Of a stretch of DNA of 64,000 bases, positions 1 through 64,000 are shown piece by piece. The translations under genes and the position numbers were made by a program. The notes beneath the pieces are model-generated. The model had not been told where the DNA came from. It saw only the letters and a list, made by a program, of their open reading frames with translations, and made no database searches. Source of the stretch: Xanthomonas sp. F10 (GTDB lineage Bacteria; Pseudomonadota; Gammaproteobacteria; Xanthomonadales; Xanthomonadaceae); the NCBI RefSeq assembly GCF_014206815.1, contig NZ_JACHNP010000004.1, positions 186,001 to 250,000 on the forward strand. The letters run 5' to 3'. Within the stretch, counting starts at the first letter, position 1. Each line of letters opens with the position of its first letter.

Positions 1-159
1 GCGCGCCTGCTCGACGGCGATGCTGTACGCCGCGGCATCGGCGGCATTGGTGAGTTCGACCTTCTTGCCGACCACCTGGCCGGTGTTGAAGGTCACCAGC
101 AAGCCCACACACAGCACCATCAGGAAGACCAGCACCATCGGCATGGCCTGTCCTCGCAT
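1..159 (-). CDS. TadE/TadG-like Flp pilus assembly protein, N-terminal part
   Basis: Partial gene that runs off the left edge. The visible N-terminus begins MRGQAMPMVLVFLMVLCVGL, a short basic and GQA-type start followed by one hydrophobic helix. This is the usual beginning of TadE/TadG-like pseudopilins of the Tad (Flp) secretion apparatus, which sit in the inner membrane with the C-terminus outside. After the helix come residues typical of the family (NTGQVVGKKVELTNAADAAA). An in-frame start further upstream (about position 234) cannot be excluded, because the ribosome site before 159 is weak. The flp pilin gene upstream on the same strand supports the assignment. Confidence 0.7.
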   Translation of the reverse strand, partial: MRGQAMPMVLVFLMVLCVGLLVTFNTGQVVGKKVELTNAADAAAYSIAVEQAR

Positions 160-361
160 CCTGGCGCGAGCGCAGGTAGGCCCTTGGGCGACCGTCCTGG
201 TCGAGGAATCGGCAGCGGCGATGATCACCATACGGCTTCCTTCGGGCAACACCACGCCGAGGGCACGACGCATGCGTCGGACCCGGCTGGTTCCATGGGA
301 TTGAAGAGCTAACTATGCGCAGAAGCCTGCGGATGGCTCCTGCCGGTACGACCAATGGCAG

Positions 362-395
362 GCCACCATCTGCCCGCCGTCGGGCAGATGGTGGC
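362..395 (-). terminator. Perfect 15-bp hairpin downstream of the pilin gene
   Basis: Positions 362-376 and 381-395 are exact inverted repeats with a 4-base loop, starting 8 bases past the pilin stop codon. There is no T-run, so it may act as an mRNA 3-prime stabiliser or attenuator between the abundant pilin and the downstream assembly genes, not as a full stop. Confidence 0.6.
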
Positions 396-402
396 AAGGG
401 CG

Positions 403-681
403 TTACTTGTTGCCGTTGTAAGCGGCCATGCCCTTGTCTTTGTCGGCCTGCGCCTGCGCCTTGCCGGCGTTGGTGCCAGCGCGGTTGATCATCTGGCTGG
501 CATCCTGCTTGCCCGACAGCTCCTGCGCCATACCGGCGACCTGGCTGCGGACGGTGCCGCCGAAGAACGTGAACACGCCGATCGCCGCAATCGCGATCAG
601 GGCCACGATGATGATGTACTCGGTCATGCCTTGGCCTTGCTGCTTGCGGCCGAAGCGGATGGGCTTGCGTTGGATCTTCAT
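403..681 (-). CDS. flp: Flp-family type IVb pilin
   Basis: A 92-residue prepilin, the likely major subunit of a Flp/Tad pilus. The N-terminus is basic (MKIQRKPIRFGRKQQ) and is followed by the prepilin peptidase site GQGMTEY: cleavage after G leaves the conserved Glu at position +5. A hydrophobic helix follows (IIIVALIAIAAIGVFTFFGG). The tail is rich in Ala, Gln, Lys and Asp. The start at 681 is set by a very good ribosome site (AAGGAGAGG) six bases upstream; a longer frame to 711 lacks one. The TadE/G-like gene downstream on the same strand supports a pilus locus. Confidence 0.85.
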   Translation of the reverse strand: MKIQRKPIRFGRKQQGQGMTEYIIIVALIAIAAIGVFTFFGGTVRSQVAGMAQELSGKQDASQMINRAGTNAGKAQAQADKDKGMAAYNGNK

Positions 682-1358
682 CTGATTCCTCTCCTTGGCT
701 CGATCGCCCAATTACCGGCAACACACAAGCGTGCCCCGCGGCAACGTGTGGCGAGTGGGTTCATTAAGTGAAGTCGTTCACGGAGACGAAGCTGGTCTCC
801 GGCCCGCGCTTTACGTCCAGTAAAGAGATGGTGTGTAGCGGACGTGTGCACTGTAGCGTCGGCTTATTGCCGTTACAAGAAAACTAGCGTTAATAAATTG
901 GCGCTTAACTAGGTTCGCATCACATTATTGAGTCAAACTTTGGACGCGTGCGATCCCGTATGGAATATACAATTGTGAATTCGGTGCAGTTGCGGCGTGC
1001 GCACCGTCAGATTTGGGTGTGATGCGTGGCGGATATGGCGGCGTGTGGCGCGTCATGCCATCCGCGAATGCCTCTGCGCTCACTGGTTTGCGCAGGCGCG
1101 GACCAATGAGCGCAGGCGGTCGGCGACGCAAAGCGGGACAGCCGGCGATTTGTATCGACACGGTGCAAGCTGGCGACGCCTGCTTCGGCTAAGCCCGTGA
1201 AATCACGACATAGCTGGCAGACGGCGCGACGCCGCCCCAGGTTTGCCGTCAGAGATTCTGAGCCGGGCCGACGCAGGGACGGGTCCCGGTGGTGCCGCCG
1301 CCTGCGGGGCCTGGGGCGCGTGAGCCGTCTGCAACTCGGGCGCGGAGGACGCGGAACG
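682..1358. other. Gene-free stretch with AT-rich pilin upstream region
   Basis: No convincing gene in 677 bases. Positions about 780-1000 are clearly poorer in GC than the surroundings and probably hold regulatory DNA for the pilin. Around 781-800 lies a small 6-bp hairpin (GGAGAC/GTCTCC). Frames on both strands show no protein-like composition or ribosome site. Confidence 0.5.
850..878 (-). promoter_or_regulatory. Candidate sigma-70 promoter for the pilin gene
   Basis: On the minus strand a TTGTAA (878-873) and a TACAGT (855-850) are separated by 17 bases, which is a reasonable -35/-10 pair. It would give a leader of roughly 160 bases before the pilin start at 681. Prediction by eye only. 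Confidence 0.35.
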
Positions 1359-2174
1359 TCAGCTCCGCAACCCCACCCCGCGCCGCAGCAACCACAGCGC
1401 CAGCGCCGCCAGTACCGCGACGAAGCCCAGCATCAGGCTGTAGGCCACCCACACCGGCACGTCGCTGCTGCCGAGCAGACCGTAACGGAAGGCATTGACC
1501 ATGTAGAAGATCGGGTTGGCGTGGGTGGCGGCCTCGGCCCAGCCGGGCAGCAGCTTGACCGAGTAGAACACGCCGCCCAGGTAGGTCAGCGGGGTCAGGA
1601 TGAAGGTCGGCACGATCGCCACGTCGTCGAACTTCTTCGCGTAGACCGCGTTGATGAAGCCGGCCAGGGAGAAGATGGTGGCGCCCAGCAGCACCGTGGT
1701 CAGGGTCACCAGCGGGTGCGGGATGCGCACCGGGGTGAAGAACATGGCGATGATCAGCACGATCACGCCGACCATCAGTCCGCGCAGCACGGCGCCGGCG
1801 ACGTAGCCCCAGAGGATCACCCAGTTGGGCATGGGGCTGACCAGCAGTTCCTCGACGTGGCGGCCGAACTTGGCGCCGAAGAAGCTGGAGCTGATGTTGC
1901 CGTAGCTGTTCTGGATCACGCTCATCATCACCAGGCCGGGGACGATGAACTGCATGTAGCTGTAGCCGCCCATGTCGCCCACGCGCGAGCCGATCAGCCC
2001 GCCGAAGATCAGGAAGTACAGGGTCATGGTGATCGCCGGCGGCACCAGGGTCTGGCCCCAGATGCGCAGGATGCGCTTGACCTCGCGGCGCACGATGGTG
2101 CCCAGCGCGATCCAGTTGCGCTGGGCCGGGGTGGCGTCGGAAACGGGGAGGGTGGAATCGGTCTGGGTCGTCAT
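1359..2174 (-). CDS. ABC-2 type transporter permease (YadH-like)
   Basis: A 271-residue inner-membrane permease with six hydrophobic segments typical of ABC-2 exporters. Recognisable family stretches are the N-terminal RREVKRILRIWGQTLVPP, the GVFYSVKLLPGWAEAATHANP segment before the last helices, and IFGGLIGSR in the first periplasmic turn. It lies 19 bases downstream of an ATP-binding subunit on the same strand, so the two should form one exporter of unknown substrate, as in YadG/YadH. The start at 2174 (MTTQTDSTLP) follows the stop of the ATPase gene; the longer open frame upstream is out-of-frame overlap with the ATPase. Confidence 0.9.
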   Translation of the reverse strand: MTTQTDSTLPVSDATPAQRNWIALGTIVRREVKRILRIWGQTLVPPAITMTLYFLIFGGLIGSRVGDMGGYSYMQFIVPGLVMMSVIQNSYGNISSSFFGAKFGRHVEELLVSPMPNWVILWGYVAGAVLRGLMVGVIVLIIAMFFTPVRIPHPLVTLTTVLLGATIFSLAGFINAVYAKKFDDVAIVPTFILTPLTYLGGVFYSVKLLPGWAEAATHANPIFYMVNAFRYGLLGSSDVPVWVAYSLMLGFVAVLAALALWLLRRGVGLRS

Positions 2175-2193
2175 GGTCGTCGCCGTGGGGGCA

Positions 2194-3195
2194 TCAGGGA
2201 GTGGCGGACGGCGGCGTGGCGCCGGCGCTGGCCGTGGCGGCGTCGCGGTGCTCGCCGGTGAGGCGCACGAACAGTTCTTCCAGGCGATTGCTCTTGGTGC
2301 GCATGGAGCGCACGCGGATGCCGGCGTCGCCCAGCGCGGCGAACACGCGGTTGAGGTCCATGGCCCGCGGCATGTCCAGGTCCAGGGTGTGCGCGTCCTG
2401 GGCGAGCAGGGTGGTGCCCTCGATCGCCGGCAGCTGTGCCGGCAGTTCGCCATCGATGTCCAGCAGGAAGCCTTCCACGTCCAGCTTGGCCAGCAACGCG
2501 CGCATCGGGCCCTGTTCGACGATGCGGCCGCGGTCGATGATCGCCAGGTTGCGGCACAGGCTCTCCGCTTCCTCCAGGTAGTGCGTGGTGAGGATGATGG
2601 TGGTGCCGGCGCCGTTGATCTCGCGCAGCACGCGCCACATGTCGCGGCGGATCTCGATGTCCACGCCGGCGGTGGGTTCGTCCAGGATCAGCAGGCGCGG
2701 CCGGGTCATCATCGCGCGGGCGATCATCAGCCGCCGCTTCATGCCGCCGGACAGGGTGCGGCTCATCACCTGGGCCTTCTCCCACAGGTGCGCGCGCTTG
2801 AGTTCCACTTCGGCCAGACGCTCGGCCTCGGCGCGCGGCATGCCGTAGAAGCCGGCGTAGTTGACCAGGATGTCGAAGGGTTTCTCGAACAGGTTGAAGT
2901 TGATCTCCTGCGGCACCAGGCCGATCAGGCGCATCGCCGCGCTGCGCTGGCTGCTCAGGTCGGTGCCGAACACCTCGACCTGGCCGGCGCTGAGGTTGAC
3001 CAGCGAGCTGATGATGCCGATCAGGGTGGACTTGCCGGCGCCGTTGGGGCCCAGCAGGGCGAAGAAGTCGCCGGGTAGCACGTCCAGCGACACGCCATGC
3101 AGGGCCTGCACGCCGTTGTCGTAGGTCTTGCGCAGGTCGCGCACGCGCAGGGCAGGCGCCAGCGTCTGGGGAGAAGGAGCGGATGCGGGAGTCAA
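2194..3195 (-). CDS. ABC transporter ATP-binding protein (YadG-like)
   Basis: A 333-residue ATPase. Walker A is GPNGAGKST (about residue 50), the signature is LSGGMKRR, Walker B is LLILDEPTAG, and the H-loop lies in TTHYLEEAE. About 100 residues follow the nucleotide-binding domain; this C-terminal extension is usual for drug or polysaccharide-type ABC-2 ATPases. It is the first gene of a two-gene operon with the permease at 1359-2174. The N-terminal 16 residues are Pro/Ala-rich and may be dispensable. The substrate cannot be told from sequence. Confidence 0.92.
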   Translation of the reverse strand: MTPASAPSPQTLAPALRVRDLRKTYDNGVQALHGVSLDVLPGDFFALLGPNGAGKSTLIGIISSLVNLSAGQVEVFGTDLSSQRSAAMRLIGLVPQEINFNLFEKPFDILVNYAGFYGMPRAEAERLAEVELKRAHLWEKAQVMSRTLSGGMKRRLMIARAMMTRPRLLILDEPTAGVDIEIRRDMWRVLREINGAGTTIILTTHYLEEAESLCRNLAIIDRGRIVEQGPMRALLAKLDVEGFLLDIDGELPAQLPAIEGTTLLAQDAHTLDLDMPRAMDLNRVFAALGDAGIRVRSMRTKSNRLEELFVRLTGEHRDAATASAGATPPSATP

Positions 3196-3293
3196 GACGG
3201 GCCTTCGCGCCGCATCGACGGCGCAGGAGAAGTGCAGCCGCTATTATAGAAGACCTCGTGGGGTCGCCCCCGGCCACAGACTGTTGCATCTCC

Positions 3294-4043
3294 GTGCCTG
3301 CCCAATTCCCGCTGAAACTGGTCGATCGCCACATGCTGGCCCCGGCCGTCGGCCACTACCGCTTCGTTCGCGACGACGGCCAACCCCTGCCGTTCGTGCC
3401 CGGCCAGTTCGTGCAGGTGCACTTCCATTATGCCGACGGCACCGCGACCAAGCGCAGCTACTCGCTGGCCACCCGCCACGATCCGGCGCAGCCGGCCGAT
3501 GCCACCGTCGAGATCGCGGTCAGCTTCGTCGCCGGCGGCGCGGCCACGGCGTTGTTTGAGGGGCTGGAGATCGGCGGCCAGGTCTGCGCCAGCGGTCCTT
3601 ACGGGCGCTTCTGCCTGCAGCCCGGCGACGTCAACCGTCGCTATCTGCTGATCGCCACCGGCACCGGCGTCACCCCGTACCGCTCGATGCTGCCGCTGCT
3701 GGAAGCGGCGATGGCCGAGCGCGGTGTGGAGGTGGTGCTGCTGCTGGGCGCGCGGACGCCGGCCGAGCTGCTGTACGGCGACGAGTTCCGTGCCTTCGCC
3801 GATGCGCATCCCGGTTTCCGTTTCGTGCCGTGCTTCTCGCGCGAACTGCCGGAGGCGCCGCATGCCGATGTACGGCATGGCTACGTGCAGCAGTTCCTCG
3901 GCGAATTCGCGCCGCAGGCCGAGGGCGACATCGCCTACCTGTGCGGCAATCCGAACATGGTCGACGCCTGCTTCGATGCGCTGAAGGAGGCGGGGCTGCC
4001 GGTGCAGCACATCCGCCGCGAGAAGTACGTCAGCAGCAAGTAG
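3294..4043 (+). CDS. fpr: Ferredoxin--NADP reductase
   Basis: A FAD/NAD(P)-binding oxidoreductase that moves electrons between NADPH and ferredoxin or flavodoxin. The FAD motif RSYSLAT (about residue 50) and the NADP-binding IATGTGVTPYRSML are present, as is the C-terminal CGNPNMVDACFD followed by the terminal REKYVSSK. Length from the GTG at 3294 is 249 residues, close to the bacterial Fpr size. The frame is open back to 3183, but that start would overlap the divergent ABC gene; GTG 3258 with a weak AGAAG site is the main alternative. Probably used in oxidative stress or Fe-S repair. Confidence 0.85.
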   Translation: MPAQFPLKLVDRHMLAPAVGHYRFVRDDGQPLPFVPGQFVQVHFHYADGTATKRSYSLATRHDPAQPADATVEIAVSFVAGGAATALFEGLEIGGQVCASGPYGRFCLQPGDVNRRYLLIATGTGVTPYRSMLPLLEAAMAERGVEVVLLLGARTPAELLYGDEFRAFADAHPGFRFVPCFSRELPEAPHADVRHGYVQQFLGEFAPQAEGDIAYLCGNPNMVDACFDALKEAGLPVQHIRREKYVSSK

Positions 4044-4070
4044 CGGCTGCCGCCGGCGCGACGTCCGCTC

Positions 4071-4199
4071 GTAGAGCGGCTTCAGCCGCGGCCGCCTCAC
4101 CGTGAATGTCTGCCGGGGGCGAAGCCGCGCGTTCTCGCAGCACCGGGTGCGCTTCGCGCGCTTACCCTCACCCCAACCCCTCTCCCGGTGGGAGAGGGG
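4071..4199. repeat. Copy 1 of a duplicated ~130-bp REP-containing intergenic unit
   Basis: The 541-base gap between 4043 and 4585 holds no gene but two near-identical copies of a compound repeat. Each has a REP core (AGCGGCTTCAGCCGCG), a middle block (CACCGTGAATGTCTGCCGGG and following), and a terminal palindrome of the type CCCTCTCCC/GGGAGAGGG. This first copy ends at 4199. Confidence 0.8.
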
Positions 4200-4283
4200 C
4201 TACTCGCGCCGTCTGGGTTTGTCTTCGTCTCGTCCGGACAGGTCAACAGCCAATGGTGGTTGCCGTCGGCGCGGACATCCTGC

Positions 4284-4411
4284 GTAGGAGCGGCTTCAGC
4301 CGCGACCGCCTCACCGTGAATGTCTGCCGGGGGCGAAGCCGCGCGTTCTCGCAGCGGCGGGTGCGCTTCGCGCGCTTACTCTCACGCCAACCCTCTCCCA
4401 GTGGGAGAGGG
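4284..4411. repeat. Copy 2 of the duplicated REP-containing intergenic unit
   Basis: Second copy, in direct orientation, of the unit at 4071-4199. It differs at a handful of positions and has the fuller core GTAGGAGCGGCTTCAGCCGC. The block order (REP, middle, CCCTCTCCC palindrome) is the same, so the pair looks like a segmental duplication. Confidence 0.8.
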
Positions 4412-4584
4412 CCAGTTGTGCCAGCCCATGATGCTTTCGCTCGATCTGTAAAGGACGCTTGACAGTCGTTCCCGCTGCGCGCATTCTCCTGTCAAGCGTG
4501 CTTGACAGGGGACAAGGTCGACACGGCAGGAGCGGCAGCCGCAACGGTGCCGGATCGGGGATCGGCTGAGAATCGGGGACAGTG

Positions 4585-5163
4585 ATGGGCAACTGCAGGC
4601 GCAACGCGATCGTGGTGCTGTGCGTGAGTCTTGCGCTATTGGCGGCGGCCGCCTGGCTGCCGCTCGGCGGCAGCGAGTATCTGCGTGGGGTATGCATGGG
4701 CGTCGGCATCGGCGGCCTGTTCATGGCGCTGTTGATGTGGTGGTCGCGGGGCAGCCTGGCCGACAGTGCGCCGCGGGCGCTGGCGCGGCGCTATTACCGC
4801 GAGTTCTTCCCGCCAATGGGCGCCTATGTGGTGGTGATGCTGTTCTGGAAGCGCCTGCTCGACAGCGTCGACGCGCACTGGCTGCGCGTGGTGGTCGCGC
4901 TGCTGCCGGCCTTGATGCTGGCGCTGGTGATCCGTGCGGTGGCGCGCTTCGTGCGCGACTCCGACGAACTGCAGCGGCGCATCGAACTGGAGTCCATCGC
5001 CATCGCCGCCGGGCTGATCTGCGGCGTCTACATGGCGGCCGGCTTCCTGCAGGCGGCGCAGGTGATCGCAGTGGCAGCGTCCACGGCGATGCTGTGGGTG
5101 TTCCCCGCGCTGTGCATGACGTATGGCGTGGTCAAGGTCGCGAACGCGCGCCGCTACCAATGA
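4585..5163 (+). CDS. Small multi-pass membrane protein paired with an HTH regulator
   Basis: A 192-residue protein of unknown function with about five hydrophobic segments (start around residues 8-26, 34-50, 75-90, 98-118 and two near the C-terminus). A short basic and acidic loop (RFVRDSDELQRRIELESIA) lies before the last helices. The start at 4585 has GGGG a few bases upstream; a GTG one codon earlier is possible. Its stop overlaps the start of the HTH gene at 5160 (ATGA), so the two are translationally coupled. This membrane protein plus tiny Xre-type repressor arrangement is common in bacteria, but the sensed signal is not known. Confidence 0.75.
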   Translation: MGNCRRNAIVVLCVSLALLAAAAWLPLGGSEYLRGVCMGVGIGGLFMALLMWWSRGSLADSAPRALARRYYREFFPPMGAYVVVMLFWKRLLDSVDAHWLRVVVALLPALMLALVIRAVARFVRDSDELQRRIELESIAIAAGLICGVYMAAGFLQAAQVIAVAASTAMLWVFPALCMTYGVVKVANARRYQ

Positions 5164-5360
5164 ACAGCCGCATCCGCGAACTGCGCGAGGCGCACGGCTG
5201 GTCGCAGGGCGAACTGGGCGAGCGGCTGGGCGTGTCGCGGCAGACCATCAATGCGCTGGAGACCGGCAAGTACGATCCGAGCCTGCCGCTGGCGTTCCGT
5301 ATCGCGCGGCTGTTCGCGCACAGCATCGAGCAGGTGTTCCTGTTCGATGAGGGCGAGTAA
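5160..5360 (+). CDS. Small Xre-family helix-turn-helix transcriptional regulator
   Basis: A 66-residue protein that is almost entirely a HTH_3 domain: NSRIRELREAHGWSQGELGE followed by LGVSRQTINALETGKYDPSL. These are the classic first helix, recognition helix and NALETGKY motif of the YozG-like group, ending with the typical hydrophobic AFRIARLF and the acidic tail. The start overlaps the stop of the preceding membrane-protein gene by four bases. It probably regulates its own operon. Confidence 0.9.
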   Translation: MNSRIRELREAHGWSQGELGERLGVSRQTINALETGKYDPSLPLAFRIARLFAHSIEQVFLFDEGE

Positions 5361-5449
5361 CGCGCACTCCGTTCCATGCCCCACCGGGCCCCGACGACGC
5401 CATGTTCCGGCATGGCATTCTGCAAGCCATGAACTCAAGGATGCGAACC

Positions 5450-6964
5450 ATGCGACACCCCTCCCGGCCGTTCGCCATCGCGGCGGCGACCCTGTTGCTC
5501 GCCGCCTGCCAGGCGGCCCAGGCACCGACGCCGCAGTCGTCCGAACGCAGCTATGGCGCGCTGCGCTTCCACCCGTGCACGCTGACCAATCCGGTGGCCT
5601 CCAACAACGTCGCGGCGCAGTGCGCGCGCATGCCAGTGCCGGAGAATCCGGCGGCGCCGAACGGCCGCAAGATCGAACTCAACATCGCCTGGCTGCCGAT
5701 CACCGGCGAGGGCGGCAGCGACCCGGATCCGGTGTTCTTCCTCGCCGGCGGCCCCGGCCAGGCCGCGACCCAGGTCGCCAGCATCGTCGACATGGCGCTG
5801 CGCGAAACCCGCAAGCGTCGCGACGTGTTCCTGATCGACCAGCGCGGTACCGGCCAGTCCAATCCGCTGAGCTGCCTGGGTCCGGACGGCAAGGAGATGC
5901 CGCTGGCCGATCCGGCGCGCGCGCCCACCGCGAACGAACTGGTCGACTACGCCCGCCGCTGCGCGCAGTCGCTGCAGGGCCGCGCCGATCCGCGCTACTA
6001 CACGACCACCCAGGCGATCGGCGATCTGGATGCGGTGCGCGCCGCATTGGGCGTGGACAAGATCAACCTGATCGGCGGTTCCTACGGCACCCGCGTCGCC
6101 CAGCAGTACGCGCGCCGCTACGCGCCGCACGTGCGCAGCGTGGTCATCGATGGCGTGGCGCCGAACGACCTGGTGGTCGGCGGCGAGTTCGCCACGACCT
6201 TCGAGGATGCCATCGCCCTGCAGGCCGAGCAGTGCAAGGCCGACCCGGCCTGCGCCAAGCGCTTCCCCACCGATACCCGCACGCAGTTGCGTGCGGTGGT
6301 GGAGCGGCTGCGGCAGGCGCCGGTGGAGGTGGACTACCGCGATCCGGCCAGCGGCGAGAGCCGCCACGACCGCGTCACCGCCGACACCGTCACCAGCCTG
6401 GCGTTCTCGTTCTCCTACGCACCGCAGACCGCGTCGCTGCTGCCGCTGGTGCTGGACGAGGCCGCCAACGGCCGCTACGGGCCGCTGATGTCGCTGGCGC
6501 GGATGATGGGCGGGCAACTGGACGGCCAGATGAACCGCGGCATGCAGTGGTCGGTGATCTGCGCCGAGGACGCCGACCGCTATCGCGCGCCGCAGAGGCA
6601 CGACACGCTGCTCGGCCCGGACGTGGCGCAGATGTTCTTCGCGCCCTGCCCGGTGTGGCCGACCGGCACCCGGCCGGCCGACTTCACCGCGCCATTCACC
6701 TCCACTTTGCCGGTGCTGCTGACCTCCGGCCAGCTGGATCCGGTGACGCCGCCGCGTTACGCCGAGCGCGTGCTGAAGGGATTGCCCAACGGCCGCCACC
6801 TGGTGGTGCACGGCCAGGGTCACGGCACCATGACCCTGGGCTGCATGCCCAAGCTGCTCGGCCAGTTCTTCGAGACCGCCGACGCCAAACACCTCGATGC
6901 CACCTGCCTGGACGCGATGAGCGGCGTGCCGGCCTTCACTTCATTCAACGGATGGGAACCATGA
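5450..6964 (+). CDS. Lipoprotein alpha/beta hydrolase (TAP/proline-iminopeptidase-like)
   Basis: A 504-residue predicted lipoprotein peptidase. Signal peptide with lipobox LAAC (Cys20). The alpha/beta-hydrolase fold shows FFLAGGPGQAA (oxyanion region), the nucleophile elbow GGSYGTR (Ser211), Asp430 in SGQLDPVTPP and His458 in HGQGHGT, the last two in the TAP-like C-terminal segment. Such enzymes release N-terminal amino acids or tripeptides. The start at 5450 is preferred because AAGGA lies eight bases upstream; in-frame ATGs at 5402, 5429 and 5441 lack this. It lies just upstream of a NatA/NatB-type exporter. Confidence 0.85.
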   Translation: MRHPSRPFAIAAATLLLAACQAAQAPTPQSSERSYGALRFHPCTLTNPVASNNVAAQCARMPVPENPAAPNGRKIELNIAWLPITGEGGSDPDPVFFLAGGPGQAATQVASIVDMALRETRKRRDVFLIDQRGTGQSNPLSCLGPDGKEMPLADPARAPTANELVDYARRCAQSLQGRADPRYYTTTQAIGDLDAVRAALGVDKINLIGGSYGTRVAQQYARRYAPHVRSVVIDGVAPNDLVVGGEFATTFEDAIALQAEQCKADPACAKRFPTDTRTQLRAVVERLRQAPVEVDYRDPASGESRHDRVTADTVTSLAFSFSYAPQTASLLPLVLDEAANGRYGPLMSLARMMGGQLDGQMNRGMQWSVICAEDADRYRAPQRHDTLLGPDVAQMFFAPCPVWPTGTRPADFTAPFTSTLPVLLTSGQLDPVTPPRYAERVLKGLPNGRHLVVHGQGHGTMTLGCMPKLLGQFFETADAKHLDATCLDAMSGVPAFTSFNGWEP

Positions 6965-6995
6965 GCTGCGCAGCGTTCGACAGGGAGGGGCAGGC

Positions 6996-7738
<743 letters not shown>

Positions 7739-7742
<4 letters not shown>

Positions 7743-8920
7743 GCCTGCTCCGTACCGTATTCACCGTGATGCGCAAGGAATTGCGCGACCTCTCGCGCGA
7801 CCGCCGCACCCTGGCCTTGGCCTTGCTGCTGGGGCCGCTGCTGTACCCGGCGCTGATCCTGGGCATGGGCGCGCTGGCCGAGAGCCGCGTGCGCACGCAG
7901 ATCGACAAGCCGCTGGACATTCCGGTGATCGGCCGCGAACGCGCGCCGAACCTGGTCGCCTTCCTCGCCGCGCAGGGCCTGAACGCGGTCGCGCCGCCGA
8001 AGGATCTGACCGGTGCGATCCGCAGCCAGGACGTGGACCTGGCGTTGAAGATCGACGAGGACTACGCCAACGCCTGGCACGAAGGGCGCCCGGCGCTGGT
8101 GGAGATCATCAAGGACAGCACCCGCCGCGACGCCGACATCCCGACCCAGCGCGTGCAGGCTGCGTTGAGCATGTACGGCCAGCAGGTCGGTGCCCTGCGC
8201 CTGCTGGCGCGCGGCATCGATTCGCAGGTGTCGCGGCCGCTGGACGTGGCGCTGCAGGACCTGGCCACGCCGGAGGCCAAGCGCGGTGCGTTGCTGGCGA
8301 TGCTGCTGCCGGTGCTGCTGACCATCACCTCGTTCATCGGCGGCGCCTACCTGATCCTCGACGCCACCGCCGGCGAACGCGAGCGGCAATCGCTGGAGCC
8401 GCTGCTGGCCACGCCGGCCTCGCGCAGCGCCATCGTCAGCGGCAAGATCGCCGCGGCCTGCGTGGTCGGCCTGGTGTCGCTGCTGCTGACCCTGCTCGCG
8501 TTCAAGCTCAGCGCGCAGGTGGCCAGCGGCATCGGCCGGCAACTCAACGTCAGCTTCGTGGCGATGCTGCAGATGCTGTTCGTGCTGTTGCCGATGCTGT
8601 TCATCGGCACCTCGCTGCTGACCTACCTGGCGGCCTCGGCCAAGAGCATGAAGGAAGCGCAGAGCCACATGACCTGGCTGATGCTGCTGCCGATGCTGCC
8701 CGGCTACGCCTTGATGGTGTATCCGCTGAAAACCACGCTGTGGCAGTTCGCGGTGCCGTTCCTGGCGCAGAACCAGATGCTGATGAAGATCATCCGCCGC
8801 GAGACGATCGATCCGCAGATCTGGGCGGTCTACCTGCTCACCGGCTTCGGCCTGGCCGCGGTGCTGTGGCTGGCGGCGGTGCGCCGCTACCGGCAGGAGC
8901 AGTTGGCGATCTCCGCATAA
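7739..8920 (+). CDS. natB: ABC exporter permease, NatB type
   Basis: A 393-residue ABC-2 permease. It has one N-terminal helix (LALALLLGPLLYPALILGMG), a periplasmic domain of about 150 residues, and then five or six helices. The stretch DATAGERERQSLEPLLATPA is the conserved amphipathic signature of NatB-like permeases. It overlaps natA by four bases. Together they form a two-subunit exporter, in the literature linked to Na+ or toxic-compound efflux. A CPBP protease gene lies 143 bases downstream on the same strand, a frequent neighbour of such exporters. Confidence 0.88.
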
Positions 8921-9063
8921 GCGCCAGCAGCGCGCGGGCAAGGTCCGCGCGCTGCGCCGCCCTGGTCGCGGTCGCCGCGCGAACGTGCGGCGGCGATGCG
9001 CATGGCGTTCCCGCACGGCGGCTGCATCCGCCTTCCTGTACCCCGATCCGCAGCGAGCCTTGC

Positions 9064-10002
9064 ATGTCTTCCGATCCACACGATGCGCCTGCAACGCATG
9101 CCGCCGACCGCACGCGCCTGCTGGTGTTGGGCGAGGCGCGCATCCTGCAGCCGGGCATGCTGCGCTGGCTGAGGGCGGTGGCCTGGGCGGTCGCCTTGCT
9201 GGCGCTGATGGTGGTCGTGGCAGTGGCGGTGCCGCTGCTGTGCGGCAGGCTCCTGCCGCCGGGCGCGGGTCAACTCGCACCGTATGCCACGGCATCGATG
9301 GCCGCCATCCTCTACGCCGTGGCGGTGCGCCTGGGCGAGCGGCGCTGGCCGGCGGAGCTCGCCTGGCGCGCGATGCCATCGCAGTTGACCCTGGGGTTGC
9401 TGCTGGGCGCGGCGATGTTCGCGGCGGTGATGGCGCTCATGGTGGCGTTGGGCGTGTACGCGATCCGCTGGACCGGGCCGGCGCCGGCGTGGGGGGCGCT
9501 CGGCAAGGCACTGCAGGCCGGCGTGGTGGAAGAACTGATGCTGCGCGCGATCCTGCTGCGGCTGCTGTGGCGCGCGTTCGGTCCCTGGCTGGCGTTCGCG
9601 TTGTCGGCGGCGCTGTTCGGCCTGGCCCACCTCGGCAATCCGAACGCGAGCGTGTTCGCCGCGCTCTGCATCGCGGTGGAGGCCGGCATCATGCTGGGCG
9701 CCTTCTACGTGCTCACCGGCCGGCTGTGGGTGTCCATCGGCGTGCACGCGGCCTGGAACTTCACCCAGGGCTATCTGTTCGGCGCGGCGGTGTCGGGCAC
9801 CGACATGGGCCCGGCGGTGGCGCGCAGCACGGTGCAGGCCGGGATGCCGGACTGGCTGAGCGGCGGCGCCTTCGGCCCGGAAGCATCGCTGCCGGGCCTG
9901 CTGGTGTGCACGGTGGTGGGTGCGATCGCGACCTGGGTGGCCTGGCGCAAGGGGCGCTTCGGCGCGCCCGGGCGCCGTGCGGATAGTGCGCCGGTGTCCT
10001 GA
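9064..10002 (+). CDS. CPBP family intramembrane glutamic endopeptidase
   Basis: A 312-residue multi-pass membrane protein with all CPBP (Abi/CAAX) motifs: motif 1 EE at Glu156-Glu157 followed by Arg (VVEELMLRAILLRLL), motif 2 FGLAHLGNP, and motif 4 HAAWNFTQGYL. These form the intramembrane active site of type II CAAX-like proteases, which in bacteria can cleave membrane peptides or give bacteriocin self-immunity. Seven to eight helices are visible. The start at 9064 (MSSDPHDAP) is chosen over longer frames that run into the natB gene. Its position after natAB suggests shared regulation. Confidence 0.88.
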   Translation: MSSDPHDAPATHAADRTRLLVLGEARILQPGMLRWLRAVAWAVALLALMVVVAVAVPLLCGRLLPPGAGQLAPYATASMAAILYAVAVRLGERRWPAELAWRAMPSQLTLGLLLGAAMFAAVMALMVALGVYAIRWTGPAPAWGALGKALQAGVVEELMLRAILLRLLWRAFGPWLAFALSAALFGLAHLGNPNASVFAALCIAVEAGIMLGAFYVLTGRLWVSIGVHAAWNFTQGYLFGAAVSGTDMGPAVARSTVQAGMPDWLSGGAFGPEASLPGLLVCTVVGAIATWVAWRKGRFGAPGRRADSAPVS

Positions 10003-10035
10003 GCGTTTTCGCGCGGTGCCGCGCCTGGCGATGCG

Positions 10036-10064
10036 GCGTGCCCGGCCACGGTGGCCGGGCACGC
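10036..10064. terminator. Bidirectional hairpin between convergent genes
   Basis: A perfect 13-bp stem (10036-10048 with 10052-10064) and a 3-base loop sit between the stop of the CPBP gene (10002, plus) and the stop of the TonB-like gene (10077, minus). It could end transcription from both sides. Confidence 0.7.
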
Positions 10065-10076
10065 GTCAACGGCGGC

Positions 10077-11078
10077 TCAACCGCCGGGATTGAACGCCAG
10101 CGTCCGGCGGGTGGTCACCGGGGCGCTGACCGGCTCGAAGCGCCAGCGCTTGGTCGCGTTCAATGCCTCGCGGTCGAACACCCGCGGCGGCGTGGAGCGC
10201 AGGACGCGGGCATTGGTGACCGCGCCGTCGGTGCCGACGGTGATCTCCACCAGCACTTCGCCGGCCGTCCCCGAGCGCAGGGCTTCGGGCGGATAGCGCG
10301 GGGCCGGGGTGCTGATCGGGCGCAGGGTCTGCGCCGTGGCCGCCGGCGCGGCCGCGGGTGCCGCGGCAGGTGCAGGCGTCGGTTGCGTCGCGGCGGGCGT
10401 GGCGGGGCGCGCGGCGGCCTGGCGTTCGGCCTCCTGGCGTGCGCTCTCGCGGCGCGCGGCCTCCTGCTGCGCAGCGATCTGTTGCGCCGCCTGCGCTTCG
10501 CTGGCCTGCTGCTGCGCCTGCTTCTGCTGCTCGGCCGCGAGCTTGGCCTTCTGCTCGGCGTCCTTCTTGGCCTTGTCGGTCTCGTCCTGGCTGCGCTGAG
10601 TCACGGCCTCCATGCCCTTGCTGATGCCCTGCTTGAGCCGCGGCAGGGCCGGCGCCTGCGGATCCATCTTCTCGATCAGGCCGATCAGGCGCTGGGCCTC
10701 CGGGAAATCCTCGCGGTTGATGCTCTGTTCGGCGGCGATCAGCGTGTACGGCATCAGGTCGGTCAGCGCGCTCTTGACCCCCGCGTCGTCCGGCTGCTTG
10801 TCGCGCAGCGCCAGGTAGTACTCGACCGCGTTGTTGCCGGCCGGCGCGTACATGCGGTTCTCGCGCAGCGCCTGGCTGGCCGAGTCGTGCAACTGTTCAG
10901 TGCCCATCGACTGCACCTTGGCCGACACCGCCGGCGTCGCCGCAGCGTTGGCTGCGGCGGTGGCCGGCGTGGCGCTGGGTGGTGCGGTCTCGTCCTGCTT
11001 GGAGCAGGCCGCCAGCGCGGCCAGCAACAGGACCGGCGCGACACGGCGCGCCTTGGCGAGTGTGGTGAGTTGCGACAT
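10077..11078 (-). CDS. TonB-like energy transducer lipoprotein with coiled coil
   Basis: A 333-residue protein. The N-terminus has a lipobox (LAALAACS), so it is probably lipid-anchored and not held by the usual TonB helix. The middle (about residues 150-235) is a Gln/Ala/Glu/Lys-rich coiled coil as in TolA, then a Pro/Ala linker. The last 80 residues are a TonB C-terminal domain (PRYPPEALRSGTAGEVLVEI, then DREALNATKRWRFEP). TonB domains couple the proton gradient to outer-membrane receptors; a lipoprotein form cannot do so directly, so its role may be structural. The start at 11078 follows GGGGGACGC. Confidence 0.8.
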   Translation of the reverse strand: MSQLTTLAKARRVAPVLLLAALAACSKQDETAPPSATPATAAANAAATPAVSAKVQSMGTEQLHDSASQALRENRMYAPAGNNAVEYYLALRDKQPDDAGVKSALTDLMPYTLIAAEQSINREDFPEAQRLIGLIEKMDPQAPALPRLKQGISKGMEAVTQRSQDETDKAKKDAEQKAKLAAEQQKQAQQQASEAQAAQQIAAQQEAARRESARQEAERQAAARPATPAATQPTPAPAAAPAAAPAATAQTLRPISTPAPRYPPEALRSGTAGEVLVEITVGTDGAVTNARVLRSTPPRVFDREALNATKRWRFEPVSAPVTTRRTLAFNPGG

Positions 11079-11249
11079 GCGTCCCCCTGAATCCCCGGTG
11101 TTGGCAATCAACGATGCGACGGCGGTGCGTTCGCGGTGCTGCGGCCCCCATGCCGCCAGCGCACCCCATCGGTCAATCTAGCATCCGCGGCCGCCGCGTG
11201 CGTGGCAGACGCTGCCATGCGGCAAAAAGCGTGACGCTGCGCGCGTCCG

Positions 11250-11858
11250 TCAATGCGCCGGGCGCGCCGGCGCGGACGCGGACATGATCCGGTCGGTCCA
11301 GGCGATGCCGATCGCCGACAGGATGAAGATGCCGTGGATGATGGTCTGCCACAGCACGCCGGTGGCGGTCAGCGTCGCGCAGCTCTTCAGATCCACCGTG
11401 CCCACGGCGCTGGCCAGCTGCTCCGGCGAACACATCGGCATGCCGCCGAGCGCGCCGACCGCGATGAAGGTCTTGAGCAGGTGGATCGAGGAGATGCCGA
11501 TGATCGACAGCGCCAGCTTGACCTTGAGCACGCTCGCGTTGACGTGGCTCAGCCACTCCGGCTGATCCGGGTGGCCTTCCAGGCCCAGCCGCGACACGAA
11601 GGTCTCGTAGCCGCCGACGATCACCATCACCAGCAGGTTGGAAATCATCACCACGTCGATCAGGCCGAGCACGATCAGCATGATCTGCTGCTCGCCCAGG
11701 CTCGGCGCTTCGTGGATCAGGTGCCACAGCTCCTTGCCGAACAGGAACACGTACACGCCCTGGGCCACGATCAGCCCCAGGTACAGCGGCAACTGCAGCC
11801 AGCGCGAGGCGAAGATCAGGTTGGACAGGGGATGCAGGCGAGGCCGCTCGGGAGTCAT
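11250..11858 (-). CDS. TIGR00645/UPF0114 family membrane protein (YqhA-like)
   Basis: A 202-residue inner-membrane protein with four helices. Family-typical stretches are [20 protein letters not shown] near the start, [15 protein letters not shown] in the second helix pair, and [20 protein letters not shown] before the third. Function is unknown in the family. The start at 11858 (MTPERPRLH) matches the family N-terminus; the frame is open much further upstream only because of GC bias. Divergent from the glutathione S-transferase gene, with 114 bases between the starts. Confidence 0.9.
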
Positions 11859-11972
11859 GGCGTGGTCTGGAATGCTGCGTTGCGGGAGCGGCCAGGGTAC
11901 CCGGCCGGCGGTGACGCTGCCAAGCCGGGGGGGCGCCGCTACACTCGGGGTTCCCTGTCCAGGAGCGCCGCC

Positions 11973-14964
<2,992 letters not shown>

Positions 14965-15015
14965 GCGCGCCGCTGCATTTCACCTTTCCGCTTTCGCACG
15001 ACAAGGGGTGACGTC

Positions 15016-15600
15016 ATGTCGAGTCCGCCGCCACTGCCCGGGACGCCCGGTCCTGCCTCCGCCACGGCGCTGCCACCGGCCAAGCGCGGCTGGTGGGCGC
15101 GGCACTGGAAGTGGGCGGTGCCGCTGATCGTGCTGGTGCTCGGCGCCCTGCTGCTGGCGTCGATCGCGGTGTTCGTGCTCGGCATCGCGCGCGTCACCAA
15201 GTCGTCCGAGCCGTACCGGGTCGGCGTGATGGCCGCACAACACGATCCGCGCGTGGCGGCCGCGCTGGGCGCGCCGATCAAGGACGGCATCATGCCCAGC
15301 GGCAGCTTCAACAGCAGCGGCGGTGGTAGTGGCAATGCCGAGCTGAGCGTGTCGCTGCACGGCAGCCGCGCCAACGGCACCCTGTACATCGAAGCCGAGC
15401 GGCATGCGGGCGAGTGGCACTACACCACCTTGCAGGTATTGCCGGATGCGGGTGAAGCGATCCCGCTGCTCGATGCGCTCGGGCAGGACGCCGACAGCGA
15501 CGACGACGAGGACGCGGACGGAATGGCGGTCGAGGCGCGGCCGGTGCCCGCGGCGGACGTGCACAGCGCCACGCCTGCCGAGGCCGACACCACACAATAG
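15016..15600 (+). CDS. Coa1-family membrane-anchored protein
   Basis: A 194-residue protein with a Pro-rich cytosolic start, one transmembrane helix (about residues 35-57) and a periplasmic domain. The domain shows the pattern of the cytochrome oxidase assembly factor Coa1 family: ALGAPIKDGIMPSGSFNSSG, then a short beta-strand repeat and GTLYIEAERHAGEWHYTTLQ. The C-terminus is an acidic run of Asp/Glu. In bacteria the function is not established; the name is by fold family only. A GGGGTGACGTC stretch precedes the ATG. Confidence 0.75.
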   Translation: MSSPPPLPGTPGPASATALPPAKRGWWARHWKWAVPLIVLVLGALLLASIAVFVLGIARVTKSSEPYRVGVMAAQHDPRVAAALGAPIKDGIMPSGSFNSSGGGSGNAELSVSLHGSRANGTLYIEAERHAGEWHYTTLQVLPDAGEAIPLLDALGQDADSDDDEDADGMAVEARPVPAADVHSATPAEADTTQ

Positions 15601-15815
15601 CGGCGCAAGCGGTCTGCCGCGCACGTCGTGTGCGGTCGACGGTGGCCATCGGCACGCGATGGCGTACCGCCACGAGTCTGCACTGATGCAGCCACGCCGC
15701 GGCGTCGCCACCGCCGCATGCCGCATCGCCGCGCGGTGGCGGCCATGACCTCCGGCAGATGGCCGATCCGGCAATGCCGCGTACGGTCCCTGCATCATTC
15801 TGTCGGAGCTGCGCC

Positions 15816-17621
15816 ATGAAGCCACGTGTCCTCGCCATCGCTCTGACCCTGGCGCTGGCGGCGCCTGCGCCGTTCCCGGCGCTGGCAGCAGCGGCCGCAC
15901 CGGCGGCCGCGTCGGCCAAGCACGCACCCGCTTGGGTGGAGCGCAGCAATGCCTTCGCGCAGATCCTGCTGCAGGCGCAGGCGCCGTTCCAGGCCGAGGA
16001 GGTGAGCTTCTTCGGCGTACCGGGTTTCGACGACCAGGTTTCCGATTTCGGTCCCGACAACGCGCGGCGCTTCCGCGAGGCCACCAGCGCAGCGCGCCGC
16101 ACGCTGCAGGAAAAACTGCAGGTGGAGCGCGATCCCAATGTGCGCCAGGACCTGGCGATCCTGATCCACGCCGCCGACCAGTCCATCGAGGGCAGCACCC
16201 TCAATGAGCGCTTTTTGCTGCCATGGACCGACGCGCCGCAGCACGTGTTCGGCGGCATCAACAACCTGTTGTCCGAGCAGGTACCGGCGGCGCGCCGCGC
16301 CAAGGCGCTGCTGCGGTTGCAGCGTTACGTCGGCCTTGCGCCGGGCAGCACCTCGACTCTGCAGCTGGCGCGGCAACGCTACGAAGAGAAGCGCGCCGAC
16401 GGCAACCTCCTGCAGCCGACCAAGCGCGAGGTCGAGCAGGCCTTGAGCAATGTCGATACCTACGCCAAGGGCATTCGTTCGCTGTTCGCCGAGTACAAGA
16501 TCACGGGCGCGGAGGCGGCGCTGGCGGCGATGGACAAGCAGTTCCAGGACTACGCCACCTGGACCCGCACGGTGGTGTTGCCGCAGGCGCGCGAGGATGC
16601 GCGCCTGCCGCCCGAGTTGTATGCGTTCCAGCTCAAGCAGGTCGGCATCGACATCGCCCCGCAGGTGCTGATGCAGCGCGCGCAGTTGGAATTCATGGAA
16701 ACCCGCTCGGCGATGCAGCAACTGGCGCCGCTGGTGGCCGCCGCCAAGGGCCTGCGCGGCGACGACGCCCGCGACTACCGCACGGTGCTGCGCGCGCTCA
16801 AGCGCGACACCATCCCCGACGCCAAGCTCGAGGCGCACTACCGCAGCGTCATCGACCGCATCGATCCGATCATCCGCCAGCAGCGCATCGTCGATGTGCC
16901 GCAGCGGCCGATGCAGATGCGCCTGGGCTCCCCGGCGGAAAGCGCCGCGCAACCGGCGCCGCATTTCCGCCCGGCGCCGCTGGTCGGCAACACCGGCGAG
17001 CAGGGCACCTTCGTGCTGCCGCTGGGCAATCCGGACAGCGCCGGCAAGGGCGAGCACTACGACGATTTCAACTTCGGCGCGGCGGCGTGGACGCTGAGCG
17101 CGCACGAGGGCCGGCCCGGCCACGAACTGCAGTTCACCGCCATGGTCGAGCGCGGCGTGTCGCTGGCGCGCAGCCTGTATGCGTTCAATTCGGTCAACGT
17201 CGAAGGCTGGGCGCTGTACGCCGAGGCCGAAATGGTGCCGTACGAGCCGCTGGACGGGCAGTTGATCGCCTTGCAGTTCCGCCTGCTGCGCGCCGCCCGG
17301 GCCATGCTCGACCCGATGCTCAACCTCGGCTTGATCGACCGCGAGCGTGCGCGCCTGGTGCTGGAGAACGACGTCGGCTTGTCGCCGGCGATGGCGCGGC
17401 AGGAGCTGGACCGCTACATGGTGCGCGCCCCCGGGCAGGCCGGCAGCTACTTCTACGGCTACAGCCGCATCCTGGAACTGCGCATGCGCACCGAGCTGGC
17501 GCTGGGCGCCAGGTTCGACCGGCTGAAGTTCAATAACTTCCTGCTGGACCAGGGGTTGTTGCCCCCGGATCAGCTGGCCGCGGCGGTGGACGAGGCGTTC
17601 GTGCCGTCACAGCGCAAGTGA
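15816..17621 (+). CDS. DUF885 family secreted metallohydrolase
   Basis: A 601-residue protein with a clear signal peptide (to about residue 29). Its C-terminal half has the DUF885 metal-binding motif SAHEGRPGHELQ, a gluzincin-like HExxxxH arrangement that implies a zinc peptidase or carboxypeptidase-type fold, followed by the family stretch NVEGWALYAEAEM. Nothing in the sequence shows the substrate. The start at 15816 (MKPRVLAIALTLALA) gives the proper signal peptide; an in-frame ATG at 15759 adds a non-signal extension. The gene is convergent with the secreted protein gene at 17664. Confidence 0.88.
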   Translation: MKPRVLAIALTLALAAPAPFPALAAAAAPAAASAKHAPAWVERSNAFAQILLQAQAPFQAEEVSFFGVPGFDDQVSDFGPDNARRFREATSAARRTLQEKLQVERDPNVRQDLAILIHAADQSIEGSTLNERFLLPWTDAPQHVFGGINNLLSEQVPAARRAKALLRLQRYVGLAPGSTSTLQLARQRYEEKRADGNLLQPTKREVEQALSNVDTYAKGIRSLFAEYKITGAEAALAAMDKQFQDYATWTRTVVLPQAREDARLPPELYAFQLKQVGIDIAPQVLMQRAQLEFMETRSAMQQLAPLVAAAKGLRGDDARDYRTVLRALKRDTIPDAKLEAHYRSVIDRIDPIIRQQRIVDVPQRPMQMRLGSPAESAAQPAPHFRPAPLVGNTGEQGTFVLPLGNPDSAGKGEHYDDFNFGAAAWTLSAHEGRPGHELQFTAMVERGVSLARSLYAFNSVNVEGWALYAEAEMVPYEPLDGQLIALQFRLLRAARAMLDPMLNLGLIDRERARLVLENDVGLSPAMARQELDRYMVRAPGQAGSYFYGYSRILELRMRTELALGARFDRLKFNNFLLDQGLLPPDQLAAAVDEAFVPSQRK

Positions 17622-17663
17622 GCGCGCTTGCGATCACCGTCGACATCGGACAGGCTGCGGCTC

Positions 17664-18017
17664 TCAGTGATTCCCCGGATCAGTTTCGGGGCGCTGCCGT
17701 CCCGTCCAGTCGCTAGCCTTACCGCCGCCTACCTGGCAGATGCGCTGGCGTTCGAACCATGCGTTGTACGCAATGACGGACCACCCTTTGCAGTACTTGG
17801 TGCTGACGACCGTGGGGTAGGGGCAGTAGGGCGGAATCGGCGCCCATCCGCTGCCGGCACCTACAGGTTTCCAATGTCGGTTGGGCGATTTGCAGCCTTG
17901 CGTACAGAACACGAACGGATCGTTGGAACGACAAGACAGGTCTTCGTAGACCTGTTGCGCGCTAGCGGCACCCTGCATCCCCAGGAACGCAACCAGAATC
18001 CAGATCAGCTTTTTCAT
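17664..18017 (-). CDS. Secreted cysteine-rich protein of unknown function, copy 1
   Basis: A 117-residue protein with a typical signal peptide (MKKLIWILVAFLGMQGAASA). The mature part has six Cys and the striking block CRSNDPFVFCTQGCK, then PV..GSGW, a PYCPYPTVVSTKYCKGW region and the end DWTGRQRPETDPGNH. It is clearly related to the 121-residue protein at 18912-19277, which shares the NDPFVFCTQGCK block and the DWT..RRPE ending. The even Cys number suggests disulfides in the periplasm or outside. GAGGGAAGGGTG gives a strong ribosome site. I do not recognise the family. Confidence 0.75.
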   Translation of the reverse strand: MKKLIWILVAFLGMQGAASAQQVYEDLSCRSNDPFVFCTQGCKSPNRHWKPVGAGSGWAPIPPYCPYPTVVSTKYCKGWSVIAYNAWFERQRICQVGGGKASDWTGRQRPETDPGNH

Positions 18018-18291
18018 CACCCTTCCCTCTGTCGAAAGCGGTCCATCCCAAACGTTCGGACCAAACGTGTCGTTGCGTGGCGAGCGGCATCCCGACCCCG
18101 GACCCGCGACGGGTCCAGCCGATTTTGCCCGCAAATAGCTTAGCAAGGGTTTCAGTGGCGGAGGGCACGGTCCATGGGCCCACCCTGCTGGCCAGGGCAG
18201 ACCGGATGACCCGCTTCGGGTGATCAGTGGGTTCGCCTGCGCCGGCGCATCGGCCGGGTAGGCCACCGGCCGCTGGCCTGCCTGACCAAAT

Positions 18292-18750
18292 TCAGCGACC
18301 GGGCGGCGCCGCAGGCTGCGGTGCCGCCGGCGCCGCCGCCCCCGGCGGCACCCAGATCGCCATGCCGGCGGCGCGTTTCTGCGTGGTGGGGATGCCGATG
18401 CCCAGCCCGCCGCCGACGTGGCCGCCGTAGCTGCCCGCGCCGACCGACAGGCCGCCGCCGGAGCGCTGCGAGCCCACGCCCATCAGCACCACGCCGTTGG
18501 CGCCGAGCTTGGCCGCGTCGCGCTTGAGCCGGTCCACCGCTGCGTCGGTCTGGCCCTGGGTGCCGAAGCCGGCCGCACTGGAGGCCTCCAACTGGGCGAT
18601 GTCGATCGCCCCGGGCGGCGGCGCGGAGTAGATCTGCACCAGCGCCGGATCGATCGGCGGGCGTGCCGCCCCGACCATCACCTTGGAGGAACTGGCGCAG
18701 CCGCTCAGGGCCAGCAGCAGCGCCAGCGGCAGCAACGGTCGGATCTTCAT
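18292..18750 (-). CDS. Small lipoprotein with Gly-rich C-terminus
   Basis: A 152-residue predicted lipoprotein (signal peptide MKIRPLLPLALLLALSGC, lipobox LSGC). The middle (residues about 45-95) contains QTDAAVDRLKRDAAKLGANG followed by VVLMGVGS. This resembles the YbjQ/DUF4156-type domains in which a short helix precedes an AxxLGANAVV strand. The tail is Gly-rich and then Ala/Pro-rich. It sits between the two Cys-rich secreted paralogs on the same strand, though spacing (over 150 bases on each side) does not prove an operon. GGGGGTAAGGCC precedes the ATG. Confidence 0.75.
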   Translation of the reverse strand: MKIRPLLPLALLLALSGCASSSKVMVGAARPPIDPALVQIYSAPPPGAIDIAQLEASSAAGFGTQGQTDAAVDRLKRDAAKLGANGVVLMGVGSQRSGGGLSVGAGSYGGHVGGGLGIGIPTTQKRAAGMAIWVPPGAAAPAAPQPAAPPGR

Positions 18751-18911
18751 GGCCTTACCCCCGTATTCGGATCTCACGCGATCATAGGCGGGCCGGGTGA
18801 ATCGCGCCGAACCCGCCGCCGTCACCCTGGCAGGGCGGGCGTGATCCCCATGCCAAGGGTCGGGGCGTCTGGCGGGGCAACACACCGCTGCGTCGTGCAG
18901 CGGCATGATCG

Positions 18912-19277
18912 TCAGTGCTCGTAGGGCACGTTCTCCGGACGCCGGCTCGGATCCGTCCAGTCGCCTTGTGTGACGGCGGCAGGACAGATGTCTTCGTACT
19001 GTTTCACGGCCACGATCGCGGTGGGCGTCCACGCGCCGCAGTGCGAACCGTGCTTGCAGCAGCGCACGGGACTTGGCCGCAAACAATACCCGGGGTCCGC
19101 TTGCCAGGAGCCGCTGATCGGGTCGACCGGGCTCCAGTTCTTGTCCACGCCCTTGCAGCCTTGGGTACAGAACACGAACGGGTCGTTGTCGCGGCATACG
19201 AGCTTCTTGTAGACGGGCTCGGCGACGGTGGGGAACGACAGTAGGCAGATGGCGAAACTCCATATCCAGCGCTTCAT
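18912..19277 (-). CDS. Secreted cysteine-rich protein of unknown function, copy 2
   Basis: A 121-residue protein with signal peptide (MKRWIWSFAICLLSFPTVA). It is a paralog of the gene at 17664-18017: the block VYKKLVCRDNDPFVFCTQGC aligns directly, and both end in DWT, Arg-Pro-Glu and Pro. This copy has eight mature Cys, including an extra pair around VRCCKHGSHC. An AGGAGCAGCCC ribosome site precedes the ATG. The family is unknown to me. Small secreted Cys-rich proteins in plant-associated bacteria can be effectors, adhesins or inhibitors; nothing here decides between these. Confidence 0.75.
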   Translation of the reverse strand: MKRWIWSFAICLLSFPTVAEPVYKKLVCRDNDPFVFCTQGCKGVDKNWSPVDPISGSWQADPGYCLRPSPVRCCKHGSHCGAWTPTAIVAVKQYEDICPAAVTQGDWTDPSRRPENVPYEH

Positions 19278-19491
19278 GGGCTGCTCCTAGATGGGGGACG
19301 GTCCAGGGTTCCCGTCCCGCATTAAGACGATCCAGTGCGTGCATCCCCTACCTGCGTTGCCTGGGCGCTCCGTTGGCGCCGTCAGCGTGGATCGCCCGCT
19401 ATGTGGATCGTTCGCTATCGGTCGGGCGGACGCGCCGCGCCAGCCTCCGCAGTGCGCTATCGTGGAGGCTGACATTCGCACGGAGGCCGGC

Positions 19492-19740
19492 ATGGGTCTG
19501 ATCAGTCTGCTGTGGGGCATCGTGGCGTTGCTGTGGATGATCCTGGCCTTCATCCCGCTGCTCGGCTGGGGCAACTGGTTCCTGATCCCGTTCGCCGCGG
19601 TCGGTGCGCTGATCGCCGCGATCGGGCTGCTGTTCACCGCCGCGCCCAACCGCGGCCGCGCCAAGACCGGCCTGATGCTCAATGCGCTGGTGATCGTGGT
19701 CGGGGTGATCCGGCTGAGCCTGGGCGGCGGCGTGATCTGA
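19492..19740 (+). CDS. Small two- to three-helix membrane protein
   Basis: An 82-residue very hydrophobic protein: helices at about residues 3-23 (LISLLWGIVALLWMILAFIP), 28-48 and 60-78, with a short basic loop (APNRGRAKTG) between the last two. Function unknown. The ATG at 19492 has CGGAGG nine bases upstream. It could also be read from an earlier in-frame codon, but the hydrophobic part starts here. Confidence 0.7.
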   Translation: MGLISLLWGIVALLWMILAFIPLLGWGNWFLIPFAAVGALIAAIGLLFTAAPNRGRAKTGLMLNALVIVVGVIRLSLGGGVI

Positions 19741-19808
19741 GCCGCGGGCCGGCAACCAGCATGCTGTGTTGCACCATCCCATGCGGCGGGCCACTCCGGC
19801 GGGAGTAA

Positions 19809-20939
<1,131 letters not shown>

Positions 20940-20996
20940 GCCAGCGTCTGTCTGTCAGAGACACCTCCGTCGCGACGCTTTTCTCGGCAAACCCCT

Positions 20997-21021
20997 GTCG
21001 CGACTGAAGTCGCTCCTACAC
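20997..21021. repeat. REP-like short palindrome (GCGACT/AGTCGC type)
   Basis: The sequence GTCGCGACTGAAGTCGCTCC (with a short trailing TACAC) belongs to the same REP family as the sites at 27038 and 54222 (TCGGGACTGAAGTCCCTCCC). It lies between hemB and the next REP pair. Confidence 0.65.
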
Positions 21022-21065
21022 AGGCAGGAGCTTGCGATCCATCGACCCATCTATTTCGGCTCCTC

Positions 21066-21133
21066 GTAGGAGCGGCTTCAGCCGCGACCGGGCATTCCCA
21101 TTACAGCCCGGTCGTGCCTGAAACCGCTTCTAC
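21066..21133. repeat. REP inverted pair overlapping the 3-prime end of the epimerase gene
   Basis: A REP core (GTAGGAGCGGCTTCAGCCGC, from 21066) faces an imperfect inverted copy that ends at 21133, forming a long cruciform with a loop of about 12 bases. The right arm overlaps the stop codon of the minus-strand epimerase gene (21130). It can serve as terminator for hemB and for the epimerase. Confidence 0.7.
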
Positions 21134-22134
21134 GCGCACGTCGGCGTTGCCGATGGCAATGCCACCGGCAAACAGCTCAGTCCGCGCAGCGTCGCCTCCA
21201 CCGCTGCGTCCAGCGGCGTATGCGGTTCTTCGCCAAGCAACTCCAGCAGCCGCGTATTGCGCATGCGCAGCGGCTGCCGCCACAGCGGCCGCATCTCGTG
21301 CAGTTCGCGCGCCAGCGGCCAGAACGGCACGGCCAGGGTCAGCAGCAGCCACGGGAAGCGGCGCGTGCGCGGCGGCGCCAGACCATGGCGTTGCGCGACC
21401 CGCGCGATCGCCGCGGCCATCTGCGTACCGTCGGCGTCCCAATGCCCGTCCATGTGCAGACGGGCGAAGTCCGGCAGACGCTCGCGCCGCTGCAGCAGCG
21501 CCAGCATGGTCCGCGCCACGTCCGGCACGTAGGCCCATTGGTGGCCCACGCCCGGATCGCCCGGCAGGGTCACCGTCGTGACCGGTCGTCCCGGCCGCAC
21601 CAGCCCTTGCGCGAACCAGCTGTTGCCCACGCGCGGGCCGAAGAAATCGCCCGCGCGCACCACGATCGCCCGTGCGCCTCGCGTGGTCGCGGCCTGCAGG
21701 CGTCGCTCCAGTTCCACCCGGATCGCGCCCTTGCGGGTGATCGGCGCTTGCGGTGCGTCTTCGTGCGGCGCCGGATAGGCGTCCGGGCCATAGTTGTAGA
21801 CCGTGCCCGGCAGGACCACGGTGGCGCGCTCGGCGATGGCGGCGGCGACGGTGTTGTCGATCATCGGCAGCACCAGTTCCGACCAGCGCCGGTAACCCGG
21901 TGGATTGACCGCATGCACGATCACTGCGCACCCCTGCGCCGCCTGCAGCACGTCCGCCCGTTGCAGTGCATCGCCGCGGCACCAATGGATGCCGTCGCGC
22001 TCCTCGCTGGCGTGGGCGAGGCCGCGCTGCAGGGCGCGCACCTGCCAGCCGGCGTCGCGCAACTGCCGCGCCAGTTCGCCGCCGATGCCGCCGCTGGCGC
22101 CCAGCACCAGGGCCGTGGAAGAAGAAGAGGACAT
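21130..22134 (-). CDS. NAD-dependent epimerase/dehydratase family protein
   Basis: A 334-residue extended-SDR-like protein. The Rossmann motif is VLGASGGIGGELARQL at the N-terminus, VIVHAVNPPGYRRW follows at the position of the usual AA-H segment, and GTVYNYGPDAY carries the Tyr of the YxxxK region in altered form. The C-terminal half has WAYVPDVARTML, typical of atypical SDRs. Substrate unknown. Its start is 91 bases from a divergent LysR gene, whose product probably controls it. Confidence 0.8.
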   Translation of the reverse strand: MSSSSSTALVLGASGGIGGELARQLRDAGWQVRALQRGLAHASEERDGIHWCRGDALQRADVLQAAQGCAVIVHAVNPPGYRRWSELVLPMIDNTVAAAIAERATVVLPGTVYNYGPDAYPAPHEDAPQAPITRKGAIRVELERRLQAATTRGARAIVVRAGDFFGPRVGNSWFAQGLVRPGRPVTTVTLPGDPGVGHQWAYVPDVARTMLALLQRRERLPDFARLHMDGHWDADGTQMAAAIARVAQRHGLAPPRTRRFPWLLLTLAVPFWPLARELHEMRPLWRQPLRMRNTRLLELLGEEPHTPLDAAVEATLRGLSCLPVALPSATPTCA

Positions 22135-22213
22135 GACAGCGCTCCGTTGGGGTCGGCGGTCAGTGTCGGTGCCGGTGCCGCTGAAGAAAATTGGCGAATA
22201 ATGCGGACCGGCT

Positions 22214-22227
22214 ATACATTTCTGTAT
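22214..22227. promoter_or_regulatory. Short inverted repeat at the LysR gene start, possible operator
   Basis: ATACA-TTTC-TGTAT is a perfect 5-bp inverted repeat that overlaps the ATG of the LysR gene at 22226. The surrounding bases are AT-rich for this genome. A LysR protein bound here could repress itself and act on the divergent epimerase gene. Prediction only. Confidence 0.35.
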
Positions 22228-23113
22228 GGACAACACGATCGGTTGGGAACTCTACCGGTCCTTCCTGGCGGTGCTGGAGGAAGGCTCGCTGTCGGCGGCG
22301 GCACGCGCGTTGGGCCTGACCCAGCCCACCGTCGGCCGTCACGTGGCGGCGCTGGAACAGGCGCTGGCGGTGCCGCTGTTCGTGCGTTCGCAGACCGGCC
22401 TGCTGCCGACCGATGCCGCACTGGCCTTGCGCGGGCATGCGCAGGCGATGGGCAGCCTGGCCGCGTCGCTGCAGCGCGCGGCGGGCCGCCACGGCGATGC
22501 GGTACGCGGCACGGTGCGCATCGCCGCCAGCGAAGTGATCGGTGCGGAGGTGTTGCCGCCGGCGCTGGCGGCCTTGCGCCGCGCGCATCCGCACCTGCGG
22601 CTGGAACTGGTGCTGAGCAACCGGGTGCAGGACCTGCTGCACCGCGAAGCGGACGTCGCGGTGCGTATGACCCGCCCCACCCAGGACGTGTTGGTCGCGC
22701 GCCACGTCGGCGCGGTGGCGGTGGCGCTGTTCGCGCACCAGGACTACGTGGACCGCCACGGGCTGCCGCAGACGCTGGAGGACCTGCCGCAGCATGCGCT
22801 GATCGGCTTCGATACGGAAACGCCGTTCCTGCGCGCGGCGCGCAGTGCGTTGCCGCCATGGCGGCGCGAGGCGTTCGCGTTGCGCGCCGACAGCGACCTG
22901 GCGCAACTGGCGCTATTGCGTGCCGGCTGCGGCATCGGCTTCTGCCAGGTCGCGCTGGCGCGACGGACGCCGGCGCTGGTGCCGGTGCTGCCGCAGCAGG
23001 TGCGCGTGGGCCTGGAAAGCTGGATCGTGATGCACCAGGACGTGCGTGGCAGCGCCGCCTGCAGCGCGGTGTTCGCGGCGCTGGTCGACGCGATGACCGC
23101 GCACACCGCCTGA
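22226..23113 (+). CDS. LysR-family transcriptional regulator
   Basis: A 295-residue regulator. The N-terminal winged HTH reads FLAVLEEGSLSAAARALGLT then QPTVGRHVAALEQALAVPLF, the LysR signature. The C-terminal periplasmic-binding-like effector domain follows (RGTVRIAASEVIGAEVLPPA). It is transcribed away from the epimerase gene at 21130-22134 and is likely to regulate it, as LysR proteins usually control the divergent neighbour. It belongs to the AaeR/DmlR-like subgroup by general look; the inducer is unknown. Confidence 0.9.
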   Translation: MDNTIGWELYRSFLAVLEEGSLSAAARALGLTQPTVGRHVAALEQALAVPLFVRSQTGLLPTDAALALRGHAQAMGSLAASLQRAAGRHGDAVRGTVRIAASEVIGAEVLPPALAALRRAHPHLRLELVLSNRVQDLLHREADVAVRMTRPTQDVLVARHVGAVAVALFAHQDYVDRHGLPQTLEDLPQHALIGFDTETPFLRAARSALPPWRREAFALRADSDLAQLALLRAGCGIGFCQVALARRTPALVPVLPQQVRVGLESWIVMHQDVRGSAACSAVFAALVDAMTAHTA

Positions 23114-23200
23114 GGTGTGCGCGCGTTGATCACGGCGGCCGGCACATCACGCTCGCCTCCGGCCGCCCCGACCCGGGCAGGGATGTCAGGACACTTTTAC

Positions 23201-23237
23201 GAATCCCAAAATCCCGAATCCCCAATCCCCAATCCCC
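23201..23237. repeat. Short AATCCCC tandem repeat between convergent genes
   Basis: Five imperfect copies of a 7-8 base unit (GAATCCC, AAATCCC, GAATCCCC, AATCCCC, AATCCCC) fill the gap between the LysR stop (23113) and the nuclease stop (23241). On the minus strand these read as GGGGATT runs. Confidence 0.7.
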
Positions 23238-23240
23238 GCC

Positions 23241-23996
23241 TTACGGCAACGTCAGCGCGATCGGATTGGCCTTCATGCTGGCGCTGATCGCCGGGAACGG
23301 ATCCACGCCGGACATGGTGATGACGTCGTTGATCGACACCACGTCGCAGTTGATGGTGCTGTCGTTGACGCACATGTAGGCGGCCGCGCCGTTGCCCGGC
23401 TCGTACACCGCCTTCCACACGTAGTTCGGGATCTGCACGTTGTCGGCGCCGATGCTGCTGCGCGTGCCGCTGTCGAAGGCCGGGCCGGTGACCACGTAGA
23501 CCTCGCCGCGCTGCTTGGCCAGCTGGCGCACCTGCTCCTCGATCCGCGCCCACTCGCCGGTGTTGAGCTTGTGGTCCTGCGGGACCACGTTGGCCATCGA
23601 GAAGGTTTCCTTCTCCGAGTTGGTGGTCGAGGCATCGCCGGCCGGGGTCATGTGCCCGCGGTCGAAGCCGGAGTTGGTGTAGTCCGAGGTGTGCGAGCGG
23701 TCGGCGGCCGGGATGCCGGTCTCGTCGTGGAAGGAGCCGACGCGGCCGATCGATTCGGCGCCGGCGACCTGCTGGTCGGTGATGTGCTCGGCCGAGTACA
23801 GCGGGCCCTTGGTCACGCCCGAGGCCATCAGCACGTATTCGGTATGGCAGACCTCGGTGGTGCGGCTGGTGATCGACGCGTCGAGCGTCGGCGCCTTGCC
23901 GCCGGCGTAGAGCGTGGGGCAGCTGGTGGCGGCGCTGGCCGCCTGGGCGGCGAACAGCGCAAGCAGGGCAAGACAACCGCGCAGGGAGACGGACAT
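23241..23996 (-). CDS. Secreted DNA/RNA non-specific endonuclease (NUC1 family)
   Basis: A 251-residue nuclease with signal peptide (cut near AASA, residue 22). The catalytic DRGH motif is present in SGFDRGHMTPAGDAS, followed by the Asn/metal segment ETFSMANVVPQDHKLNTGEW, both typical of the Serratia nuclease/NUC1 family that uses one Mg2+ and cleaves DNA and RNA outside the cell. Three Cys pairs are possible. Likely role: nutrient use from extracellular nucleic acid or degradation of neutrophil- or plant-type DNA traps. GAGG lies upstream of the ATG. Confidence 0.9.
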   Translation of the reverse strand: MSVSLRGCLALLALFAAQAASAATSCPTLYAGGKAPTLDASITSRTTEVCHTEYVLMASGVTKGPLYSAEHITDQQVAGAESIGRVGSFHDETGIPAADRSHTSDYTNSGFDRGHMTPAGDASTTNSEKETFSMANVVPQDHKLNTGEWARIEEQVRQLAKQRGEVYVVTGPAFDSGTRSSIGADNVQIPNYVWKAVYEPGNGAAAYMCVNDSTINCDVVSINDVITMSGVDPFPAISASMKANPIALTLP

Positions 23997-24145
23997 TGCA
24001 GGAACCTCGGGGGTGGTCGATGGAGGTGAAGAAACTGGCCAGGTTCGATGTCCGCCGGGTGACCGCTGGATGTGCGGCAAATGGCAACCGCGCCGGCGGT
24101 CACGCTTGGCGGTAGACGCCGCGCCGCGCCGGATCAATCGCATGC

Positions 24146-24164
24146 GATAAGCGTTCTCATTTAC
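24146..24164 (+). promoter_or_regulatory. Candidate Fur box
   Basis: GATAAGCGTTCTCATTTAC matches the 19-base Fur consensus at 12 positions and contains the TCATT core. It lies about 33 bases before the GTG start of the PepSY/flavodoxin reductase gene, where an iron-regulated promoter is expected. Confidence 0.55.
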
Positions 24165-24196
24165 AATGCGCGCCCGCCCTGTCCCCCGCGCGCGCC

Positions 24197-26704
24197 GTGA
24201 TCAAGACGCTGTTGTTCCAGTTGCACTGGCTGCTCGGCATCAGCGCCGGGCTGGTGCTGTCGGTGATGGGGTTGAGCGGGGCCACGCTGGCCTTCGAGGA
24301 CGAGATCGTGCGCCTGGCCAATCCGCCGCTGGCGGCCATCGCCGCGCGCCATGCCGCCGGCGAGCAGCCGCTGCCCTTGGCTGAACTGGCGCGGCGCCTG
24401 GACCTGGACGGCGCACACCGCAGCAACAGGCTGCTGATCGACCCGACTGGCACGCGGCCGTCCGCGGTACGCCTGCCCGGCCGCGACGGCGGCCGCCTGT
24501 ACTTCGATCCCTACACCGGCGCGGTGCTGCCGGCGCCGCGCCTGGACGGGTTTTTCTCCTTCGTCGAAGACCTGCACCGGCGCCTGGCCGCCGGCGAGCG
24601 CGGCAAGGCGGTCACCGGCGTTTGCGCCTTCGTGCTGATCTTCTTCTGCCTGTCCGGGTTGTACCTGCGCTGGCCGCGGCGATGGTGGAGCTGGCGCGCC
24701 TGGTGGGCGGTGGAGTGGAACCGGCAGGGACGCAGCTTCCTGTGGAGCCTGCACTCGGTGATCGGCACCTGGTGCCTGCTGCTTTACCTGCTGATCGCCG
24801 CGACCGGGCTGTACTGGTCCTACGACTGGTACCGGCAGGGGCTGGTGGCGATGCTCGGCGGCGATGCCGCACCCAAGGACAAGGAGGGCGGCCGCGGCGG
24901 CAAGCCGCCGACGGTGGACTACGCACGGCTGCAGGCGGCCCTGGCGACCGTGCCCGCCGCACAGCGCGCCTACCTGGATCTGCGCCTGCCCGGCCGCAGC
25001 GGCCAGCCGATCGTGGCCCGCTACCTGCCGCCCGACCCGGCGCACGACCGCGCCTACGACAGCGTGGAGGTCGATCCGGCCAGCGGCCGCGTCCTGCGCC
25101 ACCTGGAGTATCGCCAGCAACCGCTGGGCCGGCGCCTGCTGACCAGCATGTTCGCGCTGCACACCGGCAGCTTCTTCGGCCTGCCCGGGCGCGTGGTGAT
25201 GCTGCTGGCGAGCCTGTGCATGTCGCTGTTCTTCGTCACCGGCTGGATGCTGTACCTGGACCGCCGTCGCAAGAAGCGCGCCTTGCGCGACGCGCGGCGT
25301 GCGCTGCCGGGGCTGGTCGGCGATGCCGCTGGCTCTTGGCTGGTGGGCTTCGCCAGCCAGAGCGGCCTGGGCGAGCGCCTGGCCTGGCAGACCGCCGCGC
25401 AACTGCAGGCCGCCGGCCTGGCGGTGGACGTGCGCTCGCTGGCGCAGCTGGACCTGGCGCACTTGCGCGGCACCCAGCGCGCGCTGTTCGTGATCAGCAC
25501 CTTCGGCGATGGCGAACCGCCGGACGCGGCACGTGGTTTCGTCCGCCGCGTGCTGCGCCAGGCGCAGGCGCTGCCGGACTTGCGCTATGCGGTGCTCGGC
25601 CTGGGCGATCGCCAGTATCCGCAATTCTGTGGCTTCTCGCGGGAGGTGCAGCACTGGCTGGACGCGCAGGGCGCGCAGGCGCTGTTCCCGCCGTTGGAAG
25701 TGGACAACGCCGACCCGCAGGCGCTGGCGCAGTGGCAATGGCAACTGTCCGCGCTCACCGGGGTGGCGGCGTCGGCGCCGGTGTTGCAGGCACCGGAACC
25801 GCTGGACTGGCGCCTGGCTGGTCGCGTCCTGCTCAACCCCGGCAGCGCCGGCGCCCCGGTGTGGCGCATCGATCTGGCGCCGCCGCCGCAGGCGCACTGG
25901 CACGCCGGCGACATCCTGGAAGTGCAGCCCTGCCACGCCGCCGACACGGTCCGCGCCTGGCTCGCCGCGCAGGCGCTGGACGCCGAACAGGCGGTGCACG
26001 CCGATGGTGTGCGTCAGCCGCTGTGGCAGGCGCTGGCATCACGCGCGTTGACGCCGCCGGCGCCGGACGACGATCTCCAGGCCTGGGTGGATGCGCTGCC
26101 GAGCCTGCCGTTGCGCGAGTACTCGATCGCCTCGGTGCCGGCCGACGGCCTGCTGCAGCTGGTCGTGCGCCTGACCGTACGCGACGACGGCAGCCCCGGC
26201 GTGGGCGCCGGCTGGTTGTGCCAGCACGCGCCGGTGGGTGCCGTGCTGCGCGCGCAGGTGCGGGCCAACCCCGGGTTCCGCCGGCATGGCGATGCGCCCA
26301 TGCTGCTGATCGGCAACGGCACCGGTATCGCCGGCCTGCGCAGCCTACTGCGCGAGGCCGAGCAGGCCGGCGTGCAGGGGCACTGGCTGCTGTTCGGCGA
26401 ACGCAACGCCGCGCACGACGCGCTGTTCGGCGACGAATTGCGGGCCTGGCAGGCCGCGGGCCATCTGCAGCGCCTGGATCTGCTGTTCTCGCGCGACCAG
26501 GCGCACAAGCGCTACGTGCAGGACGGGCTGCGCGAGGCCGCCGACACGCTGCGCGACTGGGTGGCGCGTGGTGCCACCGTGTATGTGTGCGGCAGCCTGC
26601 AGGGCATGGCGCGAGGCGTGGATACTGCGTTGCGCGAGATCCTTGGCGAGGACGCGCTGGATGCGCTCAGCGCCGAGGGGCGCTACCGACGCGATGTGTA
26701 TTGA
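24197..26704 (+). CDS. PepSY-TM / flavodoxin / FAD-NADPH reductase fusion, probable ferric-siderophore reductase
   Basis: An 835-residue inner-membrane flavoprotein. Residues 1-360 are a PepSY-associated membrane region with four helices and His residues suited to haem (LHWLLGISAG, EDLHRRLAAGERGKA, SLHSVIGTWC, FALHTGSFFG). Residues 375-520 are a flavodoxin domain (FASQSGLGERLAWQTAAQL, STFGDGEPPDAARGF). Residues 530-835 are a sulfite-reductase/P450-reductase-like FAD and NADPH module (REYSIAS, GNGTGIAGLRSLL, ending YRRDVY). Such proteins pass NADPH electrons across the membrane to reduce ferric siderophores. GTG start. The Fur-like box upstream fits iron regulation. Confidence 0.85.
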   Translation: MIKTLLFQLHWLLGISAGLVLSVMGLSGATLAFEDEIVRLANPPLAAIAARHAAGEQPLPLAELARRLDLDGAHRSNRLLIDPTGTRPSAVRLPGRDGGRLYFDPYTGAVLPAPRLDGFFSFVEDLHRRLAAGERGKAVTGVCAFVLIFFCLSGLYLRWPRRWWSWRAWWAVEWNRQGRSFLWSLHSVIGTWCLLLYLLIAATGLYWSYDWYRQGLVAMLGGDAAPKDKEGGRGGKPPTVDYARLQAALATVPAAQRAYLDLRLPGRSGQPIVARYLPPDPAHDRAYDSVEVDPASGRVLRHLEYRQQPLGRRLLTSMFALHTGSFFGLPGRVVMLLASLCMSLFFVTGWMLYLDRRRKKRALRDARRALPGLVGDAAGSWLVGFASQSGLGERLAWQTAAQLQAAGLAVDVRSLAQLDLAHLRGTQRALFVISTFGDGEPPDAARGFVRRVLRQAQALPDLRYAVLGLGDRQYPQFCGFSREVQHWLDAQGAQALFPPLEVDNADPQALAQWQWQLSALTGVAASAPVLQAPEPLDWRLAGRVLLNPGSAGAPVWRIDLAPPPQAHWHAGDILEVQPCHAADTVRAWLAAQALDAEQAVHADGVRQPLWQALASRALTPPAPDDDLQAWVDALPSLPLREYSIASVPADGLLQLVVRLTVRDDGSPGVGAGWLCQHAPVGAVLRAQVRANPGFRRHGDAPMLLIGNGTGIAGLRSLLREAEQAGVQGHWLLFGERNAAHDALFGDELRAWQAAGHLQRLDLLFSRDQAHKRYVQDGLREAADTLRDWVARGATVYVCGSLQGMARGVDTALREILGEDALDALSAEGRYRRDVY

Positions 26705-26859
26705 GATGATGCGCCGATAGCGGCGTAATCGGTGTCCGCTGCGTGCTTGCGTCGACTGCTGCTGCACATCATGTGCCGGCTGGAGATGCGAGTGGCGCGA
26801 CTTCAGGGCGTCTCTTATCGTCTGCGCCGGTCATGGATCACCCGGATACGCCGTGCCTC

Positions 26860-26885
26860 GTAGGAGCGGCTTCAGCCGCGACCGG
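26860..26885. repeat. REP element
   Basis: GTAGGAGCGGCTTCAGCCGC followed by GACCGG, identical in core to the elements at 4284 and 21066. A short inverted piece (GTCGCGGCTG) at 26901-26910 may pair with it. Confidence 0.7.
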
Positions 26886-27037
26886 CACCCGGGAATGCAC
26901 GTCGCGGCTGTTTCTGCAAAAAAGGGCGAAATGTGCTCCTGCAAGACCACGGCGTGTCTCGCTGACTGCGGTAGAGCGCGTTGTTGGAGGAGGGCTTCGG
27001 TTGCGGCAAGCGCAGAGGGGATGCGCCCAAGTGCCAC

Positions 27038-27065
27038 GCGTCGGGACTGAAGTCCCTCCCACACC
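27038..27065. repeat. REP-like element (GGGACT/AGTCCC type)
   Basis: Contains TCGGGACTGAAGTCCCTCCC, a palindrome with 6-bp arms; the same sequence recurs at 54222-54246 next to ilvD, and a variant at 20997. Confidence 0.7.
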
Positions 27066-27236
27066 GGCCTTTTCTTACGCCGCTTGCCCGACGGCATGGC
27101 AGCAGCCCGGGCATCCCGGAAACGCCCGGGTGTGGTTGCCGGAAGGGGGCGGCCGCCGCCGCCGTACTCCTTCGGCGAACCTGCGCGACTGCGCTCGACC
27201 AATTGCAACCGTGCGTCGCGTCGCCGCGCAACCCGC

Positions 27237-28127
27237 TTAGATGCAGTCGCCGCTGCCGGTCGCCGCTGGCGCCTTGATCCGGTACAGGTCGCGCTTGCCG
27301 GCCTTCGGCGCGCGGGCGCTGCCGGACAACAGCAGTTCGCCCGGCTTGGACGCATCCACTACGGCGCCGGCGGTGTGGCCATCGCTGCCGTTGAACGACA
27401 GCGCCAGCGGCTGCGGGTCCGCGTAGCGGCCGCCGGCGCATTGCGCCAGCAGCACCTGGCTGCTCGCGCTGCCGTGGGCACGGGCGAACAGCAGCGCGCG
27501 GCCGTCGCCCAGCCAGGCCGCATCGGTTTCGTCGTCGGCGCTGTTGACCCCGGCCAGCGCCTGCGGGCGTACGAACCCCTGACCTTCCAGACGCGCCACG
27601 AACAGGTCCAGGCCGCCGGCGCCGCCGTGGCCGTCGCTGGCGAACAGCAGTCGCGTGCCGTCCAGCGACAGGGCCGGCGCACGTTCGTTGCCCGCCGAAT
27701 TCACCGCCGCGCCCAGGTTCTGCGGTGCGCCGTAGCCGCCGCCGGCCAGCACCGGCGCACGGTACAGGTCGCTGCCGCCGTGGCCGCCGGGACGATCGGA
27801 GGCGAAGTACAGCCAGCGGCCGTCGGCGCTGAAGAACGGGTCGCTGTCCAGGTTCGGCGAGTTCACTGGCGCCGGCAGCGGTTGCGGGTCGCGCCAGCGG
27901 CCGTCGCGCAGCACCGCCTGCCACAGGTCGCCGCCGCCGGGCCCGCCGGCGCGGTCGGGACTGGCCCAGACGATGCGCTGGCCGTCGGGCGACACGCTCG
28001 CGCGGGTCTCGTCGGCGGCGGTCGACACCACGCCCATGCCCTCGATGCCGAATTCGGAAAGCGCGAACGCACACGGCGCGCAGAGTAAACTCGCGGCCAG
28101 CGCGAGCGGCAGGGCAGGGGTCCGCAT
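27237..28127 (-). CDS. Periplasmic PD40/TolB-like beta-propeller protein
   Basis: A 296-residue protein with signal peptide ([22 protein letters not shown]). The mature part consists of WD40-like PD40 repeats: [52 protein letters not shown] and a fourth, weaker one, each with the DG.R..FAS core and a G-rich turn followed by DL. This is the TolB-type six-blade propeller family; the exact role is unknown. An in-frame ATG at 28139 (four codons earlier) is possible; 28127 has GGAA upstream. Divergent from aroE. Confidence 0.8.
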
Positions 28128-28179
28128 GAGGGATTCCATGGAATGTCGCCGCCAGTCTAAAACAACCAACGAGCGCTCC

Positions 28180-29028
28180 ATGCCCAACTCCCGTTTTGCC
28201 GTGTTCGGCCACCCCGTCGCCCATTCGCTGTCGCCGCGCATCCACGCCGCCTTCGCCAAACAGACCGGCATCGCCCTGCAGTACGAGGCGATCGACGTCC
28301 AGGCCGACGGGTTCGCCGCGGCGCTGGCCGCCTTCGCCGCGGCCGGTGGCGTCGGCGCCAACGTGACCCTGCCGCTGAAGGAAGCCGCGTTCGCGCTCAG
28401 CCTGGTGCACAGCGCACGCGCGCAGTCGGCCGGTGCGGTCAACACGCTCAGCTACCGCGATGGCCAGTGGCACGGCGACAACACCGATGGCGCCGGCCTG
28501 GTGCGTGACCTGACCGGCCGCAACGGCCTGGACCTGCGCGGTCGCCGCGCGTTGCTGCTGGGCGCCGGCGGCGCCGCGCGCGGCGTGGCGCCGGCGCTGC
28601 TGGAGGCCGGCGTGCAGCAACTGGTGGTGGTCAACCGCGCGCCGGAACGCGCCGACGCGCTGGTCGATGCGCTGGGCGAGCCGGCGCGCGCGATCTCGCG
28701 CTATTGGGAAGACCTGCGCGAGCTGGGCGATTTCGAACTGATCGTCAACGCCACCACCATCGGCCGCGATCCGGCCGCCAGCTTCACCCTGCCGCTGTCG
28801 CTGATCAACAGCATGACCCTGGCGGTGGACCTGAACTACGGCGAGGTCGCGATCGCGTTCCTGGCTTGGGCGCGCGCGGCGCGGTGCCGCGACACGGTGG
28901 ACGGCCTGGGCATGCTGGTGGAACAGGCCGCAGAGAGCTTCGAGACCTGGCATGGCGTGCGTCCGGACACCGATCCGGTGTATGCCGCGCTGCGCGAGCG
29001 CGATGCAGTGCTGGTCAGCGCAGACTGA
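28180..29028 (+). CDS. aroE: Shikimate dehydrogenase (NADP+)
   Basis: A 282-residue enzyme that reduces 3-dehydroshikimate to shikimate in aromatic amino acid synthesis. Motifs in order: [10 protein letters not shown] (shikimate binding, near residue 16), [11 protein letters not shown] with the catalytic Lys, [11 protein letters not shown] with the catalytic Asp, the NADP loop [27 protein letters not shown] (2-prime phosphate recognition), and [14 protein letters not shown]. All essential residues are present. The start at 28180 ([12 protein letters not shown]) matches the family N-terminus. Followed by two small membrane-protein genes on the same strand. Confidence 0.95.
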
Positions 29029-29065
29029 AAGACGTCGCCTCCGCCATCTATCCGGGAGTAAACGC

Positions 29066-29410
29066 ATGGACGAATCGTTGATGCTGCAAGTGCTGACGCG
29101 ACTGCTTACGCAGTTGCCGCTCTTGCTGGTCTATGTGGTCGGTCTGGCGCTGCTGTTCACGCGCCGTCCTGGCCGTGCGCGCACCTTGGGCATCTGCGGG
29201 CTGGCGATCCTGCTGCTGGCCTTGGTCCTGGGGACGGCGATGTCGTTCGTGCCGATGTGGCTGGTTTCCCAAGGCCATAGCTACTCGTCGGTCTCAAGCA
29301 TGCTTGGCATCGTCAGCTTCGTCGCCGCGCTGATATTCGCGGCGGGCATGCTGCTGGTGGTGCTGGCGCTGCGCTTCGCCCTGCCGCCGCGCGTGGCGGC
29401 GCCGCACTGA
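29066..29410 (+). CDS. Small membrane protein, three helices
   Basis: A 114-residue protein of unknown function with hydrophobic segments at about 14-33, 43-62 and 82-105. The region between the first two is basic (TRRPGRARTLG). GGGAG lies about nine bases before the ATG. Lies 37 bases after aroE and may be co-transcribed. Confidence 0.7.
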   Translation: MDESLMLQVLTRLLTQLPLLLVYVVGLALLFTRRPGRARTLGICGLAILLLALVLGTAMSFVPMWLVSQGHSYSSVSSMLGIVSFVAALIFAAGMLLVVLALRFALPPRVAAPH

Positions 29411-29444
29411 CCGACGCCGACGGGCCTGGTCCATGGAGGGCGCC

Positions 29445-29807
29445 ATGCTGGCGATGGGGCTGTACCCGGTGCTGGACGTGAGCGCGCTGACCGGCGCGCT
29501 CGGCCTGCTGGCGCGTCTGCTGCTGCCGCTGATCGCCCTGCTGCTGCTCCCGCGGCTGGCGCCGGGCCGCGCGCGCACCCGGGCGCGGCTCGGGCTGACG
29601 GTGTTGCTGGTGGGCGCGATCCTGCCGCGGCTGTTGGACGCGGTGCTGGCATGGGCGGCCTTGATCGACGATCAGTTCCGCGCCATGCATCCGGGCGTCT
29701 ATGCGCTGGTGCATCTGCTGGACGATGCGCTGTACGTGGTCGGCCTGGGGTTGCTGCTGCGCGCGCTGTGGCTGGCGCTGCCGCGCAAGGGCGCGCCGCC
29801 GCCGTAG
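29445..29807 (+). CDS. Small membrane protein
   Basis: A 120-residue hydrophobic protein with three or four helices (about residues 8-40 in two parts, 52-72 and 88-108) and a basic loop PGRARTRARLG. Function unknown. The start at 29445 is favoured by GGAGG five bases upstream; an ATG four codons earlier (29433) overlaps that site. It lies 34 bases after the previous small membrane protein gene. Confidence 0.65.
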   Translation: MLAMGLYPVLDVSALTGALGLLARLLLPLIALLLLPRLAPGRARTRARLGLTVLLVGAILPRLLDAVLAWAALIDDQFRAMHPGVYALVHLLDDALYVVGLGLLLRALWLALPRKGAPPP

Positions 29808-29874
29808 GGCGGCATGGCGCGCCGTTCAGTTCCCGCGTTTCAGTCCTTGCGACGGGACGTGAGAAAATGTCGGG

Positions 29875-32004
29875 ATGACCGAGTCCCCTTCGCCGTCGAC
29901 GCCGCCCGCGTCCGGCCCGTCCCCGCGTCAGCTCACCGAACCGGTCAAGCTGGCCATCCGCGATGCCTACGCCAAGCTGCAGGCCAATACGCCGGGCTTC
30001 CGCGTGCGCCGCGCGCAGAGCCAGATGATCGGCGTGGTCTCGCGCGCGCTGGGCACGTCCGGCGGCGTGGGCGTGGCCGAAGCGCCCACCGGCGTCGGCA
30101 AGAGCCTGGGCTATCTGACCGCCGGCGTGCCGATCGCGCTGGCCAGCAAGAAGAAGCTGGTGATCAGCACCGGCACGGTGGCGTTGCAGTCGCAGCTGGT
30201 CGAGCGCGACATCCCGGCCTTCCTCAAGGCGACCGGGCTGGAGGCCACGGTGGCCCTGGCCAAGGGCCGCACCCGTTACCTGTGCACGCGCAACGTGGCC
30301 GAGCTGCATGGCGAAGCCGCGCAGGACAGCATGTTCGAGGACGAGGCGCCGTTGTACGACCGCCCGCTGAGCCCGGCCGAGGCCGAACAGGCGCGGGCGC
30401 TGGCCAAGGCCTACGCCGACAGGACCTGGAACGGCGACCTGGACGCCGCGCCGGAGCCGGTGCCGCCGTCGCTGCGCGCGCGCATCACCACCAATGCCGC
30501 CGGCTGCGCCGGGCGGCGCTGTTCGTTCGCGGTGCAGTGCCCGGTGCTGAAGGCGCGCAGCGAGGTGCGCGATGCGCAGATCGTGGTCACCAACCACGCC
30601 CTGCTGCTGTCGGCGCTGTCGCTGGGCGACAGCGACAACGGCCAGCCGCTGATCGCGCCCCCGTCGGACATGCTGCTGGTGCTCGACGAGGGCCACCACA
30701 TCGCCGGCGTCGCCATCGACCAGGGCGCAGCCAATCTGCCGCTGGACGAGATGGCGCGGCGCACCGGCCGCCTGCAGGCGCTGGTCGGCGCCGCCTACCG
30801 GCTTGCCGACAAGGACCGCATCGGCAACCAGTTGCCCAACGAGGCGGTCGAACTGGCCGCGCAGGTGGCCAAGGGGCTGAAGGCGTTCCGCGCCGAGATC
30901 GAACGGGTGTGGGTGCCGGAGCCGGGCCAGGACGAACCGATGTGGCGCGCGCCCAACGGTCGTCTACCCGAGGACTGGAAGCCGCTGATCGATGCGCAGG
31001 CGCAGGACACCGGCGCGCTGCTGAACTGGGTGCAGGCCGCGCACCAGATGGCGGCCAAGTCCAAGCAGGAGGATGCGGCCAAGGAACGCCTGCAGCGCAA
31101 CCTGGGCATGGCCCTGGAGATGGTCGAGCAGCAGTACGCGCTGTGGCTGGGCTGGCGCCGCGAGGACCAGGACGGGCAGCCGCCGATGGCGCGCTGGATC
31201 ACCGCCTCGCGCGATGCCGATCTGATCTGCCATTGCTCGCCGGTGTCGGCCGCGCAGGTGCTGCGCTCGCTGCTGTGGAGCGAGGTGGACGCGGCGGTGC
31301 TGACCTCGGCCACGCTCACCGGCGGCGGCGATTTCCAGGCGCTGGCGATCGACAACGGCCTGCCCGCGCACGCCGAGATGGTGTCGCTGTCCTCGCCGTT
31401 CGACCTGCCCAACCAGGCCGAACTGATCGTGCCGGCGTTCCCGGTGGCGCCGGACGACCGCGAGGGCCACCCGCGCGAAGTGGCGCGCTACCTGGTGCGC
31501 GAGCTGGACTGGGGCAAGGGCTCGATCGTGCTGTTCACCTCGCGCTGGAAGATGCTCAAGGTGGCCGACCTGTTGCCGATCGCGCAGCGCAACCGCGTGC
31601 TGGTGCAGGGCGACGGCTCCAAGTCGCAGATGATCGGCGAGCACATGCGCCGCATCGCCGCCGGCGAAGGCTCGGTGCTGTTCGGCCTCAATTCCTTCGG
31701 CGAAGGCCTGGACCTGCCGGGCGAGGCCTGCACCACGGTAGTCATCACCCAGGTGCCGTTCGCGGTGCCGACCGATCCGCAGACCGCCACGCTCGGCGAA
31801 TGGTTCGAGAGCCGCGGCCTCAACGCCTTCAACCTGATCGCGGTGCCGCACGCGCTGCGCACCCTGACCCAGTTCGCCGGCCGCCTGATCCGCACCGCCG
31901 ACGACCACGGCCGCGTGATCATTCTCGATTCGCGGCTGCTGACCAAGCGCTATGGCAAGCGCATCATCGATGCGTTGCCGCCGTTCAAGCGGGTGATCGG
32001 CTAG
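29875..32004 (+). CDS. dinG: ATP-dependent DNA helicase DinG (XPD-like, Fe-S)
   Basis: A 709-residue superfamily 2 helicase that unwinds 5-prime overhang DNA, R-loops and D-loops in DNA repair. Motif I EAPTGVGKSLGYL (about residue 75), motif Ia STGTVALQSQL, the four Cys of the iron-sulfur cluster (RYLC; then AAGCAGRRCSFAVQC), Walker B as LDEGHH (the DEGH form of DinG/XPD), and motifs V-VI near GLNSFGEGLDLPGE and LTQFAGRLIR. Length equals the DinG family. The N-terminus is Ser/Pro-rich. In E. coli dinG is LexA-controlled; I see no clear LexA box here. Confidence 0.94.
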   Translation: MTESPSPSTPPASGPSPRQLTEPVKLAIRDAYAKLQANTPGFRVRRAQSQMIGVVSRALGTSGGVGVAEAPTGVGKSLGYLTAGVPIALASKKKLVISTGTVALQSQLVERDIPAFLKATGLEATVALAKGRTRYLCTRNVAELHGEAAQDSMFEDEAPLYDRPLSPAEAEQARALAKAYADRTWNGDLDAAPEPVPPSLRARITTNAAGCAGRRCSFAVQCPVLKARSEVRDAQIVVTNHALLLSALSLGDSDNGQPLIAPPSDMLLVLDEGHHIAGVAIDQGAANLPLDEMARRTGRLQALVGAAYRLADKDRIGNQLPNEAVELAAQVAKGLKAFRAEIERVWVPEPGQDEPMWRAPNGRLPEDWKPLIDAQAQDTGALLNWVQAAHQMAAKSKQEDAAKERLQRNLGMALEMVEQQYALWLGWRREDQDGQPPMARWITASRDADLICHCSPVSAAQVLRSLLWSEVDAAVLTSATLTGGGDFQALAIDNGLPAHAEMVSLSSPFDLPNQAELIVPAFPVAPDDREGHPREVARYLVRELDWGKGSIVLFTSRWKMLKVADLLPIAQRNRVLVQGDGSKSQMIGEHMRRIAAGEGSVLFGLNSFGEGLDLPGEACTTVVITQVPFAVPTDPQTATLGEWFESRGLNAFNLIAVPHALRTLTQFAGRLIRTADDHGRVIILDSRLLTKRYGKRIIDALPPFKRVIG

Positions 32005-32129
32005 CGAATGCGCGTGCGACGCCGCTGATGCCGACGTGGTCGGTCGCTGCTCTGCGCGACGGGCCGCGGGCAGCGTCGTAGCAGCGTGAAATTGTCTACC
32101 GTGCCGTCCATGGATGCGTCGATGCGCGC

Positions 32130-32159
32130 TTGACGGCCCTGATCCCAAAAAGCGATAAA
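32130..32159 (+). promoter_or_regulatory. Candidate promoter of the RiPP operon
   Basis: TTGACG (32130-32135) and GATAAA (32154-32159) are separated by 18 bases. Transcription would start near 32166, about 40 bases before the HlyD start at 32205. The stretch is richer in A than the neighbourhood (CCCAAAAAGCGATAAAC). Confidence 0.45.
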
Positions 32160-32204
32160 CATTCACGCGCTAGGAAAGCACACAGCGCCGCTCAGGGGAT
32201 GGCG

Positions 32205-33488
32205 ATGGCGGACGGATTCTTCAGGGAAGAAGTGTTTCGAGCGCGCCGCGAGGGCTGGCTCGGCGCCGTGCGCCTGGACGCGCCACGCTTCGGTTGGGCT
32301 TACTTCTGGGTCAGCATCGCACTACTCGTCTTTGTTCTGACGCTGCTGTGCATTGGCAGCTATACGCGGCGAGAAGCGGTCAGTGGCACGTTGGTGCCCG
32401 ATCGCGGGCTGCTGACCATGACGCCTTCGGCCTCTGGGCGGGTCGTGCGTACGTTCGCCAAGGAAGGCGCGAAAGTCCGTGCGGGACAACCGCTGATCGA
32501 GATTTCCGGCGAACAGGACAGCGCCTCGCTCGGCGATACGCAGGCATCGGTGATCGCGCAATTGCGCCTCAAGCGCGAGCGTTTGCGTTCGGACATCGAG
32601 GAACAGCGCAGCCTGTCGCAGGCGCAGGATCGCGACTTGCGTACGCGAATCGAACTGCTGAAACGTCAGATTGCCAGTACCGAAGAACAGATCGGTCTGC
32701 AGCGGCAACGTGCCGATAGCGCCATGCGCCTGTACGAGCAATGGTCCAGTCCCGGCAACCGTGGGGTATTGACCAAGGTGCAGTTGCTGCAGCAGCAGGA
32801 TGTGGCGATACAGAATCAGGCGCAGCTCAAGGATCTGCAGAAGCATTCGCTGGAACTGCGGCAGCAGCAATCGCAATTGCGGACACAGCTGGAGCAGCTT
32901 CCGGCAACGCTGATCGGAAAGAACAACGAGATCGACCGGCAACTGGCGGACGTGGCACAGTCGATTTCCGAGAGCGAGGCCCGCCGCGCGGTGATCCTGC
33001 GCGCGCCATCGGATGGGATCGTTGGCAATCTGCTGGTGTATCCGGGGCAGCCGGTCGCTGCACAGCAGCCGTTGATGACGCTGTTGCCGCAGGAGACGCG
33101 TCTGCGCGCCGAGCTCTGGGTGTCTTCGCGTGCAGTCGGGTTCGTCAGCCCAGGCGATCGGGTGGTGTTGCGCTATCAGGCATTTCCGTATCAAAAGTTC
33201 GGACGGCACGCCGGCCGCGTCGCGGAAATTTCGCGCAGTGCGATGAGTTCGGGCGATCTGACCCGGTTGCTGGGCCAGGACATCAAGGAGCAGCGCTACC
33301 GGGTGGTCGTCGAACTGGGTAGCCAGAATGTCGTGGCGTACGGACGCAAGGAGCCACTGCGCCCCGGGATGGCGCTGGATGCGGACATTCTGCTGGAACG
33401 CAGACACCTGATCGAATGGATGTTCGAGCCGGTCTACGAACTGGCCGCCGGGATGCGCGATGCCCCGTCTGACGAGCGTGGGTCATGA
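32205..33488 (+). CDS. HlyD-family membrane fusion protein of a peptide exporter (CvaA-like)
   Basis: A 427-residue periplasmic adaptor that would link the inner-membrane peptide exporter to an outer-membrane channel such as TolC. Short cytosolic N-terminus, one transmembrane helix (about residues 34-54), a lipoyl half-motif (GRVVRTFAKEGAKVRAGQPL), a long alpha-helical hairpin rich in Gln/Arg/Leu (about 110-260), the second lipoyl half (LRAPSDGIVGNLLVYPGQPV) and a beta-barrel end. The start at 32205 is chosen for AGGGG six bases upstream; ATG 32199 is also possible. Its stop overlaps the exporter start (ATGA), so the pair is coupled. Confidence 0.88.
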   Translation: MADGFFREEVFRARREGWLGAVRLDAPRFGWAYFWVSIALLVFVLTLLCIGSYTRREAVSGTLVPDRGLLTMTPSASGRVVRTFAKEGAKVRAGQPLIEISGEQDSASLGDTQASVIAQLRLKRERLRSDIEEQRSLSQAQDRDLRTRIELLKRQIASTEEQIGLQRQRADSAMRLYEQWSSPGNRGVLTKVQLLQQQDVAIQNQAQLKDLQKHSLELRQQQSQLRTQLEQLPATLIGKNNEIDRQLADVAQSISESEARRAVILRAPSDGIVGNLLVYPGQPVAAQQPLMTLLPQETRLRAELWVSSRAVGFVSPGDRVVLRYQAFPYQKFGRHAGRVAEISRSAMSSGDLTRLLGQDIKEQRYRVVVELGSQNVVAYGRKEPLRPGMALDADILLERRHLIEWMFEPVYELAAGMRDAPSDERGS

Positions 33489-35656
33489 GCGGGTCCTGGT
33501 CGCCCTGGAGGTCGCCGTTTGCGACGCGGATCGTGCCGGTCATGCAGACCGAGGCGGCGGAGTGCGGCCTGGCCTGCCTGGCGATGGTCGCGGGATTCCA
33601 CGGGCAGAACGTCGACCTGCCCAGCCTGCGTCGGCGCTTCAGCATCTCGTTGCAGGGCGCACGTCTTGAGCGTCTGATGCAAATCGCGCGCACCATCGGT
33701 TTCGAGGTCAGGCCGATGCGCGCTGAGCTCGACTACCTGGCCGCTGTTGGCGGCCCCTGCATCCTGCACTGGGATCTAAGCCACTTCGTGGTCCTTGAGC
33801 GCGTCACGCGAGGGGTCGCGCTGATCCACGACCCTGCGCGCGGCGTGCTGCGGCTGCCGCTGGCAGAGGTCGGCAAGCATTTCACCGGCGTGTTGCTGGA
33901 ACTGGTGCCGAGTCCGAGCTTCGAGAAGGTGGCGGCGCCGCAGCCGGTGTCCTTGCGGATGCTGACCGGGAGGGTCGTCGGGCTGCGTCGCGCGCTGGTG
34001 CAGGTCTTTGCGCTGGCGCTGGCGATCGAGATGTTGGTGCTGCTGATGCCATTCCAGATGCAGTGGCTGATCGACCACGTCCTGGTCTCCGCAGACATGC
34101 CACTGCTGAAGATCCTGGCGATCGGATTCCTCCTCGCGGTACTCGCACAGACGGCGCTGAGTCTGGCGCGCAGCTGGGTGGTCAGCTGGCTGGGCGCCTC
34201 GCTCAACAGCCAGTGGATCAACAACCTGTTTGGCCACCTGATGCGATTGCCGCTGGACTATTTCGAAAAGCGGCATATGGGCGATGTGCTGTCCCGGTTC
34301 GGATCGCTGAAGTCGATCCAGACGACGCTGACCGGCAGTTTCGTCGAAGCAGTCCTCAACGGCATGACCGGCGTACTGGCGCTGGTGGTGCTGTTTTTCT
34401 ACAGCGCCAAGCTCGCCGGTTTGGTGTTGACGGCATTCGTCTGCTACTTGCTGCTGCGCGTGGCGATGTACCGCGTGCAGTTCCGGATCACCCGCGATCA
34501 ATTGTTTCATTCGGCGCGGCAGCAGAGCGAGTTGATGGAGTCGGTCCGCGGCATCCAGGCGATCAAGCTGGCCAACAAGCAGGGCCTGCGTCAGAGCCGG
34601 CTGTTCGCGGCGACCGTCCAGGCCGCCAGTCTGGATATGCAGGCGCAGCGCATTGGCCTGGCGTTCACCGCATTGAATGGCGGCGTCTTCGGGCTCCAGC
34701 GCGTGCTGCTGATCAGCATCGGTGGCTACATGGCACTGCATGATGCGTTGTCGGCGGGCATGCTGGTGGCGTTTCTCAGCTATGCGGATCTGTTCACCAG
34801 CCGGGCAGGAAGCCTGGTCGACAAGTGCGTCGAGTTTCGTATGCTGCGATTGCATGCCGAGCGTATCGCCGACATCGCCATGAGTGATCCCGAACCGCAT
34901 GCGCTGGGACACTACAGTGGGCCCGAACTGGCGCCGGAGATTGAGCTCAAGGGCGTGAGCTTCCGCTACTCCGACGATGATCCTTGGGTCCTGCGCCACT
35001 TTGATCTGAAGATTCGCGCAGGCGAATCGGTGGCCATCGTCGGACCGAGCGGTTGCGGCAAATCCACCCTGGCCAAACTCCTGTTGGGCTTGCTCGCGCC
35101 AACCGAAGGGCATATCGAGGTGGGCGGTGTGGAAATCCGACGGCTGGGGTTGGAGACCTATCGCGGCATGGTCGGTGCGGTGATGCAGGACGACCAGCTT
35201 TTCGCCGGCTCGTTGGCCGACAACATCGCGTTCTTCGATCCTGACGCCAGCCTGCAGCGCGTTGTGGCCGCCGCCAAGCTGGCGGCCATCCACGACGACA
35301 TCGTGCGGATGCCGATGGGCTACGAATCGTTGGTTGGCGACATGGGGTCGATCCTGTCGGGCGGGCAGCGGCAGAGAGTGATTCTGGCGCGTGCCCTGTA
35401 CCGGCAGCCCAAGATCCTGGTGCTGGATGAGGCAACCAGCCATCTGGATCGGCAGCGCGACGAGATGGTCAATGCGCACATCAAGGCGCTGAGCATGACG
35501 CGCGTCCTGATCGCGCATCGAGAAGACACCATCGCCTCGGCCGACCGCAAGGTCGTGCTGGGGGCGGAGCGGAATCAAGGCGTGCGTCATGGCGCCGAAA
35601 GACTTGACGCGTCGCGAAGCGTCGAGAAGCTCGCCGGCATCGTCGCCGGCGAATAA
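33485..35656 (+). CDS. ABC peptide exporter with C39 leader peptidase (CvaB-like)
   Basis: A 723-residue exporter that cuts the leader of a peptide and exports the core. The N-terminal C39 peptidase has Gln21, Cys27 (QTEAAECGLACLAMV), His100 (HWDLSHFVVL) and Asp116 (IHDPARG), so the full catalytic set is present. Six transmembrane helices fill about residues 165-440. The ATPase has Walker A GPSGCGKST, signature LSGGQRQRV, Walker B ILVLDEAT and the H-loop His in IAHRED. It overlaps the HlyD gene by four bases, and the precursor gene starts 26 bases later. Confidence 0.93.
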   Translation: MSGSWSPWRSPFATRIVPVMQTEAAECGLACLAMVAGFHGQNVDLPSLRRRFSISLQGARLERLMQIARTIGFEVRPMRAELDYLAAVGGPCILHWDLSHFVVLERVTRGVALIHDPARGVLRLPLAEVGKHFTGVLLELVPSPSFEKVAAPQPVSLRMLTGRVVGLRRALVQVFALALAIEMLVLLMPFQMQWLIDHVLVSADMPLLKILAIGFLLAVLAQTALSLARSWVVSWLGASLNSQWINNLFGHLMRLPLDYFEKRHMGDVLSRFGSLKSIQTTLTGSFVEAVLNGMTGVLALVVLFFYSAKLAGLVLTAFVCYLLLRVAMYRVQFRITRDQLFHSARQQSELMESVRGIQAIKLANKQGLRQSRLFAATVQAASLDMQAQRIGLAFTALNGGVFGLQRVLLISIGGYMALHDALSAGMLVAFLSYADLFTSRAGSLVDKCVEFRMLRLHAERIADIAMSDPEPHALGHYSGPELAPEIELKGVSFRYSDDDPWVLRHFDLKIRAGESVAIVGPSGCGKSTLAKLLLGLLAPTEGHIEVGGVEIRRLGLETYRGMVGAVMQDDQLFAGSLADNIAFFDPDASLQRVVAAAKLAAIHDDIVRMPMGYESLVGDMGSILSGGQRQRVILARALYRQPKILVLDEATSHLDRQRDEMVNAHIKALSMTRVLIAHREDTIASADRKVVLGAERNQGVRHGAERLDASRSVEKLAGIVAGE

Positions 35657-35682
35657 CCATGCTGTCTTTCAAGGAGAGTGGA

Positions 35683-35859
35683 ATGGAAACTGTCGTGAAC
35701 ACGGAAAATTCGCGTCCCGTCGCCCAGCGCTTCGCGCGTGAAATGACCCAGGAAGAAGTCAATGCGATCTCCTGTGGTGGCGGTCAGCAGCAGGGCGACA
35801 CGCTGATCGTCATCATCGTCGAAGCTGTCGATACCGAGACCATCGTCATCATCGGCTGA
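35683..35859 (+). CDS. RiPP precursor peptide with double-glycine leader, graspetide-like core
   Basis: A 58-residue peptide. Leader: about residues 1-33, with FAREMTQEEVNAISCGGG, a double-glycine-type processing region. Counting the conserved hydrophobics (Met21, Val26, Ile29) places the cut after Gly32 (CG) by the strict register, or after Gly33 (GG) by motif. Core: Gln-rich start, then two related units, DTLIVII and DTETIVII, joined by VEAV. It contains Thr40, Thr51, Thr53 and Asp39, Glu47, Asp50, Glu52, the donor and acceptor side chains used by graspetide ligases. A perfect AAGGAGAG site fixes the start. Its placement between the C39 exporter and the ATP-grasp gene is decisive. Confidence 0.85.
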   Translation: METVVNTENSRPVAQRFAREMTQEEVNAISCGGGQQQGDTLIVIIVEAVDTETIVIIG

Positions 35860-35868
35860 TCGGAAGGC

Positions 35869-35896
35869 GCATGGCGGCGCTGCAGCGCCGCCATGC
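35869..35896 (+). terminator. Perfect 28-base palindrome between precursor and ligase genes
   Basis: Positions 35869-35882 are the exact inverse of 35883-35896 (14-bp GC-rich stem, ten bases past the precursor stop). No T-run follows. It is best read as an attenuator or mRNA-stabilising hairpin that leaves more precursor than ligase mRNA. Confidence 0.65.
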
Positions 35897-35926
35897 ATCC
35901 GGCGAGACTGCACAACGGATGCCCAG

Positions 35927-37015
35927 ATGACGCAGGAAGAGGCAAGGAAGGTCTTGATCGTGGCGCCGCAACGCGACACGCACGCAACGGCCATCGCCGC
36001 CATGATCGTGGCGGCGGGACATACGGTGGAGTTGTTCGACAGTGGCGCATGGCCGACCGGCATGACCGGATCGATGCTGTGCGACACGCACGGAGCCCGC
36101 TTCGTGCGCGACGGGTCACCATTGCACTATGACGCCGCCTGGTGCAGGCGGTTGCTGTTCAAGAAGCAGCCGCCCGCGGCGGTGCACGAGCAGGATGTGG
36201 GATTCATCCGCTCCGAGGGATTGCTGTTCGACCTTGGAACGCTTGCCGTGATGGGGAGCGGGGTCGGCGTGCAGCGCTGGATCAATGCGCCGATGCAGGC
36301 GCTGATGGCGGACCAAAAGGCATTGCAGTTGGCGATGGCGGCAGCCAGCGGCCTGCGCCTCCCGCGGACCCTGATCAGCCGCCGTGCGGACGACATTCGT
36401 CGGTTTCGTAGCGCCGAACCGGATGGCGTTGTCGTCAAGCCATTCAACGTCGGGGCCTGGTCGGAAAACGCGGGCTATAGCGTGTCCTATGCGACGCGCG
36501 TCTGTATCGAGGAAACCCTGGCCGATGGCGACGTGAGCGCCTGCCCCACCAACTACCAGGAAGTTGTGCCCCACCGTGGCGATTTGCGCGTCGTCTGCCT
36601 CCAGGGGCAGTACGTAGCGGTCAAGATGACGCATGCGCTGGAAGGCGAGATCGATTACCGCGCGGTGCGCCACAAGACCACGATCACCTATGCCGAGATT
36701 GCGCTGCCGCACGCGCTGCTGGTCAAGCTTGAGCACCTGCGACAGACGCTGGCCATCGACTTTTTCTGTGCCGATTTTCTCGTCCCGGCGGATGGAGGCG
36801 AGCCGATCTTCATCGAGCTCAACCCGGGCGGCCAGTTCCTGTATCTGGACCAGAAGCTTCCACATCTGGATGTCGCACGCAAGTTCTGCGCTTTGCTGGT
36901 GCATGGTGACATCGCGCGCTATCGCGAGTTCGCCATGCCTGTCGTCGTCGCACCGCTTGCGCACGCATCCGAGCGCACACCGATCCCAACTGAAACGAGT
37001 CCCTTATGCGAATGA
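35927..37015 (+). CDS. ATP-grasp ligase, graspetide (MvdD-like) type
   Basis: A 362-residue ATP-grasp enzyme expected to form ester or amide bonds between Thr/Ser/Lys and Asp/Glu side chains of the precursor. The N-terminal domain starts KVLIVAPQRDTHATAIAAMI. The ATP-grasp core has Lys171 (GVVVKPFN), the substrate/ATP stretch YQEVVPHRGDLRVVCLQGQY and the metal-binding motif FIELNPGGQFLYLDQKLP with Glu297 and Asn299. The E(L/I)NPxGQ(W/F)L pattern is typical of omega-ester peptide ligases such as MvdC/MvdD. Ends in a ten-base overlap with the DUF6624 gene. The exact bonding pattern cannot be told. Confidence 0.85.
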   Translation: MTQEEARKVLIVAPQRDTHATAIAAMIVAAGHTVELFDSGAWPTGMTGSMLCDTHGARFVRDGSPLHYDAAWCRRLLFKKQPPAAVHEQDVGFIRSEGLLFDLGTLAVMGSGVGVQRWINAPMQALMADQKALQLAMAAASGLRLPRTLISRRADDIRRFRSAEPDGVVVKPFNVGAWSENAGYSVSYATRVCIEETLADGDVSACPTNYQEVVPHRGDLRVVCLQGQYVAVKMTHALEGEIDYRAVRHKTTITYAEIALPHALLVKLEHLRQTLAIDFFCADFLVPADGGEPIFIELNPGGQFLYLDQKLPHLDVARKFCALLVHGDIARYREFAMPVVVAPLAHASERTPIPTETSPLCE

Positions 37016-37620
37016 TGATGCGTTTGGCCGCGGCGGCGGCCCTGTTCGCGATCGCTGGCTACGGTTTCGCACGTCCTCGACAGGAGCCCTCGATGGCCCA
37101 TTCTGACCAAGCCGCGAGCGTAAATGCCGAGTACCGGCAACAGCTTCTGCAGCTTGCCCGGGCCGACCAGCAGATCCGCGACGATGCCCTGAAGCACTAC
37201 ACGCCGCAGCAGTTGCAGAGCGATCCTGGTGCCGCGCGTGCTCTCGCGTTGCAGATCCATGCTTCGCAGCAACAGAACCAGCAGAAGCTCTCCGCGCTGA
37301 TGGGCCAATACGGCTTTCCGGATACCACGGTCGCCGGTGATGACGGCGCGCACGCGGGCTTTCTGATCGCGCAGCATGCCGCGGACCGGACGTTCCGTGA
37401 CGCGTTCCTGCAAGGCATCGAAGCCGCGGCCGACAAGGGGCGCTACAGCAAAGAGGATCTCGCGCTATTCGTGGATCGCAACCGCGTGCTGAGTGGTCGG
37501 CCGCAACTCTATGGGACCCAGCACAAATCAGATGGCAGCCTGTTCGATGTAGAACAGCCGGAGCAGCTGCAGCAGCGCCGAGCCAAGATGGGATTGCCGC
37601 CGGACGTCGCCGGACAGTGA
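37006..37620 (+). CDS. Secreted DUF6624 family protein in the RiPP operon
   Basis: A 204-residue protein with a signal peptide (MRMMMRLAAAAALFAIAGYG). The mature part carries the DUF6624 pattern: repeated Gln/Asp-rich helices (LLQLARADQQIRDDALKHY), MGQYGFPDTTVAGDDGAHAG, FLIAQHAADRTFRDAFLQ, then DRNRVLSGRPQLYGTQHKSD and the ending QRRAKMGLPPD. Function of the domain is unknown. The ten-base overlap with the ATP-grasp gene implies that it belongs to the operon, possibly as an immunity, maturation or partner protein. ATGs at 37012-37018 are alternative starts. Confidence 0.82.
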   Translation: MRMMMRLAAAAALFAIAGYGFARPRQEPSMAHSDQAASVNAEYRQQLLQLARADQQIRDDALKHYTPQQLQSDPGAARALALQIHASQQQNQQKLSALMGQYGFPDTTVAGDDGAHAGFLIAQHAADRTFRDAFLQGIEAAADKGRYSKEDLALFVDRNRVLSGRPQLYGTQHKSDGSLFDVEQPEQLQQRRAKMGLPPDVAGQ

Positions 37621-37929
37621 CGCGGCGGCAAGCAGGCCGCGGCTGGAGACGGAGACATGCTCCTCCCCGCCTGAGGCAGTCAGAGCTCAAGCGCCGAACT
37701 GTTCGCGGACGAGATCGCGGGGAGGCTAGGCTTGGGCGCCCTCGCGGGTGTGTCAGGTAGTGGGCAACCTCGCCTGGATCAGTCGCGAATGCGTGACGTA
37801 GTTCGTCAAAAAAGGTGATTCCAGCCGCTAGATCTGTGTGAGCTGGGCGCTGATATGTGTTGTCCAGCCCAAAAGCAGGGACATGCCGCGCGCGCTGATC
37901 TAGTATCCCCCGGCGACAGGGGGATCATC
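37621..37929 (+). other. Gene-free gap between the two DUF6624 genes
   Basis: I see no small peptide gene with a ribosome site and no second precursor in these 309 bases. A-rich runs near 37806-37815 (GTCAAAAAAGG) could be part of a promoter for the next gene. Confidence 0.4.
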
Positions 37930-38421
37930 ATGCGAGTCGCCAGACAGTGGGCGTTCGGAGCGGCGTTGTGGGTGCTGGCGGGCATCGCCCCGGCGCAGCC
38001 GACCGGCGCACCGACAGAAGACACCGCGGCGGTGGCCAATCCGGCCTACCGCACGCAACTGCTGCAGTTGATCAGCGACGACGCGCAGGCGCGCGCCGAC
38101 CTCAAACGGGACTACACGCCGCAGCGGCTGCAGCACGATACCGTCTCGTTGCGCGCGTTCGCGCGTGAGGTGCGGATGGCGCAGAAGGAAAGCCAGGAGC
38201 GCCTGGCCGAGCTGATCCGGCGCCAGGGCTTTCCCGATGCGCAGGCGGTCGGCGCCGAGACGGCGCACGCGGTGTTCCTGATCGCCCAGCGCATCACCGA
38301 GCCGGGCTTCCGCGCCGACTTCCAGCGCGGCATCGACGCGGCCGTGCAGCGCGACGCCTACAGCCGTGCCGATCAAACGCTGTTCGCCAATCGTAGTCGC
38401 GCGCTGAGCGCGAAGCGCTAG
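37930..38421 (+). CDS. Second secreted DUF6624 protein, C-terminally short
   Basis: A 163-residue paralog of the protein at 37006-37620 with its own signal peptide (to about residue 22, PAQA). Matching blocks are YRTQLLQLISDDAQARADLK, RDYTPQRLQHDT, IRRQGFPDAQAVGAETAHAV and FLIAQRITEPGFRADFQRGI. It stops at LFANRSRALSAKR, exactly where the first copy goes on with SGRPQLYGTQ, so the conserved C-terminal part is missing. The start at 37930 follows AGGGGGATCATC. Either a degenerated duplicate or a specialised short form. Confidence 0.75.
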   Translation: MRVARQWAFGAALWVLAGIAPAQPTGAPTEDTAAVANPAYRTQLLQLISDDAQARADLKRDYTPQRLQHDTVSLRAFAREVRMAQKESQERLAELIRRQGFPDAQAVGAETAHAVFLIAQRITEPGFRADFQRGIDAAVQRDAYSRADQTLFANRSRALSAKR

Positions 38422-38725
38422 CGTCGCCATCGCGGCAATGCCGACGCGGCATCGCGCCGCGGTGCGCGTGCGAACGCATCGCCAGGTGTCGACGCTGCCG
38501 ATGCCCCGCGTGCATGTCTACATTTTGCGGCCGATCTGCACTGGCATCGCCGTCGATTGACGTTGCAGTTGCGCTGTCGCTGCAACGGATTGCGCGCTCC
38601 GGCAATGGTCGCGATCACAGTGCGCGTGCGTGATTGGTTGCGTCGATGGCATCGATTGCAACGAACGAATGTTCTGCGCGCCGCGCTGCCGCCATGCTGC
38701 AGCTCCCTTCACGCGAGCCGACGCC
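38422..38725 (+). other. katB upstream region
   Basis: 304 bases without a gene. It contains an inverted repeat GTTGCAG / CTGCAAC at 38562-38568 and 38580-38586, and further TTGCAAC-type words at 38581 and 38655. I cannot see a full OxyR site (four ATAG half sites). Confidence 0.4.
38562..38586 (+). promoter_or_regulatory. Inverted repeat upstream of katB
   Basis: Perfect 7-bp arms (GTTGCAG and CTGCAAC) with an 11-base spacer, about 140 bases before the katB start. A TTGACG box overlaps its left side (38558-38563). Candidate regulator site; the binding protein is not evident. Confidence 0.35.
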
Positions 38726-40249
38726 ATGCGCCCTGGATCCCTGTTGTTGCTTGTCCTGTTGTCGCCTTCCCTGAGCCTGTCGGCCAGTGCCGCACAGTCC
38801 ACGCTCACCCGCGACAATGGCGCGCCGGTGGGCGACAACCAGAACTCGCAAACCGCAGGGCCCAATGGCCCGACGCTGCTGCAGGACGTGCAACTGATCC
38901 AGAAGCTGCAGCGCTTCGACCGCGAGCGCATCCCCGAGCGCGTGGTGCACGCGCGCGGCACCGGCGTGCATGGCGAGTTCACCGCCACCGCCGACATCTC
39001 CGACCTGAGCAAGGCCAAGGTGTTCGCGCCGGGTACCACCACGCCGGTGTTCGTGCGCTTCTCCTCGGTGGTGCACGGCAACCATTCGCCGGAAACGCTG
39101 CGCGATCCGCACGGCTTCGCCACCAAGTTCTATACCAGCGAAGGCAACTGGGACCTGGTCGGCAACAACTTCCCGACCTTCTTCATCCGCGATGCGATCA
39201 AGTTCCCGGACATGGTGCATGCGTTCAAGCCGGACCCGCGCACCAACCTCGACGACGATGCGCGCCGCTTCGACTTCTTCTCGCACGTGCCCGAGGCGAC
39301 CCGCACCCTGACCCTGCTGTACTCCAACGAAGGCACGCCCGCCGGCTATCGCTTCATGGACGGCAACGGCGTGCACGCCTACAAGCTGGTCAACGCGCAG
39401 GGCCAGGTGCATTACGTCAAGTTCCACTGGAAGAGCCTGCAGGGCCTCAAGAACCTGGATCCGCAGCAGGTGGTGGCGGTGCAGGGCAAGGACTACAGCC
39501 ACCTGACCAACGACCTGGTCGGCGCGATCAAGCGTGGCGACTATCCGAAGTGGGACCTGTACATCCAGGTGCTCGCGCCCGAGGATCTGGCCAAGTTCGA
39601 CTTCGATCCGCTGGACGCCACCAAGATCTGGCCGGGCGTGCCCGAGCGCAAGATCGGGCAGATGGTGCTGAACAAGAACGTGGACAACTTCTTCCAGGAG
39701 ACCGAGCAGGTGGCGATGGCGCCGGCCAACCTGGTGCCGGGCATCGAGCCGTCGGAAGATCGCCTGCTGCAGGGGCGCATCTTTTCCTACGCCGATACCC
39801 AGCTGTACCGCGTCGGCACCAATGGCCTGAGCCTGCCGGTGAACCGGCCGCGGGTGGCGGTCAACAACGGCAACCAGGATGGCGCGATGAACGCCGGCAG
39901 CACCAACAGCGGCGTGAACTACGAGCCGAGCCGGCTCAGCCCGCGGCCGCAGGATCCGAGCGCGCGCTACAGCCAGTTGCCGCTGTCAGGCACCACCCAG
40001 CAGGCCAAGATCACGCGTGAGCAGAACTTCAAGCAGGCCGGCGAGCTGTTCCGCAGCTACAGCAAGAAGGAGCAGCAGGACCTGATCCAGAGCTTCGGCG
40101 AATCGCTGGCCGGCACCGACGACGTGAGCAAGCACATCATGCTGTCGTTCCTGTACAAGGCCGATCCGGCCTACGGCAGCGGCGTGGCACGGGTGGCCAA
40201 GGGCGACCTGGCGCGGGTCAAGCAACTGGCCGCGCAGTTGCAGGATTGA
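38726..40249 (+). CDS. katB: Exported haem catalase KatB
   Basis: A 507-residue monofunctional catalase that splits hydrogen peroxide into water and oxygen. A signal peptide (MRPGSLLLLVLLSPSLSLSASA) shows export to the periplasm. Catalytic His lies in ERIPERVVHARGTG, the active-site Asn in the GNNFPTFFIRDA region, and the proximal haem ligand Tyr in RIFSYADTQLYR. Small-subunit type by length. The start at 38726 is chosen for the signal peptide; the frame is open 32 codons further upstream without a plausible N-terminus. Followed by ankB, as in Pseudomonas. Confidence 0.94.
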   Translation: MRPGSLLLLVLLSPSLSLSASAAQSTLTRDNGAPVGDNQNSQTAGPNGPTLLQDVQLIQKLQRFDRERIPERVVHARGTGVHGEFTATADISDLSKAKVFAPGTTTPVFVRFSSVVHGNHSPETLRDPHGFATKFYTSEGNWDLVGNNFPTFFIRDAIKFPDMVHAFKPDPRTNLDDDARRFDFFSHVPEATRTLTLLYSNEGTPAGYRFMDGNGVHAYKLVNAQGQVHYVKFHWKSLQGLKNLDPQQVVAVQGKDYSHLTNDLVGAIKRGDYPKWDLYIQVLAPEDLAKFDFDPLDATKIWPGVPERKIGQMVLNKNVDNFFQETEQVAMAPANLVPGIEPSEDRLLQGRIFSYADTQLYRVGTNGLSLPVNRPRVAVNNGNQDGAMNAGSTNSGVNYEPSRLSPRPQDPSARYSQLPLSGTTQQAKITREQNFKQAGELFRSYSKKEQQDLIQSFGESLAGTDDVSKHIMLSFLYKADPAYGSGVARVAKGDLARVKQLAAQLQD

Positions 40250-40312
40250 TGCGTCCCACGCGCGGCGTGGCGGCGCTATCGCCGCGCTGCGCATCTTCTT
40301 GCGGAGATCACC

Positions 40313-40870
40313 ATGCGTCGTGTTGTTCTTTTCCTGCTCGGCCTGGCGGTGAGCGCCACGGCCGCCGCGGCACCGGCCGCGCCTGCGGCGCCCGATCCGG
40401 CCGCGGTGCAGGCACAATTGCGCACCTATTTCTTCGATGCCGCGCGGCAGGGCCGCCAGGACATGCTGGCCGAGTTCATCCGTGCCCATTACGACCTCGA
40501 TACCCGCGACGACAAGGGCTACACCGCGTTGATTCTGGCCGCCTACCACGGCCAGCAGGCGGCGGTGGAGCAGTTGCTGCGCGCAGGTGCCGACCCTTGC
40601 GCGCAGGACAAGCGCGGCAACACCGCGCTGATGGGCGCGATCTTCAAGGGCGAACTGAGCATCGCCAAGCGGCTGATGCAGGCCGATTGTGCGCCGGACC
40701 AGCGCAACAACGCCGGGCAGACCGCGGCGATGTACGCGGCCCTGTTCCAGCGCACCGAGGTGCTGAAGGAACTCGCGGCCAAGGGCGCCGATCTGCAGGC
40801 CAAGGATGCGCAGGGCAACGACGTGGCCCGGCTGCAGCGCGGCGAGTTCGCGACCGCACCGGCGCGCTGA
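40313..40870 (+). CDS. ankB: Periplasmic ankyrin-repeat protein AnkB, katB partner
   Basis: A 185-residue protein with a signal peptide (cut near TAAAA) and four ankyrin repeats, e.g. DTRDDKGYTALILAAYHGQQ, DKRGNTALMGAIFKGELSIA and NNAGQTAAMYAALFQRTEVL. In Pseudomonas aeruginosa the homologous AnkB supports full KatB activity in the periplasm, possibly as an antioxidant scaffold. It lies 63 bases downstream of katB on the same strand, with a GGAGATCACC site before the ATG, so the two form an operon. Confidence 0.9.
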   Translation: MRRVVLFLLGLAVSATAAAAPAAPAAPDPAAVQAQLRTYFFDAARQGRQDMLAEFIRAHYDLDTRDDKGYTALILAAYHGQQAAVEQLLRAGADPCAQDKRGNTALMGAIFKGELSIAKRLMQADCAPDQRNNAGQTAAMYAALFQRTEVLKELAAKGADLQAKDAQGNDVARLQRGEFATAPAR

Positions 40871-40877
40871 GCGATCG

Positions 40878-40895
40878 CGCCCCGCCTCCGGGGCG
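40878..40895 (+). terminator. Short GC hairpin after ankB
   Basis: Stem CGCCCCG/CGGGGCG (7 bp) with a 4-base loop eight bases after the ankB stop. No T-run; candidate end of the katB-ankB operon. Confidence 0.5.
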
Positions 40896-41104
40896 GGTGC
40901 CGGGCATGGCCATCGCACCGCGCGTGGATCGCGGACCCCGGATCGGCGAAAATGCCCGGGTGGCCGGTTCCTCCGGCCCGCCGCGGCCCGAGCCGCCGCT
41001 GTCCGCCGCCTTGGCGGGCGGCGGCGCATCCGGGCTGCGTGCTGCCCTGTCGGCATCGTGCCGGCGCCCTGCCGCGGCTCGCCGTTGCCCTTCCCGGATC
41101 TGTC

Positions 41105-42676
41105 TTGAACGCCACTGCCCCTGTTTCGCCCGACGAGCTGCCCCTGGCCGAGCGCCTGCGCATCGCCCTGGACCTGCTCGAGGCCATCGCCGCCGACCGG
41201 CGCGTGCTCGATACCGTGCCGGAGGCCGAGCGGGTGCGCCTGCTGCAGGTGGTCGCGCAGGTCTTCAACCCCGAACCCAAGGCGCGGCGCAAGCTGCTCA
41301 AGGAACAGGCGCGCGAGCGCCACCAGGAGAAGGTGCGCAAGGCCGAGGAGCTGCTGGCGCAGACCGGCATCCGCGCGCTGCGGCGCAAGCCGGTGTTCAG
41401 CACGCCGAACTATTTCCCGCCGCACACGCCGGAAGCGCTGATCCACGCGCAGGCCGCGGCGGCCGAGCCGGCAGCGCACTCGCCCGAACTGCGCCACTGC
41501 TACGTGTGCAAGCAGAAGTACACCGAGCTGCACCACTTCTACGACCAGATGTGCCCGCCCTGCGCGGAGTTGAACTACGTCAAGCGCACCGAGACCGCGG
41601 ACCTGCGCGGGCGCGTGGCGCTGCTCACCGGCGGCCGGGTCAAGATCGGCTACCAGGCCGGGCTCAAGCTGCTGCGTGCCGGCGCCGAGCTGATCGTGAC
41701 CACGCGCTTCCCGCGCGACTCGGCGGCGCGCTACGCGCAGGAGCCGGATTTCGCCGAATGGGGCCACCGCCTGCAGGTGTACGGGCTGGACCTGCGCCAC
41801 ACGCCCAGCGTCGAGGCGTTCTGCAGCGAACTGCTGGCCACCCGCACGCGCCTGGATTTCATCGTCAACAACGCCTGCCAGACCGTGCGCCGGCCGCCGC
41901 AGTTCTACGCGCACATGCTGGCCGGCGAGACCGCCGCGCTGCACGAGCTGCCCGAACACGTGCGCCGGCTGGTGGGCCAGTACGAAGGCCTGCGCGGTCC
42001 CGACCTGCTGCCGTCCGGGGGGAACACGCTGCCGGCCGGGGCCGGCAATGGACGCGCCGGTGCCGACGGTCTGCTGCGCGCCGCGGAACTGTCGCAGGTG
42101 CCGCTGCTGGCCGACGATCTGCTCGCCCAGCAGCACCTGTTCCCGGAAGGGCGCCTGGACCAGGACCTGCAGCAGGTGGACCTGCGCGGGCGCAACTCCT
42201 GGCGCCTGCTGCTGGACGAAGTGTCCTCGGTGGAACTGCTGGAGACGCAACTGGTCAACGCGGTCGCGCCGTTCGTCCTCAACGCGCGGCTCAAGCCGCT
42301 GATGCTGCGCACGCCCGAGCGCGACAAGCACATCGTCAACGTATCGGCGATGGAGGGGCAGTTCTACCGCAACTTCAAGACCACCCGGCATCCGCACACC
42401 AACATGGCCAAGGCCGCGTTGAACATGATGACCCGCACCTCGGCGGCCGATTACCAGAACGACGGCATCCACATGAACAGCGTGGACACCGGCTGGGTCA
42501 CCGACGAGGATCCGGCCGAGATCGCCGCGCGCAAGGTGCAGGAAGAGCGCTTCCATCCGCCGCTGGACATCGTCGATGGCGCCGCGCGCATCGTCGATCC
42601 GATCATCCACGGCTTCAACACCGGCGAGCACGTGTGGGGCCAGTTCCTCAAGGACTACGCGCCGACCGATTGGTGA
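41105..42676 (+). CDS. SDR-family protein with N-terminal Cys4 segment
   Basis: A 523-residue protein. Residues 1-120 are helical and charged. Then comes a Cys pair arrangement CYVCKQKYTELHHFYDQMC with PPC after it, a likely zinc knuckle. The C-terminal part is a short-chain dehydrogenase fold: nucleotide loop TGGRVKIGYQ (in place of TGxxxGIG), IVNNACQTVRRPP, and VNVSAMEGQFY. The usual catalytic Tyr is absent: the segment HPHTNMAKAALNM has Thr four before Lys. Enzyme activity is therefore doubtful. Start is a TTG at 41105 (MNATAPVSPDEL); this choice is uncertain. Confidence 0.75.
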   Translation: MNATAPVSPDELPLAERLRIALDLLEAIAADRRVLDTVPEAERVRLLQVVAQVFNPEPKARRKLLKEQARERHQEKVRKAEELLAQTGIRALRRKPVFSTPNYFPPHTPEALIHAQAAAAEPAAHSPELRHCYVCKQKYTELHHFYDQMCPPCAELNYVKRTETADLRGRVALLTGGRVKIGYQAGLKLLRAGAELIVTTRFPRDSAARYAQEPDFAEWGHRLQVYGLDLRHTPSVEAFCSELLATRTRLDFIVNNACQTVRRPPQFYAHMLAGETAALHELPEHVRRLVGQYEGLRGPDLLPSGGNTLPAGAGNGRAGADGLLRAAELSQVPLLADDLLAQQHLFPEGRLDQDLQQVDLRGRNSWRLLLDEVSSVELLETQLVNAVAPFVLNARLKPLMLRTPERDKHIVNVSAMEGQFYRNFKTTRHPHTNMAKAALNMMTRTSAADYQNDGIHMNSVDTGWVTDEDPAEIAARKVQEERFHPPLDIVDGAARIVDPIIHGFNTGEHVWGQFLKDYAPTDW

Positions 42677-42731
42677 GGCGGCGCGCCGCCATCGCCACGG
42701 TGCGCGACGTGCATCCGCGTCCGCGCGCGGC

Positions 42732-43160
42732 CTAGCCGCGCGTGCGGTCCGCGGCCGTGGCGGCAACGGGTTCGGCGTCCTTCTCGCGGCCCCAGAACTC
42801 CACCATGATGGTCATCATGGTCCACACGATCAGTGTCGGCTGCACCTTGTCCGGCAGCAGGTCGTGACCCTTGAGCATCACGTCGATCACCTTCGGCAGC
42901 AGCAGCGCCATCACCAGGGTGTAGATCGCGTAGGCCACCCGGTGCCGGCTGCTGGAAATGAACAGGATCGAGATGACCAGGCTGGCCAGCACGGCCAGCG
43001 CCACGCCGAACTGCCAGGCACTGAGGCGTTCGGTGCCGGTGAGCACCAGGCCCAGGATGGCGCCGAAAAACATGTTCAGGCCGTTGAGGTTGGCCTGGTA
43101 CTCGTCCTTGGTCATGCGGCCGAGGCCGACCTTGCCGAACACGTTCCATCCCTTGCGCAT
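42732..43160 (-). CDS. Small membrane protein, four helices
   Basis: A 142-residue protein of unknown function, with helices at about residues 30-45, 50-70, 78-96 and 108-125. The N-terminal cytosolic part is basic (MRKGWNVFGKVGLGRMTKDE). A strong AAGGGGAACGAGC site precedes the ATG. Its stop codon lies in a GC hairpin and its 3-prime end converges with the SDR gene. Confidence 0.8.
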   Translation of the reverse strand: MRKGWNVFGKVGLGRMTKDEYQANLNGLNMFFGAILGLVLTGTERLSAWQFGVALAVLASLVISILFISSSRHRVAYAIYTLVMALLLPKVIDVMLKGHDLLPDKVQPTLIVWTMMTIMVEFWGREKDAEPVAATAADRTRG

Positions 43161-43317
43161 GCTCGTTCCCCTTCGCGCTGTCGCATCCTGGCGCCGCCAC
43201 GCCCATCGGCTGGCCGCACGCCTCCCCGCGCCCACTGTAGCGAAGATCGCGCGCGTTCGCCGCCTGTCCGCCGCACGCGGGGCATCCGTGCCCGACAGCG
43301 TGGGACGCGCGCCTGCG

Positions 43318-43785
43318 CTAGTCCAGGGTCTGCAACTCGCCGCGCGGGCCGGTCGCGGTCAGATACAGGTGGCCGAGGCTGATCGGCAGGCGGAAGCGGC
43401 GCGGGCCGGCGCTGCCGGGGTTGAGGTAGAGCACGCCATCGCGGGTCTGCAGCGACGGCATGTGCGAGTGGCCGCTGATCACCACGTCCACGCCGTCGGC
43501 GACGTGGTCCAGCGTCTTCAGGTCGTGGCGCACGTGCAGGCGCACGTCATCGATGTCCAGGTCCAGGGTCTCGGGCAGCGCCTGCGCCCACGGCGCGGTA
43601 TCGATGTTGCCGCGGATCGCGTGCAGCGGCGCCAGTGCCCGCAGCGCCTCCAGTACGTCGGCTTTGCCGATGTCGCCGGCATGCACGATGGCCGCACAAC
43701 CGCGCAGCGCCTCCAGCGCCTCGGGCCGCAGCAGGCCATGGGTGTCGGCGATCACGCCGAGATGCAGCGGTCGAAGGGCAGGCAT
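43318..43785 (-). CDS. YfcE/MJ0936-like metallophosphoesterase
   Basis: A 155-residue single-domain phosphodiesterase with two metal ions. Motifs: VIADTHG (D-x-H), VHAGDIG (GD), AIRGNID (GN[H/D]), and SGHSHMPSL (GHxH), then LNPGSAGPRR. Activity against 2-prime,3-prime-cyclic or bis-type phosphodiesters is known for relatives. The start at 43785 (MPALRPLHLGVI) has AGGAAG upstream. It is divergent from the MFS transporter gene, with about 370 bases between them. Confidence 0.92.
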   Translation of the reverse strand: MPALRPLHLGVIADTHGLLRPEALEALRGCAAIVHAGDIGKADVLEALRALAPLHAIRGNIDTAPWAQALPETLDLDIDDVRLHVRHDLKTLDHVADGVDVVISGHSHMPSLQTRDGVLYLNPGSAGPRRFRLPISLGHLYLTATGPRGELQTLD

Positions 43786-44156
43786 TGGCGGCGCTTCCTG
43801 GGGCGTGACCAGCCTGCAGCCTACCGATTCGGGAGTGGTGGCGTCGTCGACCGCATGTGCGCGCCAGGTTCGGTGGAGGTGGTTGCGCCAAGGCATCGTG
43901 CCGATGCCGGGGGTGGATCAACGCCGGCATCGGCGCTTGCGCGCACCGCCGGCGCGCCGTGGTGCATCCCGGCGTTGCAACCGCGCGTGTCCACGAGCCG
44001 CACCCTCGGACCGCCATGCATTAACCCGCACGTAGCGGCGCGCCGCGCCGTGGCGGCATGCGCACGCGACGTGTTGTACCGTTGCCACGCGCGCCGCCCC
44101 CGATGTCGCACACCATCGCACGGCAGCGCCTTTTCTTCTCCAGCAGACTTCGATCG

Positions 44157-45464
44157 ATGGCCTCTTCCGCTACGCCCCCAGCCGCCGCCGAGGCCGCGCC
44201 GCACGGCGCCGCCGCCGTGTTCCGCGTGGTCACCGGCAACTTCCTCGAGATGTACGACTTCATGGTCTATGGCTTCTATGCCACGGCCATCGGCCATGCG
44301 TTCTTCCCGGCGAAAAGCGCGTTCGCCTCGCTGATGCTGTCGCTGGCCACGTTCGGCGCCGGCTTCCTGATGCGGCCGATCGGCGCGCTGGTGCTGGGCG
44401 GTTACATCGACCGGCACGGGCGTCGCAAGGGCCTGATCCTGACCCTGGGGTTGATGTCGGCCGGCGTGCTGCTGATCGCCTTCGTCCCCGGCTACGGCAC
44501 CATCGGCGTGCTGGCGCCGCTGCTGGTGCTGCTCGGCCGCCTGCTGCAGGGCTTCTCCGCTGGCGCCGAATTGGGCGGCGTGTCGGTGTACCTGGCCGAG
44601 ATCGCCACGCCGGGCCGGCGCGGCTTCTACGTGGCCTGGCAGTCGGCCAGCCAGCAGGTGGCGGTGGTGTTCGCCGCCGCGCTCGGCGTGGCCCTGCATG
44701 CGCTGCTGTCCGACAGCGTGATGGACAGCTGGGGGTGGCGCGTACCGTTCGCCATCGGCAGCCTGATCGTGCCGCTGATCTTCCTGATCCGCCGCTCGCT
44801 GCAGGAAACCCCCGAGTTCGCCGCGCGCCAGGCGCCGGACCTGGCCGGCATCGCGCGCTCGCTGCGCGCCAATGTCGGGCTGATTCTGGCCGGCGTGGGC
44901 ATGGTGATGATGACCACCGTGTCGTTCTACCTGATCACCGCCTACATGCCGACCTACGGCCGCACCGAACTGCACCTGAGCGAGCTCGACAGTCTGGTGG
45001 TGACCGGCTGCATCGGCCTGTCCAACTTCGTGTGGCTGCCGGTGATGGGCGCGCTGAGCGACCGCATCGGCCGCAAGCCGCTGCTGGTGTTCGCCAGCGT
45101 GGCCATGTTGCTGACGGTGTGGCCGGCGCTGCAGTGGCTGGTCGACGCGCCCTCGTTCGTGCGGCTACTGCTGGTCGGCGAGTGGCTGTCGCTGCTGTAC
45201 GGCGCCTACAACGGCGCGATGGTGGTGGCGCTGACCGAGGTGATGCCGGCGGAGGTCCGTACCACCGGCTTCTCGCTGGCCTACAGCCTGGCCACCGCAA
45301 CGATGGGCGGCTTCACCCCGGCGGTGTCCACCTGGCTGATCCACACCACCCATAGCCGCGCCGCGCCGGCGTTGTGGCTGTCGCTGGCGGCGCTGATCGG
45401 CCTGGCCTGCACGCTGCTGCTGTTCCGTCGGCAACGCGGCGCTGGCACGTTCCACGCCGCCTGA
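44157..45464 (+). CDS. MFS citrate/metabolite:proton symporter (CitA-like)
   Basis: A 435-residue transporter with twelve helices. It belongs to the metabolite:H+ symporter group, as shown by [20 protein letters not shown] (the GNFLExYDF signature), [11 protein letters not shown] in loop 2-3, [21 protein letters not shown] in helix 4 and DRIGRKPLL in loop 8-9. CitA in this group moves citrate with a proton. The start at 44157 (MASSATPP) is chosen over 44103 and 44058 by similarity of N-terminal length; no ribosome site is clear for any. Confidence 0.9.
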
Positions 45465-45527
45465 TCGCGGCACGGCGTGGAGGCGGGGCCGGGCAGCGGC
45501 AGAATGGCGCGTCGTCGCCAAGTGCGA

Positions 45528-45554
45528 TCGCCCGCCGCGGGCAGCGGCGGGCGA
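45528..45554. terminator. Hairpin between convergent MFS and phosphoesterase genes
   Basis: Perfect 10-bp stem (TCGCCCGCCG / CGGCGGGCGA) with a 7-base loop between the MFS stop at 45464 and the minus-strand stop at 45580. Likely bidirectional terminator. Confidence 0.7.
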
Positions 45555-45579
45555 CGCGCGTACCCGTGCTGGCGCGGGA

Positions 45580-47289
45580 TCAGCCCAGGTCCAGCGCGGC
45601 GGTGAGATCGCCCGGCACCACGCCGCTGGCGGCGTGCATCGCGCGTTCGCGCTCGACCAGGCCCGGCAGCGGCTCCAGGCCGAAGCGGCGGGTGATGAAG
45701 CGCAGGATCGAGCCGGTGTCGTAGACGCTGTGGTCGACGTGGCCGCGCTTGGCATACGGCGACACCACCAGCGCCGGGATGCGCGAGCCGGGGCCCCAGC
45801 GGTCGGCCTTGGGCGGCGCCACGTGGTCCCACCAGCCGCCGTTCTCGTCGAAGGTGATGAACACGACGGTCTTGTCCCACAGCGGGCTGTTGCGCAACGC
45901 GTCCACCACCATCGCGATGTGGCGATCGCCGGCGGCCACGTCGGAATAGCCGGCGTGCATGTTGAGGTTGCCCTGCGGCTTGTAGAAGGTCACCGGCGGC
46001 AGCGTGCCGGCCTGCACGTCGGCAAGGAAGCGGTTCTGCGGGGCGCTGTCGCCCAGGCCGCCGTCGCGCAGGTGGCGCGCCCGCGCCGGCGTGCCGGGGG
46101 CGAGGTTGGCGAAGTAGTTGAACGGCTGGTGGTGGATCTGGAAGTTGGGACTGCCCGGGAACTCGCTGGTGTCGCCGGTGTCGCCCTTGCCCTGCACCGC
46201 CAGCCCCCAGCCGCCGGCGTACCAGGCCCAGTCCACGCCCTTGGCGTCGAGCGCGTCGCCGATGTGGCGGTGGGTCTGCGGCGGCAGCGTGTTGGGGCTG
46301 TTGGGATCGGCGTAGTCCGGGCGCGTCGGGTCCTGGCTGGTGCTGGGCTGGAACGGCGGGCTCAGGGTATTGATCGCCCAGAAATCCGGGGTCAGCGCGC
46401 CGTTGCGCACGAAGCGCGGCCGGCCGTTGAGCGCGGTGCCCGGCGAATCGTCCTGCACCGCCAGGCGGATCTCGTCGGGGCGGTCGCTGGCCAGCACGCT
46501 GATCTGGGTGCGCGCCGGGCTGCTGTCGGCCTTGGGGTAGTACGGCGCCTGCGCGGCGATCAGGTACTGATGGTTGAGGAACGAGCCGCCGAAGGCGCCC
46601 ATGAAGAAGTTGTCGCACAGCGTGTAGTCGCGGGCCAGGCTCCACAGCCGCAGCGTGGCCGGCGCATCGGCGTAGTGGCCCATCACCAGGCCGCCGGCGT
46701 CGCTCCACGCGGCGAAGCCGTCGTTGCGGCCGCCGTTGATCTGCATCTGGTTCTCGTAGAAGCGATGCACCAGGTCGCGGGTCACGATGCCGTGCGGCAG
46801 CAGTTGGCCGTCGGGCGTGCGCAGCGCGAACGGCGCATTGGGCAGCGGCCCGATCGCGTCCTCGCCGATCTTGTAGCGGCGATGCGCCACCACCTGTTCG
46901 TCCGGCGCCAGCCCGCCCCAGATCGGCGGCAGGATGTCGAGCACGCTGCCGTCGCGGTCCATCTGCCGCGCCTGCGCCGGCGTCACCTTGGACAGCGGCT
47001 GCTGCAGCCCGGGGAACTCGGGGAACAGGTTGTTGAAGCTGCGGTTCTCGGCGTAGATCACCACCACGTGCTCGATCTTCTGCCGCAGTTGCAGATCCAG
47101 CTCCGTCGCCGACAGCGCACGCGCGGGCGCGCGCTTGGCGGTCGCGGCCTGGGCCTCGGCGGGGCCGCCGAGCGCCAGGGCGCTGCCGGCGAGTGCCAGG
47201 CCACCGAGCAGGCGCCGGCGTTGCGGGTTTTCGGGAGTGGTGTCGGTGTCGGCGGTGGTGGACGCGGCATCCTGAGGCGGCTTCTTCAC
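45580..47289 (-). CDS. Tat-exported phosphoesterase (acid phosphatase / phospholipase C-like)
   Basis: A 569-residue protein with a twin-arginine signal (PQRRRLLGGLALAGSALALGG, about residues 22-42). The mature domain is of the alkaline phosphatase-like phosphoesterase family: EHVVVIYAENRSFNNLFPEFPG with the metal-binding Glu-Asn, NHQYLIAAQAP, HAGYSDVAAGDRHIAMVV and ITFDENGGWWDHVAPP with the Asp-Glu-Asn-His cluster. Relatives include AcpA of Francisella and bacterial phospholipases C. The GTG at 47289 is chosen; a TTG at 47343 is the alternative. Single gene. Confidence 0.9.
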   Translation of the reverse strand: MKKPPQDAASTTADTDTTPENPQRRRLLGGLALAGSALALGGPAEAQAATAKRAPARALSATELDLQLRQKIEHVVVIYAENRSFNNLFPEFPGLQQPLSKVTPAQARQMDRDGSVLDILPPIWGGLAPDEQVVAHRRYKIGEDAIGPLPNAPFALRTPDGQLLPHGIVTRDLVHRFYENQMQINGGRNDGFAAWSDAGGLVMGHYADAPATLRLWSLARDYTLCDNFFMGAFGGSFLNHQYLIAAQAPYYPKADSSPARTQISVLASDRPDEIRLAVQDDSPGTALNGRPRFVRNGALTPDFWAINTLSPPFQPSTSQDPTRPDYADPNSPNTLPPQTHRHIGDALDAKGVDWAWYAGGWGLAVQGKGDTGDTSEFPGSPNFQIHHQPFNYFANLAPGTPARARHLRDGGLGDSAPQNRFLADVQAGTLPPVTFYKPQGNLNMHAGYSDVAAGDRHIAMVVDALRNSPLWDKTVVFITFDENGGWWDHVAPPKADRWGPGSRIPALVVSPYAKRGHVDHSVYDTGSILRFITRRFGLEPLPGLVERERAMHAASGVVPGDLTAALDLG

Positions 47290-47448
47290 GGTGTCGTTGG
47301 GCGAGGGAAAGGCACCCGCCAGTGTGGGCCGCGTGAATGACAAGTCAAAGCGAGCCGGTCCCAGTGCAGAACCCGCGTTCAGCGGGCGTATCGCAGGAGT
47401 GACCCGGCGCGGATGTCGAAATGGATCGAGAGCGGTGCTCGCTTCGGT

Positions 47449-47736
47449 TCAGCGAGAGGGGTGGACCCCAAAGACCTGTTCGCACAGCGCGACGTACCGT
47501 CCCGAATCGTCGCGCGCCGCCGCCCCACTGGCGATGGCCGCGCTCAGCGCCGGGCCGAGCCGCGTCTCGCCCAGGCGCGCGGCCAGCGCCGTCAGTTGCG
47601 CCTGGAACCGATGCTGCATATCGGCGATCTGCCCGGCATCGTGCCCGAGCCAGGCGTGGCCCCTGTCGTTGTACGCGGCGGCACCGTGCAAGGTGTCGGC
47701 CAGGTCGCGCTGCGGGTCCTGCGGATCGGTCGGCAT
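47449..47736 (-). CDS. Small hypothetical protein after the AI-2E-type permease gene
   Basis: A 95-residue hydrophilic, Ala/Asp/Gln-rich protein of unknown function (MPTDPQDPQRDLADTLHGAA; later GRYVALCEQVFGVHPSR). It follows the permease gene closely on the same strand; a GTG at 47766, six bases after that stop, would allow translational coupling. No helix long enough for a membrane segment. The composition is protein-like and the 3-prime end is clear, but the start and even the expression are not certain. Confidence 0.5.
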   Translation of the reverse strand: MPTDPQDPQRDLADTLHGAAAYNDRGHAWLGHDAGQIADMQHRFQAQLTALAARLGETRLGPALSAAIASGAAARDDSGRYVALCEQVFGVHPSR

Positions 47737-47772
47737 CGTAGCGTGCGGGATCGTGGTGGATCGCACCGCAGA

Positions 47773-48837
47773 TCAGGCGGCGGGCGTTCCGGCCCCGTCT
47801 GCCCCTTCGGCATCGCCCAGCGCATGTTGCACGTACAGGCGCTTGACCAGCACGTAGAGCACCACGGTGAGCGGCGCCGCCAGCACCACGCCCATCGGCC
47901 CGAACAGCACGCCGATGCCGAACAGCGAGAACAGCAGCAACGCCGGCGGCAGGTCCACCGCACGCGCCTGGATCAGGGGCTGCAGCACGTGGCCCTCGAG
48001 TTGCTGCAGCACCACGAACAGCAGCAGCGCGCCCAGCGCCACCTGCGGGCTGACGGTGAAGCCCAGCAGGATCGCCGGGACCGCGGCCACGATCGGGCCG
48101 ACGATGGGGATGAAGTCCAGCAGCGCGGTCAACAGGCCGATGCCCAGCGCCACCGGCACGCCCAGCAGCCACAGGCCGATGCCGGTCAGGGTGCCGATCA
48201 CCGCCATCGCCAGCAACTGCCCGGTCAGCCACGCACGCAGCGCCTGGCCGCTGGCGGTCAACGCCTCGTCGGCGACGCCGCGACGGTCGCGCGGCAGCAG
48301 GTGCAGCAGGCCCTTCCGATACAGCGCCGGCTGCGCGGCCAGGTACAGCCCGCCGACCATCATCAGCACCGCGTCGGTGACGCCGCCGCCGGCCGACAGC
48401 ACGATCGCGCCGGCGTGCGTGGCCAGGGTCGAGGCGCCGTCGCGCAACTGGTCGGGGATGCGCTCGATCTGCGGCCCCAGCGGGCCGGACTGCAGCCACG
48501 CATGGAACTTGTTCCAGGCCGCCGGCAAGGTCGCGCGGAAGGTGTCGATCTGCGCGGCGACCTCGGCGCCGAACAGCAGCACGATGGCCGACAGCGCCAG
48601 CACCAGCACCAGGATCACCAGCGCCAGCGCCGCCCACTCCGGCAGCGGCAACCACTTGCGCAACAGCGTGGCCAGCCCGTGCAGCAGCACGCCAACCACC
48701 ACCGCGCCGAACACGATCAGCAATAGCTCCGACAACTGCCAGGCCAGCAGCGCCAGCGCGCCCAGCGCCATGACGACCAGGACCCGCGCCGTGAACGCGC
48801 GCAGGGGCGAGGGGGAATTCGGGAGCGAGGCATTCAT
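47773..48837 (-). CDS. AI-2E family transporter (PerM/YhhT-like)
   Basis: A 354-residue inner-membrane protein with seven or eight helices. Family marks are LLIVFGAVVVGVLLHGLATL near the N-terminus, the amphipathic middle DTFRATLPAAWNKFHAW, and the conserved ALLDFIPIVGPIVAAVPAIL followed by LEGHVLQPLIQARAVDLPPA and LFGPMGVVLAAPL. Proteins of the family have been linked to autoinducer-2 export, Na+/H+ antiport and solute efflux; the substrate here is unknown. It seems to be the first gene of a two-gene unit with the small ORF at 47449. Confidence 0.9.
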   Translation of the reverse strand: MNASLPNSPSPLRAFTARVLVVMALGALALLAWQLSELLLIVFGAVVVGVLLHGLATLLRKWLPLPEWAALALVILVLVLALSAIVLLFGAEVAAQIDTFRATLPAAWNKFHAWLQSGPLGPQIERIPDQLRDGASTLATHAGAIVLSAGGGVTDAVLMMVGGLYLAAQPALYRKGLLHLLPRDRRGVADEALTASGQALRAWLTGQLLAMAVIGTLTGIGLWLLGVPVALGIGLLTALLDFIPIVGPIVAAVPAILLGFTVSPQVALGALLLFVVLQQLEGHVLQPLIQARAVDLPPALLLFSLFGIGVLFGPMGVVLAAPLTVVLYVLVKRLYVQHALGDAEGADGAGTPAA

Positions 48838-49041
48838 CGGTGGCGCGGATCCCGATCAGGACAATGAGCGCGGACAGTAGTGGCAGGGCGGTGCAGGGAG
48901 GGCGAAGATCGCGCGCCGCCCGTCGGCGGCGCCTGCCCACCGGTCGGCGCGTGGGCGATGCCGGCGTGTGGGGTGGTTTCGACGCTCGTTGGTCGGGCGT
49001 GCGGCGCTATCGGTCGACCAACCGACCGGCCGAGGCCAACG

Positions 49042-49431
49042 CTACTGGCCGGCGGGTGGCTGCCAGAGTTCCACCTTGTTGCCTTCCGGGTCGATGACCC
49101 AGGCGAAGGCGCCATACTCGGATTCGTCGATGCGGTCCAGCACGTGGCAGCCTTCCTCGCGCAGCGCCGCGACCAGGGCGTGCAGATCGTGCACCCGGTA
49201 ATTGATCATGAAAGGGGCCGTGCCGGGCGAGAAGTGCGGTTCCTGCGCCGCCGCGCCGATCGACCAGACGGTGGAGCCGGTCACTGGTGCGCCGCTGCCG
49301 TCGTTCCAGGCGAAGGCAGTGCCGCCCCAGGCCTGCACGTCGATGCCGAGATGGCGCTGGTACCAGGCCTGCAACGCGGCCGGATCCTGCGCCTTGAAGA
49401 AGATGCCGCCGATCCCGGTGACGCGTTTCAT
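49042..49431 (-). CDS. VOC-family (glyoxalase-like) protein
   Basis: A 129-residue single-domain VOC protein: GIGGIFFKAQDPAALQAWYQ at the start and EYGAFAWVIDPEGNKVELWQ with the metal-binding Glu near the end; the D-P-E-G-N-K-x-E-L-W ending is a hallmark of the superfamily. Role unknown (isomerase, dioxygenase or antibiotic-binding relatives exist). The start overlaps the stop of the upstream gene (ATGA) with GGAGG five bases before it, so the two are coupled. Confidence 0.9.
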   Translation of the reverse strand: MKRVTGIGGIFFKAQDPAALQAWYQRHLGIDVQAWGGTAFAWNDGSGAPVTGSTVWSIGAAAQEPHFSPGTAPFMINYRVHDLHALVAALREEGCHVLDRIDESEYGAFAWVIDPEGNKVELWQPPAGQ

Positions 49432-49766
49432 GGAACCTCCGCTGGTCCGATGGTGGGCTGTCCCGGCAGTGGCTCGTAACCGTCGCCGCGGCCGCTCAGC
49501 CAGCGCAGTCTACGCTTGCCGGCCTCGCCCAGATACGCCGCGGCAGCCAGCAGCAGGGGATGCCGCAGATCCGCATCGGTCATCGTCCGTGCGCGTCCGC
49601 CCACCTCGATGCTCAGGAAATGCGCCTGGTCCGCCTCGTCGTCGTAGCTGCGCGCCACCAACTGGTTGTGGCCGTCGCTGAAGCGATAGAGGGTGTAGGC
49701 GTAGTAGTAGCCGTCCGCGTCGTCGGGCTCGCTGGCATCCACGTGGTGGGTGATGTCGACGTGCAT
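49428..49766 (-). CDS. Conserved hypothetical protein coupled to the VOC gene
   Basis: A 112-residue soluble acidic protein (MHVDITHHVDASEPDDADGY; then YAYTLYRFSDGHNQLVARSY and HFLSIEVGGRAR). It is not one I can name. Upstream of and overlapping the VOC gene by four bases. Confidence 0.75.
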   Translation of the reverse strand: MHVDITHHVDASEPDDADGYYYAYTLYRFSDGHNQLVARSYDDEADQAHFLSIEVGGRARTMTDADLRHPLLLAAAAYLGEAGKRRLRWLSGRGDGYEPLPGQPTIGPAEVP

Positions 49767-49795
49767 GTGGGGCTCCGGGTGGACCGCGGTGTTTG

Positions 49796-50089
49796 TCAGG
49801 CCGTACTCGAGACCACGTGGCCTGTCCCCGCGTTGCCGTTCGCCCAGAGCGTGAAATCGGCGCCCGCCGGGAAATGTGCAATTGCGTCAGGCATCAACAA
49901 CTGTACCGCGGCCCGGAACGTATCGCCGGGCGACGGGCGACCGGAAAAGGTGAGACGGGCCGACCACGGTTGCTGATCGATGCAGAGAATGGCGCACCAT
50001 TGGCCGGAGGCGAGCGCAGTTGCCTTGCTTCCTGATTGCGCAGGAAGCAGATGCAGATCGGCGAGGAAGTGATGCGGCATGTCATGCAT
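49796..50089 (-). CDS. Small hypothetical protein
   Basis: A 97-residue soluble protein of unknown function. It has short beta-type stretches (CAILCIDQQPWSARLTFSGR, FTLWANGNAGTGHVV) that resemble small OB- or EF-Tu-domain-like proteins, but this is not enough for a name. It follows the DUF2695 gene by 15 bases on the same strand; ATGs at 50089 and 50080 are both possible. Confidence 0.65.
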   Translation of the reverse strand: MHDMPHHFLADLHLLPAQSGSKATALASGQWCAILCIDQQPWSARLTFSGRPSPGDTFRAAVQLLMPDAIAHFPAGADFTLWANGNAGTGHVVSSTA

Positions 50090-50104
50090 CAGGCAGCTGT
50101 CCGG

Positions 50105-50404
50105 TCACGGCTTGCCCCAGCGCTCCTCGACATTGAAAAGCACCTCGCAATCGCAGAAGCCGCCGTGTGCGCCAAGCCAAGGGATGACCGACTCCGGAGC
50201 GACGCCGTGGGACGCGAGGAACTGGGTGGTGAGCCGCAAGGAATGATCGCAGCCATCGGCGAGCGCGTCATTCAAGTGATCGAACAAGGCCCAGAGCATT
50301 TCCTTCGGGAGCGGAAGGGCTGCCTCGTCAGATGATGCGCGCTGCTCGGACTCCTTCGTGCTGCGGAGCGCTTTGCGACCTTGAGCGTTGGTGTCTTGTG
50401 TCAT
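50105..50404 (-). CDS. DUF2695 domain protein
   Basis: A 99-residue protein. Residues 33-97 fit DUF2695: MLWALFDHLNDALADGCDHS, LRLTTQFLASHG and GGFCDCEVLFNVEERW. The GCDH and CDCEVL blocks are the conserved heart of this family of unknown function, and its Cys/Asp/Glu residues could bind metal. Same strand and close to the gene at 49796. No clear ribosome site before the ATG. Confidence 0.85.
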   Translation of the reverse strand: MTQDTNAQGRKALRSTKESEQRASSDEAALPLPKEMLWALFDHLNDALADGCDHSLRLTTQFLASHGVAPESVIPWLGAHGGFCDCEVLFNVEERWGKP

Positions 50405-50473
50405 TGTCGATGTCGCTGGAGGAAAACGATGGTGCCGCGTAAGTAGTCGGGGAGCACGACGCGCGCCGGATGA

Positions 50474-50776
50474 TCAGCCGGCCCGGATCCAGGCCTTGAT
50501 GGTCAGGGTGACACGTTGGCGCGTCTCGACATCTGCTTTGCGAACCAGATATGGCGAACGATTGCCCAAGACCCCCGGCGCGGTCGACTGCACGCGCTCG
50601 GCGAGCTGCGCGATGAAATCACGCCCGAGCGCGCGGTACTGCGCAACTTCCTGGGCAGTTAGCGCCATGGTCCACGCGTAACCGACCGGGCCATGGCTGC
50701 AGTTGACGTCAAGCAGAAGCGTCTCGCCGTCGCGCAGCAGAAACCAGGCCAGCGGTTCGTGCTCCACTACCTGCAT
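50474..50776 (-). CDS. Small hypothetical protein
   Basis: A 100-residue soluble protein of unknown function (MQVVEHEPLAWFLLRDGETL; LLLDVNCSHGPVGYAWTMAL). The start at 50776 is supported by CAGGAGGGCGCC. The frame is open further upstream only as a GC artefact. Confidence 0.75.
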   Translation of the reverse strand: MQVVEHEPLAWFLLRDGETLLLDVNCSHGPVGYAWTMALTAQEVAQYRALGRDFIAQLAERVQSTAPGVLGNRSPYLVRKADVETRQRVTLTIKAWIRAG

Positions 50777-50858
50777 GGCGCCCTCCTGCGATGCGCGAGG
50801 ACGACGCCCTGCGCGGGGTTGTACCACCTTGCATGCATGACGTAACAGCTCCTGTCGC

Positions 50859-51092
50859 CTACGTCGACGGCTTGTTCTTGCTGTACACGATCTTCTTGCT
50901 TCCCGCCGCACAACTGCCGATGACCTTGCGATCCTTGACGTCGGCGCTGTCGACGATCTCCAGCGTGTAGTCCTTGACACCGTGGGCATCGAGTTTCGCA
51001 GTGAGCTCGGCCTTCAATTCATCGCAATTCTTGCGGGCAAGCGCCGGCGACGAAGCGAGGGCAAGTAACAGGAAGGCGATCGCGTATTTCAT
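50859..51092 (-). CDS. Secreted DUF1161 family protein
   Basis: A 77-residue protein with signal peptide (MKYAIAFLLLALASSPALA) and a DUF1161 domain: NCDELKAELTAKLDAHGVKDY then TLEIVDSADVKDRKVIGSCA. Two Cys remain in the mature part and may form a disulfide. Function unknown; common in Pseudomonas and Xanthomonas. Confidence 0.88.
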   Translation of the reverse strand: MKYAIAFLLLALASSPALARKNCDELKAELTAKLDAHGVKDYTLEIVDSADVKDRKVIGSCAAGSKKIVYSKNKPST

Positions 51093-51333
51093 GATGGGGC
51101 CGATGGTGGAGGAAAGGGATCTTTCGGAGCCAGCAAAATGAGGTACTGAACTTCACGGTGGAGCCGAACATTTGCCTATGGCGAGCGATTGGTGAGACCT
51201 GGATGCTCGTATCGAGTGTAGCAACTTGCCGATTGCGCCCATCGCCAAGACCGTCGCACGCCCTGGCCGTCCACAGCGCCAGCCGCGGCAGGCGACGCGC
51301 TGGTGAGGGTGTGCGAGTCGTGCTGCATCGCAT

Positions 51334-51870
51334 TCAGGGATCGGCCCAGATGCCCGAGTCATACATCAGCCGCATCGTGTAGTTGAGCTGCAGCGTCTGG
51401 TTGGGGCCGCAGGCGATCTGCGTGGTCTTGTCCGACGCTCCAGGTCCGGAGACGGAGATGGACGAGGCGGATCGGAGCGGGTCGAACAGGCTGTACCGGT
51501 AGCCGCCGTTGCTGAACTCGATCGATGCGTTGCCGTTCAAGAACGAGCGATAGCTAAAAAATCCTGTCGGCGGCTTCTTCTCGGCGGGGTAATGCAGCAC
51601 CAGCTTCCCACCCTCCGACGCCCGATACTGCAGGTAGCCCGAGGTCCGGTTGACTAGCTTCGACGAGCACAGCGAGAACACGCGTTTGCGCGTTTGGCAG
51701 GTCCACAGCGTGAGCTCTTCCTTCTCGCAGAGCGGGCTGTGTTGGTACTCGCTATCGGATTCCTGCAGTGTCGCCTTGGTGATGGATGACACTGGCTCCG
51801 AAGCCGGTGCTGCGAGCGGCAGGCCCAGCAAGGCCGCTGTCATGGCGATGCCTGCCATTGTCTTCTTCAT
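51334..51870 (-). CDS. Secreted hypothetical protein next to the cassette array
   Basis: A 178-residue protein with signal peptide (MKKTMAGIAMTAALLGLPLA, cut near PAS). The mature part has Cys in CEKEELTLWTCQTRKRVFSLC, a beta-rich middle (GYLQYRASEGGKLVLHYPAE, FSNGGYRYSLFDP) and an end QTLQLNYTMRLMYDSGIWAD. Family unknown to me. It lies just beyond the weakest attC-like site (51914-51962), so it may be either the last cassette gene or the first chromosomal gene. AAAGG lies before the ATG. Confidence 0.75.
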   Translation of the reverse strand: MKKTMAGIAMTAALLGLPLAAPASEPVSSITKATLQESDSEYQHSPLCEKEELTLWTCQTRKRVFSLCSSKLVNRTSGYLQYRASEGGKLVLHYPAEKKPPTGFFSYRSFLNGNASIEFSNGGYRYSLFDPLRSASSISVSGPGASDKTTQIACGPNQTLQLNYTMRLMYDSGIWADP

Positions 51871-51913
51871 TTTTTGCCTTTCGCGGCGGACCATGTCAAG
51901 GGAAGGTGGAGTG

Positions 51914-51962
51914 CGTAAACGACGCCGTCGACCTTCGGTAAATTTTGCATCGACTATTAGGC
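51914..51962 (-). repeat. Possible degenerate attC site E
   Basis: On the minus strand it begins GCCTAAT (one base from the RYYYAAC consensus), which contains the stop codon of the upstream gene, and ends GTTTACG (poor match to GTTRRRY). The inner arms CGATGC/GCGTCG pair only weakly. Weaker than sites A-D. Confidence 0.4.
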
Positions 51963-52325
51963 GTTCTTCTCTGGCGCTGAACCAGGCCCGGCGTCCAGAC
52001 CCGATGGGTCCGACCCAAGCAGGTCCTCAAACAGCATGGGCGCGTCATCTGGTTTGACCCCTGGATCCGCCATTTTATAGAGCGTGTCGAACACGGCCTC
52101 ATAGGATGCCATGCGATAGATGAGGGACAGGTCGCGTCTCGATGCTCCCAAAGAAAGCAGTCGTTCCAGGACAGGGCCGACGTCCCCGAATGGACCATCG
52201 GGGTGCTGCTGCGATGTATTGATTACATTGTCTATCCAGACCTCCTGCATCGGCGAATTGATGATTTCGCTCCACAGTGAACTTAGGAATTCTTCGCGGT
52301 TTGGGTACTCTTCTAAATCATCCAT
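51957..52325 (-). CDS. Cassette-encoded hypothetical protein
   Basis: A 122-residue acidic protein (MDDLEEYPNREEFLSSLWSE; PFGDVGPVLERLLSLGASRR; ends GSAPEKNA). Base composition is clearly lower in GC than chromosomal neighbours. Its stop codon lies inside the left core of attC-like site E, a usual arrangement for integron cassettes. No recognised domain; no signal peptide. Starts 38 bases after attC D. Confidence 0.75.
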   Translation of the reverse strand: MDDLEEYPNREEFLSSLWSEIINSPMQEVWIDNVINTSQQHPDGPFGDVGPVLERLLSLGASRRDLSLIYRMASYEAVFDTLYKMADPGVKPDDAPMLFEDLLGSDPSGLDAGPGSAPEKNA

Positions 52326-52362
52326 GTTGTAGTAATCTTGTATGCCTAGGAGCGAGTTTTGT

Positions 52363-52421
52363 TTCTAACACCTGAGTTAAGCCGCACCGCGAAGCGGCGT
52401 CGGCTTGGACGAATTTTTAGC
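52363..52421 (-). repeat. attC-like recombination site D
   Basis: Minus strand: left core GCTAAAA (degenerate), inner hairpin AAGCCGACGCCGCTTCGCGG with its inverse, right core GTTAGAA. The palindrome CCGACGCCGCTTCGCGGTGCGG is of the same family as attC sites of mobile integrons. The stop of the gene at 52417 falls in the left core. Confidence 0.7.
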
Positions 52422-52785
52422 TGCCAGCCTTAGAAAGGAAGGCGGCCAGTTCCCGGTCGCCGCGGACCAGACCAGCGGCAGCCGCATATGGGTCGAACTC
52501 GCGCGCGACGACATCGGCCACGGGCAGCCTGATCGCCGGAAAGCCTTCCGCAACCAGCGCTTCAGCACCTGCGACCCTAAGGAGGTACTGGACGATGAAT
52601 CCACCGACGATCATGACTAGGAAACCAACGTCTTCTTCCGGGACCTGCTGATCCTTCAGCCAGCGATCAAGGTGCGGTGCAACCGAAGCGGGATCGAGAG
52701 GCGCGCCCGTTTGGTGAAGCCCGATGCGCCCGAGGACATCATCCAGCATGGGCGCGGTTTGTTCGAGTAACTGGTACGCATCCAT
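52417..52785 (-). CDS. Cassette-encoded hypothetical protein
   Basis: A 122-residue protein of unknown function with one hydrophobic segment near residues 56-70 (VGFLVMIVGGFIVQYLLRVA) and a generally acidic start (MDAYQLLEQTAPMLDDVLGR). The ATG lies four bases from the recombination point of attC C and the stop lies in attC D, so it fills one complete cassette. No domain recognised. Confidence 0.78.
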   Translation of the reverse strand: MDAYQLLEQTAPMLDDVLGRIGLHQTGAPLDPASVAPHLDRWLKDQQVPEEDVGFLVMIVGGFIVQYLLRVAGAEALVAEGFPAIRLPVADVVAREFDPYAAAAGLVRGDRELAAFLSKAGS

Positions 52786-52789
52786 TGGC

Positions 52790-52845
52790 GTATAACGCCT
52801 AAGCTAAACAGCGCCAAAGGCGTTGGCTTGAATGAATTGTTAGGT
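52790..52845 (-). repeat. attC-like recombination site C
   Basis: Minus strand: left core ACCTAAC (exact RYYYAAC), stem-forming CAAGCCAACGCC ... GGCGCTG, right core GTTATAC. The stop TAA of the DUF4272 gene lies within the left core. Confidence 0.75.
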
Positions 52846-53598
52846 GTCTGTCGAGATGTCATCCCACTCTTGATCCATATATCCAATGAGCCAGTTGAGG
52901 GCATGGTGCCTCTCCATGGTTACTCCCGGATCTAGAGATGCTGGGGCTTGCTTGCCGTTTATCCTGGCATCAACTACCGCCCAGTGATAGCGATAGATTA
53001 GATCCGCCTCATCCAGGATCTCTTCTATGGGCCGTAGCTTGGAATCAGAAATAAACTGTGAGGAAGTGCGTTCGTGTAGGAACTTCACAGCGCGTGGGAC
53101 GTCGCAGATTTCGGTGGGCTTTCCCAACGCCTCGACGTAGCCAAGCGACCACAGCAGAGTCCATGCAGCCTCATAACGCCAAGCAAACTGGATTCGGTCA
53201 TGGGTAGTAGGAGATTGCTGCTGAACGAAGGCCGCCTCGTTGGGCGTGAAGTGTCCATCGAGACCATAGTCTTTGACGATCTTGTCGACAATAGGCTGCT
53301 CTAGGCCTTCACCTTTAACGGCCACGACTAGTAGGGCCATTGCCCGCCACGCAATTTCCTCTTTGGTCCTGCGTTTGACATCTCGGACATCCTCAATTGC
53401 CGGAAGATGTTCGATGACTGGCACCCCTTCCGATTTGAGTCGGGCGACTGAACGTGTTCTCCGCTCGAGCGACGCCCCTGTTGCGTTGGATTCCATGACC
53501 TTGATCTTTTCCTTCCGATCTTCGATAGGGGATGTCTCTTGCGCACAGGAAGACAGCGCGAGAAGCATCAGAACTGAGGCAAGAGAGCGAGAATGCAT
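52840..53598 (-). CDS. Cassette-encoded DUF4272 lipoprotein
   Basis: A 252-residue predicted lipoprotein (signal peptide MHSRSLASVLMLLALSSC, lipobox LSSC). The body fits DUF4272: IAWRAMALLVVAVKGEGLEQ, FTPNEAAFVQQQSPTTHDRI, then WRYEAAWTLLWSLGYVEALG with the following KPTEICDVPRAVKF. DUF4272 proteins are often found near polymorphic toxin or immunity loci; here it is an integron cassette gene bordered by attC B and C. GC content is low for this genome. Possible immunity-type function is inference only. Confidence 0.85.
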   Translation of the reverse strand: MHSRSLASVLMLLALSSCAQETSPIEDRKEKIKVMESNATGASLERRTRSVARLKSEGVPVIEHLPAIEDVRDVKRRTKEEIAWRAMALLVVAVKGEGLEQPIVDKIVKDYGLDGHFTPNEAAFVQQQSPTTHDRIQFAWRYEAAWTLLWSLGYVEALGKPTEICDVPRAVKFLHERTSSQFISDSKLRPIEEILDEADLIYRYHWAVVDARINGKQAPASLDPGVTMERHHALNWLIGYMDQEWDDISTDT

Positions 53599-53604
53599 GG
53601 GGGC

Positions 53605-53661
53605 ACGTAACGCTTGAGTTAAGCGGCGGCGAAGCCATCCGCCTTGAACGAATGGTTAGCC
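53605..53661 (-). repeat. attC-like recombination site B
   Basis: Minus strand: left core GGCTAAC, hairpin arms AAGGCGGATGGC and GCCGCCGCTT, right core GTTACGT. The DUF4272 gene starts seven bases beyond its right core. Confidence 0.72.
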
Positions 53662-53664
53662 TGC

Positions 53665-54027
53665 CTAGTCATACACGACGCCGGGGTTCATTGCTTTTGG
53701 TGAAAACCAGACAAGATTGTACCGCTCGTAAAGAATACGAGCCTGCTCCTGCCAAATAAAATGGCAGCTTCCTCGCCCGGTGCGTCCCGACGCCCTTGCA
53801 CGCTCCGTAGCCTCGGCGCAAGCGGATTCGATAAGTGCGGAAGTTTCTGGTGCGAACTCTAGCGGTCACGAAGGCCGCGAGAACTTTGGAACTGCTGACT
53901 GGCCAATAGAACGCGCTCGCGCAGCAAGGGCTCCATGGCAGCAAGCACGACGGATGCGCGCGCGAGTGGACAGCCAGTAGCCTTGTGATACGAGAGAGCA
54001 TCTTCTTGTGTGACGAGTGATGTCATT
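53665..54027 (-). pseudogene. Decayed cassette gene (stop and probable frameshifts)
   Basis: The frame starts at an ATG eight bases beyond attC A (MTSLVTQED) and its stop lies just before attC B, which is a perfect cassette gene position and 121 codons long. A TGA interrupts it at codon 54. Codons 10-53 look non-coding in this frame but protein-like in the next one (ALSYHKATGCPLARASVVLA, then AMEPLLRERVLLASQQFQSS), whereas after the TGA the first frame is protein-like again (EFAPETSALIESACAEATER ... QEQARILYERYNLVWFSPKA). Two small frameshifts would explain this. No known domain. Confidence 0.6.
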
Positions 54028-54034
54028 TGTGAGG

Positions 54035-54094
54035 GCTAACGTCTGAGTTAAGCCTCGCCGCGAAGCGGCATCGGCTTGGACGAATTGTTGGGCC
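54035..54094 (-). repeat. attC-like recombination site A, nearest ilvD
   Basis: Minus strand: left core GCCCAAC, then AATTCGTCCAAGCCGATGCC, GCTTCGCGGC hairpin, and right core GTTAGCC. Core and arms (CAAGCCGATGCCGCTTCGCG) are almost identical to the well-known attC of the aadA cassette of mobile integrons. 60 bases long. Confidence 0.85.
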
Positions 54095-54095
54095 T

Positions 54096-54304
54096 CAGCA
54101 TAGCGGGCCGGCCACCTGTTCGAGGAAGTCCAGCGGTGCGCAGTCCGCTGGATGGTCTAGGGGCGGCGGCGAGCGTCAAAGGCGTCAGGAAAAATAATGC
54201 AGCAGCGGCGTTTGTGATCCCGCGTCGGGACTGAAGTCCCTCCCACAGTGCGATGCCAAAGCGCCATGAAGACCGTGGAACTCCACGGCCTCCATGACAA
54301 CACC
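54096..54304 (-). other. ilvD-array junction with REP element and gene remnant
   Basis: 209 bases between the ilvD stop and attC A. No integrase gene is present. Directly before attC A a short frame ends (…DCAPLDFLEQVAGPLC, stop near 54096), which looks like the C-terminus of a lost cassette gene; it opens only about 27 codons earlier. A REP-like element (TCGGGACTGAAGTCCCTCCC) lies at 54222-54246. Confidence 0.55.
54222..54246. repeat. REP-like element (GGGACT/AGTCCC type)
   Basis: Same sequence as at 27038-27065. It lies between the ilvD stop and the attC array. Confidence 0.7.
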
Positions 54305-56143
54305 TCACCCATCCAGCATCGCCTTGTCCCGCACCGCCCCCTTGTCCGCACTGGTCGCCAGCAACGCATAGGCTTTCAATGCAGTGCTCACCTTCCGCGG
54401 CCGCGGCTCAGCCGGCTTCCAGCCGCGGGCGTCCTGGTCGGCGCGGCGCGTGGCCAGTTCCGCGTCGGAGACCAGTAGGTCGATGCGGCGCTGTGGGATG
54501 TCGATGCGGATGCGGTCGCCGTCGCGGACCAGGCCGATGGCGCCGCCGGCCGCGGCCTCGGGCGAGGCATGGCCGATTGACAGGCCGGAAGTGCCGCCGG
54601 AGAAGCGGCCGTCGGTGAGCAGGGCGCATTGCTTGCCCAGGCCCTTGGACTTCAGGTACGACGTCGGATACAGCATTTCCTGCATGCCGGGGCCGCCCTT
54701 GGGGCCTTCGTAGCGGATCACCACCACGTCGCCGGTTTTGACGTCGTCGGCGAGGATGCCCTTGACCGCGGCGTCCTGGCTTTCGAACACCTTGGCGTTG
54801 CCCTCGAACACGTGGATGGATTCGTCCACGCCGGCTGTCTTCACCACGCAGCCGTCCTCGGCGATATTGCCGTACAGCACCGCCAGGCCGCCCTCCTGCG
54901 AGTAGGCGTGGGCGACGTCGCGGATGCAGCCGGTGGCGCGGTCGGCGTCCAGGCTCGGCCAGCGCGTGGCCTGGCTGAAGGCGACCTGGGTGGGGATGCC
55001 GGCTGGCCCGGCCTGGTAGAAGGTCTGCACGGCGGGGTCGTCGCTCTGGGTGATGTCCCACTGCGCGATGGCGTCGGCCAGGCTGCGGCTGTGCACGGTG
55101 GCCTGGTCGGTGTGCAGCAGGCCGCCGCGCGCCAGTTCGCCGAGGATGGCGACGATGCCGCCGGCGCGGTGCACGTCCTCGATGTGGTACTTCTGCGTGT
55201 TCGGCGCCACCTTGCACAGCTGCGGCACGCGCTTGGACAGGCGGTCGATGTCGCGCAGGGTGAACGGTACTTCGGCTTCCTGCGCGGCGGCGAGCAGGTG
55301 CAGGATGGTGTTGGTGGAGCCGCCCATCGCGATGTCCAGGGTCATCGCGTTCTCGAACGCCTCGAAGGTGGCGATGCCGCGTGGCAGCGCGCGCGGGTCT
55401 TCGGCACCGTACCAGCGGTGGCACAGTTCCACTGCGGTGCGGCCGGCCTTGAGGAACAGTTGCTCGCGGTCGGCATGAGTGGCGACCACGGTGCCGTTGC
55501 CGGGCAGGGCCAGGCCCAGCGCTTCGGTCAGGCAGTTCATCGAGTTGGCAGTGAACATGCCCGAACAGGAGCCGCAGGTGGGGCAGGCACTGCGCTCGAA
55601 CGCGGCGACCTTCTCGTCGGAGGCGGTGGGGTCGGCGGCGATCACCATCGCGTCGATCAGGTCCAGGTTGTGGTCGGCGAGCTTGGTCTTGCCGGCTTCC
55701 ATCGGCCCGCCGGAGACGAACACGGTGGGGATGTTGAGGCGCAGGGCGGCCATCAGCATGCCGGGGGTGATCTTGTCGCAGTTGGAAATGCACACCAGTG
55801 CGTCGGCGCAGTGCGCGTTGACCATGTACTCGACCGAGTCGGCGATGATCTCGCGGCTGGGCAGCGAGTACAGCATGCCGTCGTGGCCCATGGCGATGCC
55901 GTCGTCCACGGCGATGGTGTCGAATTCCTTGGCCACGCCGCCGACGCGCTCGATCTCGCGCGCGACCAGCTGCCCGAGATCCTTCAGGTGCACGTGGCCG
56001 GGCACGAACTGGGTGAAGGAATTGGCGATGGCGATGATCGGCTTGTGGAAGTCGGCGTCCTGCATGCCGGTGGCGCGCCACAGTGCGCGGGCGCCAGCCA
56101 TGTTGCGGCCGTGGGTCGAGGTCTTGGAGCGATAGTCGGGCAT
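54305..56143 (-). CDS. ilvD: Dihydroxy-acid dehydratase
   Basis: A 612-residue enzyme of branched-chain amino acid synthesis: it dehydrates 2,3-dihydroxy-isovalerate and -methylvalerate to the 2-oxo acids. Fe-S cluster Cys residues are in [11 protein letters not shown] and [20 protein letters not shown]; other marks are [42 protein letters not shown], and the C-terminal [20 protein letters not shown]. The start at 56143 ([12 protein letters not shown]) matches the family. In Xanthomonas this gene is the known flank of the chromosomal integron, which agrees with the attC sites found beyond its 3-prime end. Confidence 0.96.
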
Positions 56144-56387
56144 GGGAGCAGCGAACGTGCGGGCGGGGAGGCTGGCGATGGTGGCGCGATCGGATCGTTG
56201 CTGCTGCAACCGTCCCGGCGGCCACCGGGTGGGCCGTTCACGTTAGCACGCGCGCTGGCGCCGCCGCGCCCCGGCCAGGAGTGCGAAGCGGGTCGCAGAC
56301 CTGTCCGCACCCGCTTGGCAGACTGCGGAGGCCGGTGCGTCAGGGGGCGTAGGCCCGGCTCGCCCATCACGACCACAGGAGGTGTCC

Positions 56388-57749
56388 ATGCTTCGGCATG
56401 TGCGTTCGTCGTCTTCCGCTGTTTCCTCCCCCACCCCGTCCCTTGCCTCCACCCCGGTCGATCCGGGCCGCCGCAGCGTGCTGCGCGCCGGTGTCGGCAT
56501 TGCCGCCGGCGCTGCACTCTGGGGCCTTGGCGGCCAGGCCCGTGCCGCCGGCACGCTGCCGTTCGCAGGCCTCAACCTGTCCGGGTTGGCGTCCAACAAC
56601 TTCGTGGACAACGCCATCATCGACCGGCACTACCGCGACATCCGCGACCAGCACATCGCCGCCGCCGGCGCCTGCCCGCTGTTCCGCCTGCCCACCACCG
56701 CCGCACGCTTCAGCACCGGCCAGGGCATGCCGCTCAACGCCACGTATTGCGACCAGGTCGAGCAGGTGCTGAATCGGCTCGCGCAGCGCGGCAAGGTGGC
56801 GATCCTGGAGTTGCACGACTACATGCGCCTGCCGATCAAGGTCGCGAGCAAGTCCGGTTACCGGCGCGATGGATCCGGGCAGTTGATCGGGCCGGATGGG
56901 CGCGCGGTCACCGACCCCGCCGACCAATCGGTGTGGAACGGGACCTACCGCAAGGGCAATTTCCTGTACCTGGCCTATTTCGACCCGGCCGACACCCTGC
57001 TCAAGCTCTACGAGTACCGCGTGATCGGCACGCCGGGCTGCACGCTGTACAACGCCGCCGGCCTGCCGGATCTGTGGAGCCGCATCGTGCAGCGCTTCCG
57101 TTCGCATCCGGCGATCTTCGGCTGGGGCCTGATGAACGAGCCCTACGAGGGGCCGGAGTACAACGCCGACGGCAGCAAGCTGGTAATGGCCGACCACTGG
57201 CTGCGCACCGCCACCGCCACCGCGGCGCGCATCTTCGATTTCGACCGGTCCCACTATGTGTTCGTCTGCGGCAACGAATACGCCAGCGCCCGCCGTTGGA
57301 AAGAGGCGTCGAACAACCTGGACACGATCCCCGACCCGTACGACCGCATCGTCTACGAGGCGCACAACTACCTCGACAACGAGGGCCAAGGCGGAGGCGC
57401 ATGGGCCAATCCCAATGAATCCGTTGCGCCGGACACCGGCATCGAGATGGTCGCGCCGTTCATCGACTGGCTGGCACACAGAGGCAAGCGCGGTTTTCTC
57501 GGCGAGCACGGCTATCCGGCGGGCAATGCCAGCGCGGAATTGGCGACCAAGCGCATGCTCGCGCACCTGCAGGCCAACAACATCCCCAGCACGCAGTGGT
57601 GCTTCGGGCCCGGCTGGCCGGACAACGACGTGCTGGGCATGAGCCGCGACGTCGGCATGGACATCCAGGTCAAGTCCAACATCGCCGCGGTGCAGCCGTA
57701 TTTCGACGCGCGCCTGTCCAGCTACGTGCCGCCGCCGCCGACGAGCTGA
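56388..57749 (+). CDS. Tat-exported glycoside hydrolase family 5 (endoglucanase-like)
   Basis: A 453-residue secreted glycosidase. A twin-arginine signal (GRRSVLRAGVGIAAGAALWG) ends near ARA. The GH5 barrel begins at FAGLNLSGLASN; the acid/base Glu251 is in GWGLMNEPYEG and the nucleophile Glu373 in RGFLGEHGYP, with the supporting ELHDYMRLP and YEAHNYLDNEG stretches. Substrate is probably beta-1,4-glucan (cellulose), a plant cell wall polymer. The ATG at 56388 has AGGAGG five bases upstream; GTG 56382 overlaps that site. Confidence 0.9.
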   Translation: MLRHVRSSSSAVSSPTPSLASTPVDPGRRSVLRAGVGIAAGAALWGLGGQARAAGTLPFAGLNLSGLASNNFVDNAIIDRHYRDIRDQHIAAAGACPLFRLPTTAARFSTGQGMPLNATYCDQVEQVLNRLAQRGKVAILELHDYMRLPIKVASKSGYRRDGSGQLIGPDGRAVTDPADQSVWNGTYRKGNFLYLAYFDPADTLLKLYEYRVIGTPGCTLYNAAGLPDLWSRIVQRFRSHPAIFGWGLMNEPYEGPEYNADGSKLVMADHWLRTATATAARIFDFDRSHYVFVCGNEYASARRWKEASNNLDTIPDPYDRIVYEAHNYLDNEGQGGGAWANPNESVAPDTGIEMVAPFIDWLAHRGKRGFLGEHGYPAGNASAELATKRMLAHLQANNIPSTQWCFGPGWPDNDVLGMSRDVGMDIQVKSNIAAVQPYFDARLSSYVPPPPTS

Positions 57750-57781
57750 CGCGTCGCGACTGCGTCCGCAGCGACGTCCAA

Positions 57782-57811
57782 CCGCCGGCCGCGGGTTTCC
57801 GCGGCCGGCGG
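57782..57811 (+). terminator. Strong hairpin after the GH5 gene
   Basis: Perfect 13-bp stem (57782-57794 with 57799-57811), loop GTTT, 33 bases after the stop codon. No long T-run. Confidence 0.75.
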
Positions 57812-57851
57812 AACCGGGCATCATCGTGGCTGGACTCAGGAAGACGTTGCC

Positions 57852-58406
57852 ATGAAAAGGTCGAAGACGACCGCCTTGCTGTTGATGAGCGCCGCGCCGC
57901 TGCTGTTCACCGCCTGCGGGCGCGAGCCGGAAGCCAAGGCGCAGGAAGGCCTGTACACCTCGGTGGATGCCTGCGTGGCGCAGACCCACGACATCGCCAC
58001 CTGCCGCGAGGCGTTCGCGCAGGCGCAGAAGCAGGCCGCCGAGCAGGGGCCCAAGTACGCCAGCCGCGAGCAGTGCGCGCAGGACTATGCGCCGGAGCGC
58101 TGCGTGGAGCAGCGCGACAGCCACGGCCACTCCTTCATCGGGCCGATGATGACCGGCTTCTTCCTGTCGCAGATGCTCAACAACAACCGCGCCGCCGGGT
58201 TCAATGCCGCGCCCGCCTACCAGGACCGGCAGGACCAGTGGCAGCGGCCGGCGTCCTATTCCGGCGGTGCCGGCGCGGCCGCGGCCGGCAGCAGCCTGCG
58301 CGGCAACCAGACCATGACCCACATCGGCGCCACGCCGAATCGGGCGGTCACCGTCAGCCGCGGCGGTTTCGGCGAATCCGGCGGTGGGCGCGGCTTCGGC
58401 AGCTGA
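57852..58406 (+). CDS. ygiB: DUF1190 family protein YgiB
   Basis: A 184-residue protein with an N-terminal signal peptide or lipobox (LLFTACGR). It shows the DUF1190 pattern: TSVDACVAQTHDIATCREAF, ASREQCAQDYAPERCVEQ, HSFIGPMMTGFFLSQML and a Gly-rich, Ser-rich end. In E. coli ygiB lies upstream of ygiC, as here. Function unknown; in enterics the pair is linked to biofilm and envelope traits. Good spacing to ygiC (33 bases). Confidence 0.85.
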   Translation: MKRSKTTALLLMSAAPLLFTACGREPEAKAQEGLYTSVDACVAQTHDIATCREAFAQAQKQAAEQGPKYASREQCAQDYAPERCVEQRDSHGHSFIGPMMTGFFLSQMLNNNRAAGFNAAPAYQDRQDQWQRPASYSGGAGAAAAGSSLRGNQTMTHIGATPNRAVTVSRGGFGESGGGRGFGS

Positions 58407-58439
58407 GCCCGGCTCTCTTTCCATCGCACGAGACCCCGC

Positions 58440-59621
58440 ATGAAACGCATCGCGATCGTCGAGCGCGGCGACTGGCGCGCCCAGGCCGCGGAGTACGGCT
58501 TCCGTTTCCACACCATCGACGGGCAGCGCTACTGGGACGAACGCGCCTACTACGCGTTCAGCCTGCGCCAGATCGAACGCGATCTGGAGGATCCCAGCGC
58601 CGAACTGCATGCGATGGCGATGGGCCTGCTCGACGAGATCGTCGCCAGCGAGGCGTTGATGCAGCAGCTGGCGATTCCGCCGGCGTTCCGCGACTGGATC
58701 GCCGACAGCTGGCGGCGCCGCGAGCCGCATCTGTACGGGCGCCTGGACCTGGCCTACGACGGCCGTGGCCCGGCCAAGCTGTACGAACTGAACTACGACA
58801 CGCCGACCTCGCTGTTCGAGTCGGCGTTCTTCCAGTGGCAGTGGCTGGAGGACCAGCGCGCGCAGGGCCGCCTGCCGGACGACGCCGACCAGTTCAACTC
58901 CATCCACGAGGCCTTGCTGGAGCGCTTCGCCGCGCTCGCCGGCTGGCTGCCGCCGCCGCTGTACTTCGCCGCGGTGCGCGATTCGGAAGAGGACCAGGGC
59001 ACGGTCGCCTACCTGCGCGACTGCGCCGCGCAGGCCGGCGTCGGCGGCGAGCTGATCGCGATCGAGGACATCGGCCTGTCCAGCGATGGCCGCTACACCG
59101 ATCTGGACGACACGGTGATCGGCGCGCTGTTCAAGCTGTATCCGCTGGAGGACATGTTCGCCGAGCGCTTCGGCCAGGCCCTGCTGGGCTCGGGCCTGCG
59201 CCTGCTGGAGCCGCCGTGGAAGGCGCTGCTCAGCAACAAGGGCATCCTGCCGCTGCTGTGGGAGCGCCATCGCGGCCATCCCAACCTGCTGCCGGCCGCG
59301 TTCGATGACGGCAGTGCCTTGCCGCCGGGCTGGGTGCGCAAGCCGCTGCATTCGCGCGAGGGCGCCAACATCGTGCTGCACCTGGACGATGGCCGTGTGC
59401 TGGAGAGCGACGGGCCCTATGCCGGGCCGTATGTCCGCCAGCAGGCGCATCCGCTGCCGGCGTTCGAGGGCCGCTACCCGATGGTCGGCAGCTGGATCGT
59501 CGGCGACCGCGCCTGCGGCATCGGCATCCGCGAGGACGATGGCCCGATCACCCGCGACAGCGCGCGGTTCCTGCCGCACGCCATCGTCGAGGACGCGCGG
59601 CCTGGCGTGCTGTATGCCTGA
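58440..59621 (+). CDS. ygiC: Glutathionylspermidine synthase-like ATP-grasp protein YgiC
   Basis: A 393-residue ATP-grasp ligase of the C-terminal glutathionylspermidine-synthase family. Marks are YELNYDTPTSLFESAFFQW (the E-L-N-x-D-T-P-T segment), a metal-binding Asp/Glu area near YTDLDDTVIGALFKLYPLED, KALLSNKGILPLLWERHRGH, and GANIVLHLDDGRV. Unlike true Gsp synthase it has no amidase domain, so it belongs to the YgiC/YjfC group with unknown substrate. Its stop overlaps the start of the zinc-ribbon gene by eight bases. Confidence 0.9.
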   Translation: MKRIAIVERGDWRAQAAEYGFRFHTIDGQRYWDERAYYAFSLRQIERDLEDPSAELHAMAMGLLDEIVASEALMQQLAIPPAFRDWIADSWRRREPHLYGRLDLAYDGRGPAKLYELNYDTPTSLFESAFFQWQWLEDQRAQGRLPDDADQFNSIHEALLERFAALAGWLPPPLYFAAVRDSEEDQGTVAYLRDCAAQAGVGGELIAIEDIGLSSDGRYTDLDDTVIGALFKLYPLEDMFAERFGQALLGSGLRLLEPPWKALLSNKGILPLLWERHRGHPNLLPAAFDDGSALPPGWVRKPLHSREGANIVLHLDDGRVLESDGPYAGPYVRQQAHPLPAFEGRYPMVGSWIVGDRACGIGIREDDGPITRDSARFLPHAIVEDARPGVLYA

Positions 59622-60288
59622 GTCGCAGTCGCGCGCCGAAGCGGCGTCGCCTGGCGCGCCGCGTCGGCATCGCAACGACGGCACGCCCTTGGCCGCCTAT
59701 GCGGACCAGGTGGCGGTGCGCTGCCATCGCTGCGGCGCGCCGGGCTGGGTGCTGGCGCAGTGGGAGCCGTATCGCTGGCAGGCACGCTTCCGTTGCGGAG
59801 AGTGCGCCGCGGGGCTGGACAGCGACGCCGACGACTGGGTGGGGGCGGTGCAGCTGGAAGGCCATCGCGCCTGCGGGCATTGCGGACACAAATGGGTCCG
59901 GGTGCGTGCGACATCGACCGGCGCAGCATCTCCACCGGCAACCTTGTCCGGACGTTGCGCGCAGTGCGGAAAGAGCAGCCCGGTGGCCGTCACCGCGTAC
60001 CGTGTGCGCGACGGATCGCCCTGCGATCCGCATTTCGGCCTGCCGTTGGCGCTGGTCGCGCCGACCCGCGCCGGCGTGCTGTGGGCCTACAACCCGCGCC
60101 ATCTGCAGGAACTGCAGGACTATGTGGCGGCGACGCTGCGCGAACGCCGCGGTCTGTTCGGCCGCTCGATGGTGGCGCGCTTGCCGGCGTGGATGAAGCT
60201 GGCGCGGCACCGGCCGCTGATGCTGCGGACGCTGCAGCGCCTGCAGCAGGCCGGTGCGCAGTTGCCGCCGGTGCCTGCGGCGACGTGA
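59614..60288 (+). CDS. Zinc-ribbon protein in the ygiBC operon
   Basis: A 224-residue protein with four CxxC pairs (CHRCG, CGECA, CGHCG, CAQCG) in residues about 38-125, which form two zinc ribbons. The remainder is a helix-rich basic part (YNPRHLQELQDYVAATLRER, later LARHRPLMLRTLQRLQQ). No known enzyme motif. It begins within the last eight bases of ygiC, so translation is coupled. Such ribbon proteins can bind nucleic acids or act as sensors; the role here is not known. Confidence 0.8.
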   Translation: MPESQSRAEAASPGAPRRHRNDGTPLAAYADQVAVRCHRCGAPGWVLAQWEPYRWQARFRCGECAAGLDSDADDWVGAVQLEGHRACGHCGHKWVRVRATSTGAASPPATLSGRCAQCGKSSPVAVTAYRVRDGSPCDPHFGLPLALVAPTRAGVLWAYNPRHLQELQDYVAATLRERRGLFGRSMVARLPAWMKLARHRPLMLRTLQRLQQAGAQLPPVPAAT

Positions 60289-60956
60289 GCGGCGGTGGAG
60301 TGCGAGGCGCTGCCGCCGTGGTCGTGCGCGTGCTGGCTGTGGATGCAATCGGCCCGGCGCGGTTGGCGCGCCTCGCGGCAACGACGATGTGGTGCTGGTT
60401 GGGGCGTTGGACTTCCATGGGTGATGCGGCGAGCGTCGGAACGCCGAGGCGGAGCGCGCGCTTGGAGTTTCCGGGTTTGCGCGCCGGCGCAAGCGATACG
60501 CCAGTAGTGCACCGGTCATGACCGACAAGACCAAGGACAGCATCCTTCTGCAGATTACCGAGGTGCTCGGTCCGTTGCTCAAACGCCAGGGTTCGTGCGC
60601 CGGCGGCATCGGTTCGAACGGCCGATGGCGACGGCAACGTCCGTGGCTATGCGTGCGACGTCGGGCGTGTACGCAGCGTCCGTGCGCATTTTGCCTTTCA
60701 GGTGATTCGCGCGATCTGCGCAATGGATGGGGGCATGCCGCTCAGTCTCTTTCGGTGGCCTGCACCGAGGGCACTGCAGGAGCGGCTTCAGCCGCGACAG
60801 CGTGCCCGTCGCGGCTGAAGCCGCTCCTACATGGGGGCGGCGATTGCAGCGGAACAACAACCGCTCGCACCTGCGTTGCCACGCTACGGCGCTGTGCTGG
60901 CTGCTGGCATCCAAACCAAGAACGGGAAGGCGCAACGCCGCCCTAGCCAAGGCGCG
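60289..60956. other. Gene-poor stretch with REP hairpin and a possible gene remnant
   Basis: 668 bases. A short plausible N-terminus (MTDKTKDSILLQITEVLGPLL) begins at 60518 but soon runs into Arg/Cys-rich frame that looks non-coding, so it may be a decayed gene. A perfect REP pair is at 60778-60828. No other gene seen. Confidence 0.5.
60778..60828. repeat. Perfect REP inverted pair (BIME-like)
   Basis: 21-bp arms (60778-60798 and 60808-60828) with a 9-base loop. The left arm reads AGGAGCGGCTTCAGCCGCGA and then C. The most symmetrical REP structure in the window. Confidence 0.85.
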
Positions 60957-62255
60957 CTACAGCAAGCCGTCGCGCTTCACCGCCAGGTAGCGCTCGATCA
61001 GCGCGGCGGGCAGCTCCTCGCCGGTGACGTCGAGCACCATCACGCCGTGGCTGCGCAGGGCGTCGTGCGCGGCGCTGCGTTGCTGCAGGTAGCGTGCCAC
61101 CGCGCCGGCCTGCACCGCCTGCGGCAGGTCGTGGACGTCCTCGCTCAGCGCCTGGTCCAGCTCGCGCTCGCGCAGGCTGGCCACGCAGACCAGGTGGCGG
61201 CGCTGCAGCAGGCGCACCGCGGCCAGCAGGTCCTCGATGTCCTCGTCGCGTACGTTGCTGACCAGCATCACCAGCGCGCGGCGTCGCTGGCGCAGCGACA
61301 GTTCGGTGGCCGCAGCCAGGTAGTCGGTGGCCACCGGCTGCGGCTGCAGGTCGTAGCTGGCGCGCAGCAGCACGTCGACCGTGGCCATGCCGCGTTGCGG
61401 CGCCACCCAGCGCGCCTCGCCGCCGCTGGCCATCATGCCCACCGCGTCGCCCTGGCGCAGCGCCAGGTACGACACCACCAGCGCCGCATTGAGCACATGG
61501 TCGAAGTGCGACAGGCCGCGTTCGCTGGCCAGCATCCGCCGCCCGGTGTCGATCAGCATCAGCAACTGCTGGTTCTTCTCGTCCTGGTACTCGCGCGAGA
61601 TCAGCTTGCGCGCGCGCGAGGTGGCCTTCCAGTCGATCTGGCGCAGGCTGTCGCCGATGCGGTACTCGCGCATCTGGTGGAAGTCGGTGCCTTCGCCGCG
61701 GCGCCGCTTCAGGTGCGCGCCGACCAGACGCGAGGCCTGTTCCGCACTGAACGGGGCGAAGCGGGTCAGGGGCGCGAAGTTCGGATACACGCGCACGGTC
61801 TGCGCCGACCCGGCCAGGCGTTGCTGCCACCACAGGCGCCAGGGCGCATGCAAGCGCAGGTGGGTGCCGTCGAAGGCGAAGCGGCCGCGCGCGGTCGGGC
61901 GCAGTTGATAGCGCACCTGGGTCTGGTGCGCGGCGGGCAGGGTCATGCGCTGCGGCAGGCCCTGCAGTTCCCAGCCGCTGGGCACCAGGTCGAACAGATC
62001 CACGCGCTGGCGCTGCGCGCTGTCCAGGTGCAGCACGACCTCGCGCTGCACGCCCAGCGGCAGCGCTTCGGGCAACTCGCGGCGCACCTGCGGCGTCGGC
62101 CGCCGCCACAGCCGCCACGCATCCAGCGCCGCGACCAGCGCGATGCCTGCCGCGGCCGCCTGCCAGCTCCACAGCGGCAGCCAGCCCAGCGCCACGGCCA
62201 GGCCGCACAGCGCCCACAGTGCGAGCAGGGCCAGCAGGGGCGGGGCGGGTCTCAT
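60957..62255 (-). CDS. DUF58 domain membrane protein
   Basis: A 432-residue protein. Two short N-terminal helices (about residues 6-24 and 30-45), a beta-rich part, and the DUF58 core GTDFHQMREYRIGDSLRQID followed by WKATSRARKLISREYQDE. A vWA-like fold follows (QQLLMLIDTGRRML; RALVMLVSNVRDED). It is the last gene of a MoxR-type operon (order DUF4350, MoxR, DUF58). In other bacteria such operons help assemble or mature membrane or metal proteins. The start at 62255 is set by the operon gap. Confidence 0.9.
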   Translation of the reverse strand: MRPAPPLLALLALWALCGLAVALGWLPLWSWQAAAAGIALVAALDAWRLWRRPTPQVRRELPEALPLGVQREVVLHLDSAQRQRVDLFDLVPSGWELQGLPQRMTLPAAHQTQVRYQLRPTARGRFAFDGTHLRLHAPWRLWWQQRLAGSAQTVRVYPNFAPLTRFAPFSAEQASRLVGAHLKRRRGEGTDFHQMREYRIGDSLRQIDWKATSRARKLISREYQDEKNQQLLMLIDTGRRMLASERGLSHFDHVLNAALVVSYLALRQGDAVGMMASGGEARWVAPQRGMATVDVLLRASYDLQPQPVATDYLAAATELSLRQRRRALVMLVSNVRDEDIEDLLAAVRLLQRRHLVCVASLRERELDQALSEDVHDLPQAVQAGAVARYLQQRSAAHDALRSHGVMVLDVTGEELPAALIERYLAVKRDGLL

Positions 62256-62263
62256 GGGGGGCT

Positions 62264-62392
62264 CGGGACCCGGGACCCGGGACCGGGGACCCGGAACAGC
62301 AGGATGCCGGACCGGTGGTCGCGACGTAACGCACATAGCCTCCGCGGCTGTACGCCTTCGCTTTTACGGGTCCCGGGTCCCGGGTCCCGGGT
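62264..62392. repeat. Facing heptamer arrays (CGGGACC / GGTCCCG) between MoxR and DUF58 genes
   Basis: About four copies of CGGGACC at 62264-62294 face about three and a half copies of the inverse GGGTCCC at 62367-62392, with some 72 bases between. The mRNA of the operon would fold into a long hairpin with a loop there. It is the only sizeable gap (166 bases) in the operon. Confidence 0.75.
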
Positions 62393-62421
62393 CGCGACCG
62401 TTCTCCCAGCCTCCCACCACC

Positions 62422-63414
62422 TCATTTCCGCGGCGCCTCCACCTTGGCCAGCAGGGCGCTCAGGGCGTCGTCGGCGCTCTGGCCTTCGATCTGCAGTTCC
62501 GGGGCCAGGGCGATGCGGTGGCGCAGGGCCGGCTTGGCCACGTCGCGGATGTCGTCGGGGATGACGAAGTCGCGGCCGGACAGCACCGCCTGCGCGCGCG
62601 CCGCGCGGACCAGGGCGATGCTGCCGCGGGGGCCGGCGCCCAGGGCGATGCCGGGCCAGCGACGGGTGGCGGCGACGATGCGCACGGCGTAGTCGATCAC
62701 CTGCGGGTCGACGGCGATGGCGGCAGTGCCGGCCTGCATCGCCACCACGTCCTCGGCGCCCAGCACGCGCGGCACCTGCGACAGGTCGAAGTCGCCGGCG
62801 CTGCGGCCGCTGGTGACCGCGGCGACCATCCGCGCCTCGTCCTCCAGCTGCGGGTAGTCGATCAGGATCTTCAGCAGGAAGCGGTCCAACTGCGCTTCCG
62901 GCAGCGGGTAGGTGCCTTCCTGCTCCACCGGGTTCTGCGTGGCCAGGGCCAGGAACGGCGGCGCCAGCGGGAAGGCCGTGCCTTCGATGGTGACCTGGCC
63001 TTCCTGCATCACTTCTAGCAGCGCCGACTGGGTCTTGGCCGGGGCGCGGTTGATCTCGTCGGCCAGCAGCAGGTGGGTGAACACCGGGCCGCGACGGATC
63101 TTGAAGCTCTCGGTCTTGGGGTCGTACACGGCGTGGCCGCTGACATCGCTGGGCATCAGGTCCGGGGTGAACTGCACGCGTGCGTAGTTCAGTTCCAGCG
63201 CCTGCGCCAGCGCGCGCACCAGCAGGGTCTTGCCGAGGCCGGGCACGCCCTCGATCAGCACATGGCCGCCGGCCAGCAGCGCGATCAGGATCTGCTCCAG
63301 CACCTGCGGCTGGCCGATGAAGGCGTGGCCGACCGCGGCGCGGATCGCCTCGGCGCGTTCGATCAGGGCAGGGCCGGCGAGCGGCGCGACGGCGTCGGAG
63401 GAGGCGGTGGTCAT
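62422..63414 (-). CDS. MoxR-family AAA+ ATPase
   Basis: A 330-residue AAA+ chaperone. Walker A GVPGLGKT (about residue 57), Walker [22 protein letters not shown], the sensor stretch [20 protein letters not shown] and arginine finger region QLDRFLLK, all typical of the MoxR proper subfamily. Works with vWA-domain partners in the same operon (DUF58). The start overlaps the stop of the upstream DUF4350 gene by four bases. Confidence 0.93.
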
Positions 63415-64000
63415 AACTGGTTTCTCATCTGGACGAGGAGGCGGATGCGCTCGCGCAAGGCGGCGGGCTGGTGGGGCGGTGGCGGCTGCAGCGCCTGTTC
63501 GACCTGCGCCACCGGCAGCTGCAGGCGGTCGGCGATGGCGGCGGCCTGGGCCGGGCCCTCCAGCGCGGCGGCGATCGGCGCGCGCCGGCGCAGCCGCGCC
63601 AGGAACGCCTCGCGCACCGCCGCGTGCAGCAGGTCGGCGCGGCCGTAGCGCAGCAGGTGTTCGCCGCTGGCGCGCACGTGTTCCAGCAGCGAGCGGCGGT
63701 CGGCCGGCGGTGCGGCGCGCAGCGGCCCGAAGCGCTGCATGCGCGACCACAGCCAGGCCAGCAGGATCAGCAGCGCCGGCAGCCAGGCCGGCCAGCCGCG
63801 GGTGAACAGGGTGCGCCACAGCGACGGCAGTTCGGCCGAATAGACCAGGTGGATGGTGCCCTGGCCGTAGTTCGGCCCCAGCACCTGGCGGGCGAGCAGG
63901 CGGTTGCCGGCCTCGCGCAGCCCGCCGCCGCGCAGGACCGGGTCGTTCTGCATCGGCGAACCATCGAACATCTTGCCGATCCGGCTGTCCTGGTTCTCGA
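63411..64000 (-). CDS. DUF4350 domain protein, C-terminal part
   Basis: Partial; the frame is open to the right edge. Visible: the end of the N-terminal domain ([40 protein letters not shown]), one transmembrane helix ([19 protein letters not shown]), and a helix-rich C-terminus ([20 protein letters not shown]) that continues [14 protein letters not shown]. This is the DUF4350 layout, which commonly goes with MoxR and DUF58. Overlaps the MoxR start by four bases (ATGA). Confidence 0.85.

What the first reader, a model, noticed from the sequence alone, without database searches (positions are those of the whole stretch)
32130..37620. Unrecognised graspetide-like RiPP operon with a C39 exporter and DUF6624 protein
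Five genes in a row on one strand, with overlaps at two junctions (33485, 37006): HlyD adaptor, C39-ABC exporter with complete catalytic set, 58-residue double-glycine precursor, MvdD-type ATP-grasp ligase (FIELNPGGQFLYLD), secreted DUF6624 protein. Sequence shows the motifs; family knowledge says ATP-grasp ligases of this type form ester/amide macrocycles in RiPPs. The core (Thr, Asp, Glu with Ile/Val) matches no graspetide consensus I know, and dedicated C39 export together with DUF6624 is unusual.
Basis: partly seen in the sequence, partly recalled or inferred. Interest (0 to 1): 0.93.

Follow-up and report, generated by a model that had tools for sequence, protein, structure and literature searches.

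The report
Xanthomonas operon for a ring-closed peptide
A five-gene bacterial operon very probably makes, cross-links and secretes a small, very greasy peptide of a known natural-product class (graspetides); what stands out is that the residues expected to form the rings have not changed between species while the enzymes that make the peptide have diverged.

Summary
The five genes are as described, except that HlyD probably starts at 32205, not 32130. By sequence and predicted fold the ligase is a graspetide synthetase (closest solved structures MdnB/MdnC). The leader resembles those of Lysobacter/Luteimonas precursors, and the whole operon recurs in seven other species at the same site (dinG-[operon]-catalase). 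A conspecific genome lacks this block. One truncated homologous locus (L059) lacks peptide, exporter and half the ligase.

The graspetide reading stands, but 'unrecognised' and 'unusual' do not: Xanthomonas graspetide loci, C39 exporters and DUF6624 partners are in print (PMC8939145, PMC13097080).

From these calls: (1) the core DTL...VEA(V/I)DTET... keeps all seven Thr/Asp/Glu in 8 of 8 species, with nearly all other changes Ile/Val, while the ligase falls to 57-62% identity; (2) a hairpin between precursor and ligase genes is conserved, with three compensatory pairs; (3) a confident helical DUF6624 model has no significant PDB match; (4) the site is shared by both Xanthomonas groups, with loss in some genomes, which fits a fixed target better than an arms race.

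Rings, bioactivity and the DUF6624 role are inferred. Whether this core is already in published supplements could not be checked.

The parts
32011..37878 (.). Presence/absence block: the window strain has it, conspecific genome G060 has about 86 bp instead
   Evidence: Window 29330-32010 and 37879-44000 match G060 at 97-98% with nothing between
32205..33488 (+). HlyD-family periplasmic adaptor (open frame begins upstream; ATG 32205 preferred)
   Evidence: TIGR01843 E 3.8e-41 (below cut-off), PF13437 E 4.4e-17; start by comparison with L054
33485..35656 (+). C39 peptidase-containing ABC exporter (PCAT), 723 aa
   Evidence: PF03412 E 3.3e-32, PF00664, PF00005; motifs located
35683..35859 (+). 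Precursor peptide, 58 aa: leader METVVNTENSRPVAQRFAREMTQEEVNAISCGG, then core region GQQQGDTLIVIIVEAVDTETIVIIG (cut site not certain)
   Evidence: eight-species alignment A4; leader-only matches in Lysobacter/Luteimonas-type precursors
35869..35896 (+). RNA hairpin (12 pairs, 4-base loop) starting 10 bases after the precursor stop codon, before the ligase gene
   Evidence: 96 of 96 cells paired in 8 species, 3 pairs changed on both sides; once in the window, at two places in the genome with the core pattern
35927..37015 (+). ATP-grasp graspetide synthetase, 362 aa
   Evidence: TIGR04187 E 7.6e-37, below cut-off; MdnB 5ig8 E 1.3e-19; predicted fold pLDDT 85.4, best match MdnC 5ig9 E 9.1e-22; K131, K171, D283, E297, N299 invariant in 29 sequences
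37006..37620 (+). DUF6624 protein with a signal-peptide-like N-terminus (by eye), 204 aa
   Evidence: PF20329 E 4.2e-18; AlphaFold2 model of residues 40-204, pLDDT 93.8, no significant PDB match
37930..38421 (+). Degenerate DUF6624 paralogue beside the operon; probably not part of the pathway
   Evidence: 41% identical to the DUF6624 protein over 152 residues; no Pfam match; QH of the family is QR and the GKPQxYGTQ segment is missing (orthologues); kept in G060 without the operon

Best explanation
This is a graspetide operon. The precursor is made in excess over the enzymes, helped by a hairpin after its stop codon (inferred). The ATP-grasp ligase binds the RPVAQRFAREM part of the leader, phosphorylates Asp/Glu side chains of the core and lets Thr hydroxyls attack them, giving up to three ester rings (loss of 18 Da each) among Thr2, Thr13, Thr15 and Asp1, Glu9, Asp12, Glu14 (core numbered from D of DTL; inferred from the class). 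The product would be a hairpin of two Ile/Val-rich strands; a nested pattern Asp1-Thr15 and Thr2-Glu14 is my guess. The C39 domain cuts at the glycines after SC and the ABC/HlyD exporter secretes the ~24-26-residue peptide (by homology). The secreted DUF6624 protein acts on or binds the peptide outside the cytoplasm (inferred). The product has a fixed target, since its ring residues do not change between species (inferred). I think inhibition of a serine protease most likely, as for studied graspetides (about 1 in 3). The confidence given is for class and pathway, not for rings or function.
For: Ligase family, fold and invariant residues. Gene order kept in the window and seven other species. 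Leader shares RPxA..xARExxxxEIxAIS(C)GG with Lysobacter/Luteimonas-type precursors found beside related ligases. The leader has the 'Phhx(1,2)h' motif that PMC8939145 links to the ligase (PVAQRF; definition). Core Thr/Asp/Glu: 7 of 7 invariant in 8 of 8 species, against 5 of 13 other core positions (one-sided hypergeometric p 0.010, not corrected for kinship). Exporter and adaptor complete. Hairpin with compensatory changes.
Against: No chemistry tested. The ligase scores below every NCBIfam cut-off and is only 24-34% identical to the 21 ligases aligned outside its clade. The core puts an acid before the first Thr and acids between the later Thr residues, unlike the Thr-first, acid-last cores that I recall for microviridin and plesiocin. 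The conserved Cys in SCGG shifts the double glycine by one residue from the usual hydrophobic -4/-7/-12 register (rule in PMC10885120; precursors), so the cut site is uncertain. The homologous contig L059 lacks precursor, exporter and the N-terminal part of the ligase.
Confidence: 0.87

Rival explanations
1. Same enzymes and rings, but the secreted peptide is a signal or a self-acting factor rather than an inhibitor of foreign proteases.
For: Ring residues of the core are invariant while ligase and DUF6624 fall to 57-62% and 53-58% identity; shared site with absence in other genomes.
Against: The five genes of the block are accounted for and none is a receptor or regulator. Close ligases in only 6 of 297 family genomes, the window's own included, argue against a general signal.
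Confidence: 0.3
2. The peptide is an antibacterial compound and DUF6624 is its immunity protein.
For: Dedicated exporter; DUF6624 is the last gene, overlaps the ligase gene and looks secreted. Patchy presence.
Against: 76 of 91 DUF6624 matches in 297 genomes are not within 3 kb of an ATP-grasp match (short contigs may hide some neighbours). DUF6624 also sits with ligases whose precursors have unrelated cores. An antibacterial in an arms race would be expected to vary its core; here 7 of 7 ring residues are fixed.
Confidence: 0.15
3. DUF6624 is a periplasmic processing enzyme that makes a second modification on the cross-linked peptide.
For: DUF6624 within 3 kb of an ATP-grasp in 15 of 91 cases against about 0.1 expected, in several ligase clades; nearly invariant Asp-Gln, Gln-His, Asp-Arg and (Y/F)G(T/S)Q. 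PMC13097080 suggests a new class of biosynthetic enzyme.
Against: No catalytic set can be assigned without a related structure; most copies lie elsewhere. Compatible with the main explanation.
Confidence: 0.4
4. The exporter secretes an unmodified microcin-like peptide and the ATP-grasp modifies something else.
For: C39 plus HlyD alone also serve unmodified peptides (recalled).
Against: Ligase and precursor are adjacent in 8 of 8 complete loci, the leader is shared with precursors beside other ligases, and all candidate ring residues are invariant.
Confidence: 0.07

Closest known systems
Xanthomonas graspetide precursors of clusters 70 and 75, and Lysobacter cluster 859 (PMC8939145: abstract, passages, section 6 part 2 and section 7 seen)
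   Same: Same genus, ligase loci linked to C39-ABC and HlyD families, shared leader with diverse cores
   Different: Cannot be compared residue by residue: their consensus sequences are in a figure and supplements not held; this operon may be one of them
Graspetide groups 18, 20 and 23 (PMC13097080: abstract, passages, sections 5 and 7 seen)
   Same: DUF6624 and NHLM-type exporter at high frequency, as here
   Different: Core consensus of these groups not available here; group 18 often has oxygenases, and none of the five proteins of this block matches one
Lysobacter/Luteimonas-type precursors with the core element THATGPNGDDP (e.g. L072, L093, L097, L120)
   Same: Homologous leader; HlyD, C39-ABC, then ligase in those four loci; in several of them DT follows the glycines closely, as here
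   Different: Thr-first, Asp-last polar core; no same-strand DUF6624 within 3 kb in those four loci; ligases 31-32% identical for the two aligned, L072 and L093
Microviridin macrocyclases MdnB/MdnC (PDB 5ig8, 5ig9)
   Same: Fold and sequence family
   Different: About 19-23% identity over the structural matches; precursor different (recalled for microviridin)

Membership tests
Graspetides (class of RiPPs) | ATP-grasp ligase of the macrocyclase kind | tested here: met
   Best families TIGR04187, MvdC, MvdD (all below curated cut-offs); best folds MdnC, AMdnB, CdnC, PruB, MdnB, PsnB, ahead of RimK from rank 33
Graspetides (class of RiPPs) | Ribosomal precursor next to the ligase, with leader and Thr/Ser/Lys plus Asp/Glu in the core | tested here: met
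   P0001 and 7 orthologues; 3 Thr and 4 Asp/Glu invariant
Graspetides (class of RiPPs) | Ester or amide bonds between core side chains | not testable with these tools
   Needs mass spectrometry; expected masses computed
Graspetides (class of RiPPs) | Leader motif Phhx(1,2)h (found in about half of precursors, PMC8939145) | tested here: met
   PVAQRF invariant in 8 of 8; motif definition
Graspetide groups 18, 20 or 23 | Group core consensus | not tested
Peptidase-containing ABC transporter (PCAT) | N-terminal C39 with Cys-His-Asp, then ABC membrane and ATPase domains | tested here: met
   PF03412, PF00664, PF00005; C27, H100, D116
PCAT substrate leader | Hydrophobic residues at -4, -7, -12 before a GG-like site | tested here: inconclusive
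   Fits if cut after SCG; off by one if cut after SCGG (rule from PMC10885120)
DUF6624 (PF20329) | Match over the curated cut-off | tested here: met
   65.9 bits against 27

The most novel reading that the evidence does not exclude
An old Xanthomonas graspetide system whose product is a nearly invariant, extremely hydrophobic cross-linked beta-hairpin with a fixed target, matured or carried outside the cell by DUF6624, a helical domain with no structural relative found in the PDB that acts as a new kind of RiPP partner protein.
Probability: 0.25. Interest if true: 0.75.

Novelty: new member of a known kind. Interest (0 to 1): 0.45.

Why it matters
It gives a tractable small system (one 58-residue precursor, one ligase, one exporter with its adaptor, one DUF6624 protein) for two open questions: which ring pattern an acid-first, aliphatic core takes, and what DUF6624, a frequent but unexplained graspetide partner, does. 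The fixed ring residues point to a conserved target, and a conspecific strain that lacks this block is a natural null for finding the function.

Tried and rejected
Rejected: that C39 plus DUF6624 is unusual. Thought less likely: that the block is a recent insertion in the window strain; all eight complete loci have it at the same site and the conspecific null keeps the DUF6624 paralogue 37930-38421, so loss is simpler. Rejected: that the precursor-ligase hairpin is a dispersed repeat; the pattern occurs at two places in the genome.

Led nowhere: PADLOC gave only two hits, both to the exporter; Rfam gave no match at gathering scores; promoter scan at chance level; plasmid search gave 59 records, all under 60% identity; Foldseek for DUF6624 gave nothing better than E 0.79, and a profile search of PDB sequences nothing better than E 1.2. 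A sample of 398 genomes of the phylum held no further close ligase.

Results against my reading or limits: one of five measures (further pair types) is no better than shuffles (435 of 500 reach it), another (pairs changed on both sides) is reached by 36 of 500, and seven of the twelve pairs never vary. The homologous contig L059 has no recognisable precursor, exporter or N-terminal ligase part upstream. Two DUF6624/ATP-grasp neighbour pairs are on opposite strands (G285; L072) and may not be functional; two of the 15 neighbours are pieces of one two-domain protein (G000:C1). L038 and L102 are the same X. albilineans contig, so the counts (18 of 103 frames) and the tree (17 of 102 rows labelled) hold it twice. 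The tree is a quick one with many long branches; rows of 200 residues or fewer were left out (1 of 103). In some searches only some first-look candidates were scored in part of the genomes, so counts are lower bounds. Core conservation is measured on eight related species (14-18 of 20 residues equal to the window's, i.e. 70-90%), not on independent lineages.
Full report
What is there. Five genes on the + strand follow each other: HlyD adaptor, C39-ABC exporter, a 58-residue precursor, an ATP-grasp ligase and a DUF6624 protein. The overlaps at 33485 and 37006 are real. The HlyD frame is open from TTG 32130, but ATG 32205 fits the start of the L054 orthologue and I prefer it. The precursor start at 35683 has a good ribosome-binding site, and the relatives have one at the matching start.

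The ligase. It falls below all NCBIfam cut-offs, but its best four families are all peptide maturases (TIGR04187, MvdC, MvdD, grasp-with-spasm). PDB sequence search gives MdnB (E 1.3e-19), MdnC, AMdnB, PruB, CdnC, PsnB (names as deposited). The AlphaFold2 model (pLDDT 85.4) matches MdnC best (E 9.1e-22), with RimK only from rank 33. Nineteen columns are invariant among 29 aligned ligases, including K131, K171, D283, E297 and N299. That these bind ATP and metal is from general knowledge of the fold.

Relatives. A scan of GTDB genomes (80 loci kept of 245 confirmed) found six Xanthomonas species with the complete operon (X. prunicola, X. arboricola pv. populi, X. hortorum, X. melonis, X. codiaei, X. 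dyei) and one truncated MAG contig, L059. With unnamed G003 of the window's genus and the window itself that makes eight species. L059 has DUF6624 (60% identical) and only residues 207-335 of the ligase (58%); nothing like precursor, exporter, adaptor or the rest of the ligase lies in the 3.6 kb upstream, so it is a decayed, rearranged or misassembled copy. Ligase identity to the window is 83% (G003) and 57-62% (the six named species); HlyD 96% and 67-68%; C39-ABC 96% and 73-75%; DUF6624 84% and 53-58%. In a sample of 297 family genomes 50 have some ATP-grasp relative, but only 6, the window's own and a partial contig (G072) included, have one at 57% identity or more. In an order sample of 397 genomes 4 have the full precursor and 5 more match in the leader only; three of the four full ones have precursors identical to those of X. 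melonis, X. codiaei and X. dyei. In the ligase tree the eight orthologues are one clade with 100% SH-aLRT support.

Same site, with loss. The six named species and G003 have the operon between dinG and the catalase gene, as the window does. A conspecific genome, G060, matches the window up to 32010 and again from 37879 with about 86 bp between. It keeps the degenerate DUF6624 paralogue 37930-38421. That paralogue is also in G003; in the six named species only one DUF6624 frame was found, and 339-608 bases lie between it and the catalase match. G001, of the same genus, matches up to 32007 and shows neither operon nor paralogue in the stretch read. I read this as an old locus lost in several genomes, not a recent insertion; the direction in G060 is an inference.

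The peptide. After the leader the core reads DTLIVIIVEAVDTETIVIIG. Across eight species Asp1, Thr2, Glu9, Asp12, Thr13, Glu14 and Thr15 never change (7 of 7), against 5 of 13 other positions; the rest swap Ile and Val, except position 19 (Phe in G003) and the last residue (Gly or Ser). The window's core equals the others at 14-18 of 20 residues, with 7-8 synonymous and 2-6 changed codons. In the six named species dinG is about 81% and catalase 86-88% identical to the window's. So the core, with its 70-90%, is held about as well as these flanking proteins, and its polar residues better, while the ligase and DUF6624 drift further. It is 55% Ile/Leu/Val, GRAVY 1.6.

The leader. RPVAQRFAREMTQEEVxAxSCGG resembles precursors of Lysobacter and Luteimonas (such as RPLARxAARELSxEEIAAISGG) whose cores hold THATGPNGDDP or a near copy of it (15 of the 16 loci searched gave such a precursor, L124 none; L088 and L165 gave two; L165 and L168 are one place, and L163 and L097 carry the same precursor). 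The leader carries the Phhx(1,2)h motif (definition from PMC8939145). A conserved Cys before the glycines is unexplained: with it the usual -4/-7/-12 hydrophobic register (PMC10885120, passages) points to a cut after SCG rather than SCGG.

The hairpin. Ten bases after the precursor stop begins a 12-pair stem (35869-35896). All 96 of 96 cells pair in eight species; three pairs change on both sides; the covariation score is reached by 1 of 500 shuffles, though the count of further pair types is not above chance (435 of 500) and pairs changed on both sides are reached by 36 of 500. Sliding the partner by 1 to 3 columns leaves at most 52% of cells paired. It is likely a stabiliser or attenuator that raises precursor over ligase; that role is inferred.

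DUF6624. In 297 family genomes 15 of 91 DUF6624 matches lie within 3 kb of an ATP-grasp match (about 0.1 expected), and 14 of 89 ATP-grasp matches have such a neighbour. The linked ligases fall into several clades (six changes on the tree, at least three forced by well-supported branches; 17 of 102 rows labelled). Invariant or nearly invariant positions include Asp15, Gln16, Arg19, Gln84-His85, Asp118-Arg119, Gln128, Gly131 and Gln133 of the domain. The model is confident (pLDDT 93.8, seven helices) but has no PDB match better than E 0.79. The N-terminus looks like a signal peptide in the window and its orthologues (by eye, no predictor run). So it probably works outside the cytoplasm; whether as enzyme, carrier or immunity factor is open.

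Literature. Eight full-text searches in the held library found two papers that bear directly. PMC8939145 (abstract, passages, section 6 part 2, section 7) already reports Xanthomonas graspetide loci, with C39-ABC the top and HlyD the fourth linked family, and an abundant secreted family 'cluster 23', often lipoproteins, with conserved His and Arg; it may be DUF6624 (my inference; the window's protein has no obvious lipobox). PMC13097080 (abstract, passages, sections 5 and 7) reports DUF6624 in groups 18, 20, 23 and 42 and NHLM exporters in groups 18, 20 and 23 among others. PMC9576775 (passages) reports graspetides from Lysobacter capsici and others made in E. coli. Ramesh 2021 is not held. 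I therefore file this as a new member of a known kind; the core may already sit in a supplement.

Noticed in passing
window 37930-38421: Degenerate DUF6624 paralogue next to the operon, an open frame in the window, G003 and G060, without the conserved His; it survives where the operon is gone.
   Followed up: partly
L035 (G000:C1 about 2.087-2.093 Mb): The same genome has a second HlyD-C39-precursor-ATP-grasp-DUF6624 operon with an acid-first core (EDDDGDDGDGKKKNRTKVT...) and a DUF6624 protein with two matched stretches; X. albilineans has two such loci (L038, L039).
   Followed up: partly
L043 (G030:C1:822000-841000): An ATP-grasp locus with five precursor-like frames in a row, two of them with repeated DSGT units.
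   Followed up: no
L163-L168, L072, L088, L093, L097, L120 and others: Lysobacter/Luteimonas-type precursors with a homologous leader and a core built on THATGPNGDDP; some loci have two copies.
   Followed up: partly
L091: A Caulobacter MAG has DUF6624 directly after a distant ATP-grasp of this family, so the pairing goes beyond Lysobacterales.
   Followed up: no
window 35773-35784 and orthologues: A Cys before the double glycine (SCGG) is conserved in 8 of 8 precursors and shifts the C39 cleavage register by one; unexplained.
   Followed up: partly
L059 (same match in L137): A MAG contig with DUF6624 and only the C-terminal part of a close ligase, without precursor or exporter: decayed, rearranged or misassembled.
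   Followed up: partly
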